Of a stretch of 64,000 nt of DNA, positions 1 to 64,000 are shown piece by piece. The translations under genes were made by a program, and so were the position numbers. The stretch comes from Allostella vacuolata (GTDB lineage Bacteria; Pseudomonadota; Alphaproteobacteria; ATCC43930; Allostellaceae), in the NCBI GenBank assembly GCA_006739055.1, contig AP019702.1, forward strand, positions 1,612,501 to 1,676,500, read 5' to 3'. Every line of letters starts with the position of its first letter. The stretch's first letter is position 1. The notes below the pieces were generated by a model. It worked only from the letters and a program-made list of their open reading frames with translations, searched no databases and was not told the origin of the DNA.

Positions 1-719
1 CCAAACGCAATGCCGTGTCGCTCGCCATGTGGCGCGACCTGGCGCGGATCTTCGCCGACCTCGGCACCCGCGACGGCGTGCGGGCGCTGGTCCTGACCGG
101 GGCCGGCGGGAACTTCTGCGCCGGCGCCGACATCTCCGAATTCGCCACGGTCCGCGCCGACGCCGCCATGGGCGAGGTCTACGAGGCGACCGCCGACGCC
201 GCGACCCGGGCGATCCGCGACTGCCCGCGGCCGACCATCGCGGCCGTGTCCGGCTATGCCATGGGCGGCGGCTGCGGCGTGGCGCTCGCCTGCGACTTCC
301 GCATCGCCGACGCAACCGCCCGCATGGGCATCCCGGCGGCGCGCCTCGGCATCATCTACGGCCCGCTCGACTGCGACCTGCTGCTGCGCCAGGTCGGGCT
401 GGCCTGCGCCAAGCGGGTGCTCTATTCCGCCCGCGCCTTCGAGCTGGCCGAGTGCCGCGAGATGGGCCTGGTCGACATGGTGGCGGGTGAGGGCAATGCG
501 CTCGATGCCGCGCAGGCCTACGCGGCCCAGCTTTCGGGCAACGCCCCCCTGTCGATCGCCGGCGCCAAGCTGGTGCTGGAGGCGCTGGCGACCGGCACCG
601 CCGCCGCCCGCGCCCACGAGATCGAGGCCGTCATCGCCCGGGCCATGGACAGCGCCGACTATCGCGAGGGCGCCCGCGCCTTCATCGAGAAGCGCGCGCC
701 GCGGTTCACCGGGCACTGA
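1..719 (+). CDS. Crotonase-family protein (enoyl-CoA hydratase/isomerase fold), 5' end outside window
   Basis: The frame is open to the left edge. Bases 3-14 encode KRNA directly before the GTG at 15, and K/R-N-A-x-S is a usual near-N-terminal crotonase stretch, so the true start lies upstream. The oxyanion-hole segments are present: NFCAGADISEF and GYAMGGGCG. Both glutamates used for hydration look absent: the GGGCE position reads GGGCG, and the PE(V/A)xLG position reads IPAARLG. A CoA thioester isomerase, lyase or hydrolase is therefore more likely than a true enoyl-CoA hydratase (inference from family knowledge). It is the first visible gene of an operon running to 8156, with a 35-base gap to hyuA, so it probably acts on a CoA-linked intermediate of that pathway. 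The substrate cannot be told. Confidence 0.88.
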   Translation, partial: KRNAVSLAMWRDLARIFADLGTRDGVRALVLTGAGGNFCAGADISEFATVRADAAMGEVYEATADAATRAIRDCPRPTIAAVSGYAMGGGCGVALACDFRIADATARMGIPAARLGIIYGPLDCDLLLRQVGLACAKRVLYSARAFELAECREMGLVDMVAGEGNALDAAQAYAAQLSGNAPLSIAGAKLVLEALATGTAAARAHEIEAVIARAMDSADYREGARAFIEKRAPRFTGH

Positions 720-754
720 ACCCCAGAGACGAGATTTCACGAGAGGCTGCAGGC

Positions 755-2788
755 ATGCATTGGCTGGGCGTCGACGTCGGCGGAACCTTCACCGACCTGG
801 TGCTCTTCGAACGGGCGAGCGGCCGGCTGCGGGTGCTGAAGACCCCATCCACCCCGCACGACCAGTCGGAGGGAATCCTGGCCGGGGTAGCCCGGCTGGC
901 GGTCGGGCCGGCGGGGCTGGAGCGCATCGTCCACGGCACCACGGTCGCGACCAACACCGCGCTGGAAGGCGACGGGGCGCGGCTGGCGGTGGTCACCACC
1001 GCGGGCCACCGCGACGTGCTGGTGGTCGGCCGCGGCAACCGCATGGCCATGTACAACATCAAGGCGCCGCCCAACCGGCCCCTGGTGCCGCGCTCGCGCT
1101 GCCACGAGGTGCGGGAGCGCCTCGGCGTCGACGGCGCCGTGGCGATCGAGCTCGACGAGGCGGGGGTGGCCGCGGTCGGCCGCCGCCTGGCCGAGGACGG
1201 GATCGAGGCGGTCGCCGTCTGCTACCTGCACTCCTACGCCAACCCCGACCATGAGCGCCGCTCGGCCGCGATCCTGTCGGCGATCCTGCCTGACGCGGTC
1301 GTCACCACCTCGGCCGAGGTGCTGCCGGAATATCGCGAGTACGAGCGCTTCTCGACCACCGCGCTCAACGCCTACGTCGCGCCGCGCATGCGCCGCTACC
1401 TGGGCGAGCTGCGCCACCGGCTGGCGACGGCCGGCATCCGGGCGCCCTTGTCGATCATGACCTCCAACGGCGGCACGCTGCCGGCCGACCGGGTGGAGGC
1501 GATGCCGGTCCTGTCGATGCTGTCCGGCCCGGCCGCGGGCGTCATCGCCGCCAGCCATGTGGGGGCCGCGGCCGGCTTCCCCGACGTCATCACCTGCGAC
1601 ATGGGCGGCACCTCGACCGATGTCTGCCTGGTGCGCGGCGGCGAGTTCTCGATGACCACCGAGGGCCGGGTCGGCGCCTTCCCGGTCAAGATCCGGCAGA
1701 TCGACATCAACACCATCGGGGCCGGCGGCGGCAGCATCGCTGCGGTCGCGACCGGCGGCTTCCTGACCGTGGGGCCGCGCTCGGCCAAGGCCTTCCCGGG
1801 CCCGGCCTGCTTCGGCCGCGGCGGGCTGGAGCCGACCGTGACCGACGCCAACCTGGCGCTGGGCCGGCTCGGCACCGACCGGCTGCTGGGCGGCGAGATC
1901 CGCCTCGACCGCGAGGCCGCGCTGGCCGCCGTCGCCCGCCTGGGGGCGGAGATCGGCCTGTCGCCGGAGCGCATGGCCGAGGGCATCCTGCGCATCGCCG
2001 TCGTCTCCATGGCAGGCGCCATCAAGGAAGTGTCGGTGATGCGCGGCATCGACCCGCGCGACTTCGCGCTCCTGCCCTATGGCGGGGCCGGGCCGTTGCA
2101 GGCCGCCGCCATCGCCGACGAGCTCGGCATGCGCACGGTGGTGGTGCCGCCGATGCCGGGCAACTTCTCGGCCTTCGGCCTGCTGGTGGCCGACGTCCGC
2201 CGCGACCTGGTGCGCACCCGCGTCGCGGCGGTCGACGACCTGTCGGCGGCCGATGTCCGCGCCATGCTGGCCGGGCTGCTGGAGGCGGGCGAGGCCGAGC
2301 TGGCGTCCGCCGACTTCCCGCCCGAGCGGCGCCGCTTCGCCGCCAGCCTCGACATGCGCTACGCCGGCCAGTCGTTCGAGCTGTCGGTGCCGGTCGCGAC
2401 CGACATCGACGACCTGGCCGCCCTGGTGACGGCCTTCGAGGCGGTCTACGTCGCCCGCTACGGCGGCACGACGACCGCACCGGTGGAGATCGTCAGCTAC
2501 CGCATCGCCGCCTGGGGCCTGTCCGACAAGCCGGCCCTGCCGCCGCTGGAAGGCGAGGGGCGGTCGCTGGCGTCGGCCGCACTCGGCACCCGCCCGGTCG
2601 TCTTCGACGGCGAGACGCGGCCGGTTCCGATCCTCGACCGCGAGCGCCTGCCGGTCGGCGAGACCGTCGCCGGCCCGGCCATCATCGAGGAGGACGGCTC
2701 GTCGACCGTGGTTCCGCCCGGCTGGTCGGCGACGCTCGACCGCATCGGCTGCCTCGTGTTGCGCCGCGGCGAAGGAGACGCCCCATGA
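755..2788 (+). CDS. hyuA: Hydantoinase/oxoprolinase subunit A (HyuA family)
   Basis: A 677-residue protein of normal HyuA length. It starts with the ASKHA-type nucleotide-binding loop GVDVGGTFTDLV (residues about 5-16) and has the second phosphate-binding motif DMGGTSTDV near residue 287. Members pair with HyuB to open five-membered cyclic amides (hydantoins, 5-oxoproline) or to carboxylate ketones using ATP; which applies here cannot be read from sequence. The start at 755 is preceded by GAGAGG at 741-746. Its stop overlaps the hyuB start as ATGA (2785-2788), so the two subunits are translationally coupled. The product is cytoplasmic. Confidence 0.93.
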   Translation: MHWLGVDVGGTFTDLVLFERASGRLRVLKTPSTPHDQSEGILAGVARLAVGPAGLERIVHGTTVATNTALEGDGARLAVVTTAGHRDVLVVGRGNRMAMYNIKAPPNRPLVPRSRCHEVRERLGVDGAVAIELDEAGVAAVGRRLAEDGIEAVAVCYLHSYANPDHERRSAAILSAILPDAVVTTSAEVLPEYREYERFSTTALNAYVAPRMRRYLGELRHRLATAGIRAPLSIMTSNGGTLPADRVEAMPVLSMLSGPAAGVIAASHVGAAAGFPDVITCDMGGTSTDVCLVRGGEFSMTTEGRVGAFPVKIRQIDINTIGAGGGSIAAVATGGFLTVGPRSAKAFPGPACFGRGGLEPTVTDANLALGRLGTDRLLGGEIRLDREAALAAVARLGAEIGLSPERMAEGILRIAVVSMAGAIKEVSVMRGIDPRDFALLPYGGAGPLQAAAIADELGMRTVVVPPMPGNFSAFGLLVADVRRDLVRTRVAAVDDLSAADVRAMLAGLLEAGEAELASADFPPERRRFAASLDMRYAGQSFELSVPVATDIDDLAALVTAFEAVYVARYGGTTTAPVEIVSYRIAAWGLSDKPALPPLEGEGRSLASAALGTRPVVFDGETRPVPILDRERLPVGETVAGPAIIEEDGSSTVVPPGWSATLDRIGCLVLRRGEGDAP

Positions 2789-4839
2789 GCATCGACCCGA
2801 TCACGCTCGAGGTCCTGACCCAGGGCCTCATCTCCATCGTCCGCGAGATGCGGGCGACGGTCTGCCGCACCGCCAGCTCGGTTGCGATCTACGACGCCAA
2901 GGACTTCTCCTGCGGCCTGTTCGCCCCCGACAGCCAGGTGGTGGCGCAGTCCGAGGATATCGGCTCGCACGTCGTGCCGCTGCCCTGGTCGGTGCGCTCG
3001 GCCATGGAGAAGCTCGGCCACGACCTGAAGCCGGGCGACGTCATCCTGTCGAACGACCCCTACACCGGCGGCACGCACCTCAACGACGTCACGGTGATCT
3101 TCCCGGTGTTCCAGGACGGCCGCCTGATCTTCTTCCCGGCGGTGCGCGCCCACTGGGCCGATGTCGGCGGCATGGTGCCCGGCAGCATGTCGGGCAAGGC
3201 GACCGAGATCTACCAGGAAGGGGTGCGGATCCCGCCGATCAAGATCCAGGAAGGGGGCCGCTTCAACGAGGCGGCACTCGACCTGCTGCTCTCGAACATG
3301 CGGGTGCCGGAGGAGCGCCTGGGCGACCTCCAGGCGAGCCTCGCCTCGTGCCGGGTGGCCGAGAAGCGCATCCATGAACTGTGCCGGCGCTACGGCGTCG
3401 ACCTGCTGCTGGAGGCGGTCCGCCTCGACCTCGACCGCTCCGAGGCGCGGATGCGCGCCTGCATCGCCGGATTGCCGGACGGCACCTACCGCTTCGAGGA
3501 CTATCTCGAGACCTACATGGGCGGCCGCTTCGAGCCGCTGCTGCTGCCGCTGGCGCTGACCGTGGCCGGCGACCGCATGACGGCGGACTTCACCGGCGCC
3601 TCGCCGCAAGTCCCGTTCCCGGTCAACTCCACGGCGGCGGTGACGGCCGCCTCGGTCTTCATCGCGGTCAAGTCGATCTTCGACCCGGCCGCCCCGCTCA
3701 ACCAGGGCTCGTTCCGGCCGATCGAGGTCAACGCCCCGCCGGGCTCGATCGTCAACGTGCAGCGGCCGGCGCCGGCCGGCTCCCATGGCGAGATCCGCAA
3801 GCGGGTGATCGCGACCATGGTCGGCGCCCTGTCGCAGGTGGTGCCGGACCGGGTGGCGGGCGACCTCTGCCGCACCTCGTTCCACAACCTGATCGGCGGC
3901 CTGGACGCCAAGCGCGGCCGCGAGTGGGTGCATTACGAGTGGTCGGCCGGCGGCAACGGCGCCTTCCGCGAGAGCGACGGACCGAGCGCCATGGCGACCA
4001 TCGACTGGGGCGACCTCGTCACCGTGCAGTCGTCCGAGGTGATCGAGACGCGCATGCCGCTGGTGGTCGAGACCTCGCGCCTGGCGACCGATTCCGGCGG
4101 GGCGGGCACCACCCGCGGCGGCCTGTCCATGCAGCGCTCGATGCGGGTGCTGGCGGCGGACTCGCGCTACTCGCTGCTGTCGGACGGGGCGGTGGTGCCG
4201 GCCTTCGGCGTGCTGGGCGGCCTGTCCGGGGTCCCGGTCGGCTCGTGGATCGAGAATGGCGGCGTGATCCAGGGCTTCGACACCCCGGGCAAGATCGCCG
4301 GCCATCCGGTCGGCAATGGCGATGTCGTGGTGGTGCGGTCGGCCGGCGGCGGCGGCTATGGCGACCCGCTGCTGCGCGACCCGGCCCGCGTTGCCGACGA
4401 CGTGCGCGAGGGCTACGTCTCGCGCGAGGCGGCGCACGACCTCTACGGCGTGGCGCTCGACGCCAGGGGCGCGGCCGACCCGGTCGCGACCGAGGCGCTG
4501 CGCCGCCGCCAGCGCGCCGCCCGCTTCGGCCTGGCCGCGGTGCTGGTCGAGGATGCCTACGAGGCGGGCGCGGTCAGCCGGCGCCGCATCTGCCGCATTC
4601 ATCCGCGCGACGCGGCCGCCGCCGGCCTGGAGGCGGACGACGTGGTCGAGATGGATGCCCGGCTGGCGGCCCCCTTGCGCGCCTGGCTGCGCATCGACCC
4701 GGCCGTCGCCCCCGGCACCCTGCCGATCGATGCGCTGGGCCTGGCGATCCTCAAGGTCGATGCCGGCGCCCGGCTGGAGGTCCGGCGGGTCGCGACCGTC
4801 GTCCCGCCGCAGGCGCGCTTCGCCGAAGCCGCCGAATGA
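2785..4839 (+). CDS. hyuB: Hydantoinase/oxoprolinase subunit B (HyuB family) with extra C-terminal domain
   Basis: A 684-residue partner of HyuA. The N-terminal part is typical of the family: IDPITLEVL start, SEDIGSHV, and SNDPYTGGTHLNDV near residue 90-105. The glycine-rich AGGGGYGDPL near residue 520-530 normally marks the last part of HyuB. Here about 150 residues follow. The last 80 or so (RICRIHPRDAAAAGLEADDV onward) look like a small beta-barrel of the type seen at the end of molybdopterin dehydrogenases (HP..A...G....D.V pattern); that resemblance is by eye only. The start overlaps hyuA (ATGA) and the stop overlaps the epimerase start (ATGA, 4836-4839). Confidence 0.92.
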   Translation: MSIDPITLEVLTQGLISIVREMRATVCRTASSVAIYDAKDFSCGLFAPDSQVVAQSEDIGSHVVPLPWSVRSAMEKLGHDLKPGDVILSNDPYTGGTHLNDVTVIFPVFQDGRLIFFPAVRAHWADVGGMVPGSMSGKATEIYQEGVRIPPIKIQEGGRFNEAALDLLLSNMRVPEERLGDLQASLASCRVAEKRIHELCRRYGVDLLLEAVRLDLDRSEARMRACIAGLPDGTYRFEDYLETYMGGRFEPLLLPLALTVAGDRMTADFTGASPQVPFPVNSTAAVTAASVFIAVKSIFDPAAPLNQGSFRPIEVNAPPGSIVNVQRPAPAGSHGEIRKRVIATMVGALSQVVPDRVAGDLCRTSFHNLIGGLDAKRGREWVHYEWSAGGNGAFRESDGPSAMATIDWGDLVTVQSSEVIETRMPLVVETSRLATDSGGAGTTRGGLSMQRSMRVLAADSRYSLLSDGAVVPAFGVLGGLSGVPVGSWIENGGVIQGFDTPGKIAGHPVGNGDVVVVRSAGGGGYGDPLLRDPARVADDVREGYVSREAAHDLYGVALDARGAADPVATEALRRRQRAARFGLAAVLVEDAYEAGAVSRRRICRIHPRDAAAAGLEADDVVEMDARLAAPLRAWLRIDPAVAPGTLPIDALGLAILKVDAGARLEVRRVATVVPPQARFAEAAE

Positions 4840-5768
4840 GCGGCGGCACCACCCTCGTCACCGGCGTCGGCGGGCTGATCGGCGCCGCCGTGCTGCGCCG
4901 GCTGGTGGAGCTGGGCCGGCCGGTGCTGGCGATGGACCGGGTGCCGCCGCCCGGCCTCGACCTCGCTCGCCTGGGGGTGCCGTTTCTGCCCCACGACCTG
5001 CCCGACCCGCAGCGCTGGCACGAGGCGGTGGTGCGCTTCGGCGTCCGCCGCGTCGTTCATGCCGGCAGCATCTCCGGGCCGATGCTGCTCGGCGACAACC
5101 CGGCACGCATCTGCGACATCAACCTGGGCGGGCTGATGGGCCTGCTGGAGGCGGCCCGCATCCATCGCCTGGGACGGATCGTCTGGTTCTCGTCGATCAT
5201 GGCCTATGGCGAGTGCGCGGACCCGGGCCCGGTCGACGAGGATGCGCCCTTGCGCCCGCACACCGTCTATGGCGCGACCAAGGCGGCGGGCGAGGCCCTG
5301 GTCCATGCCTACGGGGCCGAGCAGGGGGTGGACGCGGTGGCTCTGCGGGTTGCCTCCTGCTTCGGGCCGGGGCGCACCACCGACTGCCTGATCCGCACCC
5401 TGGTCGAGGACGGGCTGGCCGGCCGCACGACGCGCGTGCATCCCGCACCCGGGCGCTCGCGCCAGCACATCTTCGTGGGCGACGTGGCCGATGCGGTGCT
5501 GGCGGCGCTGGACGCGCCGGCCCTGCCGCAGCGCGCCTACAACATCGGCCCGGGCCGGGCGCAGACGATCGACGAGATCCTGGCCGCGGTGCAGGAGGCG
5601 GTGCCCGGCGCCCGGCTGGTGCTCGACCCGGCCGGGCTCGCCTGGAACACCTTCGGCCTGGGACCGCTGGCGATCGATGCCGCGCGGCGCGATCTCGGCT
5701 TCCGACCGGCGACCGGGGTCGCCGCCGGGGCGGCCGCCACCCGCGACTGGGTGCGGGCGCGCACATGA
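4836..5768 (+). CDS. NAD-dependent epimerase/dehydratase (extended SDR)
   Basis: A 310-residue extended short-chain dehydrogenase. The Rossmann loop TGVGGLIGAAV (about residues 8-18) binds NAD(P), and the catalytic YGATK follows HTV near residue 145 (Tyr and Lys of the YxxxK pair). GRSRQHIFVGDVADAV is the usual substrate-domain stretch. The start at 4836 is the ATG of an ATGA overlap with hyuB; longer versions of this frame run through hyuB and are shadow. The stop overlaps the next gene (5765-5768). A sugar or sugar-acid dehydrogenase/epimerase is the default reading, but the hyuAB setting suggests oxidation of a hydroxy-amide or lactone precursor (inference). A paralogue sits at 58984-59982. 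Confidence 0.9.
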   Translation: MSGGTTLVTGVGGLIGAAVLRRLVELGRPVLAMDRVPPPGLDLARLGVPFLPHDLPDPQRWHEAVVRFGVRRVVHAGSISGPMLLGDNPARICDINLGGLMGLLEAARIHRLGRIVWFSSIMAYGECADPGPVDEDAPLRPHTVYGATKAAGEALVHAYGAEQGVDAVALRVASCFGPGRTTDCLIRTLVEDGLAGRTTRVHPAPGRSRQHIFVGDVADAVLAALDAPALPQRAYNIGPGRAQTIDEILAAVQEAVPGARLVLDPAGLAWNTFGLGPLAIDAARRDLGFRPATGVAAGAAATRDWVRART

Positions 5769-6505
5769 CGCTCGCCACCGACTTCGACTTCTCCGGCCGG
5801 CGCATCCTGGTGACCGGGGCGGCCAACGGCTTCGGCGCGGCGATGGCCGACCTGTTCCATGCGGCCGGCGCGACCCTGGTGCTGGCGGATATCGAGGCGG
5901 AGCCGCTGGCCGCGGTGGCGGCCCGCTGCGGCGCCGAGGCCCATGTCTACGACCAGGCCGACCCGGCCGCGGTCGAGCGGCTGGCCGCCGCCGCCGGGCC
6001 GGTCGACACGCTGGTCAACAATGCCGGCGTGCTGGTGGCCAAGCCCCTGCTCGACACCAGCTTCGCCGAGATGCGCCGGGTGATCGACATCGACCTGGTC
6101 GGCGCCCTCCAGCTGATGCAGCTGGTCGGGCGCGGCATGGTCGAGCGGGGCCGCGGGGTCATCCTGTCGATCGGCTCGCAGACCGCCTTCTCGGGCGGGG
6201 AGAACCGGGCGGTCTATGCCGCGGCCAAGGCGGCGGTGTCGCAGCTCACCCGCTCGGCCGCGGTCGAATGGGGGCCGCACGGCGTGCGCGTCCTGTGCCT
6301 GGCGCCCGGCCGCGCGCTCACCCGCATGTCGCGCGAGACGGTGCAGGCCGGCCGGTCGGGCGACCGCGGCCTTGCCCGGGTGCCGCTCGGCCGCTGGGGC
6401 ACGGCGGAGGAGGTGGCCAAGCTGGCGATGTTCCTGGTCTCCGACGCGGCGGCCTACATGACGGGCGAGACGGTGATCGCCGATGGCGGCTATGTCCTCG
6501 GCTAA
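5765..6505 (+). CDS. Short-chain dehydrogenase/reductase (classical SDR)
   Basis: A 246-residue classical SDR. It has a TGAANGFGAAMA cofactor loop (about residues 16-27), NNAG near residue 82, a catalytic Ser in SIGSQT, YAAAK (Tyr/Lys) near residue 150, and the C-terminal MTGETVIADGGYV typical of NAD-dependent oxidoreductases. It starts in an ATGA overlap with the epimerase. The 3' end overlaps the start of the GntR regulator by 23 bases, so translation is tightly linked. It probably oxidises an alcohol intermediate of the pathway; the substrate is unknown. Confidence 0.92.
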   Translation: MTLATDFDFSGRRILVTGAANGFGAAMADLFHAAGATLVLADIEAEPLAAVAARCGAEAHVYDQADPAAVERLAAAAGPVDTLVNNAGVLVAKPLLDTSFAEMRRVIDIDLVGALQLMQLVGRGMVERGRGVILSIGSQTAFSGGENRAVYAAAKAAVSQLTRSAAVEWGPHGVRVLCLAPGRALTRMSRETVQAGRSGDRGLARVPLGRWGTAEEVAKLAMFLVSDAAAYMTGETVIADGGYVLG

Positions 6506-7256
6506 GGCGGCGGTGCCGGCCTGGGGGGTCGGCCCGGGCCTGCTGCGCGGCGGCGGCTTCGCCCTGCCGTCGGTGATCGCGACCGAGATCGCGCGCGTGC
6601 TGTCCGACCGCATCGTCTTCCTGGAGCTGGCGCCCGGCACCCGGATCCTGGAAGAGGAGGTGGGGGCCGGCTTCGGCGTCAGCCGCTCGCCGATCCGCGA
6701 GGCCTTCCGCATGCTGGAGGCGGACGGGCTGGTGGTGCGCGCCGCACGGCGCGGGGTCAGCGTCACGCCGATGAGCCGGCGCGACCTGGACGAGGTCTAT
6801 GCCTGCCGCGTCGGGCTCGAAGGGCTGGCCGCGGCCGAGGCGACCCGGCACATCGATGCCGAGGGCCGCGCCCAGGTGGAGCGGTTGATCGCCGGCCTGC
6901 GGGCGGCGTTCGCGGCCGACGACGTGCCGACCTTCTTCCAGCACAACGTCGCCTTCACCCGGGCCATCCATGCGGCGTCGCAGAACCAGACCCTGATCCG
7001 CATCGTCGCCGGCATCGAGAAGCAGGCGCTGCGCTACCGCTACCTCGCCCACCTGCAGTCGCGGGAGATGCTGGCCATGACGCTGGATGGCCATGGCGGC
7101 GTGGCCGAGGCGGTGCTGGCCGGCAAGCCCGACCTGGCGCGGCGCCGCGCCGGGCAGCTGATGCGCCGCTCCCACGGCGTGATCGCGCGCGCGCTCGCCG
7201 AATCCGCCTACGCCCTGCCGGGCGATGCGGGCGTTGCCGAACTCGAGGAACCCTGA
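6483..7256 (+). CDS. GntR-family (FadR/FCD subfamily) transcription regulator
   Basis: A 257-residue regulator with an N-terminal winged helix (about residues 30-96; recognition segment FGVSRSPIREAFRMLEADGL) and an all-helical FCD ligand domain (about 103-225), which in this subfamily binds carboxylic acids, often with a metal. The start is uncertain: ATG at 6483 or 6492, both inside the end of the SDR gene and neither with a strong ribosome site. Its position inside the operon suggests it senses a pathway acid and controls its own operon (inference). The operator would lie upstream of the window's left edge. Confidence 0.9.
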   Translation: MAAMSSAKAAVPAWGVGPGLLRGGGFALPSVIATEIARVLSDRIVFLELAPGTRILEEEVGAGFGVSRSPIREAFRMLEADGLVVRAARRGVSVTPMSRRDLDEVYACRVGLEGLAAAEATRHIDAEGRAQVERLIAGLRAAFAADDVPTFFQHNVAFTRAIHAASQNQTLIRIVAGIEKQALRYRYLAHLQSREMLAMTLDGHGGVAEAVLAGKPDLARRRAGQLMRRSHGVIARALAESAYALPGDAGVAELEEP

Positions 7257-7271
7257 CGGGAGGGAAGTGCC

Positions 7272-8156
7272 ATGGCCTTTGCCACCACCGACGACGGCGT
7301 CCGCCTCTACTACGAGGAGGCCGGGTCCGGCAGCCCGGTCGTCTTCGTCCACGAGTTCGCGGGCGACCTGCGCAGCTGGGAGCCGCAGCTCCGGCACTTC
7401 GCCAAGCGTCATCGCTGCATCGCCTACAATGCCCGCGGCTTCGTGCCCTCGGACGTGCCGGAGCAGCCGTCCTCCTATTCGCAGGCGCGCGCGGCCGACG
7501 ACATCGCCGCCATCCTCGACCATCTGCGGCTGGACAAGGCCCACATCGTCGGCCTGTCGATGGGCGGCTTCGCCACACTGCATTTCGGCCTCCGCCACCA
7601 GGAGCGCGCCGTCTCGCTGTGCATCGGCGGCTGCGGCTACGGCGCCGAGCCTGGCCAGAAGGAGCGCTTCCGGGCCGAGGCGGACGTCATCTCCGCCTTC
7701 ATCCTGAAGGACGGGATGCAAGCCTTCGCCGAGAAGTACGCCTACGGGCCCTCGCGCGTGCAGTTCGAGAACAAGGACCCGCGCGGCTTCGCGGAGTTCA
7801 AGCAGATCCTGTCGGAGCATTCGGCGCTGGGCTCGGCCAACACCCAGATCGGGGTGCAGAAGGAGCGGCCCTCGCTCTACGAACTGGTCGAGGAGATGAA
7901 GCGCATCACCGTGCCGGTGCTGCTGCTGTCGGGCGACGAGGACTGGCCCTGCCTGCAGCCGGGCCTGCTGATGAAGCAGACGATCCCCAACTCGGCGCTG
8001 GCGATCATCCCCAATGCCGGCCACGCCATCAACCTGGAGGAGCCGGACTCCTACAACCGGCTGGTCGGCGACTTCCTGGCCCAGGTCGAGGCCGGCCGCT
8101 GGCCGAACCGCGACCCGCGCGCGATCAGCGGCTCGATCACCGGCATGAAGACCTGA
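7272..8156 (+). CDS. Alpha/beta hydrolase
   Basis: A 294-residue alpha/beta hydrolase. The nucleophile elbow GLSMGG puts Ser at residue 96. The acid is probably the Asp in SGDEDWP, and the base is the His in NAGHAINLEEP near the C terminus. HE in FVHEFAG (about residue 27) marks the oxyanion-hole region. It resembles enol-lactone or meta-cleavage hydrolases, but the substrate is not identifiable. The start at 7272 has a good ribosome site (GGGAGGGAAG at 7258-7267). It lies 15 bases after the regulator gene and is the last gene of the left operon before the hairpin at 8167-8197. Confidence 0.9.
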   Translation: MAFATTDDGVRLYYEEAGSGSPVVFVHEFAGDLRSWEPQLRHFAKRHRCIAYNARGFVPSDVPEQPSSYSQARAADDIAAILDHLRLDKAHIVGLSMGGFATLHFGLRHQERAVSLCIGGCGYGAEPGQKERFRAEADVISAFILKDGMQAFAEKYAYGPSRVQFENKDPRGFAEFKQILSEHSALGSANTQIGVQKERPSLYELVEEMKRITVPVLLLSGDEDWPCLQPGLLMKQTIPNSALAIIPNAGHAINLEEPDSYNRLVGDFLAQVEAGRWPNRDPRAISGSITGMKT

Positions 8157-8166
8157 GCGACGGCAT

Positions 8167-8197
8167 CCCGGTAGGGACGACCGCCGCCCCTATCGGG
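8167..8197 (+). terminator. Candidate transcription terminator after the hyuAB operon
   Basis: CCCGGTAGGG (8167-8176) pairs with CCCTATCGGG (8188-8197), with one G-T wobble, giving a 10-bp stem and an 11-base loop. It lies 10 bases after the hydrolase stop and before the acetyltransferase. There is no T tract, so it could also be an mRNA 3' stabiliser. Confidence 0.4.
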
Positions 8198-8248
8198 ACT
8201 CGGGCGATCCGGGCAGGATGGCGCCCCCATCCGGAGAATCCCGCGCCC

Positions 8249-8782
8249 GTGCCGATCCTGACGACCGAACGCCTGACCCTGGTCCCGCTGGGGCCGGAGC
8301 ATCTCGACGCCTACACCGCCCTGATCGCCCAGCCGGACGTCCATCGCTACCTGTCCAGCGGCAAGGCGATCGCCGCCGACCCGCCGGGCGAGGCGGCACG
8401 GATCATCGGCGTCGCCCAGGCCCAGTGGCGCGACCGCGGTTACGGGCCCTTCGCCGTGTTCGAGACCGACAGCGGCGCCTTCGTCGGCCGCGGCGGCCTC
8501 TTCTGGGTCGAGCGGCTGCAGGGGGTGGAGATCAACTACATGCTCGATCCCCGTTTCTGGGGCGGCGGCTATGCCACCGAGCTGTCGCGGCGGTTTTTCG
8601 ACTTCGGCTTCGGCGATCTCGGGCTGGAGCGGATGGTCGCCACCACCAACCCCGACAACGCCGCCTCGCGCCGGGTGCTGCTCAAGGTCGGCATGCAGGC
8701 CGACGGCCAGCGCGACTTCGGGACCCACATGGTCGACTATTTCCGCATCGACCGCGCGGACTGGGCCGCCGGCAGGCAATGA
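8249..8782 (+). CDS. GNAT-family N-acetyltransferase (RimJ/RimL type)
   Basis: A 177-residue acetyltransferase of the RimJ-like branch. It begins at the LTTERLTLVPLGPEH motif, has the core YMLDPRFWGGGYATELSRR (acetyl-CoA pyrophosphate loop region) and continues with TNPDNAASRRVLLKVGM. The frame is open far upstream, but the family's conserved beginning is met by the GTG at 8249, so that start is chosen. The stop overlaps the next gene as ATGA (8779-8782). The acceptor is unknown. Confidence 0.85.
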   Translation: MPILTTERLTLVPLGPEHLDAYTALIAQPDVHRYLSSGKAIAADPPGEAARIIGVAQAQWRDRGYGPFAVFETDSGAFVGRGGLFWVERLQGVEINYMLDPRFWGGGYATELSRRFFDFGFGDLGLERMVATTNPDNAASRRVLLKVGMQADGQRDFGTHMVDYFRIDRADWAAGRQ

Positions 8783-9567
8783 TTCTCGACGGCCAGTCGC
8801 CGGTCCTGCTCGGTTCGCTCGGCAGCCTGCTGGCCGGGCTGGCGACGGGCCTCGGCGCCGCGCCGATCCTCTTCATGGGGCCGCCGTCGGAGCGCCGCGA
8901 GCGGGTGCTGCTCGGCTTCTCGGCCGGCGTCATGCTGGCCGCCTCGTTCTTCTCGCTGATCATGCCGGGGGTCGAGGTGCTGGAGGGGGCCGGCAACGGC
9001 CCGTCGCGGGCGGCTGCGATCATGGCCGTGGCGGTGCTGCTGGGCGCGGGCGGCATCGCCGCGCTGAACCGCTTCGCCCCGGTCGACCACCTGGTGATCG
9101 GCCCGTCCGGCGACCCGACGGGCATGGCCCGGCGCATCTGGCTCTTCGTCATCGCCATCACCCTGCACAACTTCCCGGAGGGCATGGCGGTCGGCGTCAG
9201 CTTCGGCGGCGGCGACGTCGACCAGGGACTGGCGACGGCGATCGGCATCGGCGTGCAGAACATGCCCGAGGGGCTGGCGGTCGCGGCCTCGCTGGCGACG
9301 CTGGGCTATGGCCGCGGCTGGGCCTTCCTGGGCGCGCTGGCGACCGGCCTGGTCGAGCCGCTGGGCGGGCTGCTCGGCGTCTGGGTGGTGGCCAGCATCG
9401 GCTGGCTGCTCCCCTGGGGCCTGGGTCTCGCCGGCGGCGCCATGATCTACGTCGTCACCGCCGAGATCATCCCCCTGTCGCAGCGCGAGGACGAGAACGG
9501 CCACGCCATCCTGGCCCTGATGGTCGGGCTGGTCGGGATGATGTTCCTGGACATCGCGCTGGGGTAG
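8779..9567 (+). CDS. ZIP-family divalent metal transporter
   Basis: A 262-residue membrane protein with about eight predicted helices. It has the ZIP metal-site signatures HNFPEG and QNMPEG in neighbouring helices, then VEPLGG. Proteins of this family import zinc or other divalent ions across the inner membrane. It starts in an ATGA overlap with the acetyltransferase, so both are probably made from one transcript. I see no metal-regulator site upstream. Confidence 0.92.
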   Translation: MILDGQSPVLLGSLGSLLAGLATGLGAAPILFMGPPSERRERVLLGFSAGVMLAASFFSLIMPGVEVLEGAGNGPSRAAAIMAVAVLLGAGGIAALNRFAPVDHLVIGPSGDPTGMARRIWLFVIAITLHNFPEGMAVGVSFGGGDVDQGLATAIGIGVQNMPEGLAVAASLATLGYGRGWAFLGALATGLVEPLGGLLGVWVVASIGWLLPWGLGLAGGAMIYVVTAEIIPLSQREDENGHAILALMVGLVGMMFLDIALG

Positions 9568-9640
9568 GGCGGTGGGGCTTAGTTAGCTGGGCTTACATAA
9601 GGATCGGTGCTATTTAAAGAATCTGGCCGATGCTTAATTA

Positions 9641-9826
9641 GTGAGCATCCGGCATGCTGAACGGACCGGGCTGACTGCCCCGACCGTCAACGCTGCTCTG
9701 GCCGATCTCGAGCGCCTCGGCATCGTCGAAGAGGTGACAGGGCGAAAGCGCGGCCGCGTCTTCGGCTATCGCCGCTACCTGGCGATCCTGGCCGAGGGAA
9801 CGGACCCACTCCCCGAGGCCAGTTGA
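9641..9826 (+). pseudogene. Remnant of a Fic/DOC-family protein (C-terminal winged helix only)
   Basis: The 61 codons read HAERTGLTAPTVNAALADLE, then LGIVEEVTGRKRGRVFGYRR and YLAILAEGT. This closely matches the C-terminal winged-helix end of Fic-domain proteins, where the sequence after the catalytic core ends in xYxxYLxILxEG. No HPFxxGNGR catalytic motif or other Fic sequence is found upstream: 9568-9640 has several stops in all frames and is AT-richer than its neighbours. I read it as the surviving tail of a deleted fic gene. The GTG at 9641 is only the first in-frame start. Confidence 0.6.
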
Positions 9827-9845
9827 TCGCGGCAAGCGGGTCGGC

Positions 9846-10760
9846 CTACCGCTCCACCGTCGGCACCACCGTCTGGACGATCGACGCGTCGAGCGCCTCG
9901 TATTCGTGCAGGCCGATGGTCTCGTAGAGTTCGGCGCGGGACTGCATCCGGTTGAGCATGCCGCGGGTGCCGTCGTCCCGGGCGATGGCGGCGTAGAGCT
10001 CGGCCTGGGCCCGGTTGGCGACGCGCAGCGAGGAGACCGGCCAGATCACCATGCGGTAGCCCATCGCCTCGAACTCGGCGCCGGTAAAGAACGGCGTGCG
10101 GCCGAACTCGGTCATGTTGGCCAGTAGCGGCACCCCGGGCAGGGCGGCCGCGAAGGCGCGGAACATCTCCGCACTGGCCATCGCCTCGGGGAAGATCGCG
10201 TCGGCGCCGGCCTCCAGGTAGAGGCGGGCGCGGGCGACGGCGCCGTCCAACCCCTCCGACGCGGCGGCATCGGTGCGGGCGATGACGTAGAGGTGGCGCC
10301 GGGCGCGGGCGGCGGCGGCCACCTTGGCCGCCATGTCGCGGGCATCGGCCAGCTTCTTGTCGTTGAGGTGCCCGCACTTCTTGGGCAGCAGCTGGTCCTC
10401 CAGGTGCACGGCGCCCGCGCCCGCATCCTCGAAGGCGCGGACCATGTTCATGACGTTGAGCGCCTCGCCATAGCCGGTGTCGCCGTCGACCAGTAGAGGC
10501 AGGCCAGAGGATCGGGCCACCTGGCGGATGAAGAAGCAGACGTCCTCGATGGTGATGATGCCGAGGTCGGGCAGGCCCATGGAGGCGCTCATCGCCCCGC
10601 CGGAGAGGTAGAGCGCCCGGAACCCGGCGGCCTTCGCCTGCAGGGCCGCCATGCCGTTGTGCGCGCCCGGCATGCGCAGGATGCCGGGCTCCTCCAGGAG
10701 GCGGCGGAAGCGCACCCCCGCCGGCTCCGCGGCGAGGTCCGATGCGACCAGGTACGGCAT
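9846..10760 (-). CDS. prpB: 2-methylisocitrate lyase PrpB (copy A)
   Basis: A 304-residue member of the isocitrate lyase/PEP mutase superfamily. It has SGGAMSAS (about 53-60), the metal-binding DGDTGYG (92-98) and the catalytic lyase loop KKCGHL (127-132, Cys129). It would split 2-methylisocitrate to pyruvate and succinate. It is the last gene of the minus-strand thioesterase-prpD-prpC-prpB operon, 12 bases after prpC, with ribosome site GAGGGGGA. A second copy at 22298-23209 is almost identical. The KKCGHL loop and operon support PrpB over oxaloacetate decarboxylase or PEP mutase. Confidence 0.93.
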   Translation of the reverse strand: MPYLVASDLAAEPAGVRFRRLLEEPGILRMPGAHNGMAALQAKAAGFRALYLSGGAMSASMGLPDLGIITIEDVCFFIRQVARSSGLPLLVDGDTGYGEALNVMNMVRAFEDAGAGAVHLEDQLLPKKCGHLNDKKLADARDMAAKVAAAARARRHLYVIARTDAAASEGLDGAVARARLYLEAGADAIFPEAMASAEMFRAFAAALPGVPLLANMTEFGRTPFFTGAEFEAMGYRMVIWPVSSLRVANRAQAELYAAIARDDGTRGMLNRMQSRAELYETIGLHEYEALDASIVQTVVPTVER

Positions 10761-10773
10761 GGCGAATCCCCCT
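9858..10773 (-). repeat. Direct repeat, copy A (prpB duplication)
   Basis: About 915 bases covering nearly all of prpB copy A plus its ribosome site recur in the same orientation at 22309-23222. Edges are by eye: similarity ends in the last few codons on one side and 13 bases before the start codon on the other. No transposase, inverted ends or target duplication were seen. Confidence 0.85.
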
Positions 10774-11948
10774 CAGGCCGCTTCGCGCGCCGGTGCCGGC
10801 CGGCCGCGCTCGGCGAGCGGCACGAACGCCCGGTTCTCGGGCCCGACATACTCCGCCGACGGGCGGATGATCCGGTTGTCGACCCGCTGCTCCAGGACGT
10901 GCGCGCTCCACCCCGAGGTGCGGGCGACGACGAAGAGCGGCGTGAACATCGCCGTCGGCACCCCCATCAGGTGGTAGGAGACGGCGCTGAACCAGTCGAG
11001 GTTGGCGAACATCCGCTTGGTGTCCGCCATCACCGCCTCGATGCGGCAGGCGATGTCGAACATCTGCCGGTCGCCCGCCTCGTCGGCCAGGCCGCGGGCG
11101 ACGCGCTTGATGATCTCGTTGCGCGGGTCGGCGATCGTGTAGACGGGGTGGCCGAAGCCGATCACCACCTCCCGGGCCGCGACCCGGGCGCGGATGTCGG
11201 CCTCCGCCGCGTCGGGGTCAGCGTAGCGCTTCTGGATCTCGAACGCGACCTCGTTGGCACCGCCATGCTTGGGACCGCGGAGCGCGCCGATGCCCCCCGT
11301 CACCGCCGAGTAGAGGTCGGCGCCGGTGCCGGCGATCGAGCGCGCGGTGAAGGTCGAGGCATTGAACTCGTGCTCGGCATAGAGGATGAGCGAGGTGTCC
11401 ATCGCCCGCACGTGCGACGCGCCTGGGCGCCGGCCGTGCAGCAGGTGCAGGAAGTGCGCGGCGACGCTCTCGCCGTCGGTCTCCACCTCCACGGTCCGGC
11501 CATGATGGGCGTAGTGGTACCAGTAGAGCAGCATCGAGCCGAGCGAGGCCATCAGCCGGTCGGCGATGTCGCGCGCGCCGGCCGGGTTGTGGTCGTGCGC
11601 CTCGGGCAGGACGCAGCCGAGCGCCGAGACGCCGGACCGCATCACGTCCATCGGGTGGGCGGCGGCCGGCAGCGCCTCCAGCGTGCGCCGCACCGCCGCC
11701 GGCAGCCCCCGCAGCGCGCGCAGCTTGGCCGTGTAGGCGGCGAGCTGCACCGGCGTTGGCAGCGTCCCGTGTACCAGGAGGTGGGCGATCTCCTCGAAGC
11801 TGCAGCGCTCGGCGATGTCGAGGATGTCGTAGCCGCGATAGTGCAGATCGTTGCCGCTGCGCCCGACGGTGCAGAGCGCGGTGCGCCCCGCCGTGACGCC
11901 GGACAGGGCGACGGACTTTTTGCGCGGGGGCGATGCGGGTTCGGACAT
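10773..11948 (-). CDS. prpC: 2-methylcitrate synthase PrpC
   Basis: A 391-residue short-form citrate synthase. Catalytic His residues lie in GPKHGGANE and GFGHPVY, with the Asp in the segment [14 protein letters not shown]. The N-terminal GLSGV..-like stretch ([18 protein letters not shown]) and DLHYRGYDI are characteristic of methylcitrate/citrate synthase type II. It condenses propionyl-CoA with oxaloacetate. The start is ATG at 11948, preceded by GGAGAGAACCC; the frame is open further upstream only as shadow inside prpD. It lies between prpD and prpB, which settles the methylcitrate role. Confidence 0.94.
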
Positions 11949-11973
11949 GGGTTCTCTCCGAAGGCGGTCGGGG

Positions 11974-13494
11974 TCAGCTCTGCGGCCGGAAGATGCCGGC
12001 GGCGGCGGGCGCCAGCAGGCGGTCCGGGTCGACCGCGAAGTTGAGGCCGCCAAGCTCCTCGGCCGACAGCTCCGGCAGGCGCTCGACCGTGGCGAGGAAG
12101 CGGTCCTGCTCGGGCTTGGCGACGATGCCGTCGGCCAGCATGCGGAACTTCGCGACATAGTCCGGGCGGCTCCACGGCCGGGCGCCCAGCGGGTGGGCGT
12201 CGGCGACGGCGATCTCGTCCTCGACGACGCGGCCGTCGGCCAGGGTCACGACGACGCGGCCGCCGAACGCCTTCACTGCCGGGTCGGGCGAGTGGTAGCG
12301 GCGGGTCCATTCCGGGTCCTCGACGGTGCGGACCTTGTGCCACAGGGCGACCGTGTCGGGCCGGGCGGCACGCTCCGGCGCGTAGGAGCGCTCGTGGTGC
12401 CAGCCGCCGTCCTGGAGGGCGACCGCGAAGATGTACATGATCGAATGGTCGAGCGTTTCCCGGCTCGCCGCCGGGTCCATCTTCTGCGGGTCGTTGGCGC
12501 CGGTGCCGATGACGGAGTGGGTGTGGTGGCTGGTCCGGATCAGGATGTCGCGGACCTGCGACAGGTCGCTGACCCTGGGCCCCATGCGCCGTGCCAGATC
12601 GATCAGCGCCTGGCTCTGGTACTCGGCCGAATGCTCCTTGGTGTAGCTGTCGAGGATGGCGCGTTTGGCCTCGCCCGGCCCGGGCAGCGGCACCTGATAC
12701 CGCGCCTCCGGGCCGCCCAGCAGCCAGGCGATGAAGCCGTCCTCGCCCTCCCAGGCGGGGGAGGGGGCGCTCTCGCCGCGCATGGCGCGGTCGACCGCCT
12801 CGATCGCCATCTTGCCGGCGAAGGCCGGCGCATAGGCCTTCCAGGACGAGATCTCGCCCTTGCGCGACTGCCGGGTGGTGGTGGTGACGTGCAGCGCCTG
12901 CTGCACCGCCTGGTAGATCGTCTCCTGCGGCAGGTCGAGGAGCGCGCCGATGCCGGCGGCGGCGGAGGGGCCGAGATGGGCGATGTGGTCGATCTTGTGC
13001 GCGTGCAGGCAGATGCCCTTCACCAGGTCGACCTGGATCTCGTAGCCGGCAGCGATGCCGCGCAGCAGGTCGGCGCCGGAGCGACCGCAATGCTGGGCGA
13101 CGGCCAGCACCGCCGGGATGTTGTCGCCGGGGTGGGAATAGTCGGCAGCCAGGAAGGTGTCGTGATAGTCGAGTTCGCGCACCGCGACGCCGTTGGCCCA
13201 GGCGGCCCATTCCGGCGAGACGCGCCGGTTGGGGAAGTCGGACAGGCCGAAGACGGTGGCGCCCGGCCGGTAGGGATGGGCGACCGCCTGGACCCGCGCG
13301 CTCGCGACCGGGTGGCGGTTGAGCGAGGCGGCGGCGACGGCGGCGTTGTCGATCACCCGGTTGCCGATCATCTTCGCCACCGCGTCGTCGACCGGCACCG
13401 GGTCGGCGGCGACGGCGGCGATCTTCCACGCGAGCTGCTCCTCGCGCGGCAGGGGCTCGGCGGACTTGTAGGTGCGGACGGTGTGCAGCTTCAC
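11974..13494 (-). CDS. prpD: 2-methylcitrate dehydratase PrpD (MmgE/PrpD family)
   Basis: A 506-residue MmgE/PrpD protein, close to the usual length. It includes the family stretch [20 protein letters not shown] (about residues 106-125) and [19 protein letters not shown] (about 164). It dehydrates 2-methylcitrate to 2-methyl-cis-aconitate. The start codon is GTG at 13494, overlapping the stop of the upstream thioesterase gene (GTGA, 13491-13494), so the two are coupled. No acnD/prpF pair is seen here, so rehydration probably relies on an aconitase elsewhere, as in organisms that use PrpD. Confidence 0.94.
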
Positions 13495-13907
13495 GGTTCA
13501 CTCGGCTCCGGTAGGAGTTGCGGGATGGCGACCGGGCGTCCGGCCGTGTCGACGGCGACCATCTCGAAGCGGCCGCGCATGGCGAGCCGACGCTCGCCGG
13601 TCACCAGCGTCTCGGCCGTGACCTCGACCTCGACCGACATCGAGCTGCGGCCGGAGCGCACGACGCGGGCGTCGATCTCGACGACCTGGCCGACCTGGAC
13701 GGGCAAGTGGAAATCGATGTCGTGGGTCGCTGCCATGACGACCGGCGCGCGGGCGTGGCGGCTGGCGGCGACGAACGCGGCCTTGCCCATCAGCGCCAGC
13801 GCGGTGCCGCCGAAGAGCGTGCCGTAATGGTTCGACTGCTCGGGGAAGACCATCTCCAGGAAGCGGGCGCCGCTCGCCGGCGTCGGTATCGGAACTGCGA
13901 CCTGCAT
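13491..13907 (-). CDS. Acyl-CoA thioesterase (hotdog fold, YciA/BACH type)
   Basis: A 138-residue hotdog protein containing [20 protein letters not shown] (the catalytic Asn-x-x-G-xx-FGG segment) and [17 protein letters not shown]. It hydrolyses acyl-CoA thioesters. As first gene of the methylcitrate operon it may relieve propionyl-CoA build-up or recycle CoA (inference). I choose ATG at 13907 over the longer ATG at 13961, because the extra residues are a charged run (KRRRRRD) overlapping the probable promoter and operator DNA. A GGCGGAGAGAC ribosome site precedes 13907. Confidence 0.88.
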
Positions 13908-14048
13908 GTCTCTCCGCCTCCGCCGCTTGTTTTCGCCATCGTCGTTCCGCAATATCTGCAACGTGCTTCATCGGCGTAAGAACTGAATTTGCGTAGGTTT
14001 GCGGATGTGAGTCCGTGGCGTTGCAAATATTGCGAAGCGGAGAACGAG
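13908..14048. promoter_or_regulatory. Divergent promoter region of the methylcitrate operon and its regulator, with inverted operator pair
   Basis: The 141-base gap between the divergent genes carries two copies of one element in opposite orientation. The minus-strand copy is at 13945-13963; the plus-strand copy, CGTTGCAAATATTGCGAAG, is at 14019-14037. They match at 16 of 19 positions by eye. Each shares the TTTGCAA/TTGCA core known for RamB-type regulators of acetate and propionate genes. The plus copy ends about 11 bases before the regulator start and covers its ribosome-site area, which suggests autoregulation. Promoter hexamers are not clear. Confidence 0.6.
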
Positions 14049-15464
14049 ATGCGGAAGGCCTTCGTCGGCGTGCAGTTGCGCCGCCTGCGGGAAGAGCGGC
14101 GCCTGAGCCAGGCCCAGCTCGCCACCCTGCTCGGTCTGTCGACCAGCTACCTGAGCCAGCTTGAGCAGAACCAGCGGCCGTTGACCGTGCCGGTGCTGCT
14201 GAAGATCAACGGCACGTTCGGGACCGACGTCCCGCTCTTCTCCGAGGCGGACGAGGGGCGCCTCGTCGCCGACCTGCGCGAGGCCCTGTCGGAGGCCCAG
14301 ACGGGGGAGGCGGTGGCGCTGGCCGAGATCCGCGAGCTCGCCGCCAGCATGCCGGCGGTCGGCCGCGCCCTGGTCACCCTGCATCGGCGCTATCGCGAGG
14401 GTGCAGAGCGGGCCGAGGCGATGGCTGCCCGCCTCGGCGACGACTGGCACCAGGCCAAGCCCGTGCCGATGCCGTTCGAGGAGGTGCGGGATTTCTTCTA
14501 TGCCCGGCACAACCACATAGCCGAGCTGGACGAGGCGGCGGAGGCACTGAACCGCACGGCCGCGCTGGCGCAGGGCCACGCCCATGACGGGCTGGCCGCC
14601 TACCTGTCCGAGCGCCACGGCATTCGAGTGCTGATGGAGGCCGAGGACACACCGGGCGGTATCCAGCGGCGCTTCGAGCCGGCCGACCGCGTCCTGCGGC
14701 TGTCGGCCAGCCTGCGCCCGGGCCAGCAGGCGTTCCAGATGGCGACGCAGCTGGCCTTCCTGGAGGCGGGCGACATGCTGCGCCGCCTGGCCGATGTCGC
14801 CGCCTTCTCCACCGCCGAGGCTCGGTCGCTGGCCCGCATCGGTCTCGCCAACTACTTCGCCGGTGCGCTGATCCTGCCCTATGGCGCGTTCCTGCATGCA
14901 GCCGAGGACTGCCGCTACGACATCGAGCGGCTGGGACGGCAGTTCGACGTCGGCTACGAGACGGTCTGTCACCGTCTCAGCACGCTGCAGCGTCCGACCG
15001 CCCCCGGCATCCCGTTCTTCTTCATCCGCGTCGACCGGGCTGGCAACATCTCCAAGCGGCAGTCGGCGACGGACTTTCATTTCTCCCGGGTCGGCGGGAC
15101 CTGCCCGCTGTGGAATGTCTACGAGGCGTTCGCCTTTCCCGGCCGCATCCTGACCCAGAAGGCGCAGATGCCGGACGGCCGGACCTATCTCTGGATCGCG
15201 CGGACCGTCACCCGCGCCCATGGCCCCTACGGCATGCCGGGCAAGACCTTCTCGATCGGCCTCGGCTGCGACCTGCGCCATGCGGGCCGGCTCGTCTATT
15301 CGAAGGGTCTCAATCTGGCGGACGCCGAGGCGGCGACGCCAATCGGCGCCGGGTGCAAGGTGTGTGATCGGCGGGATTGTCCGCAGCGGGCATTTCCGCC
15401 GATCGGGCGGGCCCTTGCCGTCGACGAGAACCGCAGCCGCTTCGCGCCGTATCCGGTGTCATGA
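14049..15464 (+). CDS. XRE-family short-chain fatty acid transcription regulator (RamB/PrpR type)
   Basis: A 471-residue protein. The N-terminal helix-turn-helix (about residues 6-62; RLREERRLSQAQLA and STSYLSQLEQNQRP) is followed by an IrrE/ImmA-like middle domain lacking the HExxH zinc motif (QMATQLAFLEA at that place). The C-terminal DUF2083-like domain has cysteines GTCPLW and CKVCDRRDCPQ, a possible metal or ligand site. This is the architecture of RamB and of mycobacterial-type PrpR, which senses short-chain acyl-CoA. I choose ATG 14049, where the HTH homology begins, over 13989, whose 20 extra residues are not family-like. It is divergent from the methylcitrate operon and presumably controls it. 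Confidence 0.9.
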   Translation: MRKAFVGVQLRRLREERRLSQAQLATLLGLSTSYLSQLEQNQRPLTVPVLLKINGTFGTDVPLFSEADEGRLVADLREALSEAQTGEAVALAEIRELAASMPAVGRALVTLHRRYREGAERAEAMAARLGDDWHQAKPVPMPFEEVRDFFYARHNHIAELDEAAEALNRTAALAQGHAHDGLAAYLSERHGIRVLMEAEDTPGGIQRRFEPADRVLRLSASLRPGQQAFQMATQLAFLEAGDMLRRLADVAAFSTAEARSLARIGLANYFAGALILPYGAFLHAAEDCRYDIERLGRQFDVGYETVCHRLSTLQRPTAPGIPFFFIRVDRAGNISKRQSATDFHFSRVGGTCPLWNVYEAFAFPGRILTQKAQMPDGRTYLWIARTVTRAHGPYGMPGKTFSIGLGCDLRHAGRLVYSKGLNLADAEAATPIGAGCKVCDRRDCPQRAFPPIGRALAVDENRSRFAPYPVS

Positions 15465-16006
15465 GCGTCCCGGCCGTCCGCGCGCGGGGCGCGCCGCAGC
15501 CCCTACCGTTGCTCGACATCCGTGTCGACGCGGACCGGGTCTCGGTCTCCATCGCCCGGGCGTTGGATGCCAGTCCCGGCGTGGCCTTGCGGGCCGACGA
15601 ATGCCGCCGGCAGGTTCTGCGCGGACTCGGCCGGCTGGGGGCCGGTCGGGCGAGCGCCGACGGCGACGAGATGTTCGTGCGCTGCCGGTCAGGGCGCCGG
15701 GCGCGGATCGCCGATGTCGTTGCGCGGCTGGAGCGCCGCATCGCAGAGCTCGCGGATCGCCCACTCCCCGGTTCCCTGGTCGAGGCGGCGCTTGGCATCA
15801 CCCCGGCCGAGCGTGTCGCCTGGACGAGGGACGGCCGGCTCCCGCGCCAGGGGACCGGCTTCATGCGCCGCGGGCAGCCGATCCCCCTCTACGGCTATCC
15901 GGTGGCGGCGATCGCTCGCCTGATCGCGGAGCCGGCGATCGTCGCCGGGTGGCGCATGGGCGCAGGATCCGGAACTGTCCAAGCCGCTGGACCCGCCCCC
16001 TCTTGA
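15461..16006 (+). CDS. Hypothetical protein coupled to the RamB/PrpR-like regulator
   Basis: A 181-residue product I do not recognise. Its ATG overlaps the regulator's stop (ATGA, 15461-15464), which supports a real, co-translated gene, and third-position GC is high like the neighbours. It is rich in Arg and Ala, with no membrane segment or signal peptide. A conserved-looking C-terminal part is ALGITPAERVAWTRDGRLP, then RRGQPIPLYGYPVAAIARLI. That pattern could be a small DNA-binding or substrate-recognition fold, but this is a guess. It ends just before the nrdAB riboswitch promoter. Confidence 0.6.
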   Translation: MSVPAVRARGAPQPLPLLDIRVDADRVSVSIARALDASPGVALRADECRRQVLRGLGRLGAGRASADGDEMFVRCRSGRRARIADVVARLERRIAELADRPLPGSLVEAALGITPAERVAWTRDGRLPRQGTGFMRRGQPIPLYGYPVAAIARLIAEPAIVAGWRMGAGSGTVQAAGPAPS

Positions 16007-16032
16007 CGAGCACGGTCGATCGGCCACAACAT
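16003..16032 (+). promoter_or_regulatory. Candidate promoter of the nrdAB riboswitch leader
   Basis: TTGACG (16003-16008) and CAACAT (16027-16032) are separated by 18 bases. Transcription would start near 16040, immediately before the 5' edge of the cobalamin riboswitch at about 16044. The -10 is weak, but the position fits well. Confidence 0.45.
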
Positions 16033-16043
16033 CTTGCGTCCAC

Positions 16044-16228
16044 GGTTCCTCGTTGCCGATCGCATCGAGGCTAAGAGGGAACCCGGTGCGCCGTCGATCG
16101 CGACGGCTATGCCGGGGCTGCCCCCGCAACTGTAAGCGGCGAGCGGCTGCCGAGATCGGCCACTGGCGTCGCAAGACGCCGGGAAGGCCAGGCAGACCGC
16201 GGTGACCCGCGAGCCAGGAGACCTGCCG
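16044..16228 (+). ncRNA. Cobalamin (adenosylcobalamin) riboswitch upstream of nrdAB
   Basis: The conserved blocks of the family appear in order: AAGAGGGAACCCGGTG (16073-16088), GCCCCCGCAACTGTAAGCGG (16120-16139), the B12 box GCCACTGG (16159-16166), GGGAAGGCCAGGC (16181-16193) and CGCGAGCCAGGAGACCTGCC (16209-16228). The closing P1 strand may be around 16044. Such elements turn genes off when cobalamin is bound. Here the controlled genes encode a B12-independent ribonucleotide reductase. The output mechanism is not certain. A GGGGAC/GTCCCC hairpin (16288-16303) follows, and CCCC at 16327-16330 could pair with the GGGG of the nrdA ribosome site, so translational control is plausible. Confidence 0.95.
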
Positions 16229-16248
16229 TGCACGAAGAGATGGTCCGC

Positions 16249-16272
16249 GGGCGGGGTGCTCCGCTGGGTCGC
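16249..16272 (+). promoter_or_regulatory. Riboswitch output element shared by the nrdAB and metE leaders
   Basis: These 24 bases recur downstream of the metE riboswitch (21986-22009, minus strand) with one difference (C/T at the sixteenth base). The spacing from the end of the aptamer is nearly the same (20 and 19 bases). The core GCGG-GGTGCT-CCG(C/T) can form a small hairpin, and the C/T change keeps pairing as G-U. It may be the P13/L13 arm that docks on the aptamer's L5 loop in this riboswitch class (inference). Confidence 0.55.
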
Positions 16273-16350
16273 CTGTCGGCAGCTCGGGGGGACATGCGTC
16301 CCCGGGCCCGCGGTCGCCCATCCGATCCCCGCCATCGATGGGGGAACGGC

Positions 16351-18261
16351 ATGTCGACGAACCTGGCCTTTGACTTCGATCGCCTCGGCAACCTGGTGCA
16401 GCTGCCGCCGGCCGACCGCCGCCCCGCGTCGTCCATCGGCCGGGCGGCGCCGCTGCCGGCCCCCCTCGCGCAGCCGCCGGTTCCGGGCGATCTCCGGATC
16501 GATCGCGGGCGCGACGAGCTGCTGACGCCGTTCGGCAAGGCCACCCTGCGCGACCGCTACCTGATGCCGGGCGAGAGCTTCCAGGACATGTTCGCGCGGG
16601 TCGCCTGCGCCTTCGCCGATGACGTGGCGCACGCGCAACGGCTCTACGACGCGATCTCCCGCCTGTGGTTCATGTCGGCGACGCCGATCCTCTCGAACGG
16701 CGGCACCACCCGCGGCCTGCCGATCTCCTGCTTCCTCAACGCCGTGCCGGATTCCCTCTCCGGCATCGTCGATACCTGGACTGAGAATGTGTGGCTCGCG
16801 TCCAACGGTGGCGGCATCGGCACCTACTGGGGCGGGGTGCGCTCGGTGGGCGAGGCGGTGAAGGGCTGCGGAGAGACCTCGGGCATCATCCCCTTCGTCC
16901 ATGTCATGGACGGGCTGACGCTGGCGATCAGCCAGGGTTCGCTGCGCCGTGGTTCGGCCGCGGTCTATCTCGACATCCACCACCCGGAGATCGAGGAGTT
17001 CCTGGAGATCCGCAAGGCGTCGGGGGACTTCAACCGCAAGGGCCTCAACCTGCATCACGGCATCAACGTGACCGACGCCTTCATGGAGGCCGTGCAGGCG
17101 GGCGCGCTCTTCGCGCTGCGCAGCCCGAAGTCTGGCGCGGTGATGCGCCAGGTCGACGCCCGCCAGCTCTGGCAGCGCATCCTGGAGACGCGCCTGCAGA
17201 CCGGCGAGCCCTATCTCCTCTTCATCGACGCGGTGAACCGCAACCTCCCCAAGCACCAGCGCGAACTGGGGCTCAAGGTGTCGACGTCCAACCTGTGCAG
17301 CGAGATCGTCCTGCCGACGGGCGAGGACCATCGCGGCGAGGAGCGCACGGCGGTGTGCTGCCTGGCCTCCTTCAACATCGAGACCTGGGACCAGTGGCAG
17401 GGCGAGGCCGGCTTCGTTGAGGACGTGCTGCGCATGCTCGACAACGTCCTGACGCACTTCGTCGAGGTGGCGCCCGATTCGATGGCACGGGCGCGCTACT
17501 CGGCCATGCGCGAACGCTCGGTCGGCCTCGGCGTGATGGGCTTCCACTCGTTCCTGCAGGCCCAGGGCATCCCGTTCGAGAGCGCGCTCGCCAAGTCCTG
17601 GAACCTGCGCATCTTCCGTAAGCTGCGCCGGGACGCCGACGCCGCCTCGGTGGTGCTGGCGACCGAGCGGGGGCCGTGCCCGGATGCGCTCGAGCGCGGC
17701 ATGAACTCGCGCTTCAGCCACAAGCTGGCGATCGCGCCGACCGCGTCCATCAGCATCATCTGCGGTGGCACCAGCGCCTGCATCGAGCCGATCCCGGCCA
17801 ACATCTACAACCACAAGACCCTGTCGGGCGCCTTCGTGGTGCGCAACTCGGCTCTGGTCCGCCTCCTGGCCGAGAAGGGGTTCGACACGCCTGAAACCTG
17901 GCAGTCGATCGTCGAGAAGGAGGGCTCGGTCCAGCATCTCGACTGCCTGGACGCGGATGAGAAGGCCTGCTTCCGTACCGCCTTCGAGATCGACCAGCGC
18001 TGGATCATCGACCTCGCGGCCGACCGCGCGCCCTACATCTGCCAGAGCCAGTCGCTCAACCTCTACCTGCCGGCGGACATCGAGAAGTGGGACCTGCACA
18101 TGCTGCACTGGGCGGCATGGCGGCGGGGGATCAAGAGCCTCTACTACTGCCGCTCCAAGTCGATCCAGCGCGCGGCCTTCGCCGGTGCCGGCGAGCGCGG
18201 CGAGTTGCTGCGGGTGTCGGCTCCCCGCACCGACTACGAGGAGTGCCTGGCATGCCAATGA
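16351..18261 (+). CDS. nrdA: Class I ribonucleotide reductase alpha (catalytic) subunit
   Basis: A 636-residue product that reduces ribonucleotides to deoxyribonucleotides. Active-site residues are visible: Cys127 in LPISCFLN, N314-C316-E318 in SNLCSEIV, the redox partner Cys336/337 in TAVCCLASF, the radical-transfer Tyr pair in SLYYCRSKS, and the C-terminal shuttle CLAC (632-635). There is no N-terminal ATP-cone, so overall-activity control by dATP through that domain is absent. The start is ATG 16351, preceded by GGGGGAAC; upstream ATG 16228 falls at the end of the riboswitch and is rejected. The gene is overlapped by nrdB and lies behind a cobalamin riboswitch. Confidence 0.95.
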   Translation: MSTNLAFDFDRLGNLVQLPPADRRPASSIGRAAPLPAPLAQPPVPGDLRIDRGRDELLTPFGKATLRDRYLMPGESFQDMFARVACAFADDVAHAQRLYDAISRLWFMSATPILSNGGTTRGLPISCFLNAVPDSLSGIVDTWTENVWLASNGGGIGTYWGGVRSVGEAVKGCGETSGIIPFVHVMDGLTLAISQGSLRRGSAAVYLDIHHPEIEEFLEIRKASGDFNRKGLNLHHGINVTDAFMEAVQAGALFALRSPKSGAVMRQVDARQLWQRILETRLQTGEPYLLFIDAVNRNLPKHQRELGLKVSTSNLCSEIVLPTGEDHRGEERTAVCCLASFNIETWDQWQGEAGFVEDVLRMLDNVLTHFVEVAPDSMARARYSAMRERSVGLGVMGFHSFLQAQGIPFESALAKSWNLRIFRKLRRDADAASVVLATERGPCPDALERGMNSRFSHKLAIAPTASISIICGGTSACIEPIPANIYNHKTLSGAFVVRNSALVRLLAEKGFDTPETWQSIVEKEGSVQHLDCLDADEKACFRTAFEIDQRWIIDLAADRAPYICQSQSLNLYLPADIEKWDLHMLHWAAWRRGIKSLYYCRSKSIQRAAFAGAGERGELLRVSAPRTDYEECLACQ

Positions 18262-19382
18262 ACGGCAGTGGCCCGGAGGGGCTGGGGCATCTCGATCCGC
18301 GGGCCCTGATCAGCACGGGCCGCGTCGGTCTCCTGAGCGCGACCGGCACCTACGACGTCGAGCGCTATCCCTGGGCGTACGAGTTCTGGAAGCGCCAGCA
18401 GCAGACCCACTGGATGGGCGAGGAGGTGCCGCTCGGCGCCGACATCAAGGATTGGACGTCCGACCGGGTGACGCCGGCCGAGCGCGCGCTGCTGACCCAG
18501 ATCTTCCGCTTCTTCACCCAGTCCGACGTCGAGGTGGGCGACAACTACCTCAAGCGCTACATCCCGATCTTTCAGCCGCTGGAAGTGCAGATGATGATGG
18601 CGGCTTTCACCAACATGGAGACCGTGCATATCGACGCCTACGCCCTGCTGCTGAAGACGCTGGGGATGCCCAAGGCGGAGTTCGAGGCCTTCCGCGACTA
18701 TGACGAGATGCGGGCGAAGGCCGACTACATGCACACCTTCGGCGTCGGCACGGTATCCGATGTCGCGCGCACGCTCGCCATGTTCGGCGCCTTCACCGAG
18801 GGCATGTCGCTGTTCGCCAGCTTCGCCATGCTGCTCAACTTCCCGCGCCACAACAAGATGAACGGCATGGGCCAGATCGTCTCCTGGTCGGTGCGCGACG
18901 AGAGCCTGCACTGCGAGGGCATCATCCGCTTGTACCATGAGTGGCACCGGGAGACGGGGGCGGTGACGGCCGCCGTGCGCGACGACATCGTCGGCGTGGC
19001 CCGCACGATGGTCGGGCTGGAGGAGCGCTTCGTCGACCTCGCCTTCGGGCTCGGCGCGATCGAGGGCATGCGGGCCGAGGATATCAAGGCGTATGTCCGC
19101 TACATCGCCGACTGGCGGCTGACCCAACTGCGCATCGATCCGGTCTTCGGATACTTCGAGAAGCGGGATACCGGCTTCCACGCCATCCGGCCGCATCCGC
19201 TGCCCTGGCTCGTCGAAATCCTGAACGGCGTCGAGCACGCCAACTTCTTCGAACAGCGGGCGACCGAGTATTCCAAGGCCGCCAGCCGCGGCAGCTGGGA
19301 CGGGCCGGACGGCGTGTGGGCCGTCTTCGACGCGCTGGACCGTGCCGCGCGCGAACCGGCGCCGGGGCGGACCGCCTCCTGA
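18252..19382 (+). CDS. nrdB: Class I ribonucleotide reductase beta (radical) subunit
   Basis: A 376-residue ferritin-like subunit that generates the radical. Metal ligands E123 and H126 lie in METVHIDAY, further Glu in FTEGMSLFA, and Glu/His in RDESLHCEG. Y130, four residues after H126, is at the Tyr-radical position, so a tyrosyl-radical (Ia-like) cofactor is likelier than the Phe-type Ic enzyme. The start at 18252 is chosen because GAGGAG (18238-18243) sits eight bases upstream; ATG 18258, in an ATGA overlap with nrdA, is the alternative. It converges with metE across the hairpin at 19402-19427. Confidence 0.95.
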   Translation: MPMNGSGPEGLGHLDPRALISTGRVGLLSATGTYDVERYPWAYEFWKRQQQTHWMGEEVPLGADIKDWTSDRVTPAERALLTQIFRFFTQSDVEVGDNYLKRYIPIFQPLEVQMMMAAFTNMETVHIDAYALLLKTLGMPKAEFEAFRDYDEMRAKADYMHTFGVGTVSDVARTLAMFGAFTEGMSLFASFAMLLNFPRHNKMNGMGQIVSWSVRDESLHCEGIIRLYHEWHRETGAVTAAVRDDIVGVARTMVGLEERFVDLAFGLGAIEGMRAEDIKAYVRYIADWRLTQLRIDPVFGYFEKRDTGFHAIRPHPLPWLVEILNGVEHANFFEQRATEYSKAASRGSWDGPDGVWAVFDALDRAAREPAPGRTAS

Positions 19383-19401
19383 CGGCCCCGACCCCGGCCA
19401 T

Positions 19402-19427
19402 CCACCCCGGCCGTGTGGCCGGGGTGG
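19402..19427. terminator. Bidirectional terminator hairpin between nrdB and metE
   Basis: CCACCCCGGCC (19402-19412) and GGCCGGGGTGG (19417-19427) form a perfect 11-bp stem with a GTGT loop in the 64-base gap between convergent genes. There is no T tract on either side, as is common in GC-rich genomes. Confidence 0.6.
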
Positions 19428-19446
19428 GCGATCGAGACCGACCGGT

Positions 19447-21744
19447 CTAGCCGGCGGCGTTCCGCATCGCCTGGGCCGCCGCCACCATGTTCACGAGGGC
19501 GGGGCGGACCTCTTCCCATTTGCGGGTCTTCAGGCCGCAGTCCGGGTTCACCCAGATCTGGTCCGGCGCCAGGTGCTGCCGCGCCTTGGCCAGCAGGTCC
19601 GCCATCTCGTCCACCGGCGGGGTGCGCGGGGCGTGGATGTCGTAGACGCCGGGGCCGATCTCATTCGGATAGCGGAAGTTTGCGAAGGCGTCGAGCAGCT
19701 CCATCTTCGACCGCGCGGTCTCGATGGAGATGACGTCGGCATCCATGGACGCGATGGAATCGATGATGTCGTTGAACTCCGAGTAGCACATGTGCGTGTG
19801 GATCTGGGTTGCGTCCGCGACGCCCGATGCCGTCAGCCGGAAGCAGGTGGCGGCCCAGTCGAGGTATGCCTGCCAGTCGGCGCGGCGCAGCGGCAAGCCC
19901 TCGCGGAAGGCCGGCTCGTCGATCTGGATGATGCGGATGCCCGCGCGCTCCAGGTCGACCACCTCGTCGCGCAGCGCCAGCGCGATCTGGCGGCAGGTCG
20001 CCTCGCGCGGCTGGTCATCGCGCACGAAGGACCATTGCAGCATGGTCACCGGGCCGGTCAGCATGCCCTTCACGGGCCGCTCGGTCAGGGACTGGGCGTA
20101 GCTCGCCCACGCCACCGTCATCGGATTCGGCCGCGCCACGTCGCCGAAGATGATCGGTGGCCGGACGTAGCGCGAGCCGTAGCTCTGCACCCAGGCGTGC
20201 CTGGTGAACGCGTAGCCCGACAGCTGCTCGCCGAAATACTGGACCATGTCGTTGCGTTCGAACTCGCCATGGACCAGCACGTCGATGCCGACCTCTTCCT
20301 GCCATCGTACCGCGCGCTCGGTCTCCTCGCGCAGGAACTGGTCATAGGCGGCATCGTCGATGCTGCCCTTGGCGTGGGCCGCGCGGGCCTTGCGCACCTC
20401 CTCGGTCTGCGGGAACGAGCCGATCGTCGTGGTCGGGAACGCCGGCAGGCCGAGATGGGCGCGCTGGGCAGCCCGGCGGCCTGCGAAGCCCGACGCCCGC
20501 TTGTCCATCCCGGGGGCGACGGCGGCCAGACGCGCCGCCACCGCCCGGTCATGGATGCGGGGCGAGGTCCGCCGCGTCCGTGCCGCCTCGGCCGAGGCGG
20601 CCAGGCTGTCCGCGACGGCGGCGCGGCCCTGGTCGATCGCCCGCCCGAGGACCGATAGTTCCTCCAGCTTCTGCTGCGCGAAGGCGAGCCAGCCGCACAG
20701 CTCCGCGTCGAGGCCGGTTTCGAGCGCCAGGTCGATCGGCACATGCAGGAGCGAGCAGGAGGGGGCGATCATCACCCGCTCCACGCCGCGGGCGGCGACC
20801 ACCGGCTCGATCCGGTCGAGCAGCGCCGGCAGGTCGCTGCGCCACACGTTGCGGCCGTCGATCACCCCGAGCGACAGGGTCAGGCCGGCGGGCGCGCGGG
20901 CCAGCGCGCGGTCGAGCTCGCCTGGCGCGCGGGCGAGGTCGAGATGCAGGCCCGCCACCGGCAGGCGCAGTGTGGCGTCAAGATTGTCGCCCAGCCCGCC
21001 GAAGTAGGTCGCGAGCAGCAGCCGCAGCGACGGCGCTGCAGCCGCCAGGGCCTGATAGGTGGTGGCGAAGGCCGCGCGGGTCGCGTCGTCCAGGTCGAGG
21101 ACTAGGCAGGGCTCGTCGATCTGGACCCAGTCCGCGCCGGCGGCGGCCAAGCGCCGCAGTACCTCGGCATAGACCGGCAGGAGGCCAGGCAGCAGGGCCA
21201 GGCGGTCCATGCCGTCATCGGCGGCCTTGCCGAGCAGCAGGTAGCTGACCGGCCCGAGCAGGACAGGTCGGGTGTGGATGCCCTGGCCCTTCGCCTCGGT
21301 GAACTGGTCGACGGCCTTGGTCGAGGCCAGGCAAAATTCCTGTCCGCGGGCGAATTCAGGCACCATGTAGTGGTAGTTGGTGTCGAACCACTTGGTCATT
21401 TCCTGCGCCGGCAGGTCGCCGCTCGACCGGCCGCGGGTGCCGCGTGCCATGGCGAAATAGGTCTCCAGCGGCACCGTGCCCCCATTCCAGCCGTAGAGGG
21501 CGGGGACCGCGCCCACCATGACGCTGGTATCGAGGACATGGTCGTAGAGGGAGAAGTCGTTGCTCGGCAGGTGGCCGATGCCGGCCTTGCGCTGGCGGCT
21601 CCAGGCCGCGGTGCGCAGCGCCGCGGCGTCGGCCAGCAGGCCGGCGGCATCCCGCCTGCCGGCCCAATGGTCTTCCAGCGCCTTCTTCAGTTCGCGGCGT
21701 GGACCGATGCGGGGGAAACCCAGCGTGCTCGTGACGATCGACAT
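19447..21744 (-). CDS. metE: Cobalamin-independent methionine synthase
   Basis: A 765-residue, full-length MetE that transfers the methyl group of methyltetrahydropteroyl-glutamate to homocysteine. The N terminus STLGFPRIGPRRELKKALE is the classic start. The C-terminal catalytic barrel has zinc ligands in IHTHMCYSEF (His, Cys), a downstream Glu, and the last Cys in NPDCGLKTRKWEEV. DLERAGIRIIQIDEPAFREG is the homocysteine-site stretch. It sits alone behind its own promoter and cobalamin riboswitch, so it should be expressed only when B12 is scarce. Confidence 0.97.
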   Translation of the reverse strand: MSIVTSTLGFPRIGPRRELKKALEDHWAGRRDAAGLLADAAALRTAAWSRQRKAGIGHLPSNDFSLYDHVLDTSVMVGAVPALYGWNGGTVPLETYFAMARGTRGRSSGDLPAQEMTKWFDTNYHYMVPEFARGQEFCLASTKAVDQFTEAKGQGIHTRPVLLGPVSYLLLGKAADDGMDRLALLPGLLPVYAEVLRRLAAAGADWVQIDEPCLVLDLDDATRAAFATTYQALAAAAPSLRLLLATYFGGLGDNLDATLRLPVAGLHLDLARAPGELDRALARAPAGLTLSLGVIDGRNVWRSDLPALLDRIEPVVAARGVERVMIAPSCSLLHVPIDLALETGLDAELCGWLAFAQQKLEELSVLGRAIDQGRAAVADSLAASAEAARTRRTSPRIHDRAVAARLAAVAPGMDKRASGFAGRRAAQRAHLGLPAFPTTTIGSFPQTEEVRKARAAHAKGSIDDAAYDQFLREETERAVRWQEEVGIDVLVHGEFERNDMVQYFGEQLSGYAFTRHAWVQSYGSRYVRPPIIFGDVARPNPMTVAWASYAQSLTERPVKGMLTGPVTMLQWSFVRDDQPREATCRQIALALRDEVVDLERAGIRIIQIDEPAFREGLPLRRADWQAYLDWAATCFRLTASGVADATQIHTHMCYSEFNDIIDSIASMDADVISIETARSKMELLDAFANFRYPNEIGPGVYDIHAPRTPPVDEMADLLAKARQHLAPDQIWVNPDCGLKTRKWEEVRPALVNMVAAAQAMRNAAG

Positions 21745-21985
21745 GACGGATCCTTTCGCGGGCGCCCTGCGAAGGCTGGGCCCGGCGTTCGACAGTTCAG
21801 GTTCAGGTTCGGGTGATGCGGCGGCGCGGCGACCAGGCGGCGCGCGACGACGGAACCGGCCTGCGTGGCGGATCGTGTTGTCGGAACGGAAGATTGGAGA
21901 TCATCGGCATACCCCATCTGCATGGGGGCATGGGCCGCGCGGAACGCGTGCGATCGGACGGACGGCAGGCGTCGTCCGCTTGCAA

Positions 21986-22009
21986 GCGACCCAACGGAGC
22001 ACCCCGCCC
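21986..22009 (-). promoter_or_regulatory. metE copy of the shared riboswitch output element
   Basis: This is the minus-strand counterpart of 16249-16272, 23 of 24 bases identical, placed 19 bases after the aptamer. The rest of the leader down to the metE start (21745-21985) shows no other clear feature and is not similar to the nrdA leader. Confidence 0.55.
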
Positions 22010-22028
22010 GTGGACGTTGTTTCGTCGC

Positions 22029-22207
22029 GGCAGGTCTCCTGGCTCGCGGGTCGCAGCGAACTGTCCGGCCTTCCCGGCGCCAAGACGCCAGTGACCCATA
22101 GCGACAGCCGCTCACCGCTTACAGTTGCGGGGGCAGCTCCGGCATTGCGATCCCGCGTCTGGACGACGTGGGGGCACGCACCGGATTCCCTCTTAGCTCC
22201 GGCACCA
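22029..22207 (-). ncRNA. Cobalamin riboswitch upstream of metE
   Basis: Read on the minus strand from 22207, the blocks are AAGAGGGAATCCGGTG, GCCCCCGCAACTGTAAGCGG, the B12-box variant GTCACTGG, GGGAAGGCCGGAC and CGCGAGCCAGGAGACCTGCC (ending near 22029). It is clearly homologous to the nrdAB riboswitch at 16044-16228. Binding of cobalamin should switch off the B12-independent methionine synthase, so that MetH is used instead; this is the classical arrangement. Confidence 0.96.
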
Positions 22208-22241
22208 TCTCATGGACGGCCCGGAGAACCACGACGCGGGA

Positions 22242-22270
22242 AGTAGATCCGGGTACGGGGTGCCTGTCAA
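22242..22270 (-). promoter_or_regulatory. Sigma-70 type promoter of the metE leader
   Basis: On the minus strand a perfect -35 TTGACA (22270-22265) and a -10 TCTACT (22247-22242) are separated by exactly 17 bases. Transcription should start near 22235, about 28 bases before the riboswitch core. Confidence 0.7.
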
Positions 22271-22277
22271 TGCCGAT

Positions 22278-22293
22278 ATAATGATATCGTTAT
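22278..22293. promoter_or_regulatory. AT-rich near-palindrome upstream of the metE promoter
   Basis: ATAATGATATCGTTAT is symmetric at 7 of 8 pairs around GATATC. It stands out in this GC-rich sequence. It lies 8 bases upstream of the metE -35 and 4 bases beyond the stop of prpB copy B. It could be an operator for an unidentified regulator of metE. Confidence 0.35.
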
Positions 22294-22297
22294 GTGA

Positions 22298-23209
22298 TTA
22301 TGCCACCGCCGGCACCACCGTCCGCACGATCGACGCATCGAGGGCCTCGTATTCGTGCAGGCCGATGGTCTCGTACAGTTCGGCGCGGGACTGCATCCGG
22401 TTGAGCATGCCGCGGGTGCCGTCGTCCCGGGCGATGGCGGCGTAGAGCTCGGCCTGGGCCCGGTTGGCGACCCGCAGCGAGGAGACCGGCCAGATCACCA
22501 TGCGGTAGCCCATTGCCTCGAACTCCGCCCCGGTGAAGAACGGCGTGCGGCCGAACTCGGTCATGTTGGCGAGCAGCGGCACCCCGGGCAGGGCGGCCGC
22601 GAAGGCGCGGAACATCTCGGCACTGGTCATCGCCTCGGGGAAGATCGCGTCGGCGCCGGCCTCCAGGTAGAGGCGGGCGCGGGCGACGGCGCCGTCCAGG
22701 CCTTCCGACGCGGCGGCGTCGGTGCGGGCGATGACGTAGAGGTGGCGCCGGGCGCGGGCGGCGGCGGCGACCTTGGCCGCCATGTCGCGGGCATCGGCCA
22801 GCTTCTTGTCGTTGAGGTGCCCGCACTTCTTGGGCAGCAGCTGGTCCTCCAGGTGCACGGCACCCGCGCCCGCATCCTCGAAGGCGCGGACCATGTTCAT
22901 GACGTTGAGCGCCTCGCCGTAGCCGGTGTCGCCGTCGACCAGCAGCGGCAGGCCCGAGGAGCGGGCGACCTGGCGGATGAAGAAGCAGACCTCCTCGATG
23001 GTGATGATGCCGAGGTCGGGCAGGCCCATGGAGGCGCTCATCGCCCCGCCGGAGAGGTAGAGCGCCCGGAACCCGGCCGCCTTCGCCTGCAGGGCCGCCA
23101 TGCCGTTGTGCGCGCCCGGCATGCGCAGGATGCCGGGCTCCTCCAGGAGGCGGCGGAAGCGCACCCCCGCCGGCTCCGCGGCGAGGTCCGATGCGACCAG
23201 GTACGGCAT
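22298..23209 (-). CDS. prpB: 2-methylisocitrate lyase-like protein (PrpB copy B)
   Basis: A 303-residue near-copy of the protein at 9846-10760, with the same KKCGHL catalytic loop and DGDTGYG metal site. I see only D-to-E (ITIEEV), A-to-T (EAMTSAEM), Q-to-R (SIVRTV) and a different last few residues. By eye about 28 base differences occur over about 915, and most are silent, so both copies seem to be under selection. The matching DNA includes the ribosome site and 13 bases before the start codon. It follows the amidase gene closely (14-base gap), apparently as one transcript. Confidence 0.92.
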   Translation of the reverse strand: MPYLVASDLAAEPAGVRFRRLLEEPGILRMPGAHNGMAALQAKAAGFRALYLSGGAMSASMGLPDLGIITIEEVCFFIRQVARSSGLPLLVDGDTGYGEALNVMNMVRAFEDAGAGAVHLEDQLLPKKCGHLNDKKLADARDMAAKVAAAARARRHLYVIARTDAAASEGLDGAVARARLYLEAGADAIFPEAMTSAEMFRAFAAALPGVPLLANMTEFGRTPFFTGAEFEAMGYRMVIWPVSSLRVANRAQAELYAAIARDDGTRGMLNRMQSRAELYETIGLHEYEALDASIVRTVVPAVA

Positions 23210-23222
23210 GGCGAATCCCCCT
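22309..23222 (-). repeat. Direct repeat, copy B (prpB duplication)
   Basis: This is the second copy of the prpB-containing repeat, 12.45 kb from copy A. The 5' portion of the gene (about 23005-23222) differs from copy A at only one base that I can see, while the middle has clusters of changes. That mosaic pattern is what gene conversion gives. Confidence 0.85.
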
Positions 23223-23223
23223 C

Positions 23224-24618
23224 TCAGACCACGACCGGCGCGACCGACTGCACGACCCAGCGGGCCATCGCCGTGATCCGCGCATCTTCGTGCTGCTGGC
23301 CCATCAGCTGCACGCCGACCGGCATGCCGTCCACGCCCATCAGCGGCATGGTGAAGGCGGGCGCGAACAGCATCGAGCTGGGCGCGTTGAAGACGAAGTC
23401 GCCGGTCGGCCGCGGCGCCAGGGGCTGGCCCGGCACGTCGCCTGCCCAGGGCGTGGCCGGCCCGGGGCAGGACAGCATGATGCAGGCATCCGCCAGCGGG
23501 GCGAGCGTGGCATGCCGCAACTGGGCCGCCTCGCGGTCGGCCAGCAGGGTGCGGTACTCGTCGAGCGTCATCGCCTCCGCCTTGGCCAGGGTCGCCTGGG
23601 CCCGCGCGCTGACCTGGCCGGGATACTGGTCGACCAGGTTGCGGTGGCCCCAGCGGTTCTCCCAGCTGGTGATGCCGCCGCACACGGCGCGGCCGTTGGC
23701 GACCGCGCGCTCCAGCGCCTCGATCCAGGCATGGTCGCGGCGGCGCAGCAGGGTGACGCCGGCCTTCTCCAGCGCCTCCAGCACCATCGCGAAGCCGCGG
23801 CGGGTGGCGTCGTCGACGCCGGGCCAGCCTTCCGTCTCCAGCACGATCAGGCGGCCGGGCTTGACCGGCTCGGGCGTGGCGTCCGGCCCCATCAGCCCGC
23901 GCCGGCCGGGGTCGCCGCCGGCACGCCGGACGATCTCGATCGACGTCACCCAGACGTCCTCGACCGAGCCGGCATGGATGCCGTGGGTGCTCATGCTGGT
24001 GGTCTGGCGCTCGCCGCGGTTCATGCCGCCCTGGGTCGGCTTCAGCGCATAGTTGCCGCAGAAGGCGGCCGGCCGGATGATCGAGCCGCCGACCTGCGAG
24101 CCGACCGTGGCCGGCACCATGCCGGCGCCGACCGCCGCCGCCGATCCCGAAGACGAGCCGCCCGGCGTGCGCGAGGGGTCGAACGGGTTGGTGGTCGCCC
24201 CGGGATGGGCACCGCCCAGCTCCGCCGTCACCGTCTTGCCCATGACCACGGCGCCCGCCTGGCGCAGCGCCCAGACGGCGGCATTGTCGCGCCTGGGGAA
24301 GTTGCCGCGATAGGCCTCGCAGCCCATCTCGGTCGGCATGTCCCTGGTTTCCAGCAGGTCCTTGATGCCGATCGGCAGCCCGTCGACCGGCGACAGCGGC
24401 CGGCCGTCCTGCCAGCGCCTCGTGCTCGCGTCGGCTGCGGCGCGTGCGCCCTCGGCATTGACCACGGTGAACGCCTTCACCACCGGCTCGCGCCGGTCGA
24501 TCGCCTCCAGGCAGCGCTCCAGGTAGGCGCGCGGGGTGTCGCTGCCGTCGCGGAACCTGGGCGTGGCATCGTGGAAGGTCAGCGCCTGGAAGGTGCGCGG
24601 GTCATAGCTGCCGGACAT
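23224..24618 (-). CDS. Amidase (amidase signature family)
   Basis: A 464-residue amidase. The Ser-cisSer-Lys triad is visible: Lys in LPIGIKDLLE (about residue 84), the Ser-rich loop RTPGGSSSGSAAAVGAG (about 160), and the nucleophile region GSQVGGSIIRPAAFCG (about 183). It hydrolyses a carboxamide to acid and ammonia in the cytoplasm. It is probably co-transcribed with prpB copy B, which ties release of an acid to a lyase step (inference). A second amidase lies at 49414-50679. Confidence 0.9.
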   Translation of the reverse strand: MSGSYDPRTFQALTFHDATPRFRDGSDTPRAYLERCLEAIDRREPVVKAFTVVNAEGARAAADASTRRWQDGRPLSPVDGLPIGIKDLLETRDMPTEMGCEAYRGNFPRRDNAAVWALRQAGAVVMGKTVTAELGGAHPGATTNPFDPSRTPGGSSSGSAAAVGAGMVPATVGSQVGGSIIRPAAFCGNYALKPTQGGMNRGERQTTSMSTHGIHAGSVEDVWVTSIEIVRRAGGDPGRRGLMGPDATPEPVKPGRLIVLETEGWPGVDDATRRGFAMVLEALEKAGVTLLRRRDHAWIEALERAVANGRAVCGGITSWENRWGHRNLVDQYPGQVSARAQATLAKAEAMTLDEYRTLLADREAAQLRHATLAPLADACIMLSCPGPATPWAGDVPGQPLAPRPTGDFVFNAPSSMLFAPAFTMPLMGVDGMPVGVQLMGQQHEDARITAMARWVVQSVAPVVV

Positions 24619-24661
24619 GGGGGCTCCTCGGGGAGGAAAGGGAATCGGCCGAAGCGGATCG

Positions 24662-25507
24662 TCAGCCTAGCGCCTGGTTGATCAGTCCGAACAGCCTCAC
24701 GCCGCGGCCGGCGGCAGGGGCGGGACCGCGGGCCATGGTGATGCCGGGGGCGATCTCCGGCATGCCGTGCGCCGCCAGCCACGGGCCGAGGTCGGAACCG
24801 GCCGGGATGTCGAGGCGCAGGAAGGTGCCGCGATGGGCGCCCATCCAGTGGCCGACGAGCGCGCGGGCGGCCGCATCGTCCGGCGCCACCACCGGGCCGA
24901 CCAGCCGGCCGCGGCCGAACACCCGGCAGATGGCGAAGCCGACGGGCGTGCCGTCCTGCTCCAGTACCACCCCCTCGGCGATGGCCAGCAGCGCGTGCAG
25001 CACATGGTCGCGCGCGAGCCCGGTCGCCTGGGCGTCGAGCGCGGCCAGGACCGGCACGTCGGCCGGCGTCGCCGGGCGGATGCGCCATCCGGCCGGCAGC
25101 GGCTCGTCGGGGGCGATGCATTCTCCCTGGTGCTGGTGGACGGTGCCGAGGGCGGCGAAGCCCAGTTTCTCGTAGAGGGGGGCGCCGGCATCGGTCGCGA
25201 TCAGCAGCGTCGTGCGCGGGCCGATCGCCTCCAGGAGCCCGGTCATCATCCGCCGGCCGATGCCGGCACCCTGGCGCTCGGGGGCGACGATGACGAGGCC
25301 CAGGGTGGCGAAGCCGTCGCCGAAGGGCCAGTACAGGCCGGTGCCGACCAGCACCCCAGCCTCGTCGATCGCCAGGCCCCGCCCCAGCCCGTGGACGAAG
25401 CGCCAGTCCTCCAGCCGGTGCGCCCAGCCGACCGCGCGCGACAGGCCGTGCGCCGCCGCAAGGTCGTCGGCCGTCAGCTCGCGGATCGGGGTGGGGGTGC
25501 TCGCCAT
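24662..25507 (-). CDS. Tandem GNAT acetyltransferase
   Basis: A 281-residue protein with two GNAT units. The N-terminal one is complete (VIVAPERQGAGIGRRMMTGL is the acetyl-CoA loop, about residues 73-92; LYEKLGFAALG follows). The second (about 150-270) starts at RIRPATPADVPVLAALD and is more diverged, lacking a clear Q/RxxGxG/A loop. It probably acetylates an amine; the substrate is unknown. The longer upstream frame is shadow; ATG 25507 follows GGAGCGGCCC. It is divergent from the HAD gene. Confidence 0.85.
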   Translation of the reverse strand: MASTPTPIRELTADDLAAAHGLSRAVGWAHRLEDWRFVHGLGRGLAIDEAGVLVGTGLYWPFGDGFATLGLVIVAPERQGAGIGRRMMTGLLEAIGPRTTLLIATDAGAPLYEKLGFAALGTVHQHQGECIAPDEPLPAGWRIRPATPADVPVLAALDAQATGLARDHVLHALLAIAEGVVLEQDGTPVGFAICRVFGRGRLVGPVVAPDDAAARALVGHWMGAHRGTFLRLDIPAGSDLGPWLAAHGMPEIAPGITMARGPAPAAGRGVRLFGLINQALG

Positions 25508-25615
25508 GGGCCGCTCCTGTCGGGTTCGAATGTCGCGGGGCTTGTACACCGGCGGCAGATGCCGCTTCCATCTTCGGCTATCCTGCCGCCACCCAGACCG
25601 ACGGAGCCAGCGCCC

Positions 25616-26284
25616 ATGTCCGACCTCCGGCCGAAATACATCACCTTCGACTGCTACGGCACGCTGACCCGCTTCCGCATGCCGGAGATGTCGCGGGAGC
25701 TGTTCGGCGACCGCATCCCGGCCGACCAGATGGACCGCTTCATCCGCGACTTCGCCGCCTACCGCTTCGACGAGGTGCTGGGCGACTGGAAGCCCTATGC
25801 CGACGTGCTCTCGAACGCGGTCGAGCGCACCTGCCGGCTGTGGCGCATCCCCTTCCGGCCGCGCGACGGGCGGGCGATCTACGAGGCGGTGCCGACCTGG
25901 GGCCCGCATGCCGACGTGGCCGAGCCGCTTGCCCGGGTCGCGAAGGAATATCCGCTGGTGATCCTGTCCAACGCGTCCGACGACCAGATCCAGTCGAACG
26001 TCGACAAGCTGGGCGCGCCCTTCCACCGTGTCTTCACCGCCCAGCAGGCCCAGGCCTACAAGCCGCGCCTGCAGGCGTTCGAATACATGCTGGACGAGCT
26101 CGGCTGCGGCCCCTCGGACATCCTCCATGTCTCGTCCAGCCTGCGCTACGACCTGATGTCGGCCCACGACCTGCGCATCACCGACAAGGTCTTCGTCAAC
26201 CGCGGCCACGACCCGTCCTGCCCGGCCTACGGCTATCACGAGGTGCAGGACATCGGCGGGCTCGCGACGCTGCTCGGGCTCTGA
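25616..26284 (+). CDS. HAD-family hydrolase (haloacid dehalogenase type II-like)
   Basis: A 222-residue HAD protein. The nucleophile motif FDCYGTL (Asp about residue 11) has the DxYGT form seen in L-2-haloacid dehalogenases rather than DxDxT, then ILSNAS (motif II), a Lys in YKPRLQAFEY (motif III) and DILHVSSSLRYDL (motif IV). A dehalogenase or a phosphatase are both possible. The gene ends 10 bases before the FAD oxidoreductase and is probably co-transcribed with it. Confidence 0.88.
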   Translation: MSDLRPKYITFDCYGTLTRFRMPEMSRELFGDRIPADQMDRFIRDFAAYRFDEVLGDWKPYADVLSNAVERTCRLWRIPFRPRDGRAIYEAVPTWGPHADVAEPLARVAKEYPLVILSNASDDQIQSNVDKLGAPFHRVFTAQQAQAYKPRLQAFEYMLDELGCGPSDILHVSSSLRYDLMSAHDLRITDKVFVNRGHDPSCPAYGYHEVQDIGGLATLLGL

Positions 26285-26294
26285 AGGCGGGCCG

Positions 26295-27572
26295 GTGAAG
26301 CTCGAACCCTACTGGCTCGACACCGCGCCACCCTTCACCGCCCAGGCGGCCGGCCCGGTCGAGGGGCGCGCCGACGTGGCGGTGATCGGCGGCGGCTTCA
26401 CCGGCCTGTCGGCAGCACTCGCCCTGGCCCGGAAGGGGGCGGACGTCGTCGTGCTGGAGGGCGGGCGCGTCGTCGGCCAGGCCTCCGGGCGCAACGGCGG
26501 CCATTGCAACAACGGCTTGGCCCACGACTTCGCCGCGACCGCGGCCAGCCTGGGGGAGGAACGCGCGCTGGCGCTCTATCGCGCCTATGACGCGGCCGTC
26601 GACTCGGTCGAGGCGCTGGTGGCGGAGGAGGGGATCGCCTGCGACTTCCGCCGCGCCGGCAAGATCAAGCTCGCCGCCAAGCCCGCCCACTACGACAAGC
26701 TGGCGCGCAGCCACGCGGCGCTGGTGCGCGAGGCCGACCCGGAGGCCCGCCTGCTGTCGGCGGGCGAGCTGGCGGCGGAGATCGGCTCGCGCGCCTTCCA
26801 CGGCGCGATCCTCCATCCGAAGAGCGCGCTCCTCCATGTCGGCCGCTTCGGCGTCGGCCTGGCCGAGGCCGCCGCCCGCAACGGGGCGCGCATCCACGAG
26901 GAGGCGCCGGTGACCGCGATCGACCGCCTGCCGGGTGGCGGGCACCGCGTGCGCACCCGGCGCGGCGCCGTCGAGGCGGCCCAGGTGCTGCTCGCAACCG
27001 GCACCTCGGTGCGTGGGCCGTTCTTCCATTTCCGCCGCCGCATCATCCCCGTCGGCAGCTTCCTGATCGCGACCGAGCCGCTCGGCCGCGAACGGATCGA
27101 CGCCATCCTGCCGACCCGGCGGACCGCGACCTCGACCCGGATCATCGGCAACTATTTCCGCGTCTCGCCCGACGAGCGGCTGATCTTCGGCGGCCGGGCC
27201 CGCTTCGCCATGTCGAGCCCGACCTCGGACGCGCGCAGCGGCCGGGTGCTGGAGCGCGCGATGCTGGAGATCTTCCCGCAGCTCGCCGGCACCCGCATCG
27301 ACTATTGCTGGGGCGGCCTGGTCGACATGACCGCCGACCGGTTCCCGCGCGCGGGCGAGCAGGACGGCCTCTTCTATTCCATGGGCTACAGCGGCCACGG
27401 GGTGCAGATGTCGGTCCATATGGGCCGGGTGATGGCCGAGGTGATGGGCGGCAACCCGGCCGCCAATCCCTGGCGCGACTTCGGCTGGCCGGCCATACGC
27501 GGGCATTTCGGGCCGCCCTGGTTCCTGCCCCTGGTCGGCGCCTGGTACCGCCTCCAGGACCGGCTGCATTGA
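26295..27572 (+). CDS. FAD-dependent amine/amino-acid oxidoreductase (DAO family)
   Basis: A 425-residue flavoprotein. The FAD-binding VAVIGGGFTGLSAALALA is at about residues 28-45, ASGRNGGHCNNGL follows, and the C-terminal FAD segment GLFYSMGYSGHGVQMSVHMG is near residue 360. The arrangement is close to gamma-glutamylputrescine oxidase (PuuB) and related D-amino-acid oxidases, which deaminate amines to aldehydes. The start codon is GTG 26295 with GAAGGCGGG upstream. With the preceding HAD gene it may form a small catabolic operon. Confidence 0.9.
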   Translation: MKLEPYWLDTAPPFTAQAAGPVEGRADVAVIGGGFTGLSAALALARKGADVVVLEGGRVVGQASGRNGGHCNNGLAHDFAATAASLGEERALALYRAYDAAVDSVEALVAEEGIACDFRRAGKIKLAAKPAHYDKLARSHAALVREADPEARLLSAGELAAEIGSRAFHGAILHPKSALLHVGRFGVGLAEAAARNGARIHEEAPVTAIDRLPGGGHRVRTRRGAVEAAQVLLATGTSVRGPFFHFRRRIIPVGSFLIATEPLGRERIDAILPTRRTATSTRIIGNYFRVSPDERLIFGGRARFAMSSPTSDARSGRVLERAMLEIFPQLAGTRIDYCWGGLVDMTADRFPRAGEQDGLFYSMGYSGHGVQMSVHMGRVMAEVMGGNPAANPWRDFGWPAIRGHFGPPWFLPLVGAWYRLQDRLH

Positions 27573-27600
27573 CGGCTGCATTGACGGCCGCCGGGGCGCG

Positions 27601-28323
27601 ATGCCGATCCCGCTGATCGCCTGGGCGGCCGCCGCCGCCGTGCTGGCCGCGACCGGCGGCGCGTGGCGCTACTTCTTCGGGTCGGCGACCGTGCCGGCGG
27701 AATGCCGCGACAAGCTGCGGATCTGGGTGGTGGGGCCGACCGGGGTCGGCAAGACGACGCTGATCCGGGCGGTGCTGGGGCGCCCGGTCGCGCCGGCCGC
27801 CGCGGGGCCGCTGCGCACCGTCCGGCTGGCATGGCACTGGGAAGAGCGCCTGCCGCTGGCGCTGGCCGATACGGTCGGCCTGGAGCTGGTGCGCGGCGCG
27901 GGCCAGGTGTCCGAGCTGGCTTCGCGCCTGCGCCGGACCCCGGCGGCGGCGCGCCCGCACGCGGCGTGGATCTGTGTGCGCGACGGCGCCGACCGTCTGT
28001 TCGGCGCCGACCCCGCGACCGCCGACGGCACCGAGGCCGCACTCGCCCGCGCCCTCATCGCCCAGGGCATCCCCTGCATCGGCGTCCTGACCCAGTCCGA
28101 GGCGGACGAGGAGGTGCCGGGCGGCATGGCCGAGGCGATGCGAACGGCGATCCCCGGGCTGGCGGCGATCGTGCCGGTCTGCGTCATCCCGCGGCTGGCG
28201 ACGGACGGGGCCGAGCTGGTGCCGCGGCACGGGCTGGATCGGCTGCGCGCGGCGACGCTGGCGGCGGTCGAGCCGGCCCCGCTTCCGGGACTGGCGACGG
28301 GTTGGCCCGCCTACGGCTGGTGA
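27601..28323 (+). CDS. Membrane-anchored P-loop GTPase-like protein
   Basis: A 240-residue protein with a hydrophobic N-terminal anchor (about residues 4-22) and then a GTPase core. The P-loop GPTGVGKT is at 45-52, and G3 is ADTVGLE (Asp90). The G4 position reads LTQSEAD, where N/TKxD is expected, so guanine specificity is doubtful. It is related to the larger protein at 31689-33401: compare HAAWICVRDGADRLF with HLAWLCIDNGSGRIEEAD. A 13-base tandem duplication just upstream (27562-27587) repeats the stop region of the previous gene. Function unknown; probably works at the inner membrane. Confidence 0.8.
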   Translation: MPIPLIAWAAAAAVLAATGGAWRYFFGSATVPAECRDKLRIWVVGPTGVGKTTLIRAVLGRPVAPAAAGPLRTVRLAWHWEERLPLALADTVGLELVRGAGQVSELASRLRRTPAAARPHAAWICVRDGADRLFGADPATADGTEAALARALIAQGIPCIGVLTQSEADEEVPGGMAEAMRTAIPGLAAIVPVCVIPRLATDGAELVPRHGLDRLRAATLAAVEPAPLPGLATGWPAYGW

Positions 28324-28366
28324 GCCGGGTGGTTTCCTCCCGGTCAGGCCATCGCCGAGCTTGCTT

Positions 28367-30190
28367 CTAGCGAATGTATCCGCCGGTCTGCCGCTCCCAC
28401 AGCGCCGCATAGAGGCCACCTGCGCGCAGCAGGGTGTCGTGGCTGCCGATCTCTACGATCCGTCCTTCGTCGATGACGACGAGACGGTCCATGCGCGCCA
28501 GCGTGGACAGCCGGTGCGCGATCGCGATGACGGTCTTGCCATCCATCATCCGATAGAGGGCATCCTGGATGTCGGCCTCGACCTGGGAATCGAGTGCGGA
28601 GGTGGCCTCGTCGAGAACGAGGATGGGGGCGTCCTTGAGGAAGGCGCGGGCCAGGGCAATGCGCTGCCGCTGGCCGCCCGAGAGCTGCACGCCACGCTCC
28701 CCGACCTGGGCGTCGTAGCCCCTTCGCCCTTCTCCATCGACCAGCGCCGCGATGAAGCCATCCGCCTTGGCCCGGCGGGCCGAGGTCTCGATCGCCCCGT
28801 CGTCGATGTCGCGCCGGCCGTAGGCGATGTTGTCCCGCACCGACCGGTTGAGCAATGTCGCGTCCTGGGCGACCATGCCGATCTGTCGCCGCAGGCTGTC
28901 CTGCGTCACCCGGGCGATGTCCTGCCCGTCGATCCGGATCGTGCCCTGCTCCGGATCGAAGAATCGCAGCAGCAGATGGACGAGCGTCGACTTGCCCGCG
29001 CCGGAAGGCCCGACCAGGCCGATCTTCTCGCCGGGCGCGATCGAGAGCGAGATGTCGGCGAGCCCGCCCGCCTGTCGTCCGTACCGGAAGCCGACGGCTT
29101 CGAACGCGATGGCGCCGGATGCGATCTCGAGGTCGCGCGCGCCGGGGGCATCGGTCAGCGCATGGGGCTCGGCCACGGTCGCCAGGGAATGGCGCAAGGC
29201 GCCGGCATGGGCAAAGAGCGAGGAGACCGCGTCGAGCAGCCATTCGGCCAGCCCGGTGATGCGGAAGCTCAAGGCCAGGGCGGCTGCCACCAGGCCGACC
29301 GGCGCGTCGCCTGCCTGCCAAAGCAGGATGGCGGTGCCGGTCAGCCCCACCAGCAGCAGGCTGCCGAGCACCATCATGACGGTGTTGATGGTGACTTCCA
29401 GGGCCTGCACCGCGACCAAGGCGTCGCGCGTGCGGGACAGGCCCTCCTTCGCCTCCCGGTCCTCGTCCTCGGCCCGGGCGAACAGCTTGATGACGTCGAT
29501 GTTGGCGTAGCTGTCGACCAGCATGCCGGTCATGGCCGCGAACGCGCCCTGGTGCCGCTCGGATGCGCGGCGCAGGCGCGGGATCACATAAGCCATCAGG
29601 CCCAGATACGCGGCGAGCCAAGCGAGCAGCGGCATCGCCAGGCGCACATCGATCGACGCGACGAAGACGATCGATCCGATGACATAGACGGTGACGAAGG
29701 ACAGGGTATGGATGACGGCATAGGCCGCGCCGGCCGCCGAGGCGCCGATGTCGCGGACCTCGCTGGCGATGCGCCCCGAAAGATCCCGCCGGAACCAGGC
29801 GACCGGCTGCCCGAGCACATGGCGATGGCTGCGCCAGCGGACCTGGGCCTCCGCGTTCGGCCGGAATGCGAGGTCGTCCAGGGCTTCCCGGACGCCATGG
29901 ACGAGCGGGCGGACGATCAGGACGAGCGCCGCCACCAGGGCCAGCTGCCAGCCATGCTCGACCAGGAACGTCGCAGGCTGGGCGGCCGCCAGCAGGTCGA
30001 CAAGCGTGCTGGCATAGGCGATCAGCCACACCTCGAAGAGAGCGCCGACGACGGCGAGCCCGAGGCTCGCCGCCACGACGCGCCGGAACGGCTTCAGGTG
30101 GTCGCGCAGGAACGGCCAGGGCGAGCGGTGTGGTGGCGACCTTCCGTAGTCGCGGAAGGGATCGACCAGAGCCGCGAAGCCCCGGAACAT
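28367..30190 (-). CDS. ABC transporter, fused permease-ATPase (exporter type)
   Basis: A 607-residue half-transporter. The membrane domain (about residues 35-320, six helices expected) is followed by an ATPase domain with Walker A GPSGAGKST (about 395), Q-loop VAQDATLLN, signature LSGGQRQRIALARA and Walker B ILVLDEATSALD, then the switch His in IAHRLST. It acts as a dimer exporting lipid, peptide or drug. It lies 6 bases after the gene for the membrane protein at 30197-30901 and is surely in its operon. The cargo is unknown. Confidence 0.92.
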   Translation of the reverse strand: MFRGFAALVDPFRDYGRSPPHRSPWPFLRDHLKPFRRVVAASLGLAVVGALFEVWLIAYASTLVDLLAAAQPATFLVEHGWQLALVAALVLIVRPLVHGVREALDDLAFRPNAEAQVRWRSHRHVLGQPVAWFRRDLSGRIASEVRDIGASAAGAAYAVIHTLSFVTVYVIGSIVFVASIDVRLAMPLLAWLAAYLGLMAYVIPRLRRASERHQGAFAAMTGMLVDSYANIDVIKLFARAEDEDREAKEGLSRTRDALVAVQALEVTINTVMMVLGSLLLVGLTGTAILLWQAGDAPVGLVAAALALSFRITGLAEWLLDAVSSLFAHAGALRHSLATVAEPHALTDAPGARDLEIASGAIAFEAVGFRYGRQAGGLADISLSIAPGEKIGLVGPSGAGKSTLVHLLLRFFDPEQGTIRIDGQDIARVTQDSLRRQIGMVAQDATLLNRSVRDNIAYGRRDIDDGAIETSARRAKADGFIAALVDGEGRRGYDAQVGERGVQLSGGQRQRIALARAFLKDAPILVLDEATSALDSQVEADIQDALYRMMDGKTVIAIAHRLSTLARMDRLVVIDEGRIVEIGSHDTLLRAGGLYAALWERQTGGYIR

Positions 30191-30196
30191 GGCGCC

Positions 30197-30901
30197 TCAG
30201 CCGCCCTTGAGCATGCCGCGCAGGTCGGTGCCGGCGACAAGGTCGATGAGCGCGGCGAACGGGTAGACGGCGGCGTCGATCGGCCCCAGATGGGCGGTCT
30301 GGTCGAGCAGGCCGCCATAGACGACCGCCCAGCGGAAGACCCAGAACATCAGCGTGATCGGCCCCAGCGCCAGCAGGGCGGCGCGCACCGCGTGGCGCAG
30401 GATGCGCGGCTCCAGCGCCTCGGCCAGCTGCCAGGCGATGCGGTCGGTCGGGGTGGCGGCCGTCCACTGCGCCAGGGCCAGCGCGTTGCGGGCGACCGTC
30501 CCCCGCGTCGCCGCCCAGGCATCCAGCCCGCCCTCCAGCTCGTGCAGGGTGCGTGACGCGATGCGGAACAGCAGCAGGCGCACCGCCTGCCGCGGGCCGA
30601 CCCGCAGCCGCCACCACAGGGGCAGGGTGGCGAGCGCCGGCCATACGGACCACACCAGGTGAAGGAAGAAGCCGAGGATGATGGAACAGGCGGCCAGGAC
30701 CGCCCATTCCTCCGACGGCAGCAGCGGCAGCGCCAGCAGGACCCCGTAGAGGGCCGCCGCCGCGCCCATCGCGATCAGCGCCTCGTGCCCGGCCCAGCGC
30801 AGCAACTGCTCCGACACCAGCGCGTTGGCGATATCGGCGATCGGCTCTTCGAGCGAGCCGCGCAGGAGTGTCAGGATGCTGGCGGCCAGGCTGGAGGTCA
30901 T
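30197..30901 (-). CDS. Uncharacterised membrane protein, partner of the ABC exporter
   Basis: A 234-residue protein I do not recognise. It has several hydrophobic segments (about residues 39-62, 66-96 and 172-200) and a cytoplasmic-looking middle stretch rich in Arg (RIASRTLHELEGGLDAWAAT). It is the first gene of a two-gene operon with the ABC exporter and is divergent from vapBC. Its place between two GTPases suggests a membrane-associated role, but this is inference. Confidence 0.72.
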   Translation of the reverse strand: MTSSLAASILTLLRGSLEEPIADIANALVSEQLLRWAGHEALIAMGAAAALYGVLLALPLLPSEEWAVLAACSIILGFFLHLVWSVWPALATLPLWWRLRVGPRQAVRLLLFRIASRTLHELEGGLDAWAATRGTVARNALALAQWTAATPTDRIAWQLAEALEPRILRHAVRAALLALGPITLMFWVFRWAVVYGGLLDQTAHLGPIDAAVYPFAALIDLVAGTDLRGMLKGG

Positions 30902-30920
30902 CGGTGCAGCACCATGTTCA

Positions 30921-30966
30921 GGAATGCTGGAATATGTGAGAATATCCTTGGCACGGAGGGATCGCC
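30921..30966 (+). promoter_or_regulatory. Promoter/operator region of vapBC
   Basis: An AT-rich island in GC-rich DNA. GAATAT occurs twice (30930-30935 and 30940-30945), ten bases apart, one helical turn, on the same face. VapB/VapC complexes usually repress their own promoter, so this is the likely binding site. CACGGAGGG (30952-30960) is the vapB ribosome site. Confidence 0.4.
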
Positions 30967-31233
30967 ATGTCGCAGGTTATCGTCGGCCGCTGGGGAAAGA
31001 ACCTCGCGGTCAGAATTCCGCTCGACATCGCCAACGCCTCGCGGCTGAGCGAAGGCGAGAGCGTCGAGCTGGAGACGCAGGATGGGGACATCCTGATCCG
31101 CCGCGTATCCGAGCGCGCCCGGCGACAGGCCGACGCGGAGGCGGCCGCGGCGGAGATCATCGAAGAGAGCCGCCACTACAGCTTGGGCGGGATCCCGGTC
31201 CGGGAACTGATCGACGAGGGCCGCCGGGAGTGA
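30967..31233 (+). CDS. vapB: VapB-type antitoxin (SpoVT/AbrB-like)
   Basis: An 88-residue protein starting with a swapped-hairpin AbrB domain (VGRWGKNLAVRIPLDIANA, about residues 6-24, then VELETQDGDILIRRV). The C-terminal tail (ERARRQADAEAAAAEIIEES) would wrap and inhibit the toxin. Its stop overlaps the toxin's GTG start (GTGA, 31230-31233), the usual coupling of type II toxin-antitoxin pairs. Confidence 0.9.
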   Translation: MSQVIVGRWGKNLAVRIPLDIANASRLSEGESVELETQDGDILIRRVSERARRQADAEAAAAEIIEESRHYSLGGIPVRELIDEGRRE

Positions 31234-31643
31234 GCATCGTTCTCGACGCCTCGATGACCGTAGTGTGGGCATTGGCCGACGAGCAGATGGCCGCGGCCCA
31301 GCAGGTGCTCCGGCAGGTCGTCGCCGAAGGGGCGATCGTTCCTGCGATCTGGGGGCTGGAGGTGGCCAATGCAATGCGCAGCGCCGTGCGGCGCGGCCGC
31401 TGCGACGAGGCCTATGTCGACCGTTCGCTCGCCCGGTTTGCCCGCCTGCCGATCACGGTCGATCCCGAAACGGCGGACCGCGCCTGGGGGCGGACCAGAC
31501 AGCTCGCGCGGGACGAGGGGCTGACGACCTATGATGCCGCGTATCTCGAATTGGCGCTGCGCACGGGCGCTCCCGTGGCATCCTGCGATCGCCTGCTGAT
31601 CGAGGCGGCCCGGCGCCGCGATCTCGTCGTCTGGACGGCATGA
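31230..31643 (+). CDS. vapC: VapC-type PIN-domain ribonuclease toxin
   Basis: A 137-residue PIN-domain protein. Acidic active-site residues are visible: Asp in IVLDASM (residue 6), Glu in WGLEVAN (about 43), Asp in TTYDAAYLELA (about 101) and Asp in VASCDRLL (about 120). VapC proteins cleave tRNA or rRNA when VapB is degraded. The start is GTG 31230, overlapping vapB. The pair stands between two operons of opposite direction. Confidence 0.92.
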   Translation: MSIVLDASMTVVWALADEQMAAAQQVLRQVVAEGAIVPAIWGLEVANAMRSAVRRGRCDEAYVDRSLARFARLPITVDPETADRAWGRTRQLARDEGLTTYDAAYLELALRTGAPVASCDRLLIEAARRRDLVVWTA

Positions 31644-31688
31644 GCAGCGTTCCGCAGCCGTCCTCCCATCCCGGGTGTGGGGCATAGG

Positions 31689-33401
31689 ATGGTCGCCACG
31701 CTCACCGCCGACATCGAGCGCGCCACCTGGGGGGGCGACACGACGGCGCTGTTCGCGTTCTGCGCCGACCGCGACCTGCTGCCGCTGGCGACATTGCTGC
31801 GCCAGGCGGAGCCGGACCTGTTCCAGGACAACCCGCGGGTCGCCCACGCGCCCGACCGGCCGAGCCGCTGGCCGGACCTGCTGGCGGAGGCGATCGACCG
31901 CCTGGCGACCCGCACCTTGCAGGGGATCGGGCGCCATGTCGGGCTGGGCGGCAGCCACGGCTATGCCGAGGCGTTGGCCGACACCGCCCGGCGCCTGGGC
32001 GTGCCGGTGCTGCGCGATCCGCCCGGGATCGTGCTGGAACAGTCGATCCTGGCCCGCTTCGGCCTGGGCGAGGAGGTGGCGGCGACGGTGGCGGTGCCGG
32101 CCGGGGCGGCCGCGCTCGGCGAGCTCGCGGCGGTCGTGTTCCGGGTGGCGGCCCTGCGCGCCCGGACCCGTGCCCGCCTCGGCTTCGCGCCGTTCCGCCT
32201 GAGTGGGGCCGAAGAGCCGCCGGCCGGGGCGCCGGAGCTCGCGGCGGAGGAGGGCAAGGTCGAGCAGGTCCGCTCGCGCTTCCGCGGCTTGCGCTTCGGC
32301 AGCTGGGACGAGTTGATCGACCGTCTGGCGGGGCCGGGCGAGCGTCTGGCCTTCGCTCGCATGCCGCCCTGCAACATCCTGGTCTGCGGCAAGTCCGGCG
32401 CCGGCAAGAGCACGCTGGTCAACGCCGTCTTCGGCCGCGACCTGGCGGCCACCGGGGTGGGCCGGCCGGTCACCGAGCTGGCCTCGTGGTACGAGGTCCC
32501 GGGCTTCCCCGTCCGCCTGCTCGACACCCGCGGCCTGCAGCCGGGCGACTATGCCGGCAGCCGGGCGGCGCTGGAGGCGGCGATCCGCGCCGCCCGCGCC
32601 GAGGCCGCGCCCGACCGCCAGCTCCACCTGGCGTGGCTGTGCATCGACAACGGCTCGGGCCGGATCGAGGAGGCGGACGTGGCGCTGGCCCGGATGCTGG
32701 CCGAGCATTCGGTGCCGGTCGTCTGCGTCCTGACCAAGGGCTGGGAGGACCGCGGCATGGAAGCGCGCGCGAGCGAGGCGCTGCCGGCGCCGCTCGCCCG
32801 CACCGTGGTCCGGGTGGTGGCGGCCTCGAAGACCTTCCGCGGCGGGGCGACCCGGCCGTCCGAGGGGCTGGGCCGGCTGGTGGAGGAGAGCGAGGCGCTG
32901 CTGCCGGACGGGCACCGCGGCGCCTTCGCCGCCGCCCAGTCGGTCGCGATCGAGCCCAAGGTGCGCGCGGCGCGCCGGGTGATCGACGGGGCGACGGCCT
33001 CGGCCGCGGCGATGGCGGCGACGCCGATCCCGTTCGCCGACTGGCTGACCCTGACCCCGACCATGGTCGGCATGGTCGCCGGCATCTCGCGTGCCGTCGG
33101 GGTCGAGATGCGCGAGGACAAGGCGGCGAGCCTGGCCCTGTCGGTGGTGGGGGCGCTCGCCACCACCTTCACCGCCCGGGCCGCGGCCAGCTTCGCGGCC
33201 TCGCTGCTGAAGATGATCCCCGGCGTCGGCACGCTGGCCGGCGGCGCCATCAACGCCGCCGTCGCCGGCGGCCTGACCAAGGCGCTGGGCGAGGCCTATC
33301 TCGACTACCTGATCGGCCATATCCGCAAGTACGGGCAATGGCCGACGCTGGACGAGATCGCGGCCTTCCTCAAGGACCGCTGGATGCCCTTCCGCCGGTA
33401 G
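31689..33401 (+). CDS. GTPase with C-terminal DUF697 membrane-associated domain
   Basis: A 570-residue protein. An N-terminal helical region of unknown type (about 1-225) precedes a GTPase domain with P-loop GKSGAGKS (234-241), G3 LDTRGLQ, and a G4 region VLTKGWED, where Trp replaces the usual Asp of TKxD. The C-terminal DUF697-like hydrophobic domain (about 415-545, with AATPIPFADWLTLTPTMVG and KMIPGVGTLAGGAINAAVAG) commonly sits in or on the inner membrane. GTG 31677 is an alternative start; ATG 31689 is preferred, though neither has a strong ribosome site. It lies 45 bases after vapC and is related to the GTPase at 27601-28323. Confidence 0.85.
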   Translation: MVATLTADIERATWGGDTTALFAFCADRDLLPLATLLRQAEPDLFQDNPRVAHAPDRPSRWPDLLAEAIDRLATRTLQGIGRHVGLGGSHGYAEALADTARRLGVPVLRDPPGIVLEQSILARFGLGEEVAATVAVPAGAAALGELAAVVFRVAALRARTRARLGFAPFRLSGAEEPPAGAPELAAEEGKVEQVRSRFRGLRFGSWDELIDRLAGPGERLAFARMPPCNILVCGKSGAGKSTLVNAVFGRDLAATGVGRPVTELASWYEVPGFPVRLLDTRGLQPGDYAGSRAALEAAIRAARAEAAPDRQLHLAWLCIDNGSGRIEEADVALARMLAEHSVPVVCVLTKGWEDRGMEARASEALPAPLARTVVRVVAASKTFRGGATRPSEGLGRLVEESEALLPDGHRGAFAAAQSVAIEPKVRAARRVIDGATASAAAMAATPIPFADWLTLTPTMVGMVAGISRAVGVEMREDKAASLALSVVGALATTFTARAAASFAASLLKMIPGVGTLAGGAINAAVAGGLTKALGEAYLDYLIGHIRKYGQWPTLDEIAAFLKDRWMPFRR

Positions 33402-33404
33402 CCC

Positions 33405-34625
33405 TCACGCCGCCGCCAGCCGCGGCGGCCGGCGCGACAGCAGCCACAGGCCGATCGAGACGTTGACCAGGTTCCAGACGATGCCGTTGACGAAGGCCGC
33501 CTGGTAGGAGCCGGTCAGGTCGAAGATCACGCCCGACAGCCAGCCGCCCAGCGCCATGCCGACGATGGTCGCCATCAGCACCAGCCCGACCCGGGTGCCG
33601 GCCTCGCGCGCCGGCATGTATTCGCGCACGATGATGGCGTAGCTGGGCACGATCCCGCCCTGGGCCAGGCCGAACAGGGCCGAGACGACGTAGAGCGAGG
33701 TCAGCCCGTCGAACGGCAGGTAGAAGAACAGCGTCAGGCCCTGCAGGACCGAGCCCAGCAGCAGGGTGCGCACTCCGCCGATATGGTCGGAGATCCAGCC
33801 GGACGCGAGCCGGCTGACGATGCCGAAGCCCAGCATCAGCGACAGCATCTCCGCCCCGCGCGCCACGCCGTAGCCGAGGTCGCCGCAATAGGCGACGATG
33901 TGCACCTGCGGCATCGACATGGCGAGGCAGCAGGTGATGCCGGCGACGACGAGCAGGAGCTGCAGCCGGTTGGGCGACAGCGCCCGGCCGCTGCGGTCCG
34001 GCGCTGCGGCCGGCGCCGGGCGCTGGTGCGGCACCGGCCGGCGCAATGCCAGCGCCAGCGGCAGCATGCCGACGAAGCAGACGCTACCGACCACCATGTA
34101 GGCGGTGCGCCAGCCCATGTCCGCGGTCATCCACTGGATCGCCGTCGGCCAGATCGTCCCGGCGAAGTAGCTGCCGCTGGCGCAGATGCCGACCGCGATG
34201 CCGCGGTTGCGGCTGAACCAGTGCGAGACGTCGGCGATCAGCGGCCCGAACACGGTCGAGGTGCCGAGGAAGCCGATCAGCAGCCCGTGGCAGAGCGCGA
34301 ACTGCCACAGGCTGGTCGAATGGGCCGCCCCGAAATAGCCGAGGCCGAGCGCGGCTGCGCCGATCAGCACGGGGACGACGATGCCGAAGCGGTCGGCGAT
34401 CCGGCCCATGAAGACGCCGCCGAACGCGAATCCCAGCATCACCGCGGTGTAGGGGATCGAGGCGCTGCCGCGGTCGACGCCGAATTCCGCCTGCACCTGC
34501 GGCAGCACGACCACGACCGACCACATGCCGACCCCGCCCAGCGCACCCAGCGCCAGGCACGCGACCAGCCGCATCCAGGCATAGGTCGACTCCACCCCTT
34601 CGCCGGGGCGTCCGTGGTTGCGCAT
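33405..34625 (-). CDS. MFS transporter (monocarboxylate/oxalate-like)
   Basis: A 406-residue, 12-helix major facilitator protein. GRIADRFG (loop 2-3) and SGWISDHIGG (loop 8-9) are the paired MFS signatures, and CHGLLIGFLGTSTVFGPL lies in helix 4. It resembles OFA/MCT-type carriers for organic acids; the substrate is unknown. It converges on the DUF697 GTPase with 3 bases between stops. It follows the M81 gene at 34689-36194 on the same strand after a 63-base gap and may import its product or substrate. Confidence 0.9.
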   Translation of the reverse strand: MRNHGRPGEGVESTYAWMRLVACLALGALGGVGMWSVVVVLPQVQAEFGVDRGSASIPYTAVMLGFAFGGVFMGRIADRFGIVVPVLIGAAALGLGYFGAAHSTSLWQFALCHGLLIGFLGTSTVFGPLIADVSHWFSRNRGIAVGICASGSYFAGTIWPTAIQWMTADMGWRTAYMVVGSVCFVGMLPLALALRRPVPHQRPAPAAAPDRSGRALSPNRLQLLLVVAGITCCLAMSMPQVHIVAYCGDLGYGVARGAEMLSLMLGFGIVSRLASGWISDHIGGVRTLLLGSVLQGLTLFFYLPFDGLTSLYVVSALFGLAQGGIVPSYAIIVREYMPAREAGTRVGLVLMATIVGMALGGWLSGVIFDLTGSYQAAFVNGIVWNLVNVSIGLWLLSRRPPRLAAA

Positions 34626-34688
34626 CGTTTCCTCCCCCTTTTCGGGTGTTTCTCTGCTGTTCTGGAAGGCTAAGCCTGGTTTGAAGGC

Positions 34689-36194
34689 TCAGCCTGGCGG
34701 GGAGAACTCGACCCCGTCGTCGATCGGATAGATGGGCCGCCGCAGCCGCTGGAAGCGGAACAGCGAATAGTCGGAGCTGGCGACGCCGACCCCGTCGCAT
34801 TCCACCACGCCGCGGGCGATCGGCACGAAGGTCGGCTTGTACTGGATGCGCGACTTCAGGATCAGGAAGCGCCGCTCCGCCGGCTCGATGCCGAGCGACT
34901 GGAACACGCCCAGATCGTAGGGCTCGATCCGCCGGCTGGTGACGACCAGCGACACGCCGCCCGCGTCGAAGCGCACCGACGGGCCCATGTTGACCAGCGT
35001 GCCGGTGAAGACCGGCCCGGTCACCGTCAGCAGCCCGTCGCTGACGGCGCCGACGGTGCCGGTCAGGCGCAGGGGCGCCGGCTGCTCGGCGAGCGTCGGG
35101 CAGGCCATCTTGCCGCCGATGTCGATGGTGACGGTGGCGCCGACCCCGGCCGCCAGCAAGGCCGCCACCGCGTCGGGGTCGCACACCGGGGCCACCGCGA
35201 CGTCGTCCAGGCCCTGGCGGATCGCCTCGGCGACGACGCTCATCGAATCGAGCGTGCCGCCGGAATTGCAGTTGTCGGCATGGTCGATCAGCAGCACCGG
35301 CCCCCGGCCCGGGCCGTCCGCCAGGCGGGCCGCCTCGGCCACGCTGTCGGCGAGCGGGCGGCCGCGGTAGACGAGGCCCTCGCGCACGGCCCAGGCGGCG
35401 GCCAGCAGCCGGTCGCGCACCGCCTCGGCCCGGGCGCGATCGCCGTCGGCCACCACCAGCACGGACAGGCCGGCCCCGGCCGTGTCGGCGAGCGGGAAGC
35501 CCGCGAACATCGTCACCGCCAGGATGCCGGGCTCGTTCTCGGCCGCGGCGGCCAGCACCATCAGCCCGCGCATCGGCTCGTCGTTGGTGTCCTGCTTCAG
35601 GGTGTGCGGCAGCATCGGCGCGTTGCCCCACGCCATCACCGGCCGCACCCGGCCGGCCAGCGCGTCCAGGAACAGGCGGCCGGCGCGCTCGCCGGTCTCG
35701 TACATGTCGAGGTGCGGATAGGTGCGGTAGCCGACCGCGACGGTCGCGTTGTCGACCATGGCGGCGGTCAGGTTCGTGTGGAAGTCGAGCGCCACGCCGA
35801 TCGGCAGGCCGGGCCGGAGCGCGCGGATGCGGCCCAGCAGCTCGCCCTCGCCGTCGTCGGCCTGCTCGGCGATCATGGCGCCGTGCAGGTCGAGCAGGAC
35901 GGCGTCGCAGCCCTCGCGCACCGCGTCCAGGATCGCCCCGCAGATCGTCTCGTAGGCGGCGGCGTCGACCGGCGCGCTCGGGCTGCAGCGGGCGGCCACG
36001 GGCGTGACGACGGTGGCGCCGGCGGCCTCCGCCAGGCGGATGAAGGCGGCGATCGGCATGCCGATCTTCTCGGACGCGGCGCGGGCGGCGGGGCCGAAAT
36101 AGGGGCCGGAGCCGACGCCGAAGCGGTCGAGCGTGGTCGGCACGGGCGAGAAGCTGTTGGTCTCGTGGCTGAACGCCGCGACGACGATCTTCAT
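34689..36194 (-). CDS. M81-family (MlrC) metallopeptidase-like protein 1
   Basis: A 501-residue protein of the MlrC family, named for microcystin degradation; members are putative zinc enzymes of small peptides or amides. Visible motifs are FSHETNSFSP (residues 8-17), LDLHGAM (about 100), LDFHTNL (about 136), YRTYPHLDM, and the C-terminal LIDHADNCNSGG. It is clearly closer to the M81 protein at 54550-56016 (shared DHADNC.SG and MAWGN.P) than to the one at 51652-53130. It starts an apparent operon with the MFS carrier. Confidence 0.88.
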   Translation of the reverse strand: MKIVVAAFSHETNSFSPVPTTLDRFGVGSGPYFGPAARAASEKIGMPIAAFIRLAEAAGATVVTPVAARCSPSAPVDAAAYETICGAILDAVREGCDAVLLDLHGAMIAEQADDGEGELLGRIRALRPGLPIGVALDFHTNLTAAMVDNATVAVGYRTYPHLDMYETGERAGRLFLDALAGRVRPVMAWGNAPMLPHTLKQDTNDEPMRGLMVLAAAAENEPGILAVTMFAGFPLADTAGAGLSVLVVADGDRARAEAVRDRLLAAAWAVREGLVYRGRPLADSVAEAARLADGPGRGPVLLIDHADNCNSGGTLDSMSVVAEAIRQGLDDVAVAPVCDPDAVAALLAAGVGATVTIDIGGKMACPTLAEQPAPLRLTGTVGAVSDGLLTVTGPVFTGTLVNMGPSVRFDAGGVSLVVTSRRIEPYDLGVFQSLGIEPAERRFLILKSRIQYKPTFVPIARGVVECDGVGVASSDYSLFRFQRLRRPIYPIDDGVEFSPPG

Positions 36195-36217
36195 GGCAGG
36201 ACCTGCAGGGATGGCGG

Positions 36218-36856
36218 TCAGTAGAGCGGTTCGGTGTAGAGCATCCGGCCGTCGAGCATCAGCCGCTTGATCGCGGCCTCGCCGGAGGCGGAGACGGCGG
36301 CCACCACCTCCAGCCGGCTCTTCTCGGTGGTCTCGATGGCGCGGCCCTCGCCCTCCGGCACGAAGTAGCTCTCGATGCCGTAGTCGACGCCGACGATGAC
36401 GCAGCCGGCGGTGCTGGCGCAGCCCTCGCGCTCGCCCGGCAGGCGGGCATGCTGGCCGCTGTAGGCGACCTGGCCCTGCAGGACGGTGTCGGGGGCCGCG
36501 GCGGGCGCGCGGCGGTGGGCGGCGATCGCCGCCGCCCGGCCGTCCGGGCCGGGCCGCAGCGTGACGAAGATCGGGTCGCCGCGCCGGAACGCCTTGTCAC
36601 CGGCGATCCGGTCGAGGCGCAGCTCGCTGATGTCGTAGGTCAGGATGACGTAGTCGCCGCGGAAGAGGTCGCGCGGGTCGACCGGCACGATCGCCAGCCG
36701 CACCTCCGTCCCGTTGCGCAGGATCATGGCGCGATGGCCGATCATCGTCGCCAGGAGGCCGCCCAGGACCAGGAAGCAGAGGGCGTAGCGCAGGCCGGCC
36801 GGCAGGCGGGCGGCCAGCCGGTCGAGCGACAGGCGCTCGGCCAGGCGCCGGCTCAT
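36218..36856 (-). CDS. GDYXXLXY-domain membrane-anchored protein
   Basis: A 212-residue protein. One N-terminal transmembrane helix (about residues 21-42) is followed by an extracytoplasmic region that carries the family motif as GDYVILTY (about residue 67). Two Cys in EGCASTAGCVIVG could form a disulphide. The family is uncharacterised but regularly found beside DUF2157 membrane proteins, as here: its ATG overlaps the stop of the DUF2157 gene (36853-36856). Confidence 0.85.
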   Translation of the reverse strand: MSRRLAERLSLDRLAARLPAGLRYALCFLVLGGLLATMIGHRAMILRNGTEVRLAIVPVDPRDLFRGDYVILTYDISELRLDRIAGDKAFRRGDPIFVTLRPGPDGRAAAIAAHRRAPAAAPDTVLQGQVAYSGQHARLPGEREGCASTAGCVIVGVDYGIESYFVPEGEGRAIETTEKSRLEVVAAVSASGEAAIKRLMLDGRMLYTEPLY

Positions 36857-38130
36857 GGTGCCCTCGCCGGGGCGGCGGTGGCGCCGATCAGGCGGCGCGC
36901 GCCCCAGCCGAACGCCAGCAGGACGATGCCGGCGGCAAGGAAGAACAGCGACTGGTCGAGCAGCGAGCCGATGGTGCGGTGCATCAGCCACAGGACGATC
37001 GCGCCGAAGGCGGTGTAGCCGGCGGCCGCGATCGGCCGGCTGGCGGCGAACAGGCCGGCTCCGACCAGGGCGACGCTGCCGGCCAGCGCCAGGACCGGCA
37101 CCACCAGTTCGGCCGCCGCCGGCAGGGCCAGAACGGCCGGGATGATGGCCAGCCCGGGCAGCATGGCGGCCGCCAGCAGGGCCGCGGCGCGGCGGTCCTC
37201 TGCCACGACGATCACCGCGACCGGCAGGATCGCGCCGGCCATCAGCGCCAGCACGGCGATGCCGGCCAGGCCGTCGCGTTCCAGCGACCGGCTCTCGCCC
37301 GCGACGAAGTTGAACAGGCAGAGCAGGGTGGCGAAGACCCAGATCGACCAGTGGGCCAGCGTCCGCCCGAAGGCCGGCGAGAGGCGGGCGAGCGCGAAGC
37401 CCGCCGCCGCGAAGCCGGATGCCAGCCCCATGGCGATCGCCGCGCGCGACCACTCGCCGCCGCTGCCGAGCGGAAAGGTCACGAGCCAGGTGCCGAGATG
37501 GCCGCCCAGCAGCAGCACGACGGCATGGCGGGACAGCATGCCCGGTCGCGACGCGCCGAGCCAGGCGGCGAGCGCGAAGACCGGCCAGAAGGCGAGGTGG
37601 GTCGCCCCGTCCGTCCCGGTGATGCGGCCGAAGGTCCAGATGCCGATCGCGGCACAGGCGACCACCAGCGCGCCCCGCGACCGGCCGAGGAAGGCCGCGA
37701 CCAGGGCGCCGATGCCGACCAGCAGCGCGCCCCCCGGCCAGTCGGCCGGCAGGTGGTACATCTGCCCGATCAGCGCCACGCCGCCGGCGAAGACGAGCGT
37801 CGCCAGGGTGGTGGCGCTGTCGGCGCCGTTGCGCATCTGCGCCCGGGCCATCCCCCAGGCGCCGGCGAGCGTGGCGCCCAGCAGCAGGTAGACGAGGCCG
37901 ACCCGGCCGATCCGCGGCACGCCGTCCCAGTTGGCGGCGATGAAGGCGAAGAAGCTGGCGGCGATCAGCAATGCGCCGAGCGCGCCCAGCACGCCGGGCA
38001 GGCGGGTGCGGCCGGCACCGGCCTCGACATGGCGGCGGATCCGGGCGGCACCGTCCTGCGTCACCCAGCCGTTCTCGGCCCAGGCATCCAGGTCGTTCTC
38101 GAGGCGGCGGAGGTAGTAGCGATCGAACAC
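36853..38130 (-). CDS. DUF2157 integral membrane protein
   Basis: A 425-residue polytopic membrane protein. The cytoplasmic N terminus (YYLRRLENDLDAWAENGWVT) is the DUF2157 beginning. It is followed by about a dozen hydrophobic segments, the first near residues 47-68 (LGALGALLIAASFFAFIAAN). The start is GTG at 38130; longer versions of this very long open frame read antisense through the next genes and are rejected. It forms an overlapping pair with the GDYXXLXY gene. Function unknown. Confidence 0.85.
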   Translation of the reverse strand: MFDRYYLRRLENDLDAWAENGWVTQDGAARIRRHVEAGAGRTRLPGVLGALGALLIAASFFAFIAANWDGVPRIGRVGLVYLLLGATLAGAWGMARAQMRNGADSATTLATLVFAGGVALIGQMYHLPADWPGGALLVGIGALVAAFLGRSRGALVVACAAIGIWTFGRITGTDGATHLAFWPVFALAAWLGASRPGMLSRHAVVLLLGGHLGTWLVTFPLGSGGEWSRAAIAMGLASGFAAAGFALARLSPAFGRTLAHWSIWVFATLLCLFNFVAGESRSLERDGLAGIAVLALMAGAILPVAVIVVAEDRRAAALLAAAMLPGLAIIPAVLALPAAAELVVPVLALAGSVALVGAGLFAASRPIAAAGYTAFGAIVLWLMHRTIGSLLDQSLFFLAAGIVLLAFGWGARRLIGATAAPARAP

Positions 38131-38334
38131 CGGGGGAAAGGCCCTTGCGCCTGCGGTACGACGCGGCCGGACGGCGGCGCGCGGACCGGCATCATAGGCG
38201 GTGCCGCGGCGGCCGGACAGGGGAGGATGGTGCACGGATCGGGCCCGGTTCCGCCTTGAACCGGCTCGGCCGTCCGTGCGGTACTGCCGGCAACGGGCCC
38301 CGCCGGCCCGAACCCCCGAGGGAACGCAACGACC

Positions 38335-39372
38335 ATGGAAAAGGCCCCGTCCGAGACCCAGTACGGACGCATCTTCGCCCCCGACGAGACTTGGCTGGCC
38401 AAGGCCCCGCCCGAGCCGATCCTGGAGCCCGAGCTGCCGATCGTCGACGCCCACCACCATCTCTGGCATCGCCCCGACCATCCCTACTTCCTGCCCGAGC
38501 TGCTGGCCGACCTGAACACCGGCCACAACGTCGTCGCCACCGTGTTCATCGAATGCCACGCCATGTACCGCGCCGCCGGCCCGGTCGAGATGCGCCCGGT
38601 CGGCGAGGTGGAGTTCGTGGCCGGGATCGCCGCCATGAGCGACAGCGGCCTCTACGGCCCGACCCGGGTCGCGGCCGGGATCGTCGGCCATGCCGACCTC
38701 CGGCTGGGCGACGCGGTCGAGCCGGTGCTGGAGGCCCTGGTGCGCGCCGGCGGCGGGCGCTTCTGCGGCATCCGCCAGCAGGCCTCCCACGACGCCGACC
38801 CGGTCATCGGCAGCGGCTGCCCCGAGCCGCACCTGCTGGCCCGGCCCGACTTCCGCCGCGGCCTGGAGCGACTGACGGCGATGGGCCTGGCCTACGACCT
38901 GTGGGTGTTCCATCCCCAGCTGGGTGAGGCGCTCGACCTGGCCGAGGCGATGCCCGACGCCAACCTGGTGCTCGGCCATTGCGGCGGGCCGCTCGGCTAC
39001 GGCCCCTATGCCGGCCGGCGCGACGAGGTCTTCCAGACCTGGAAGGCCGGGATGACCGCGCTCGCCCGCTGCCCCAACGTCTCGGTCAAGCTGGGCGGGA
39101 TGATGATGCGGCTGGCCGCCTACGACTACCGCACGCGGGCCGCACCGCCCGATTCGGCGGAGCTCGCCCGCCTGTGGGGGCCCTACATCGAGACCTGCAT
39201 CGAGCTGTTCGGCGCCGACCGCTGCCTGTTCGAGAGCAACTTCCCGGTCGAGAAGATGGGCATCGGCTACGCCACCCTGTGGAACGCCTTCAAGCGCATC
39301 GCCGCCGGCGCTTCGGCGAGCGAGAAGAAGGCCCTCTTCGCCGGGACGGCGGAGCGAGTGTACGGGCTGTAG
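38335..39372 (+). CDS. Amidohydrolase-family (TIM-barrel) hydrolase
   Basis: A 345-residue protein of the amidohydrolase-2 branch (lactonases and decarboxylases such as PDC lactonase). DAHHHLW (about residues 38-44) is the metal-binding HxH strand, IECHAMY, VLGHCGGPLGYG and LFESNFPVEK (C-terminal acidic residue) follow. It probably opens a lactone or hydrolyses a cyclic amide. The start at 38335 has GAGGGAACG upstream. It stands alone, divergent from the DUF2157 gene across 204 bases in which I see no clear site. Confidence 0.9.
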   Translation: MEKAPSETQYGRIFAPDETWLAKAPPEPILEPELPIVDAHHHLWHRPDHPYFLPELLADLNTGHNVVATVFIECHAMYRAAGPVEMRPVGEVEFVAGIAAMSDSGLYGPTRVAAGIVGHADLRLGDAVEPVLEALVRAGGGRFCGIRQQASHDADPVIGSGCPEPHLLARPDFRRGLERLTAMGLAYDLWVFHPQLGEALDLAEAMPDANLVLGHCGGPLGYGPYAGRRDEVFQTWKAGMTALARCPNVSVKLGGMMMRLAAYDYRTRAAPPDSAELARLWGPYIETCIELFGADRCLFESNFPVEKMGIGYATLWNAFKRIAAGASASEKKALFAGTAERVYGL

Positions 39373-39381
39373 AATTGGCCC

Positions 39382-39401
39382 GGGGATCGGCCCGAATCCC
39401 C
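39382..39401 (+). terminator. Weak hairpin after the amidohydrolase
   Basis: GGGGAT (39382-39387) and ATCCCC (39396-39401) form a 6-bp stem with an 8-base loop, ten bases after the stop. No T tract follows. The rest of 39402-39601 holds a TTGACT hexamer (39402) without a good -10, and a possible 22-codon reading frame (39485-39553). Confidence 0.3.
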
Positions 39402-39484
39402 TTGACTGCGGGCGCGCAAAGAGACAAGTGACGGGCACCGCGCGGCCGCCCTGCGGACTCGCGGTGATCCAGGAACAGGAACCC

Positions 39485-39553
39485 ATGCCAACCGACCCAT
39501 ACAGTCGATCGGGCGTGTCGTTCTCGGCCTGCCAGGGCGTGCCGATCGGCTGA
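39485..39553 (+). CDS. Possible micro-ORF upstream of the small membrane protein
   Basis: Twenty-two codons starting MPTDPYSRSG and ending QGVPIG, preceded by AGGAACAGGAACCC, a fair ribosome site. It ends 48 bases before the next gene. Nothing is recognised; it could be a leader peptide or chance. Confidence 0.2.
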   Translation: MPTDPYSRSGVSFSACQGVPIG

Positions 39554-39601
39554 TCGGCCTCTCCCGGTCGGCCGCAGACGGCCGCCCGCAGGAGAACCGC
39601 C

Positions 39602-39811
39602 ATGAACGCTTCGATCCTTCGGGGACGCGGTCCCGCGGCCGCGTCCGGTTCTCGTCGCCGGTCCGATGTCGGGATGGTGCTGGCCATCTGCATCGGCACC
39701 GTCTTCGTGCCGGTGATCGGCCTGTGCATCGCCGCCATCGGCGATCTCACCGACGCCGGCCCGCGCCAGCAGGTCTCGATGGCGCCGCCCGTCGCGGCCC
39801 CCGTGCCGTGA
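39602..39811 (+). CDS. Small single-pass membrane protein coupled to the CorA-type transporter
   Basis: A 69-residue product with one hydrophobic segment (about residues 25-47, VLAICIGTVFVPVIGLCIAA) after a basic N terminus (RGRG, SRRRSD) and before a short Pro-rich tail. It has a strong ribosome site (CAGGAGAA at 39591-39598). Its stop overlaps the GTG start of the transporter (GTGA, 39808-39811), so the two are co-translated. I do not recognise a family; it may modulate the transporter or simply drive its translation. Confidence 0.6.
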   Translation: MNASILRGRGPAAASGSRRRSDVGMVLAICIGTVFVPVIGLCIAAIGDLTDAGPRQQVSMAPPVAAPVP

Positions 39812-40788
39812 TCACCTACCACGGCCTGGCCGGGGGCCGGCCCGTCCGGTTCGCCGCCGACGCCCGGCCCGGCATCGGCGAGGTGCGCTGGATCGACCTC
39901 GCCGGCCCGACGCGGGACGAGGAGCTGGCGGTCGAGGGGCTGCTCGGCCTCCAGGTCCCGACCCGCCAGGAAATGTCCGAGATCGAGGAATCGGCGCGCC
40001 TCTACCGCGAAGGCTCGGCCATCGTCATGACCGCGGTCGTGATCGACGGCGTCGCCGAGGACCGGCCCAACCGTTCCGACGTCACCTTCCTGCTGACGGC
40101 GGACCACCTGGTCACCGTGCGCTATTCCGACCCGATGCCGTTCCGCAATTTCGAGACCCGGCTTGCCCGGCATCCGGAGGAGAACCTGACGGCGCCGGCC
40201 ATCCTGCTGTCGCTGCTGGAAAGCTTCGTCGAGCGGATCGCCGACGTGCTGGAACAGGTGGCGAGCGACCTGCGCTCGTGCTCGACCGCCATCTTCTACG
40301 ACGAGGCGCCCGCTGATGGCGCGCCTGCGCCCCGGCCCGACCTGCAGGCGCTGATCCGCCGCCTCGGCCGCAAGAACCAGCTGCTCGCCATCCTGCGCGA
40401 GAGCCTGCTCAGCTTCGGGCGCATCCTGCCCTTCCTGCGCCAGGGGGCGGACGGCTGGCTGAAGGGCGGGGTCTCCGCGCGCATCAAGGCGGTCGCCCGC
40501 GACCTCGCCTCGCTCACCACCTACGAGATCCAGCTGGAGCAGCAGATCAGCTTCCTGCACGAGGCCACGCTCGGGCTGATCAACCTGGAGCAGAACTCGA
40601 TCATCAAGGTCTTCTCGGTGGCGGCCGTGCTGTTCCTGCCGCCGACGCTGGTCGGCACCATCTACGGCATGAACTTCGAGGCCATGCCGGAGCTGCGCTG
40701 GGCCTTCGGCTATCCCTTCGCGCTTGCCACCATGGTGGTGTCGGCGATCGTGCCCTACTACTGGTTCAAGCGCCGCGGCTGGCTCTGA
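39808..40788 (+). CDS. CorA-family divalent cation transporter (ZntB-like)
   Basis: A 326-residue CorA-like protein with a large cytoplasmic N-terminal domain, a long helical stalk (about 150-265) and two C-terminal transmembrane helices with the signature YGMNFE in the loop between them. It ends in the positively charged FKRRGWL. It moves Mg2+, Co2+, Ni2+ or Zn2+; which one is not decided by sequence. The start is GTG 39808, overlapping the small membrane protein; longer upstream readings are in the wrong context. Confidence 0.9.
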   Translation: MITYHGLAGGRPVRFAADARPGIGEVRWIDLAGPTRDEELAVEGLLGLQVPTRQEMSEIEESARLYREGSAIVMTAVVIDGVAEDRPNRSDVTFLLTADHLVTVRYSDPMPFRNFETRLARHPEENLTAPAILLSLLESFVERIADVLEQVASDLRSCSTAIFYDEAPADGAPAPRPDLQALIRRLGRKNQLLAILRESLLSFGRILPFLRQGADGWLKGGVSARIKAVARDLASLTTYEIQLEQQISFLHEATLGLINLEQNSIIKVFSVAAVLFLPPTLVGTIYGMNFEAMPELRWAFGYPFALATMVVSAIVPYYWFKRRGWL

Positions 40789-40791
40789 GGG

Positions 40792-42309
40792 TCATTCGGC
40801 GGCCCGGGGCCGGGCGGCACCATCCTCGGGCCCGACCGCCGGGGCGATGTCGGTCTGCGAGGGCAGGGGCGGATCGCCCGCGGTCGGCCGCGCAGCATCG
40901 ATCGGGGGCGGGGTGGTGGTCGCCTGCGTTCCCGTGCCGGCCTCGCCCGCGACCCGGTCGCTCGGGATGGGCTGCGGCGTGACCGAGCCGTCGGCCGCCG
41001 CCACCCGCCAGACCGTGTTGCCGGCGTCGTCGGCGATCAGCAGGGCGCCGGTGCCGTCGATCGCCAGGCCGACCGGCCGGCCCCGCGCCCGGTCGCCGTC
41101 GAGGAAGCCGGTCACCACGTCCTGGGGCATGCCGGACGGCCGGCCGTCGGTGAACGGGATGTAGATGACCTTGTAGCCGTTGAAGGCGCTGCGGTTCCAG
41201 CTGCCCCGGTTGCCGACGAAGGCGCCGTTCCGGTAGGCCTCCGGCATCGCGGAATCGTTGGTGAAGGCCAGGCCCAGCGCCGCGACGTGGCTGGTCAGCG
41301 CATAGTCGGGCCGGATGGCCTTGGCGACGAGATCCGGGCGCGGCGGGGCCACCCGCCGGTCGACATGCTGCCCGTAGTAGCTCCACGGCCAGCCGTAGAA
41401 GCCGCCTTCGCGCACCGAGGTCAGGTAGTCGGGCACCAGGTTGGGGCCGAGCTCGTCGCGCTCGTTGACGACGGTCCACAGCGCGCCGGTCTCGGGATGG
41501 ATGTTCAGCCCGTTGGGATTGCGCAGGCCCGACGCGAACACGCGGGCGGCGCCGGTGGCGCGGTCGACCTGCCAGATGGCCGCGCGCCCCTTCTCGGCCT
41601 CGATCCCGCGCTCGCCGGCATTGGAGTTCGAGCCGACCGAGGCGTAGAGGAAGCGCCCGTCCGGGCTGAGGGCCAGGTCCTTGGTCCAGTGATGGTTGAT
41701 CGGCCCGCCCGGCAGCGGGGTCAGGACGGTCGGCGGGGCATCGATCCGCGACTGCCCGAGCGCGTAGGGATAGGCGAGGATGGCATCGGCGGCGGCGACA
41801 TATAGGGTGCCCTGGTACCACGCCACGCCGAAGGGCGACGTCAGGCCGGTCAGGAGGTCGCTGCGCGCGTCGACCTGTCCGTCCCGGTCCGTGTCGCGCA
41901 GGAGCGTGATGAGGTTGGTGTCCTTGCCGCCGCCGCCGCTGCCCGCGGCCATCGCCATGATCATGCCGCGGATGATGTCCTTGGGGCGGTTGAGCGGCTT
42001 GCCGGGCGGCGCCTTCGACTGGACCACCAGCACGTCGCCGTTCGGCAGGGTGTGGACCGTGCGCGGGTTCGCCAGGTCCCGGGCATAGGCGGTGACGACC
42101 AGCCCGTCGGGGACGGTCGGCGTCTGCCCGTCCTGCCAGCCCACCACCTCCGCCACCTTCAGGTCGGGCAGCAGGCCCGTCGCCGGCGCCGGCAGGACCG
42201 GGTCGGGCCCATATTGCCGGGTGACGTCGAAATCATCCTCGCCGCAGCCGGCAAGCAACAGGCAGCCGCCGGCCAGCGCGATGGCGGGAAGGGATGCGAT
42301 CCTAGACAT
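40792..42309 (-). CDS. PQQ-type sugar dehydrogenase (L-sorbosone dehydrogenase family) lipoprotein
   Basis: A 505-residue exported protein. A lipoprotein signal is present (hydrophobic stretch to LLLAGCG, lipobox Cys about residue 22). A six-bladed beta-propeller follows, with HWTKDLALSPDGRFLYASVG and ASGLRNPNGLNIHP as typical sGDH/sorbosone dehydrogenase blades. The C terminus is a Pro/Thr-rich low-complexity tail. The family oxidises sugars or related aldehydes in the periplasm. Its start overlaps the DUF2231 gene (42302-42309), a pairing often seen, probably for electron transfer to a membrane partner (inference). It converges with the CorA gene 3 bases away. Confidence 0.9.
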   Translation of the reverse strand: MSRIASLPAIALAGGCLLLAGCGEDDFDVTRQYGPDPVLPAPATGLLPDLKVAEVVGWQDGQTPTVPDGLVVTAYARDLANPRTVHTLPNGDVLVVQSKAPPGKPLNRPKDIIRGMIMAMAAGSGGGGKDTNLITLLRDTDRDGQVDARSDLLTGLTSPFGVAWYQGTLYVAAADAILAYPYALGQSRIDAPPTVLTPLPGGPINHHWTKDLALSPDGRFLYASVGSNSNAGERGIEAEKGRAAIWQVDRATGAARVFASGLRNPNGLNIHPETGALWTVVNERDELGPNLVPDYLTSVREGGFYGWPWSYYGQHVDRRVAPPRPDLVAKAIRPDYALTSHVAALGLAFTNDSAMPEAYRNGAFVGNRGSWNRSAFNGYKVIYIPFTDGRPSGMPQDVVTGFLDGDRARGRPVGLAIDGTGALLIADDAGNTVWRVAAADGSVTPQPIPSDRVAGEAGTGTQATTTPPPIDAARPTAGDPPLPSQTDIAPAVGPEDGAARPRAAE

Positions 42310-42718
42310 GGCGCGCCTCCCTCCGCCCGAGCCACCCGGTGGCGATCATCGCCAGCACGGTCAGGGCCGAGACCGTGAGGCCGTAGGGAACCACGGCCGT
42401 CCAGCCATCGGCGGTGTGGATGAAGCTGTTGAGCGCGGCCAGCAGCAGCACCACGAGGCCGCCGATGGCCGCAGGCCACGAGGGTCGGATCCTGCGGACG
42501 AGGCCGTCGACCATGCGGGCCAATGCCGCCAGGATCCCGAAGACCAGGCCCGCCAGCAGGAGCCATTCCGAGAAGTGGAGCCACAGGAGGTTCAGCGTTC
42601 GCCAGTAGGCGATGTCCGTCAGCACGGTCAGGCTGAAGCAGGCGATGGGAAAGGCCTGCAGCGTGGCGTGAACGGGGTTCACGGCCAGGCGGCTGTCCCA
42701 GCGGTGGTCATAGGTCAT
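42302..42718 (-). CDS. DUF2231 membrane protein
   Basis: A 138-residue protein with four hydrophobic segments. NPVHATLQAFPIACFSLTVL at the start (conserved His in helix 1) and GWLGRREARHV at the end fit DUF2231, whose conserved His residues suggest haem or electron transfer. The last 8 bases overlap the PQQ-type dehydrogenase gene, so the pair is co-translated. The start is ATG 42718. The 95 bases upstream to 42813 hold no clear site. Confidence 0.85.
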   Translation of the reverse strand: MTYDHRWDSRLAVNPVHATLQAFPIACFSLTVLTDIAYWRTLNLLWLHFSEWLLLAGLVFGILAALARMVDGLVRRIRPSWPAAIGGLVVLLLAALNSFIHTADGWTAVVPYGLTVSALTVLAMIATGWLGRREARHV

Positions 42719-42813
42719 GGATGTCGCGCCGGCTGAGTTCCATTTCGAATCAGAACCGGCTGCGACGGTCTTGGTTCCCGCCGGCCGAGGCGGGCGGCAG
42801 GCCGGGGCAGGCG

Positions 42814-43866
42814 CTACGCCTCGCGGATCTGAAAGCAGCGGCGCGATTCGATCCAGTCGCGCCCGGCCACGTCCTCGGGCGCGGTGCCCGCCAGCACCTG
42901 GCGGATGTCGGCGATCACCTCGGGGCGCTTGCGATAATACTGGTGGCCGGCGTCGGTCAGCGGCGAGGTGGCGGACACCCGGGTGCAGTCGACCAGGGTC
43001 ACCTTGTGGGGCAGCGAGGTCAGGGTGCGCGGCCCGGTCGAACCGAGCCGGTCGGGGTTGCCCTTGGTCAGGTCGCTGATGGTGAGCGCACGATCGTTGC
43101 GGGCGAAATAGACATGCACCGCCTCGGCCAGCTCGGGCAGCCGCTTCAGCTTGCGCTCGTCCTCGAAGGCGTCGTCGTCCTCGTCGGCCGCCATCAGGAA
43201 GATGTTCTTGAAGATGCGCGGCAGCGTGCGCCGGCCGAGGTCCGACAGCATCGCCTGCAGGGCGTGGCGCAGCATGTAGTTGCCCATGCTGTGGGCGACC
43301 AGGTGGACCTGCCGCCCGCACCACTGGTCGGCCGGCAGCGCCCGGACATACTCCATGAAGCGCATCAGCGACCGCGCCACCGCCTTGGCCGAGGAGCGGG
43401 CGTCGTCGCGATCCGAGGCGTACTGGATGAAGGGGGTGACGTCGCCGTCGGCCGGCCACGAGAAGATCGCCGTCTCCAGCGGCTCCCCGGCCGTGCCCCA
43501 GCCGGTCTTGATCTCGGCCGCGTTGGCGAGCGCGTTCTCGAAGTTGCAGGCGAAGCCGTGCAGCATCATCACCAGGTCGGCGTCGTTCTCGATCAGGCGC
43601 CGGCGCAGCCCCTCGAACACCAGCGCGCTGCCCAGCAGCGGCTGCGTGCCGGCCTCGGCGGTGACGCCCGGGATGCTCTCCGGCGCAACCCGCAGCTGAT
43701 GGAGCGTGAAGGTGGGCGGCCGGCGCCGGCCGGACGCCATGTCGGCCGCGCCGTAGCGCAGCCAGAGGGGCGATTTCGGGTTGAGGTGCTCGCCGAAGCC
43801 GACGATCGCCTCGCCGGCCATCGTCTCGTCCCGATTGGTCGCGAAATGCACGGTGGTGGTCGCCAT
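42814..43866 (-). CDS. Alpha/beta hydrolase of the DUF900 type
   Basis: A 350-residue esterase/lipase-like protein. The nucleophile lies in LVAHSMGNYMLRHAL (Ser about residue 193), and MMLHGFACNFENALANAAEI is the oxyanion region. The acid is probably in YFARNDRALTISD, and the base His is in TDAGHQYY. There is no signal peptide, so it is cytoplasmic. It stands alone with GGGGCTGCGGC just before ATG 43866. Substrate unknown. Confidence 0.85.
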   Translation of the reverse strand: MATTTVHFATNRDETMAGEAIVGFGEHLNPKSPLWLRYGAADMASGRRRPPTFTLHQLRVAPESIPGVTAEAGTQPLLGSALVFEGLRRRLIENDADLVMMLHGFACNFENALANAAEIKTGWGTAGEPLETAIFSWPADGDVTPFIQYASDRDDARSSAKAVARSLMRFMEYVRALPADQWCGRQVHLVAHSMGNYMLRHALQAMLSDLGRRTLPRIFKNIFLMAADEDDDAFEDERKLKRLPELAEAVHVYFARNDRALTISDLTKGNPDRLGSTGPRTLTSLPHKVTLVDCTRVSATSPLTDAGHQYYRKRPEVIADIRQVLAGTAPEDVAGRDWIESRRCFQIREA

Positions 43867-43987
43867 GCCGCAGCCCCCCGCAAGGATCGGGGCAGCCTAT
43901 GCGGGGGCGAGGCGGGGGTAAATCCGGTGAAGAGTTGAACTGCCGGCGCTGGACCAGCGCGTGGCGCGGATCAGGGGAATACAGGCC

Positions 43988-44227
43988 TCAGCGGGCGGGT
44001 GGTTGCGGCTCTTCCAGGAGCTTGTCGACCATCGCCTGCAGCTCGGGCGGCAGGGGCTCCGCTGCCACCGCATCGTACAGCGAACGCAAGCGGGCATCGA
44101 TCCAGTCGTCCCGCCGCAGCCGCCGGGCGGGCCGCCCGGCCGACACCCGTGCCCCGCGGTCGCTCTCGGGCGCGGGGGCGAGCGGTTCGTCCTGGCCGAG
44201 CAGCGCGGTGGGGTGGTTCTGATCCAT
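43988..44227 (-). CDS. nepR: NepR-like anti-sigma factor of the general stress response
   Basis: A 79-residue protein whose second half, IDARLRSLYDAVAAEPLPPE followed by LQAMVDKLLEE, matches the NepR helices (RLRxLYDxVxxEPxPxxLxxLLxxL) that bind EcfG-type sigma factors and, under stress, PhyR. The N-terminal 35 residues are disordered-looking and basic. The start is ATG 44227; 12 further residues are possible from 44263. No PhyR receiver protein or EcfG is adjacent in the window, which is unusual for nepR. The nearest sigma factor (45317-45898) has its own anti-sigma factor. Confidence 0.75.
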   Translation of the reverse strand: MDQNHPTALLGQDEPLAPAPESDRGARVSAGRPARRLRRDDWIDARLRSLYDAVAAEPLPPELQAMVDKLLEEPQPPAR

Positions 44228-44289
44228 GGGCCGTTTGCTTCCGGGCAATCTCGCGCAGACCACCTATCACGCATGGTCCGTCGATAGAA

Positions 44290-44321
44290 GGGCTGCCGGG
44301 GGCCTGGACCCCGGGCAGCCC
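44290..44321 (-). terminator. Terminator hairpin after the DUF4394 gene
   Basis: GGGCTGCC (44290-44297) pairs with GGCAGCCC (44314-44321), and inside it GGGG pairs with CCCC after one G-G mismatch. It lies just 3' of the DUF4394 stop on the minus strand and before nepR. A short TTCTATC follows on that strand. Confidence 0.6.
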
Positions 44322-44335
44322 CCGCTGTTGCCGCG

Positions 44336-45151
44336 CTACATCATCTTCGGCAGGGCGGCGATGTCGCGCACCGTGCCCTTCACGCCCTTGATCTCGGCCG
44401 CCTTGGTCGCCTTGCCCGTGGCAAGGTCGACCTTGTAGAGCGTCCCGCCGGCCATCAGCCAGGCGGCGTTGCCGCCCTGGCCGTCCGACACGATGTCGAA
44501 CGCGGCCTTGTCCGCCTTCACGCCGAGCTTGCCGATGGCGTTGAGGACGCCGTCGTTGGGCGGGGCCTGGCGCAGCAGCGCGCCGATCTTGCCGTCGATG
44601 TCGTAGAGCACCGTCTCCTTGGTGCCCTTGAAGGAATTGGTGTAGGCGCCGGCCGTGACCATCGGCGTCTCGCCCTTGTGCATGTCGCCGTCGGCGAACC
44701 TGAGCTGCCCGTCCCGGACCACCTTCCCGTCGTCGACGTTGGCGCGCAGGTTCATGCCGTCGGTGCCCATCAGGCGCAGCCGGTCGGCCACGGGGTTGAA
44801 GTCGACGGTGGCCGCCGTGCCGGGCGGGATCATCATCTCCAGCCTGCTCTTCATGGTCGCCTTGCCGGACCTGGTGTCGATCGTCACCACCGTGCCGTCT
44901 TCGACCACGCCGTAGAGCATGCCGTCGGCGGGCCGCACGTCGATGCCGGCCAGCCGGCCGGAGATCCCGCCGACCGTCATCGTCCGGGTGACCTTCTTCG
45001 CCGCGGCATCGACGATGGCGATGGTCCGGTCGCCGACCAGGGCCGCGACGGTCTGGACCGCTGCGCTCTGGGCCGCTGCGCCCTGGATCTGGGCGCCGGC
45101 TGCGAGCGTGGTGGAAGCCAGCAGCGAAAGGGTCAGGATGCGAAGCGCCAT
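44336..45151 (-). CDS. Exported DUF4394 protein
   Basis: A 271-residue protein with a cleavable signal peptide (MALRILTLSLLASTTLAAGA, likely cut around AQA/QSA). A DUF4394 propeller-like repeat region follows, with IAGIDVRPADG-type blades (RLAGIDVRPADGMLYGV, VDFNPVADRLRLMGTDG). It would act in the periplasm or outside; the role is unknown. It is divergent from the ECF sigma factor/RskA-type gene pair, which suggests it is a target or reporter of that system (inference). Confidence 0.88.
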   Translation of the reverse strand: MALRILTLSLLASTTLAAGAQIQGAAAQSAAVQTVAALVGDRTIAIVDAAAKKVTRTMTVGGISGRLAGIDVRPADGMLYGVVEDGTVVTIDTRSGKATMKSRLEMMIPPGTAATVDFNPVADRLRLMGTDGMNLRANVDDGKVVRDGQLRFADGDMHKGETPMVTAGAYTNSFKGTKETVLYDIDGKIGALLRQAPPNDGVLNAIGKLGVKADKAAFDIVSDGQGGNAAWLMAGGTLYKVDLATGKATKAAEIKGVKGTVRDIAALPKMM

Positions 45152-45316
45152 GGGGGACTCTCCCTGTAGGTTGCGGACCGCCGTTGCGATCCCGGCAGCC
45201 ACTACTCGCCACCCTCGCCGGCGGATGCGGGAGCGGCCGAAAAAATCCGGCGCTTGCATCCGGGGCCGGACATCCGGTGTAAGCTCGCCATGCATGGCGT
45301 TCCCAAGGAGTGGCGG
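45152..45316. promoter_or_regulatory. Divergent control region between DUF4394 and the ECF sigma factor
   Basis: GCATCCG occurs in both directions: on the plus strand at 45257-45263 and, read on the minus strand, at 45227-45221. GCATCC resembles ECF -35 elements. CATCCGGTGTAAG (45272-45284) could give a plus-strand -10. AAAAAA at 45240-45245 lies between the two sites. The hexamers are only candidates. Confidence 0.35.
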
Positions 45317-45898
45317 GTGACCGCGCCGAGCGATCGACCGGAGCCGATGGAGCCGCGGGGGCGTGGCGATCCGCTGTCGCTCGCCCTCAGCCGCTGCGCG
45401 GGCGGGGATCGCGCGGCGCTGCGCGGCATCTACGACCGCGAGGCCGCGCGCATGCTGGGGGTGGCGCTGCGCCTGGTCCGGCGGCGCGCCGTCGCCGAGG
45501 AGGTGGTGCACGACACCTTCCTGCTGGTCTGGCAGCGCGCGGCCAGCTTCGACCCGGCACGCGGCGACGGGCATGCTTGGCTCTACGCCATCCTGCGCAA
45601 CCGCGCCCTTTCGGTCCTGCGCGGCGAGGGCCGGGTCGACCTGGTGGACGATTTCGAGCCGATGGGCCTGGTCAGCGAGGAGGAGGGACCGGAGAGCGCG
45701 GTCCTGCGCCTGTCGGAGGGCGGACGCCTGCGCCGCTGCCTCGACGGGCTCGATCCCAACCGCCGGCATGTCGTCGTCCTGGCCTATGTCCAGGGGCTGA
45801 GCCATGGCGAGCTGGCGGGCCGGCTGGGGGTGCCGCTCGGTACCGTCAAGTCGTGGATCCGCCGCTCCCTGGCGGCGCTCAAGGAGTGCATGGCGTGA
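45317..45898 (+). CDS. ECF-family RNA polymerase sigma factor
   Basis: A 193-residue sigma factor. Region 2 (about 22-90) contains AEEVVHDTFLLVWQRAASFD. Region 4 (about 130-185) has VLAYVQGLSHGELAGRLGVP and GTVKSWIRRSL, the promoter-reading helix-turn-helix. I choose GTG 45317 because AAGGAG (45305-45310) lies six bases upstream; ATG 45290 is possible. The anti-sigma gene follows with a GTGA overlap (45895-45898). It is of the SigK/RpoE-like type partnered by RskA proteins, not an EcfG-type sigma by context. Confidence 0.92.
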   Translation: MTAPSDRPEPMEPRGRGDPLSLALSRCAGGDRAALRGIYDREAARMLGVALRLVRRRAVAEEVVHDTFLLVWQRAASFDPARGDGHAWLYAILRNRALSVLRGEGRVDLVDDFEPMGLVSEEEGPESAVLRLSEGGRLRRCLDGLDPNRRHVVVLAYVQGLSHGELAGRLGVPLGTVKSWIRRSLAALKECMA

Positions 45899-46599
45899 CG
45901 GCCGAGGAGCGCGATCGCCTCGCGGCCGAGCATGTGCTGGGTCTGCTCGACGGCGCCGAGGAGGAACAGGCGCTGCGCCTGGCGGTCGAGGATGCCGGTT
46001 TCGCCCAGGCCGTCGCGGCCTGGCGGGAGCGGTTCGCGGAATTCGACCGCACGACGCCGGCCGAGCCCGTGCCGGACGGGCTGTGGGCACGCATCGAGCA
46101 CGGCCTGGCGTCGCCTGCGCGTCGCGCGGCGGCCCGGCCGTCCTCCTTCGCCGGCCTCTGGCAGAGCCTTGCCTTCTGGCGCGCGGCCGGCCTGGCCGGG
46201 GCCCTGGCCTCGCTCGTCCTGGCGCTGGGCGCGGGCCTGCTGTGGCAGCAGCGGGCGACCGCGCCGGTCTTCGTCGCGATCCTGGTGACGGATGCCAACC
46301 GGCCGGCCGCCGTGGTCAACGCCTTCGCCGACGGCCGGGCGGAGCTGGTGCCGCTCGACGCGATCGCCGTGCCGCCCGACCGCGCGCTGGAGATCTGGAC
46401 CCTGTGGGACCGCGCCCGCGGGCCGGTCTCGATCGGCCTGCTCGACCGGGCCCGCACCGTGCGGCTCAATGTCGGCGACCTGCCGCGCACCCGCCCCGAC
46501 CAGCTGTTCGAGATCACCCTGGAGCCGCGCACCGGCTCGCCCACCGGCCGTCCCACCGGCCCCATCCTGATGAAGGGCAACGCCGCCCGGGCGCTGTAG
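45895..46599 (+). CDS. RskA-type membrane anti-sigma factor
   Basis: A 234-residue protein. The N-terminal sigma-binding part AEHVLGLLDGAEEEQALRLA (about residues 9-28) is the anti-sigma-K stretch. One transmembrane helix (about 99-120) follows, then a periplasmic RskA C-terminal domain with LEIWTLWDRARGPVSIGLL and FEITLEPRTGSPTGRPTGPI. It should hold the ECF factor at the membrane until a periplasmic signal triggers proteolysis. The start is GTG 45895, coupled to the sigma gene. Confidence 0.9.
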   Translation: MTAEERDRLAAEHVLGLLDGAEEEQALRLAVEDAGFAQAVAAWRERFAEFDRTTPAEPVPDGLWARIEHGLASPARRAAARPSSFAGLWQSLAFWRAAGLAGALASLVLALGAGLLWQQRATAPVFVAILVTDANRPAAVVNAFADGRAELVPLDAIAVPPDRALEIWTLWDRARGPVSIGLLDRARTVRLNVGDLPRTRPDQLFEITLEPRTGSPTGRPTGPILMKGNAARAL

Positions 46600-46676
46600 G
46601 GCGCGCGCGCCACCTCTTCCTTCCGGGCACGCCACCGCTTATGAGGGAGCGCCCCACCCGAGAAGGAATACCCACG

Positions 46677-48191
46677 ATGACCGATACCGCCGCCGAGGCC
46701 CATTCCGTCCTCCAGCGCCTGGGCGTCGCGCCGGCCGCCTACAGGGATGGCGCGCTGGTCGTGCGCTCGCCGATCGACGGGGCCGTGATCGGCCGGGTCG
46801 CCATGCAGGGGCCGGCCGAGGTCGAGGACGCGGTCGCCCGGGCCGCGGCCGCGTTCGAGACCTGGCGCAGCGTGCCCGCCCCGCAGCGCGGCGAGCTGGT
46901 GCGCCGCCTGGGCGAGGCCCTGCGCGCCCACAAGGACGATCTCGGCCGGCTGGTCAGCCTGGAAGCGGGCAAGATCGTCCAGGAGGGCCTGGGCGAGGTC
47001 CAGGAGATGATCGACATCTGCGACTTCGCGGTCGGCCTGTCGCGGCAGCTCTACGGCCTCACCATCGCCACCGAGCGGCCGGGCCATCGCATGATGGAGA
47101 CGTGGCATCCGGCCGGGCCGGTCGCGGTCATCACCGCTTTCAATTTCCCGGTCGCGGTCTGGTCGTGGAACACCATGCTGGCGCTGGTCTGCGGCGACAC
47201 GGTGGTGTGGAAGCCGTCGGAGAAGACGCCGCTCACCGCGCTCGCCTGCCAGGCGCTGTTCGACCGCACGGCGGCGGAGATGGGCCTGCCGCCCGGCCTC
47301 GCCAGCCTGGTCATCGGCGCGGGCGACGTGGGCCAGGCGCTGGTCGACGACCCGCGGGTGCCGATCGTCAGCGCGACCGGCTCGACCCGCATGGGCCGCG
47401 CGGTGGCACCCCGGGTGGCGGCGCGCTTCGGCCGCTCGATCCTGGAGCTGGGCGGCAACAACGGCATGATCGTGGCGCCCTCGGCCGACCTGTCCCTGGC
47501 CGAGCGCGGCATCACCTTCGCCGCCGTCGGCACCTGCGGGCAGCGCTGCACGACGCTGCGCCGGATCATCGTCCACGAGAGCGTCTACGACCGGCTGGTG
47601 CCGCGGCTGGCGTCCATCTACGGCCGCCTGCCGATCGGCGACCCGCTGGAGGCCGGTACCCTGATCGGCCCGCTGATCGACCGTGCCGCCTATGACGGGA
47701 TGCAGGCGGCGCTGGCCCAGGCCAAGGCCGAGGGCGGCACCGTCCATGGCGGTGCCCGGGCGCTCGCCGACCGCTTCCCCGATGCCTGGTACGTCGCCCC
47801 GGCCCTGGTGGAGATGCCGGCCCAGTCGGCGATCGTCCGCCACGAGACCTTCGCGCCGATCCTCTACGTGCTGCGCTACAGCGACCTGGACGAGGCGATC
47901 GCCCTGCACAACGCCGTGCCGCAGGGGCTGGCCTCGTCGATCTTCACGACCGACCTGCGCGAGGCCGAGCGCTTCATGTCGGCGGCCGGCAGCGACTGCG
48001 GCATCGTCAACGTCAACATCGGCCCGAGCGGGGCCGAGATCGGCGGCGCCTTCGGCGGCGAGAAGGAAACGGGCGGCGGCCGGGAATCCGGCAGCGACGC
48101 CTGGAAGGGCTACATGCGCCGCGCCACCAACACCATCAACTACTCGACCGCGCTGCCGCTCGCCCAGGGCATCCGGTTCGAGATCGACTGA
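46677..48191 (+). CDS. ALDH7-type aldehyde dehydrogenase (aminoadipate-semialdehyde dehydrogenase-like)
   Basis: A 504-residue NAD(P)-dependent aldehyde dehydrogenase. The catalytic Cys lies in GTCGQRCTTLRR (about residue 286) and the general base Glu in ILELGGNNGMIV (about 252). The antiquitin-like stretches TAFNFPVAVWSWNTMLAL and GGEKETGGGRESGSDAWK place it in ALDH7, whose members oxidise alpha-aminoadipate semialdehyde/piperideine-6-carboxylate in lysine breakdown. The start is ATG 46677 with GAAGGAA upstream. It is a single gene; no lysine pathway partner is adjacent. Confidence 0.9.
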   Translation: MTDTAAEAHSVLQRLGVAPAAYRDGALVVRSPIDGAVIGRVAMQGPAEVEDAVARAAAAFETWRSVPAPQRGELVRRLGEALRAHKDDLGRLVSLEAGKIVQEGLGEVQEMIDICDFAVGLSRQLYGLTIATERPGHRMMETWHPAGPVAVITAFNFPVAVWSWNTMLALVCGDTVVWKPSEKTPLTALACQALFDRTAAEMGLPPGLASLVIGAGDVGQALVDDPRVPIVSATGSTRMGRAVAPRVAARFGRSILELGGNNGMIVAPSADLSLAERGITFAAVGTCGQRCTTLRRIIVHESVYDRLVPRLASIYGRLPIGDPLEAGTLIGPLIDRAAYDGMQAALAQAKAEGGTVHGGARALADRFPDAWYVAPALVEMPAQSAIVRHETFAPILYVLRYSDLDEAIALHNAVPQGLASSIFTTDLREAERFMSAAGSDCGIVNVNIGPSGAEIGGAFGGEKETGGGRESGSDAWKGYMRRATNTINYSTALPLAQGIRFEID

Positions 48192-48204
48192 CGCCAGGCC
48201 GTTT

Positions 48205-48235
48205 GCCCGGGCCGGGGGACCGCCCCGGCCCGGGC
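48205..48235. terminator. Bidirectional terminator between the ALDH and HPP genes
   Basis: GCCCGGGCCGGGG (48205-48217) and CCCCGGCCCGGGC (48223-48235) form a perfect 13-bp all-GC stem with a GACCG loop, filling the 46-base gap between convergent genes. No T tract. Confidence 0.65.
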
Positions 48236-48237
48236 CG

Positions 48238-49308
48238 CTACCGGCCGGCCGGGGCCTGCGGCCGGGGACGGGACAGCGCGGCCAGCAGGTCCGTCTGGGT
48301 GACGATGCCGGCGATCCGGGATTGGCCGTCGAGCACGATCACCGCGTGGGTCCGGCCGTCGGTCAGGGCCGGGAGCAGGTCGAGGGCAGGGCGTCCCGGC
48401 GTCGTGGTCGCGGCCCTCGACATGCGGTCCGCCACCCGCTCGCCCGGGCCGAACAGCTCCCGCAGGCCGATCGATCCCACCACGCGCCGGTCCGGATCGA
48501 CCACCGGCAACGTCCGCACCCCGTGCTGGAGCAGCAGGGTCCGCGCCGCCTCGGGCGGGGCGTCCGCCGGAACCGAGACGACGTCGCGGGACATGATGTC
48601 CGCACAGGCGAGCGCGCCCTGCTCGCGCTGCACGGCGCGCAGTTCCACCCGCCTGAGCAGGCGGTCGAGATCGGCGCGGTCGATGTCGAAGGTCTCGCCC
48701 AGATCCGCCAGGGCCGCGTCCACATCCTCGTCGCGAAAGCCGGAACGCAGCTGCGGCGGCGCATCGCGGGTGCCGTGCGGATTGACCGGCGCCGTCGCCG
48801 GCACATGCGGGTAGGCGTGCCCGGAAAGGCGGTGGAAGAGCCAGCCGAGCGCGACCAGCAGCAGGGAGTCGAGGGCGATCGGCGCCACGGCCGGCAGCAG
48901 TCCCTGGGCGGCGACCGCCGGGCCGCCGAGCACCATGGTCAGCGCGGCGGCCCCGCCCGGCGGGTGCAGGCAGCGGGCGACCGACATGGCGGCGATGGCG
49001 AGTGCGACCGCCGTCCCGGCGGCGATCATCGGGTCCGGGACCGTCCGGCAGACCGCGATGCCGACCAGGGTGGAGATGACGTTGCCGCCGACGATCGACC
49101 AGGGCTGGGCGAGCGGGCTCGCCGGCACCGCGAACAGCAGCAGGGCCGATGCGCCCATCGGCGCCGCCAGCAAGGGCAGGGGCAGGGCGGCCGCCGCCGA
49201 GATCAGGCTCGTGGCATAGGCGGTCAGCGCGATGCCGGCCAGCGCGCCGACGCAGGCGACGATCCGGTCGCGCACGGTGGCGCCGGCGAGGATGGGTCTG
49301 AAGAACAT
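48238..49308 (-). CDS. HPP-family membrane protein with C-terminal CBS domains
   Basis: A 356-residue protein. The N-terminal HPP membrane domain (about residues 10-165, four to five helices) carries the naming motif CLHPPGGAAALTMVLG. Two CBS domains follow (about 235-350; DIMSRDVVSVPADAP and IAGIVTQTDLLAAL), which bind adenine nucleotides. HPP proteins have been linked to nitrite transport in plastids and cyanobacteria; the bacterial CBS fusions are not characterised. It stands alone. Confidence 0.9.
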   Translation of the reverse strand: MFFRPILAGATVRDRIVACVGALAGIALTAYATSLISAAAALPLPLLAAPMGASALLLFAVPASPLAQPWSIVGGNVISTLVGIAVCRTVPDPMIAAGTAVALAIAAMSVARCLHPPGGAAALTMVLGGPAVAAQGLLPAVAPIALDSLLLVALGWLFHRLSGHAYPHVPATAPVNPHGTRDAPPQLRSGFRDEDVDAALADLGETFDIDRADLDRLLRRVELRAVQREQGALACADIMSRDVVSVPADAPPEAARTLLLQHGVRTLPVVDPDRRVVGSIGLRELFGPGERVADRMSRAATTTPGRPALDLLPALTDGRTHAVIVLDGQSRIAGIVTQTDLLAALSRPRPQAPAGR

Positions 49309-49413
49309 GGGACGGAACGCGGGGGGCAGGAAGGAGGGCGGCGCCAGATCTACGCCGCCGCCCGGATCGCCGGAATCACCTATCTCTCATGGCTGGGTTG
49401 CGCCCGGGCAGGG

Positions 49414-50679
49414 TCAAGCCTCGGCCTCCAGCACGTCGGCCACCGTCGCGGCGACGGCCAGCAGGCGGGCGTCGTCGAGGCGACGGCCGACCAGCTGGAT
49501 GCCGAGCGGCAGCCCCTTGGGCCCGCGGCCGAACGGGATGTTCACGCAAGGCACCCCCAGCAGCGTCCACAGCTTGTTGAAGACGGGGGAGCCGGTGGTC
49601 GCCAGCCCTTCCGGCGCCTCGCCGGGCGACGGCGCGGTCAGGATCGCGTCCCAGCCGCCCAGGATGTGGTCGAAGTCGCGGCGGGCCTGCTCCGCGATGC
49701 GGCGGGTGGTGCGTTCCCGGTCGGTCGAGATCCGCTCGCCGATCGCGATCCGCTCCTGCAGGCGCGCGCTCAGGCGGTCGGCGTGGTGCAGCTTCTCCAG
49801 CCGCAGCGAGCGGGCGGCGTCGACGCTCATGATGTCGTCGCAGACCGGGTGCAGCGGCTCCAGCATGGGCTCGTGGCCGAACGGGGCGACGATGTGGCCA
49901 ACGCCTTCCAGGCGACGTGCGGCCTTGCGGATGGCCGCGCGCATCGGGCCGGTCGCGGCCGACCAGGGCGGCTGCAGGCAGAGGCCGATGCGCAGGCGCT
50001 GGGGCGGCGGCGTCACCGGCTCGGCCAGGAAGACCGACAGGACCAGCGCCAGGTCCGCGACCGAGCGGCCGTACCAGCCGATCGTGTCGAGGGATTCCGA
50101 CAGGGGCTTCACGCCCTCGCGCGGGACCAGGCCGAAGCTGGGCTTGAGGGCGAAGATGCCGCAATAGGCGCCGGGCCGGATCACCGATCCGCCGGTCTGG
50201 GTGCCGAGCGCGACATGGACGAGGCGCGCCGCCACCGCCGCGGCGGAACCGCTCGACGAGCCGCCCGGGCTGTGGCCCGGGTGGTACGGGTTGACGGTGG
50301 GGCCGGGCTGGGCGAAGGCGAACTCGGTCGTCACCGTCTTGCCGAGGATGGTGGCGCCTGCCGCCCGCAGCAGGCCGACCACGGCGGAGTCGCGGTCCGG
50401 CCGGTGCCCGGCATAGATCGGCGAGTTGCATTGGGTCGCCCAGCCGTCGGCGTCGATGATGTCCTTGACCCCGACCGTGACGCCGGCAAGCGGACCGGCC
50501 CCGGCCGCGCGGGCCGCCTTGCGCGCGGCCTTGGGATCGAAGTCGACGAACGCCTTCAGCTCCGGGTCGCGGGCGGCGATCGCCGCGATGCAGTCGTCGA
50601 GCACCTGGAGCGCGGTCGCCTGCCCCGCCGCCACCGCCGCCCGCACCGTCGTCGCCGTCTCCTGGTTCCAGTCCGTCAT
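49414..50679 (-). CDS. Amidase (amidase signature family), second copy
   Basis: A 421-residue amidase. The triad Lys lies in TVGVKDIID (about residue 71), the Ser loop in HSPGGSSSGSAAAVAAR (about 138), and the nucleophile region in GTQTGGSVIRPGAYCG (about 160). It is on the short side for the family, mostly in the C-terminal third. It is only moderately similar to the amidase at 23224-24618. The start is ATG 50679. It lies 56 bases after a methyltransferase gene on the same strand and may be co-transcribed. The 105 bases between it and the HPP gene show nothing clear. Confidence 0.88.
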   Translation of the reverse strand: MTDWNQETATTVRAAVAAGQATALQVLDDCIAAIAARDPELKAFVDFDPKAARKAARAAGAGPLAGVTVGVKDIIDADGWATQCNSPIYAGHRPDRDSAVVGLLRAAGATILGKTVTTEFAFAQPGPTVNPYHPGHSPGGSSSGSAAAVAARLVHVALGTQTGGSVIRPGAYCGIFALKPSFGLVPREGVKPLSESLDTIGWYGRSVADLALVLSVFLAEPVTPPPQRLRIGLCLQPPWSAATGPMRAAIRKAARRLEGVGHIVAPFGHEPMLEPLHPVCDDIMSVDAARSLRLEKLHHADRLSARLQERIAIGERISTDRERTTRRIAEQARRDFDHILGGWDAILTAPSPGEAPEGLATTGSPVFNKLWTLLGVPCVNIPFGRGPKGLPLGIQLVGRRLDDARLLAVAATVADVLEAEA

Positions 50680-50735
50680 CCCGATGCCCCGTCCGTTCGC
50701 TGTCCGAGCGAGGCTCGCTGCCGGAGTTGTCGCCG

Positions 50736-51575
50736 TCAAGCCGCCGTGCGCGCCGGCCGGGCGGTCAGCGACAGCGCCAGCGGGATCGGCGGGCCATCGG
50801 GCGGGGGGCGAAACATGCCGGGCCCGGCCTCGACGAAGGAGGGGAAGGCCCGCCACGGCACCTCGTCGTGCTCGCGCAGGTCCGTCACTTCCAGCCCGGC
50901 GCCGCGCAGCGCGCCCAGGATGCGCGAGATGGAATGGATCCACTCGTAGGTCCGGGTGCAGGCCAGCGGCGTCGCATCGCCGGTGTAGGTCTGGGTCGCC
51001 TCGAACACCAGCGGCCGGTCGGGAGGCGTGTCCTGCGGGTAGGTCGGCACGAGCCGCCCGTCGATCTCCTCCAGCATCGACAGGACGGGATGGGCGTCGG
51101 CGAAGTAGAAGCGCCCGCCCGGCGCCAGCTTGGCCGCGATCACCCGTGCCCAGGCGTCGAGGTCGGGCAGCCAGCAGATGGTGCCCCAGGTCGTGAAGAC
51201 GACGTCGAACCGGCCCTCGACCGCCTCGGCGGCGTCGTAGACGTTGGCCTGGACGAAGCGCGCATCCGGCCGGCCGATGCGCCGGGCCATCTCGCGCGCG
51301 GCCGCGATCGCGGCCGGGGAGAAGTCGACCCCGGTCACCTCGGCGCCGCGCCGGGCGAGCCGCAGGGTGTCGAGCCCGAAATGGCATTGCAGGTGCAGCA
51401 GCCGCCGGCCGGCGACGCTGCCCAGCTCGCCATCCTCGATCGGGTGCAGGCTGTCGTCGCCGGCCAGGAACGCGGCCGTGCGGTAGCTGCCGGTGCGGTC
51501 CAGGCGGTGGATCGCCACCCGCTCGTCCCAGTTGGCGCGGTTGGCGGCCACGAACGCCGCGTCGGAAAAAGCCAT
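50736..51575 (-). CDS. Class I SAM-dependent methyltransferase
   Basis: A 279-residue methyltransferase. Motif I is LLHLQCHFGLDTLRLARRG (about residues 59-77; the usual DxGxGxG is here Q-C-H-F-G, as in a known bacterial subgroup), followed by VTGVDFSPAAI (motif post-I), VVFTTWGTICWLPD (motif II) and LAPGGRFYFADAHP (motif III). The acceptor is unknown. It is divergent from the M81 gene at 51652 with 76 bases between starts, and upstream of the amidase on its own strand. Confidence 0.87.
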   Translation of the reverse strand: MAFSDAAFVAANRANWDERVAIHRLDRTGSYRTAAFLAGDDSLHPIEDGELGSVAGRRLLHLQCHFGLDTLRLARRGAEVTGVDFSPAAIAAAREMARRIGRPDARFVQANVYDAAEAVEGRFDVVFTTWGTICWLPDLDAWARVIAAKLAPGGRFYFADAHPVLSMLEEIDGRLVPTYPQDTPPDRPLVFEATQTYTGDATPLACTRTYEWIHSISRILGALRGAGLEVTDLREHDEVPWRAFPSFVEAGPGMFRPPPDGPPIPLALSLTARPARTAA

Positions 51576-51651
51576 GCTGCGGACTCCGTCATCCGGGCCG
51601 ATCCCGGCTATGATGGGCTACCCCTTGAGCGTTTCCCTGCCGGAGTGCCCC

Positions 51652-53130
51652 ATGCGCGTGATCGTCGGCCAGTTCGCCCACGAGACCAACACCTTCAGCG
51701 TCCAGAAGGCCGATACCGAGGACTTCCACAAGCTCTTCTGCTACCGCGGCAACGAGGTGCCTGCCAAGCTCGCCGGCACCAGCAGCGAGGTGGCGGGCTT
51801 CCTCGACGTGGCGCAGCGCGAGGGCTGGTCGGTCGTGCACACCGTCGCCACCTTCGCCAACCCCAGCGGCAAGGTGACCGACCGGGCCTGGCACGAGCTG
51901 GGCGGCATCATCCTGGAGGCCGCGCGCGCCAACCCGGACATCGACGGCGTGCTGCTCGCCCTGCACGGCGCCATGGTGACGGAGAGCCATGACGACGCCG
52001 AGGGCCAGCTGCTGGAGGAACTGCGGGCGATCCTCGGGCCCGACGTGCCGGTCGCGGTCACGCTCGACCTGCATGCCAACGTCTCCGACCGGATGGCGCG
52101 GCATGCGAGCGCGCTCGTCTCGTACCGCACCTATCCCCATGTCGACATGCGCGAGCGCGGCCAGGAAGCGGCGGAGCTGCTGCGCCGGGCGATGGCGGGG
52201 GAGGTCCGCCCGCAGACGGTGGTGGCGCGCCGCCCGCAGCTGCTGGGCGTCGCCGGCGGCCGCACCGACACGGGTCCCATGCTGGACGTGCTGGCCCGGG
52301 CGCGGGCACTGGAGCAGGAGCCGGGGGTGCTGTCGATCAGCGTCAATGCCGGCTTCAGCAAGGCGGACATCGTCGATGCCGGCCCGGCCGTCACGGTCAC
52401 CGGCGACGGTGACGACCCGCGCTGGCGGACCATGGCCGAGGAGCTGATGGACATGGTCTGGGCGACCCGCGCCGATCGCGGCGGCCGGGTGCTGACGCCG
52501 GCCGAGGCGGCCCGGCACGCGGCGGCCTGGCAGGGCGAGGCCGGGCGGCCGCTGGTCATCGCGGATGCGGGCGACAACCCCGGCGGCGGCGGCTACGGCG
52601 ATTCGACCAGCCTGCTGCAGGCGCTGCTCGAAGCGGGCGTCCGGGACGTGGCGGTCGGCTCGATCCGCGATGCCGAGGCGGTGGCGGCGATGGCCGCGGC
52701 CGGGGTCGGCGCGGAGGTGACGCTCGAGGTCGGCGGCAAGGTCGACCCGGTGTTCGGCGGGCCGCCCCTGCGCCTGACCGGCCAGGTGGTCCATGTCGGC
52801 CCGGGCAACTTCGTGCATGAGGGGCCGATGTGGGCCGGGCTGGAGGCCAGCTTCGGCCAGGTGGCGGTGCTGCGGACGGCCGGCATCGACGTGATGTGCG
52901 CGACCAACCTGCTGCAGCTGCTCGACCGCAACGCCTTCCGCGTCGCCGGCATCGAGCCGGCCGGGAAGCGGATCCTGGTGGTCAAGTCCTCGCAGCATTT
53001 CCGGGCCGCGTTCGGGCCGATGGCGGGCGAGATCCTGGTGGTCGACGGCGGCGGGCTCACCACCCGCGACTATGACCGGATGCCGTTCCGCAAGCTGCGG
53101 CGGCCGATCTTCCCGCTGGATACCCAGTAG
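51652..53130 (+). CDS. M81-family (MlrC) metallopeptidase-like protein 2
   Basis: A 492-residue MlrC-family protein. FAHETNTFS (residues 8-16), [10 protein letters not shown] (about 103), LDLHANV (about 138), YRTYPHVDM (about 160) and the C-terminal glycine-rich [12 protein letters not shown] (about 304-315) are all present. The last motif is the normal MlrC form, unlike the DNC-SG forms of the two other M81 proteins in the window, so this one belongs to a different subgroup. The frame could start upstream, but ATG 51652 matches the family N terminus and follows CCGGAGTGCC. It is followed after 27 bases by a glycosyltransferase gene. Confidence 0.88.
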
Positions 53131-53157
53131 CGGAGCCCGACCGGGGGGCGCCACGGC

Positions 53158-54405
53158 ATGCGGACGGTCCTGCTCGATTCGAGCCTGCTCGGCTTCGACA
53201 TGCACAACTACAACTTCGCCGCCGGGGTCCGGCGCGACGGGCCGGCGCTCGGGCTGGAGGTGCAGATCCTGGTCCCGCGCCGCGCCCCGGCCCGGCTGGT
53301 CGAGGAACTGGGCGCGCATGCCTGCCTGTCGGTGTCCGTCGCCGACACGCTGATGCAGGATCGCTGGAGCTGGCGCATCGCCGAGGCGATGGACGGCGGC
53401 GCCATCCTGGGGCAGGACCTGGCCGGCCTGGACGGTGCCGCGGCGATCGCCGGGGCCGTCGTCATGGTGCCGACCGCCACCCCGCGCGACATCATGGGGC
53501 TCGCCCTGGCGATCGAGCGGACGGGGCCGCCGGCCGCGATCCTGCTCGGCTTCCACCACCTGCGCACCGGGGAAGCCGATCCCGGTCCCGAGAACCAGGT
53601 GATGGGGCTGCATCGCTACGCGATCAACCGGCTGCGGGCGGTGTTTCCGGCCGGGCGCATCCTGTCGGCGGCAACGACCGGGCCGCTCGCCCTGGCGATG
53701 GCGGAGCTGCTGGCGCTGCCGACGCGCATCTATCCCCACCCGGTCTGGTACGATCTCGCCACGCCTGAGCCCGATGCCGACGGACCGCCGCCGGACGGCC
53801 GCCCGACCGTCGCCGTCCTGGGCGGTACGAGGCTCGACAAGGGCGGGGCGATGCTGGCGGATATCGCCCGCCACGCGTCCGACCTGGCGGGCCGGATGCG
53901 CCTGCTGGTCCAGTTCGTCCGCCGCTATCGGACCACCGACGCCCCCGCGATCGAGGACGAACTCACCGCCAGCCCGCTGGTCGCCCTGCGCCGCGGCATA
54001 CTGCCCGAGCCGGCGCTGCTGCACTATCTTGAGACCGCGGCGGCCGTGCTGCTGCCGTACGAGCCGGCGGAGTATCGCGATCGCGCCTCGGGAATCTTCG
54101 GCTTTGCCGTCGCCATGGGCTGTCCCGTGATCGTGCCGGCCGGAACCTGGATGGCCGACCAGCTGCACCGGGGGGCGGCGACGGGCCTCGTCGTCGGAGC
54201 CCATCTGCCGTTCGCCTACGCGGCCGCCCTGCGCCAGATCCTGGACCGCGCGGACGAGCTGAAGGCGGCGGCCCAGGCCCGGGCCCCGGCCTGGCGAGCC
54301 CGGGAATGCGGCCGGCGATACCTGGAGGTGATGATCCGCGACCTGCAGGGGTGCGGGGTGGCGGGGCCGGGTCCGGTAGGCGCGCCGCCCGACGCCGGCC
54401 CGTAG
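53158..54405 (+). CDS. GT-B fold glycosyltransferase (GT4-like)
   Basis: A 415-residue protein. The second half resembles GT4 enzymes: VAVLGGTRLDKGGAMLADIA (about 219-238), LRRGILPEPALLHYLETAAA, and RDRASGIFGFAVAMGCPVIV, where the normal acidic ExxxxxE site reads SGIFGFAVAMG, so donor binding may be altered. The first half is more diverged (LLDSSLLGFDMHNYNF). It would transfer a sugar, but no polysaccharide genes are near. The C-terminal tail is Gly/Pro-rich. It lies between two M81 genes, co-directional with the first. Confidence 0.75.
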   Translation: MRTVLLDSSLLGFDMHNYNFAAGVRRDGPALGLEVQILVPRRAPARLVEELGAHACLSVSVADTLMQDRWSWRIAEAMDGGAILGQDLAGLDGAAAIAGAVVMVPTATPRDIMGLALAIERTGPPAAILLGFHHLRTGEADPGPENQVMGLHRYAINRLRAVFPAGRILSAATTGPLALAMAELLALPTRIYPHPVWYDLATPEPDADGPPPDGRPTVAVLGGTRLDKGGAMLADIARHASDLAGRMRLLVQFVRRYRTTDAPAIEDELTASPLVALRRGILPEPALLHYLETAAAVLLPYEPAEYRDRASGIFGFAVAMGCPVIVPAGTWMADQLHRGAATGLVVGAHLPFAYAAALRQILDRADELKAAAQARAPAWRARECGRRYLEVMIRDLQGCGVAGPGPVGAPPDAGP

Positions 54406-54461
54406 GGCGCACCGCGCCCCCGGCCGGCGACGGATTCGTCACCCTCGCGGCTTGCTCCGGC

Positions 54462-54502
54462 GGGCACCATCCGGGCAGCGATACCTGGCCCGGATGGTGC
54501 CC
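54462..54502. terminator. Perfect 15-bp inverted repeat between convergent genes
   Basis: GGGCACCATCCGGGC (54462-54476) and GCCCGGATGGTGCCC (54488-54502) are exact inverses separated by 11 bases (AGCGATACCTG). They lie in the 144-base gap between the convergent glycosyltransferase and M81 genes. A bidirectional terminator is the simplest reading, though no T tract follows on either strand. Confidence 0.6.
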
Positions 54503-54549
54503 AACCTGCAGCGGGCGCGCGCCGGCCGCCCCGCCGCCGCCCCGCCGGC

Positions 54550-56016
54550 CTAGATCTCGTCCAGCGGATAGATCGGCCGGCGCACGTTGCGATAGGTCAG
54601 GATGCGGTTGTCGGACGTGGTGACGCCGATCCCGTCGCAGGTGATGGTGTGCCGGGCGATCGGGGCGAAGCCGGCGCGGTAGTGGATGCGCGACTTCAGC
54701 AGCAGGTAGCGGGTCGAGGCCGGGTCGATGCCGACCGAGGTGAAGACGCCCTGGTCCCAGGGCTCGTGGTGGCGCGAGACGATGACGATCTTGACCTTGC
54801 CCGTGTCCAGCACCGCGGTCGGGCCCATATGGACATGGACGCCGGTGTACATCGGCCCGCGCACGATCCAGTCGCCGTCCGACAGCGTGCGCACCCGGCC
54901 CGTCACCTCCAGCGGCTCGCCCTGGGCGCCGATCGCCGGCATGCTGGTGCGCCCGCCGAGCCGGATCGTCACCTCGCGGCCGATGCCGGCCTGCATCAGC
55001 TCCTGGACCGCGACCGGATCCCACACGGCCGCCACGGCCACGTCCTCCAGCCCGGCCTCCATCACCGCCTTCACCACCGTCATGACGTCCTGGTTGGCGC
55101 CGGAGCCGCAATTGTCGGCATGGTCGAGCAGCAGGATCGGCCCGTCGGTCAGCGCCTTGGCGCGGGCCAGCGCCTCGTCGATCGGCTCGTGGCGATAGGC
55201 GAATTCGACCCGCTGCGCCCAGGCGGCATCGAGCAGTTCGTCCACGGCGCGCTGCGCTGCGGCCTGGTCGCCGTCGGCCACCACGATGGCCGAGATGCCG
55301 GCCTCCGGGATGTCGGCCATGGGGAAGCCGCCGAAGATGGTGGCCGCCAGGATGCCGGGCCGGGTCTCGATCTCGCGCGCCAGCGCGATCAGCGCGCGCA
55401 TCGGCTCGTCGTCGGTGCCCATGCGCAGGGTCTGGGCCAGGATCGGCCGGTTGCCCCACGCCATCACGGGGCGCACCTCGCCCTTCAGCGCGCGCATCAG
55501 CACCTCGCCGATCTGCCGGCCGACGACATGCATGTCGGTGTGCGGATAGGTCTTGTAGCCGATGAGGCAGGTGCAGTTGTCGACCATGCGCTTGGTCAGG
55601 TTGCAGTGCAGGTCGAGCGTGACGGCGATCGGCAGGTCGGGGCAAAGCCGGCGCAGGCGCTCGAGCAGGGTGCCCTCGCCGTCGCCCGTCGTCTCCGCCA
55701 CCATGGCGCCGTGCAGGTCGAGGAGGGCCGCATCGCAGCCGGGAGCGGCCGCCAGGATCGCGGCCGCCATCTTCTCGTAGGCCTCGGCGGCGACGGGGCC
55801 GCTCGGCATCGCCTCGGCGGCGACGGGGGTGACGATCTCCGCCCCGGCCTGGCGGGCGAGGTCGATATAGGCGCCCATCGGCATCGCCGTGCCCTCGTAG
55901 GCGGCGAGCGCCGCCGGCCCGAGATGGGCGCCCCAGTCGACGAACCGCTGCCAGCCTGTCTCCACCGGCGAGAAGGTGTTGGTCTCGTGCTTCATCATCG
56001 CGATCAGGATGCGCAT
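54550..56016 (-). CDS. M81-family (MlrC) metallopeptidase-like protein 3
   Basis: A 488-residue MlrC-family protein. MKHETNTFSPV (residues 8-18), LLDLHGAMVAE (about 99), LDLHCNL (about 136), YKTYPHTDM (about 154), MAWGNRPILAQTLRMGTDDE (about 182-201) and LLDHADNCGSG (about 297) are present. It is the closest relative of the protein at 34689-36194, and the two form a subgroup distinct from the protein at 51652. It is divergent from the amidohydrolase gene at 56191. Peptide or amide substrates are expected for the family; the real one is unknown. Confidence 0.88.
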   Translation of the reverse strand: MRILIAMMKHETNTFSPVETGWQRFVDWGAHLGPAALAAYEGTAMPMGAYIDLARQAGAEIVTPVAAEAMPSGPVAAEAYEKMAAAILAAAPGCDAALLDLHGAMVAETTGDGEGTLLERLRRLCPDLPIAVTLDLHCNLTKRMVDNCTCLIGYKTYPHTDMHVVGRQIGEVLMRALKGEVRPVMAWGNRPILAQTLRMGTDDEPMRALIALAREIETRPGILAATIFGGFPMADIPEAGISAIVVADGDQAAAQRAVDELLDAAWAQRVEFAYRHEPIDEALARAKALTDGPILLLDHADNCGSGANQDVMTVVKAVMEAGLEDVAVAAVWDPVAVQELMQAGIGREVTIRLGGRTSMPAIGAQGEPLEVTGRVRTLSDGDWIVRGPMYTGVHVHMGPTAVLDTGKVKIVIVSRHHEPWDQGVFTSVGIDPASTRYLLLKSRIHYRAGFAPIARHTITCDGIGVTTSDNRILTYRNVRRPIYPLDEI

Positions 56017-56190
56017 GCCGGCCCGGCCCTCGTCGGCGAATGGGATTGCGCCCGATCATGGCACGGATCACGGGCCAGGCAACCGGCCGCTTGGCCCGCG
56101 GATTGCGCTGTCATCGGCGGGCGCTTTCCGTAAACTCGGCCGCCCGCCCGATCGCGCCCCGCGGCGCCGGTCCTGCCACCCGGAGTCCCG

Positions 56191-57741
56191 ATGCCCACCA
56201 CCTGGATCAAGAATATCGACTGGCTCGTCGCCTGGGACCGCGCCAACCCCGAGACGCTGCTGGAGCGGCGCTGGGGCGGCCGCCATTCCTACATCCGCGA
56301 CGCCGACCTGGTCTTCACGGACGGCGAGATCCTGTTCGCCGGGCGCGGCTATGCCGGGCCGGCCGACCGGGTGATCGACGGGCGCGGCCGCTTCATCATC
56401 CCGGGGCTGGTGAACATCCACACCCATCCCTGCTCCGAGCCGATGATGAAGGGCCTGTCGGAGGAGCGGAAGAGCCGGCAGCTGCAGATGAGCTCGCTCT
56501 ACGAGTACATCTTCCTGCTCGGCCGCCCGACCAAGGACATCCCGGCCGACGCCGAGGACCAGGCCGAGGTCGAGCAGTTCGGCCGCGGCGACTTCCCGGC
56601 CTATTCCGCCTCGGCCCAGGTCGCCATCTCCGAGCTGCTGACGAGCGGGGTCACCACCTTCGTCGACTATTCGGCACCCCGTCCCAACTGGCTGGACGAG
56701 GTGGCGGCGACCGGCATCCGCACCTGCGTGGCGCCCTCCTTCCGCTCCGGTGCCTGGTACACGCCGAACGGCCACGAGGTGCTCTACCGCTGGGACGTGG
56801 CGGGCGGCCGCCGTGCGTTCGACCGCGCGCTGGAGACGATCGAGGCGGCCCGCCGCCACCCCTCCGGCCGGCTCATGGGCATGCTGGCCCCGGCCCAGGT
56901 CGATACCTGCACGGCCGACCTGTTCGTCGACGCTTCGGCCGTGGCGCGGGAGAAGAAGATCCCGATCCAGACCCATGCCGCCCAGAGCGTGGTCGAGTAT
57001 CGCGAGATGTTCCGCCGCCACGGCAAGACGCCGATCGAGTGGCTGGAATCGTTGGGCGTGCTGGGGCCGGAGTTCATCGTCGGCCACGGCATCTTCCTCG
57101 ACGAGCATCCGTGGATCATGAACCCCGATCACCGCGACCTCGACCGGCTGGCCGACAGCGGCACCACCGTCGCCCACTGTCCGAACCAGTTCGCCCGTGG
57201 CGGCATGGTGCTGCACCATTTCGGCAAGTACGTGAAGCGCGGCGTCAACATGGGGATCGGCACCGACACCTTCCCGCACAACATGATCGACGAGATGCGC
57301 TGGGCGCTCACGGTGGCCAAGATCGCCAGCGCCGACATCGGCTCGACCAGCATCTCGGACGTGTTCCACGCCGCCACCGTCGGCGGGGCGGCGGCCCTGA
57401 TGCGCGACGACATCGGCCGGCTGGAGAAGGGCTGCAAGGCCGACTTCGTGGTCATCGACCTCGACCACCCGCACATGGTGCCGGCCCGCGACCCGCTGAA
57501 GAGCCTGGTGGTGACGGCGCTGGAGCGTCCCATCGAGCAGGTCTGGGTCGGCGGCGAGACGGTGGTGCAGAGCGGCCGGGCGCTGAAGATCGACATGAAG
57601 CGCAACCTCGACGGCCTGACCGAGGGGCAGCGGCGCGGCATGCTCGGCATCAGCGAGCGCGACTGGGCCAGGCGCAGCCCCGACGAGGCCTTCCCGATGG
57701 CGCTCGGCACGGTCGGCTCCAACCAGCCGCCGGCACGCTAG
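56191..57741 (+). CDS. Amidohydrolase (chlorohydrolase/cytosine deaminase-like metal enzyme)
   Basis: A 516-residue amidohydrolase-superfamily protein of the AtzA/TrzN/guanine deaminase branch. The metal-binding NIHTHPC (about residue 74), QTHAAQS (about 258), GHGIFLDEH (about 298) and GTDTFPHN (about 355) give the usual His-x-His, His, His, Asp set. It probably removes ammonia or another group from a cyclic amidine or heterocycle. ATG 56191 fits the family N terminus; a weak GGAG lies 10 bases upstream. It is followed after 25 bases by an MFS carrier, which suggests uptake plus hydrolysis of the same compound. Confidence 0.9.
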   Translation: MPTTWIKNIDWLVAWDRANPETLLERRWGGRHSYIRDADLVFTDGEILFAGRGYAGPADRVIDGRGRFIIPGLVNIHTHPCSEPMMKGLSEERKSRQLQMSSLYEYIFLLGRPTKDIPADAEDQAEVEQFGRGDFPAYSASAQVAISELLTSGVTTFVDYSAPRPNWLDEVAATGIRTCVAPSFRSGAWYTPNGHEVLYRWDVAGGRRAFDRALETIEAARRHPSGRLMGMLAPAQVDTCTADLFVDASAVAREKKIPIQTHAAQSVVEYREMFRRHGKTPIEWLESLGVLGPEFIVGHGIFLDEHPWIMNPDHRDLDRLADSGTTVAHCPNQFARGGMVLHHFGKYVKRGVNMGIGTDTFPHNMIDEMRWALTVAKIASADIGSTSISDVFHAATVGGAAALMRDDIGRLEKGCKADFVVIDLDHPHMVPARDPLKSLVVTALERPIEQVWVGGETVVQSGRALKIDMKRNLDGLTEGQRRGMLGISERDWARRSPDEAFPMALGTVGSNQPPAR

Positions 57742-57766
57742 GCAAGGGAGGGGCAGCAGCCCGGAA

Positions 57767-58987
57767 ATGAGCACTTCGTCCCCGCCGCCCAGGCCCGGCT
57801 TCGGCCTGCTGTCGCTCGCGGTGGGGGCCATGCTGGTGCAGCAGGGCCTCTCCTACCTGTCGACGCTCGTGTTCCCGGTGGCGATGCCGGCGCTGTCCCA
57901 GGCGCTCGGCATCGGCACCGCCTATGCCGGGCTCTACACCGGGCTCTGCTTCTGCGTCTCCAGCCTGGGGCAGCTCTCCTGCGGCGGGCTGATCGTGCGG
58001 TTCGGGGCGCTGCGGGTCAGCCAGGTGTCGCTGCTGCTGCTCGGCACCGGCCTGTTCCTGGCGGCGGCGGGCGAGGTGTGGCTGTTCGTGCTGTCGGCGC
58101 TCATCCTCGGCATGGGCAACTCGGTCTCGACGCCCGCCAGCTCGCACCTGCTGGCGCGCTATTCGCCCCCGAAATACGCCCCGCTGATCTTCTCGATCAA
58201 GCAGACCGGGGTGCCGGTCGGCGCGGTGACGGCGGGGGCGATCGTGCCCCTGCTGGTGGTGAACTATGGGTGGCAGAGCGCCTTCCTCGTCTTCGGCGCC
58301 ATCTGCTGGGTCTTCGGCCTGCTCATCCAGCCCCTGCGCGGGGAGTTCGACAGCGACCGCCAGCCGCGCCACCAGCTCTCCTTCAAGGCGATCGGCACCA
58401 CGCTGCGCACCGTCTGGGGCGACGACGGGCTGCGCGGCTACGCCTATGCCATGTTCTGCTTCGTCGGCCTGCAGGCGATCTTCGGCTCCTTCTTCGTCAG
58501 CTACCTCAGCGACGGGCTCGGCTACTCGCTGACCGCGGCCGGCACCGTCTTCGCCCTGGCCCAGGCGATCGCCATCGGCGCCCGCATCGGCTGGGGCTGG
58601 ATCGGCAGCCGCTGGATCGACCCCAGGCTGGTGCTGGGCGGGCTCGGCCTGGCGATGGCACTGGCCTCGCTGGGGGTGGCGGCGATCGGGCTCGGCATGT
58701 CCTACTGGGGCATCCTGGCGATCGGGGTTGCCTACAGCGCGACCGCGGTCGGCTGGCACGGGCTGCTGCTGGCCGAGGTCGCGCGCCGCGCCCCGCCCGG
58801 GCGGATCGGTGCCATCACCGGGGGCGTGGTCGCCTTCGGCGGCGCCGGAATGATGACCTATCCGCTGCTCCATGCCGGACTGCTGCAGCTGACCGGGGCC
58901 TATGGCTGGGGGTTTGCTCTGGGGGCTTTCCCGGCGGCCGTGGTCGGGGTACGCCTGCTGCGCGGCCCAGGAGGAAAGCGCGCATGA
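57767..58987 (+). CDS. MFS transporter
   Basis: A 406-residue, 12-helix major facilitator. CGGLIVRFGALRVSQ is the loop 2-3 signature, STPASSHLLARYSPPKYAPL follows helix 4, and IFSIKQTGVPVGAVTAGAI is the helix 5 motif (C motif). It resembles carriers of organic acids or nitrogen compounds, substrate unknown. It lies between the amidohydrolase and an epimerase gene, whose ATG overlaps its stop (58984-58987), so the three form an operon. Confidence 0.9.
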   Translation: MSTSSPPPRPGFGLLSLAVGAMLVQQGLSYLSTLVFPVAMPALSQALGIGTAYAGLYTGLCFCVSSLGQLSCGGLIVRFGALRVSQVSLLLLGTGLFLAAAGEVWLFVLSALILGMGNSVSTPASSHLLARYSPPKYAPLIFSIKQTGVPVGAVTAGAIVPLLVVNYGWQSAFLVFGAICWVFGLLIQPLRGEFDSDRQPRHQLSFKAIGTTLRTVWGDDGLRGYAYAMFCFVGLQAIFGSFFVSYLSDGLGYSLTAAGTVFALAQAIAIGARIGWGWIGSRWIDPRLVLGGLGLAMALASLGVAAIGLGMSYWGILAIGVAYSATAVGWHGLLLAEVARRAPPGRIGAITGGVVAFGGAGMMTYPLLHAGLLQLTGAYGWGFALGAFPAAVVGVRLLRGPGGKRA

Positions 58988-59982
58988 CGATGCTGGTGAC
59001 CGGTGCATCCGGGTTCGTGGCGGCCGCCCTGGTGGAGGAGGCCGCCCGGCGCGGCGAGAGCGTGGTCGCGGTCGACCGCGCCGCGCCGCCGCCGGAGCTG
59101 GCGGCGGCCTGGACGGCACTGCCCGGCAAGGTCCGGTTCGCCGTGGCCGACGTGCGCGATGGCGCGGCGCTGGCGGACCTGCTGCGGCAGCACGCCGTGG
59201 ACACGCTGGTGCATGGCGCGGCCATCACGTCCGGGCCGCAGCGCGAGGCCGCGGGCCCGGCCGAGGTGCTGGAGATCAACGTGGTCGGCACCGCCCGGGT
59301 GCTGGAGGCCGCGCACGCGGCCGGGGTCGGCCGGGTGGTCCATCTCAGCTCCGCCTCGGCCTACGGGGCGGCGGCATTCGCGGGGGCTGCGCTGGACGAG
59401 GTGGAAACCGCCTGCCAGCCCGAGAGCCTCTATTCGATTTCCAAGTTCGCCGGCGAGCGCACCGTCCGCCGCCTCGCCGATCTGTGGGGGCTCGACGTGC
59501 GGGTGGCGCGGCTGACCGCCGTCTTCGGCCGCTGGGAGCGGGACACCGGCGTGCGCGACACGCTCAGCCCCCAGTTCCAGGCGACGGCGCTCGCCCTGCG
59601 CGGCGGGGAGGCGGTGCTGGCCCGGCCCGGCCAGCGCGACTGGATCTATGTCCGCGACGTGGCGGACGCGGTGCTGGCGCTGCGCGACGCCGCGGCCGTG
59701 CCGCCGATCGTCAATGTCGGACCGGGCCGGGAATGGTCGCTCGCCTGCTGGTGCGGCCTGCTGGCCGAGCGCTATCCCCGCTTCCGCTGGCGCCTGGCGG
59801 AGCTGGGCGAGCCGGCGACCGTCGACCTGCACGGCGACCGCGACCGCCGGCCGCTGGCCGTCGCGCGGCTGGCCTCGGTCGGCTACCGCTCCGGCTGGAC
59901 CCTGCAGCGGTCCTTCGCCGACTATGCCACCTGGGTCGAGGCCCACTCCGGCCTGGTCATCCGGCCGCCTTCGGCCGGATGA
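58984..59982 (+). CDS. NAD-dependent epimerase/dehydratase (extended SDR), second copy
   Basis: A 332-residue extended SDR. TGASGFVAAALVEEA is the cofactor loop (about residues 6-20), HLSSASAYG holds the Ser region, and LYSISKFAGE the Tyr-Lys pair (about 152-156). PGQRDWIYVRDVADAVLALR is the usual substrate-domain segment. It is a paralogue of the protein at 4836-5768; in both places the gene follows an amide-handling enzyme in an operon. Its last 26 bases overlap the end of the convergent DMT transporter gene. Confidence 0.9.
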   Translation: MTMLVTGASGFVAAALVEEAARRGESVVAVDRAAPPPELAAAWTALPGKVRFAVADVRDGAALADLLRQHAVDTLVHGAAITSGPQREAAGPAEVLEINVVGTARVLEAAHAAGVGRVVHLSSASAYGAAAFAGAALDEVETACQPESLYSISKFAGERTVRRLADLWGLDVRVARLTAVFGRWERDTGVRDTLSPQFQATALALRGGEAVLARPGQRDWIYVRDVADAVLALRDAAAVPPIVNVGPGREWSLACWCGLLAERYPRFRWRLAELGEPATVDLHGDRDRRPLAVARLASVGYRSGWTLQRSFADYATWVEAHSGLVIRPPSAG

Positions 59983-60934
59983 CGATGGCGATCGCGGCCA
60001 GCACCAGGGCCAGCGCCGCGAACTCCGTGAAGCCGAGCGGCTCCCCCAGCAGGATCGCGCTGGAGATGACGCCGACCGCCGGGATCGCCAGCGTGCTGAT
60101 GGAGGCGATGCTGGCCGGCAGCCGGTCGAGGATGCGGTACCAAGTGTAGTGGCACCAGATCATGGCGACGGTCGAGGCGTAGATCAGCCCGACCCAGCCC
60201 ATGGCACTGACGGCGGCCGGGTCGGGCAGGGGCGCCAGGATGAGCGCCAGCAGGATCAGCGGCGGGCTGCCGACGAGGAGCTGCCAGGTGGTGAGCTGGG
60301 CGGGCGAATAGCCCCAGCGCCGGCCCTTCACCAGCATCGTCCCGATCGCCCAGGCGAAGGCCGATCCCAGCATCAGCAGGGGCCCGCGCAGGTCGCCGCC
60401 GATCCGCCCGATCTCGGGCAGGATCAGCACGGCCAGGCCGGCCGCGCCCAGGAACAGGGCGACGACCTTCCGCAGGGTCAGCTTCTCGCCCAGCATCGGG
60501 GCAGCCATGACGGTGGAGATGACCGGCATCAGGTAGGCGATGATGCCGGCGCGCCCGGCCGCCATGTAGGCCAGCCCGAACCCGGTCAGCACGTGCCACA
60601 GGGTCACGTTGATGAGGGAGATCAGGATCAGCGGCCCGACCAGCGCGCGCGGCGGCAGCCGCATCCGCTCGCCTGTGGCGCGCACCAGCAGCAGCATGCC
60701 GACGGTGGCGATCAGCAGGCAGATCGCGCGGAACATCCAGGGACCGAGTTCCGCCACCGCGGGTTTCATCATCGGCCAGTTGACGCCCCACAGGAGCGAC
60801 ATGACCGCGAGCAGCCACAGGGTGGAGCGGTCGATGGAGCGTCCGTCCGGCACGCGGGCCGGACGGGACGGGGGCGCCGGCGCGGGCGCCGCGGTCGGAC
60901 TGGGGGCCGCGGCGGGCCGGCTGGCGTCGGTCAT
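59957..60934 (-). CDS. EamA-family (DMT superfamily) metabolite transporter
   Basis: A 325-residue protein with a Pro/Ala-rich N-terminal tail (about 1-33) and ten hydrophobic segments in two EamA repeats (AVMSLLWGVNWPMMKPAVAE starts the first; GSAFAWAIGTMLVKGRRWG the second). The family exports amino acids or other metabolites. ATG 60934 is chosen; 18 more residues are possible from 60988 but are not family-like. It overlaps the epimerase tail-to-tail, which leaves no room for a terminator. Confidence 0.88.
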   Translation of the reverse strand: MTDASRPAAAPSPTAAPAPAPPSRPARVPDGRSIDRSTLWLLAVMSLLWGVNWPMMKPAVAELGPWMFRAICLLIATVGMLLLVRATGERMRLPPRALVGPLILISLINVTLWHVLTGFGLAYMAAGRAGIIAYLMPVISTVMAAPMLGEKLTLRKVVALFLGAAGLAVLILPEIGRIGGDLRGPLLMLGSAFAWAIGTMLVKGRRWGYSPAQLTTWQLLVGSPPLILLALILAPLPDPAAVSAMGWVGLIYASTVAMIWCHYTWYRILDRLPASIASISTLAIPAVGVISSAILLGEPLGFTEFAALALVLAAIAIVIRPKAAG

Positions 60935-61030
60935 GAGGCGGCGATTGTCCGGGCTGCGGCCCGGCGATGCAACCATCCTGGGCAACATGCCCAGGATGCA
61001 GGCAGCGCATGGCGCGCCGGCGCTCCCCCG

Positions 61031-62092
61031 TCAGGCGATCCGGCTGGGTTCGCAAGGCGCGAGCAGGGGGTCGCGGCGGCCCGTGCGGATCTCCTCGGCG
61101 ACGAGGCGGCCGATCGCCGGGGCCAGCGTGACGCCGGAATGGAGGACGGCGACGTAGAGCCCTGCGATGCCGGGGGCGGGGCCGACGATGGGCAGGCCGT
61201 CCAGGGGGATCGGGCGGCGGCCGAGCACCACCTGCTCGGGCTCCGGTGCGCCGCCGCGGAGCAGCCGGCGCAGATCGTCGAGCAGCCGCCGGCCGGCCGT
61301 CTCCAGGTCGCTGCGGCCGTCGAAGCCGGCGCTGGCGACCAGCCGGCCGCAGCCGTCCTGGCGCAGGTGCAGCGCCGGCGCCAGGACGAGGCCGTTCAGC
61401 AGCGGGGCGCAGGGCCGGGTGGCGAGCAGCAGGGCGGGCGGGTCGGCGACCGGCAGCGTCAGGCCGGCCCCGGCGGCCAGCGCCGCCGTGCCGGCGCCGG
61501 CCGCCAGGACCACGAGGTCGGCCGCCAGGGCGCCGGTCGCGGTTTCGATGCCGACCACCCGCCCGGCCTGCCGGCCGAGCGCCAGCGCCGGCCGCCCGGT
61601 CACGATCCCGACCCCCATCCGGCGGGCGTCGGCCAGCAGCGCCAGCGCGGTCGCCAGCGGCTCGACCGCGCCCTCGCCGGGGGCATGCACGGCCAGTTGC
61701 GGCGGCGATGCCAGCGCCGGCTCCAGCCGGGCGGCCTCGGCCCGATCGACGAGGCGGGCCGCGCAGCCCCAGGCGGCGTGCCGGGCCGCCCAGGCCCTGA
61801 GCCGGTCGGGCGGCTGGTCCCAGAGCAGCCCGCCCGTCCAGGCGACGCGGATCGACGGCACCTCGCCCGCCAGCCGGCGCCACTCCGCCATGGCGTGGAC
61901 GCGCAGCCGGACATAGGGCTCGGGCGCGCCCCAGCCGGCATTGATCCAGGCGAGCGAGCGGCGGGTGGCGACGCCGCCCGGCTCCCCCGCCTCGACCAGG
62001 GTGACGCGGGCGCCGTCGCGGGCGAGATGCCAGGCGATCGCCGCGCCGACGATGCCGGCGCCGACGACCAGGATGTGCGGGCGGTCGTTCAT
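61031..62092 (-). CDS. FAD-dependent oxidoreductase (DAO family, glycine/D-amino-acid oxidase-like)
   Basis: A 353-residue flavoprotein. ILVVGAGIVGAAIAWHLA (about residues 7-24) binds FAD. RRSLAWINAGWG (about 44-55) is the covalent/active-site region of sarcosine and D-amino-acid oxidases, and the C-terminal GLYVAVLHSGVTLAPAIG closes the FAD site. It oxidises an amino acid or amine. It lies upstream of the DMT exporter on the same strand after a 96-base gap. Only loosely similar to the FAD enzyme at 26295-27572. Confidence 0.9.
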   Translation of the reverse strand: MNDRPHILVVGAGIVGAAIAWHLARDGARVTLVEAGEPGGVATRRSLAWINAGWGAPEPYVRLRVHAMAEWRRLAGEVPSIRVAWTGGLLWDQPPDRLRAWAARHAAWGCAARLVDRAEAARLEPALASPPQLAVHAPGEGAVEPLATALALLADARRMGVGIVTGRPALALGRQAGRVVGIETATGALAADLVVLAAGAGTAALAAGAGLTLPVADPPALLLATRPCAPLLNGLVLAPALHLRQDGCGRLVASAGFDGRSDLETAGRRLLDDLRRLLRGGAPEPEQVVLGRRPIPLDGLPIVGPAPGIAGLYVAVLHSGVTLAPAIGRLVAEEIRTGRRDPLLAPCEPSRIA

Positions 62093-62149
62093 GGACCGGC
62101 GTCAGATCGCGATGTCCGCGCCGCTTGTCAACCCGCTGCCCCTCGGTCG

Positions 62150-62460
62150 CAGCGTTCCCTGACCTCGCTCGGCACGAGGAGATCTTCCTTTCTCCACGGG
62201 CGCCAATGCAGATGGTCCTGGACAGGAACGGGGCGTTGCCCATCGGTCATAGCGTCCCTCGACTTCGCTCGGGATGAGGGGGCTCGGGATGAGGGGGCTC
62301 TCCATTGGCGGAAGTGCTGGTGGAATAAAGAAAATCTCCTCACCCCGACAGTAGTCGAGGGGCGCATTGACGGCTGGCCAAGGCTCCTGGTTTCATCCCC
62401 GGCGGGTCGGGCCAACCGGTGGGAACTCATCCCGAGCGAACTCGATGGACGCCGTGGCCG
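62150..62460. repeat. Intergenic interspersed-repeat patch
   Basis: This 445-base gap (62093-62537) contains several degenerate copies of one short element, best seen as CCCTCGACTTCGCTCGGGATG (about 62254-62274): ACCTCGCTCGGCACGAGG at 62162-62179, a form near 62341-62366 and an inverse CATCCCGAGCGAACTCGATGG at 62427-62447. It also holds two adjacent copies of GGGATGAGGGGGCTC (about 62270-62300). Such CTCG-rich elements are scattered in intergenic DNA of many Alphaproteobacteria. No gene is visible here and the sequence is less GC-biased than its surroundings. Confidence 0.5.
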
Positions 62461-62537
62461 GTGCGCTGGTCGGCAGCTGCGGCCCAGGATGTCGAGCCGA
62501 TGCCCCGGGGAGGAGGGTCCCTCCCCGGGGTATCGGC

Positions 62538-64000
62538 CTACATCGGGTGCTGCGCCGGGGCCGCGGCCGGAACCGGGCCGTGGCCGTGCGGGGCGGGTGC
62601 CGGCTGCGGGGCGTCGTGCCGCTTCAGCGGGCGGTTGCCGGCCAGCGCGCGCAGCAGGACGTAGAAGACCGGGGTCAGGAACAGGCCGAAGAAGGTGACG
62701 CCGATCATCCCGGCGAACACCGCGACGCCCATCGCCTGGCGCATCTCCGCGCCGGCCCCGGTCGAGGTGACCAGCGGCACCACGCCCATGACGAAGGCGA
62801 GCGAGGTCATCAGGATCGGCCGCAGGCGCAGGCGGCTCGCTTCCACCGCCGCCTCCCTGGGCGTTCGCCCGGCGAATTCCAGCTCGCGGGCGAACTCCAC
62901 GATCAGGATCGAGTTCTTCGCCGACAGGCCGACCAGCACGATCAGGCCGATCTGGGTGAAGATGTTGTTGTCGCCGTTCTCGAGCCACACCCCGGTCATG
63001 GCCGCGAGCAGCCCCATGGGCACGATCATGATGATCGAGATCGGCAGGGTCAGGCTCTCGTACTGGGCGGCCAGCACCAGGAAGACCAGCAGGAGCGCCA
63101 GCGGGAAGACCAGCACGCCCGAGTTGCCGGCGATGATCTCCTGGTAGGTGAGCTCGGTCCACTCGAAGCCGATGCCCTTGGGCAGGGTCTCGGCGGCGAT
63201 GCGCTCGACCGCGGCCTGGGCCTCGCCGGACGAGAAGCCGGGTGCCGGCCCGGCGTTGATGTCGGCGGCGAGGAAGCCGTTGTAGCGCATGGCCCGGTCG
63301 GGCCCGGAGGTCTCGCGGATCTTCAGCACCGCCGACAGCGGCACCATGTCGCCGTTGGTTGAGCGGACCTTGAGCTGGCCGATGTCGTCGGCGCGCGCCC
63401 GGAAGGGGGCGTCCGCCTGGACCCGCACCGAGTAGGTGCGGCCGAACAGGTTGAAGTCGTTGACGTAGACCGAGCCCAGATAGACCTGCATCGTCTCGAA
63501 CAGGTCGGCCAGCGGCACCCCCAGCTGGCGGGCCTTGACGCGGTCGATGTCGACGTCGAGCTGCGGCACGTTGAGCTGGAAGCTGGAGAACAGGCCGGCG
63601 ATCTCCGGCGCCTTGGCGGCCGCCGCCATGAACGCCTTGGTCGCCTGGTCGAGCGCCTCGTAGCCGAGGCCGGCGCGGTCCTCGATCTGCAGCTTGAAGC
63701 CGCCGATCGTGCCCAGCCCCTGCACCGGCGGCGGCGGGAACATGGCGATGAAGGCGTCCTCGATGCCGGCGAACTGCTGGTTGAGCTGGCCTGCGATCGC
63801 CATCCCGCTCAGGCCCGGGTCCTTGCGGTCCTTGAAGTCCTTGAGGGTGACGAAGACGACGCCGGCGTTGGAGCTGTTGGTGAAGCCGTTGATCGACAGC
63901 CCGGGGAAGGCCACCGCCCCCTCGACCCCTGGATGGGCCATCGCGATCTCGCTCATCCGGCTGATCACCTTCTCGGTGCGGTCGAGCGTGGCGGCGTTGG
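62538..64000 (-). CDS. RND-family multidrug efflux permease (HAE1/MexF type), 5' end outside window
   Basis: The visible part is the C-terminal 486 codons, stop at 62538; the frame is still open at 64000 (LDRTEKVISRMSEIAM), so the start lies beyond the edge. The second periplasmic porter loop, then transmembrane helices with PLALLLVFLVLAAQYESL, GLIVLVGLSAKNSILIVEFA, RLRPILMTSLAFVMGVVPL and GMIGVTFFGLFLTPVFYVLL are typical of MexF/OqxB-like pumps. It uses the proton gradient to expel drugs with a membrane-fusion protein and an outer-membrane channel. The tail is His/Pro-rich (RHDAPQPAPAPHGHGPVPAA). Confidence 0.93.
   Translation of the reverse strand, partial: NAATLDRTEKVISRMSEIAMAHPGVEGAVAFPGLSINGFTNSSNAGVVFVTLKDFKDRKDPGLSGMAIAGQLNQQFAGIEDAFIAMFPPPPVQGLGTIGGFKLQIEDRAGLGYEALDQATKAFMAAAAKAPEIAGLFSSFQLNVPQLDVDIDRVKARQLGVPLADLFETMQVYLGSVYVNDFNLFGRTYSVRVQADAPFRARADDIGQLKVRSTNGDMVPLSAVLKIRETSGPDRAMRYNGFLAADINAGPAPGFSSGEAQAAVERIAAETLPKGIGFEWTELTYQEIIAGNSGVLVFPLALLLVFLVLAAQYESLTLPISIIMIVPMGLLAAMTGVWLENGDNNIFTQIGLIVLVGLSAKNSILIVEFARELEFAGRTPREAAVEASRLRLRPILMTSLAFVMGVVPLVTSTGAGAEMRQAMGVAVFAGMIGVTFFGLFLTPVFYVLLRALAGNRPLKRHDAPQPAPAPHGHGPVPAAAPAQHPM

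Follow-up and report, generated by a model that had tools for sequence, protein, structure and literature searches.

We asked whether two cobalamin riboswitches that read toward each other over nrdAB and metE in Allostella vacuolata belong to one B12-related unit or are chance neighbours. The window, i.e. the whole stretch of 64,000 nucleotides that was analysed, corresponds to positions 1612501–1676500 of the single 5,834,761-base contig that makes up the genome. A first-pass annotation had proposed a block of nrdAB and metE at 16003–22270; this gene content is real, but the block was drawn too narrowly and missed the methylcitrate arm and the regulator. The island spans about 9.85 to 22.3 kb in window coordinates and contains three B12-independent bypasses: nrdAB, metE and prpB-prpC-prpD-like genes. 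To the left of the nrdAB riboswitch, prpB, prpC, the prpD-like gene and a thioesterase gene read leftwards, and the genes for a regulator and for a small unnamed protein are oriented rightwards, into the riboswitch:

9846–10760, minus strand: prpB copy 1, methylisocitrate lyase (TIGR02317, 408 bits, cut-off 354)
10773–11948, minus strand: prpC, 2-methylcitrate synthase (PRK12351, 677 bits, cut-off 550; start at 11948 by sequence reading, scanned as 10773–12023)
11974–13494, minus strand: prpD-like 2-methylcitrate dehydratase (NF042438, 905 bits, below the cut-off of 950)
13491–13961, minus strand: hotdog-fold acyl-CoA thioesterase, YciA-like (PRK10694, 53 bits, below the cut-off of 162)
13989–15464, plus strand: PrpR/RamB-type (IsaR/ScfR) regulator, divergent from prp (NF038139, 626 bits, below the cut-off of 700)
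15461–16006, plus strand: conserved unnamed protein of 181 amino acids, start overlapping the regulator stop
16026–16244, plus strand: cobalamin riboswitch aptamer of nrdAB (RF00174, 126.1 bits, E 2.9e-31; L5 CCCCGC at 16122–16127)
16247–16264, plus strand: P13/L13 hairpin of the nrdAB riboswitch, loop GCGGGG complementary to L5
16351–18261, plus strand: nrdA1, class I ribonucleotide reductase (RNR) alpha (PRK09102, 982 bits, cut-off 620)
18252–19382, plus strand: nrdB1, class I RNR beta (PRK09614.1-5, 505 bits, cut-off 237)
19401–19428, no strand assigned: hairpin between convergent nrdB and metE, 12-bp stem, no T tract
19447–21744, minus strand: metE, B12-independent methionine synthase (TIGR01371, 1099 bits, cut-off 930)
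21994–22011, minus strand: P13/L13 hairpin of the metE riboswitch, loop GCGGGG complementary to L5 CCCCGC
22012–22248, minus strand: cobalamin riboswitch aptamer of metE (RF00174, 120.6 bits, E 1e-29)
22298–23209, minus strand: prpB copy 2, adjoining an amidase gene (TIGR02317, 410 bits, cut-off 354; scanned to 23212)

The methylcitrate cycle uses propionyl-CoA independently of B12, and the B12-dependent route runs via methylmalonyl-CoA mutase. By profile models, the genome holds all the B12-dependent partners: NrdJ (PRK07562, 2194 bits) and MetH (TIGR02082, 1227 bits), both of which the first-pass annotation had suggested looking for, and methylmalonyl-CoA mutase (PRK09426, 1254 bits), whose gene lies elsewhere in the genome, outside the island. 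Thus, the island carries a bypass for each of these three enzymes. The two propionate routes are also described in the available portions of PMC4428469 and PMC10924821. We are fairly confident that the locus is a B12-independence island, in which NrdAB bypasses NrdJ, MetE bypasses MetH and PrpBCD bypasses methylmalonyl-CoA mutase, linked together and controlled by B12. While B12 dependence is usually treated enzyme by enzyme, here three substitutes lie in one locus.

How could B12 control the island? Both riboswitches of the window lie above the RF00174 gathering score of 31.5 (126.1 and 120.6 bits), confirming that they are clear cobalamin riboswitches facing each other, and no other Rfam family reached its gathering score in the window. 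The 5.83-Mb genome has three RF00174 matches in all; the one outside the window precedes a BtuB-like TonB receptor (TIGR01779, 347 bits, under the cut-off of 600). The L5-complementary L13 loop GCGGGG is kept in all three. Of 70 distinct riboswitch pattern hits, 59 are followed by this motif in the next 90 nt, compared with a mean of 10.9 in shuffled sequences. In the 34 hits with the full loop motif, P13 pairs 1–4 are kept in 32, 31, 29 and 25 cases, respectively; pair 5 is kept in only 11 and pair 6 in 26, so the P13 stem is short. The two P13 copies of the window differ by a compensated pair (G-C versus A-U). This pattern suggests that the hairpin forms the L5–L13 kissing loop described for cobalamin riboswitches (PMC9600662, in the available portion). 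The start codons follow the hairpins at ∼90 nt (nrdA) and ∼250 nt (metE).

The leaders fold no better than shuffled sequences (z −0.16 and +1.68) and a scan of 15700–22400 detected no intrinsic terminators (shuffles 1.7); intrinsic termination was therefore dropped as the likely leader mechanism. The first-pass annotation had also given each riboswitch a promoter, which the sequence does not demonstrate: a consensus scan of 15700–22400 returned no sigma-70-type promoters (shuffles 0.3), and all that is visible are −35-like boxes, TTGACG at 16003–16008 and TTGACA at 22265–22270 (minus strand). The metE riboswitch of M. tuberculosis is reported to combine a translation block with Rho-dependent termination (PMC12713380, available text), and our guess, by analogy, is that the island riboswitches act similarly. 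When B12 is plentiful, cobalamin would bind both riboswitches and L5 would pair with L13, switching off nrdAB1 and metE, with translation as the most likely point of control; under B12 shortage, both would be on. At the far end of the two transcription units, nrdB and metE are separated by 64 bases, a stretch that folds to −41 kcal/mol (z −3.04); the single hairpin that had been noted between the convergent genes is indeed present there.

The Rfam scan of the window detected no riboswitch at the prp arm. Could this arm respond to B12 as well? The divergent regulator misses the RamB equivalog cut-off (626 versus 700 bits) and was placed in the wider PrpR/RamB family only; its true start may be the ATG at 14049. 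Its motif CKVCDRRDC fits the C-X2-C-X4-C of IsaR acyl-CoA regulators, and this is the motif of acyl-CoA-binding PrpR-type regulators (PMC6765138, as far as the available text goes). An acyl-CoA is the candidate ligand. With the mutase deprived of B12, acyl-CoA would accumulate and be sensed by the regulator, so that the prp arm would sense B12 indirectly. The dehydratase of this arm does not reach the NF042438 cut-off and is hence named PrpD-like only; the prpBCD run of the window recurs in two other loci (L057 and L174), and its place in this recurring run supports the assignment.

The closest known system, prpR-prpDC-Rv1132-metE of M. tuberculosis, is a cluster repressed by B12 that lacks nrdAB (PMC10924821). 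According to the available part of that paper, PrpD and PrpC became undetectable and MetE decreased 9.8-fold in the presence of B12; repression of the cluster is seen at the RNA level and, for PrpC, PrpD and MetE, also at the protein level. The three riboswitches listed for M. tuberculosis in the available text of PMC12713380 are those of metE, ppe2 and rpfB, none being for prp, which means that a prp arm need not have a riboswitch to respond to B12. Like the mycobacterial cluster (PMC6765138, in part), the window combines methylcitrate genes, a divergent regulator of the same wider family and an adjacent riboswitch-controlled metE: regulator, prpDC and metE lie close together. The window differs in that nrdAB, preceded by its own riboswitch, is placed between them, and in that it comes from an alphaproteobacterium; among the genes named for the M. 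tuberculosis cluster in the available text there is no nrd gene, and its prp operon has no prpB.

Control of B12-free isozymes by riboswitches is likewise already known, as is the mycobacterial cluster. A cobalamin riboswitch on NrdDG beside NrdJ is described in delta-proteobacteria (PMC545781) and one on metE in PMC4428469 (both in the available portions); the island resembles these cases in that a B12-free enzyme that coexists with its B12-dependent counterpart is preceded by a riboswitch. Those parts of the two papers describe the control gene by gene; a locus joining several bypasses to a methylcitrate arm does not appear in them. In the mostly open-access literature searched, we found neither a three-arm cluster nor a report of such a cluster being present in some members of a genus and absent from others.

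We then turned to the possibility that nrdAB and metE are two ordinary riboswitch-controlled units that became neighbours by chance, with the prp genes as unrelated company. Riboswitch control of both B12-independent RNR and metE has long been known (PMC545781, in part), which fits such a picture. NrdA1 was used to scan genome contigs, and the best 80 of 145 relatives were kept; riboswitches within 900 nt before nrdA were found by a sequence pattern of our own, and 39 loci were cross-checked with Rfam. Nine of the 31 loci scored as having a riboswitch were put to Rfam and all nine were confirmed, and 13 of 14 checked among the 49 scored as lacking one had no riboswitch directly before nrdA. 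A weak riboswitch (34.4 bits by Rfam) in L066 was counted as absent, and a pattern hit at 12967–13158 of L170 was not confirmed by Rfam. By this pattern, 31 of these best 80 loci have a riboswitch before nrdA and 49 do not (4 of the 49 have <500 nt upstream). Within the fetched stretches (up to 10 kb on each side), metE was found in 5 of the 31 riboswitch-nrdA loci (L055, L080, L082, L093 and L099) versus 0 of the 49 (Fisher p 0.007, a rough value as the loci are related). When the comparison was confined to loci having 8 kb of sequence to either side, the counts were 5/21 versus 0/25 (Fisher p 0.015, rough for the same reason). Even if metE were present in every genome, 0.12 metE neighbours would be expected among the 31, compared with the 5 observed (relatedness not corrected).

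Methylcitrate genes were hit in 4 of the 31 (L057, L080, L082 and L093) versus 0 of the 49. L080 was then discounted because its PrpD-like protein aligned to half of the model with 161 bits. For L082, PrpF passes its cut-off but the prpB- and prpC-like proteins do not. An AcnD-like protein of L170 was not counted either, as it scores as the aconitase AcnA and not as AcnD. L057 shows prpB-prpC-prpD, the regulator, the riboswitch and nrdAB in the order of the window at 70–86% identity; no metE is visible on its contig, which stops 2 kb past nrdB. In L055 and L099, nrdAB and metE diverge, each with a riboswitch.

Seen from metE, 29 of 289 genomes of the class had a match with an E value of at most 1e-100; the surroundings were read for 28 (3 to 20 kb each), the 29th being the window. 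A riboswitch directly precedes metE in four of the 29 (the window, L170, L171 and L172), nrdA lies in the stretch around metE in three (the window, G203 and G300), and methylcitrate genes do so in four (the window, G203, G300 and G216, the last as L187). Overall, riboswitch-nrdAB, metE and methylcitrate genes lie within ∼20 kb of each other in five lineages: the window, G203/G300, Azospirillum, Magnetospirillum fulvum (L082) and Methylocystaceae (L093). Linked clusters with other gene orders and another dehydratase were seen in Azospirillum, Magnetospirillum, a Methylocystaceae MAG and family f35. In the comparison among relatives that the first-pass annotation had proposed, the linkage of riboswitch-nrdAB to metE recurs beyond chance, but the exact convergent order riboswitch-nrdAB-metE-riboswitch occurs only in the window among the loci examined. 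This uniqueness fits chance neighbours, as do the 26 of 31 riboswitch-nrdA loci (from the best 80 of 145) with no metE in the fetched stretch, and L170, L171 and L172, where metE has its own riboswitch and the fetched stretch has no nrdA. The five lineages and the excess of metE neighbours speak against it, however, and we consider this already disfavoured reading very improbable.

The Azospirillum p2/p3 replicons (NZ_CP032323.1 and NZ_CP032342.1) share with the window a single run of genes comprising metE, a short-chain fatty acyl-CoA regulator, the unnamed conserved protein, riboswitch-nrdAB and methylcitrate genes. Their methylcitrate genes are prpC-acnD-prpF-prpB-like, i.e. AcnD/PrpF take the place of PrpD; in addition, their MetE belongs to another clade, a LysR-type gene and not a riboswitch directly precedes metE, and methylmalonyl-CoA mutase genes adjoin. 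AcnD with PrpF was also found in L093 and G216, whereas the window, L057 and G203 have the PrpD-like type.

Do the linked loci descend from one ancestral cluster? Among 37 MetE rows placed in a tree, the window MetE fell into a set of nine (SH-aLRT 99) whose members are linked to riboswitch-nrdAB, have their own riboswitch or, in L044, lie beside a riboswitch-btuB; the linked MetE of the Azospirillum type belongs to a different clade, and unlinked rows separate the two. The linked rows are thus not one clade, which also argues against chance neighbours. A single origin of the nrdAB-metE linkage was rejected by AU tests on this quick tree, with p 4.4e-7 for 11 linked rows including L044 (beside riboswitch-btuB; its nrdA linkage is not shown), p 1.8e-41 for 10 linked rows without it, and p 7.1e-9 for the two MetE clades together, a group chosen after the tree was seen; these values diverge widely and are to be read as "rejected" only, the rows L044 and L082 being fragments. 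One clean clade of riboswitch-nrdA was not recovered either, with five label changes on a 51-row tree (rows chosen by ourselves; L046 and L105 have long branches). Because the gene content repeats while the order, the control and the enzyme type vary, selection may favour the combination of bypasses.

Alternatively, the locus could be a propionate-catabolism island under the PrpR/RamB-type regulator, with nrdAB and metE as passengers. In L038, L052, L054, L057, L082, L174 and L175, the regulator gene is the immediate upstream neighbour of riboswitch-nrdAB or is separated from it by a single small gene; in L061 and L093 it is found within ∼7 kb. In addition, in G203 and G300, which belong to one genus, nrdB-nrdA-riboswitch-regulator faces prpD-prpC-prpB-metE, and metE, ∼30 nt behind prpB and without its own riboswitch, may follow the prp operon. 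In the window, however, nrdAB and metE have riboswitches of their own, and all three arms bypass B12 enzymes; NrdAB and MetE have no known role in propionate use. This alternative therefore seems improbable to us, if a little less so than chance neighbours, and the B12-independence island remains the preferred reading.

Next comes the question of whether this island was gained in A. vacuolata or lost elsewhere in the genus. Three of the 81 genomes compared are congeners (G001–G003). None of the three carries nrdA1, full-length MetE or PrpC (the citrate-synthase-like matches were at 29–41%, the best-scoring at 35–36% identity and the highest at 41%), and all three have MetH. The block is not found in any of them, in agreement with the earlier suggestion that nrdAB and metE form one physical unit. 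In G002 the flanks (window 6000–9568 and 22326–27000) lie 3.26 kb apart and the island is missing; the flanks are 1.6 Mb apart in G001 and on separate contigs in G003, so that the near-empty site is supported by a single genome of the three. A prpB gene adjoins the amidase in G001 and G002 and stands without it in G003; all three also have a prpD-like gene (63–65% amino acid identity) at another location, where the fetched stretch gave no match to prpC. In the window, prpB forms a direct repeat with arms at 9854–10774 and 22303–23223 (921 bp, 12.4 kb apart, same direction; 96.85% nucleotide identity, gapless). The two copies are 97% identical to each other versus 83–90% to the sisters, so the repeat is younger than the split or was homogenised; that copy 1 came with a donor was rejected, both copies being of the resident lineage.

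We infer that the island was acquired rather than lost in the sisters, a direction that rests on four genomes and one near-empty site. That it was an ancestral cluster of the genus, lost in all three sisters, appears doubtful: each of the three would need to have lost nrdA1, metE and prpC, the prpB copies are closer to each other than to the sisters, and GC3 is 0.85–0.93 in the thioesterase, regulator, unnamed, nrdAB and metE genes versus 0.94–0.98 in nine flanking genes, a weak sign. On the other hand, prpC (0.935) and prpD (0.953) have flank-like GC3, direct repeats would favour deletion, and genomes of the same order (G020 and G030) carry relatives of parts of the island. The window contains no tRNA gene within its 64 kb, and there is no integrase or transposase among the island genes assigned by family models (the flanks were scanned in part). 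The sister species offer a natural control for testing whether vitamin dependence is gained or lost as a package.

What would gain of the island change? The genome encodes no full-length MetE apart from that of the window; two further matches cover the C-terminal part at 26–27% identity. The sister genomes have single-domain MetE-like proteins, a point against the B12 need presumed for them. PF00590, the family of corrin-ring methyltransferases, has two matches in the window's genome (G000) and two in each of the three sisters, probably the siroheme and rRNA enzymes. As two are too few for the cobalamin pathway, the four genomes appear to be without corrin-ring synthesis, and the genus must probably import B12. 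The island is therefore probably a route to methionine without B12 that frees a B12 auxotroph from MetH; it would turn a MetH-dependent cell into one able to grow B12-free. For ribonucleotide reduction the situation is different. A second nrdAB lies near 830 kb of the genome, away from any riboswitch (nrdA2, PRK09102, 999 bits, with nrdB2), an NrdJ/NrdZ-like enzyme of 777 residues is encoded near 210 kb, and the congeners carry nrdA of the nrdA2 kind (best match to NrdA1 72%). Given nrdAB2 and the NrdJ/NrdZ-like enzyme, the nrd arm seems dispensable, and loss of the island would probably leave the B12 dependence for DNA precursors unchanged. The earlier idea that one gain or loss switches B12 dependence for both pathways thus holds for methionine, and extends to propionate, but probably not to DNA precursors.

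As a tentative extension, to which we give somewhat less than even chances, selection may repeatedly assemble a portable "B12-freedom" cassette in Alphaproteobacteria, with bypasses of NrdJ, MetH and the mutase under riboswitch and acyl-CoA sensing layers. Its gain would convert obligate to facultative B12 use in B12-auxotrophic lineages in one step, and the prpB repeat would make this reversible by recombination. Seen beside the island, the two-arm cluster of M. tuberculosis becomes one case of a wider pattern, and the island predicts which members of a community can escape competition for B12.

The unnamed 181-residue protein of the window matched nothing in Pfam or NCBIfam and nothing significantly in the PDB, and no known family could be assigned, one of six members touching DUF3158 at E 0.014. 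Its homologues lie upstream of riboswitch-nrdA in L038, L043, L052, L054 and L061, and relatives of the YciA-like thioesterase lie near cluster genes in L082 and L170.

The island is bounded by two copies of prpB, which form a direct repeat with 29 mismatches over 921 positions:

window 9854-10774, left prpB arm
window 22303-23223, right prpB arm

Recombination between the two arms would delete the stretch from prpC to metE in a single step. In two loci from one genus (L174 and L175, genomes G203 and G300), the prp run ends with metE, which has no riboswitch of its own there; this arrangement may link propionyl-CoA sensing to methionine synthesis.

Upstream of the nrdAB riboswitch lies a gene for an unnamed conserved protein, with homologues in five loci from other genomes:

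window 15461-16006, + strand, unnamed protein gene
L038:1012-1476, homologue, matched stretch only
L043:2233-2724, homologue
L052:8997-9509, homologue
L054:6996-7508, homologue
L061:7371-7835, homologue, matched stretch only

All six sequences are at most 181 residues long and share 24 invariant columns (L038 and L061 being read as matched stretches only). In the family search, the window copy matched no family.

Riboswitches were also found at a distance from nrdAB. In nine loci in which nrdA has no riboswitch of its own (L071, L072, L075, L079, L087, L088, L089, L091 and L092), a riboswitch-btuB pair begins ∼5 to 6.5 kb 5' of nrdAB on the same strand, possibly forming with it one operon for B12 uptake and ribonucleotide reduction.

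Two other features lie in L053 and in L054, the latter already listed above:

L053 (NZ_CP088281.1) 10226-13233, nrdAB of the window type, conjugative Bradyrhizobium barranii plasmid
L054:1251-1501, further cobalamin riboswitch, Azospirillum brasilense p3

The former is surrounded by IS elements, and our sequence pattern detected no riboswitch at its nrdAB. The latter riboswitch precedes a small hypothetical gene, and both lie close to a methylmalonyl-CoA mutase family gene.
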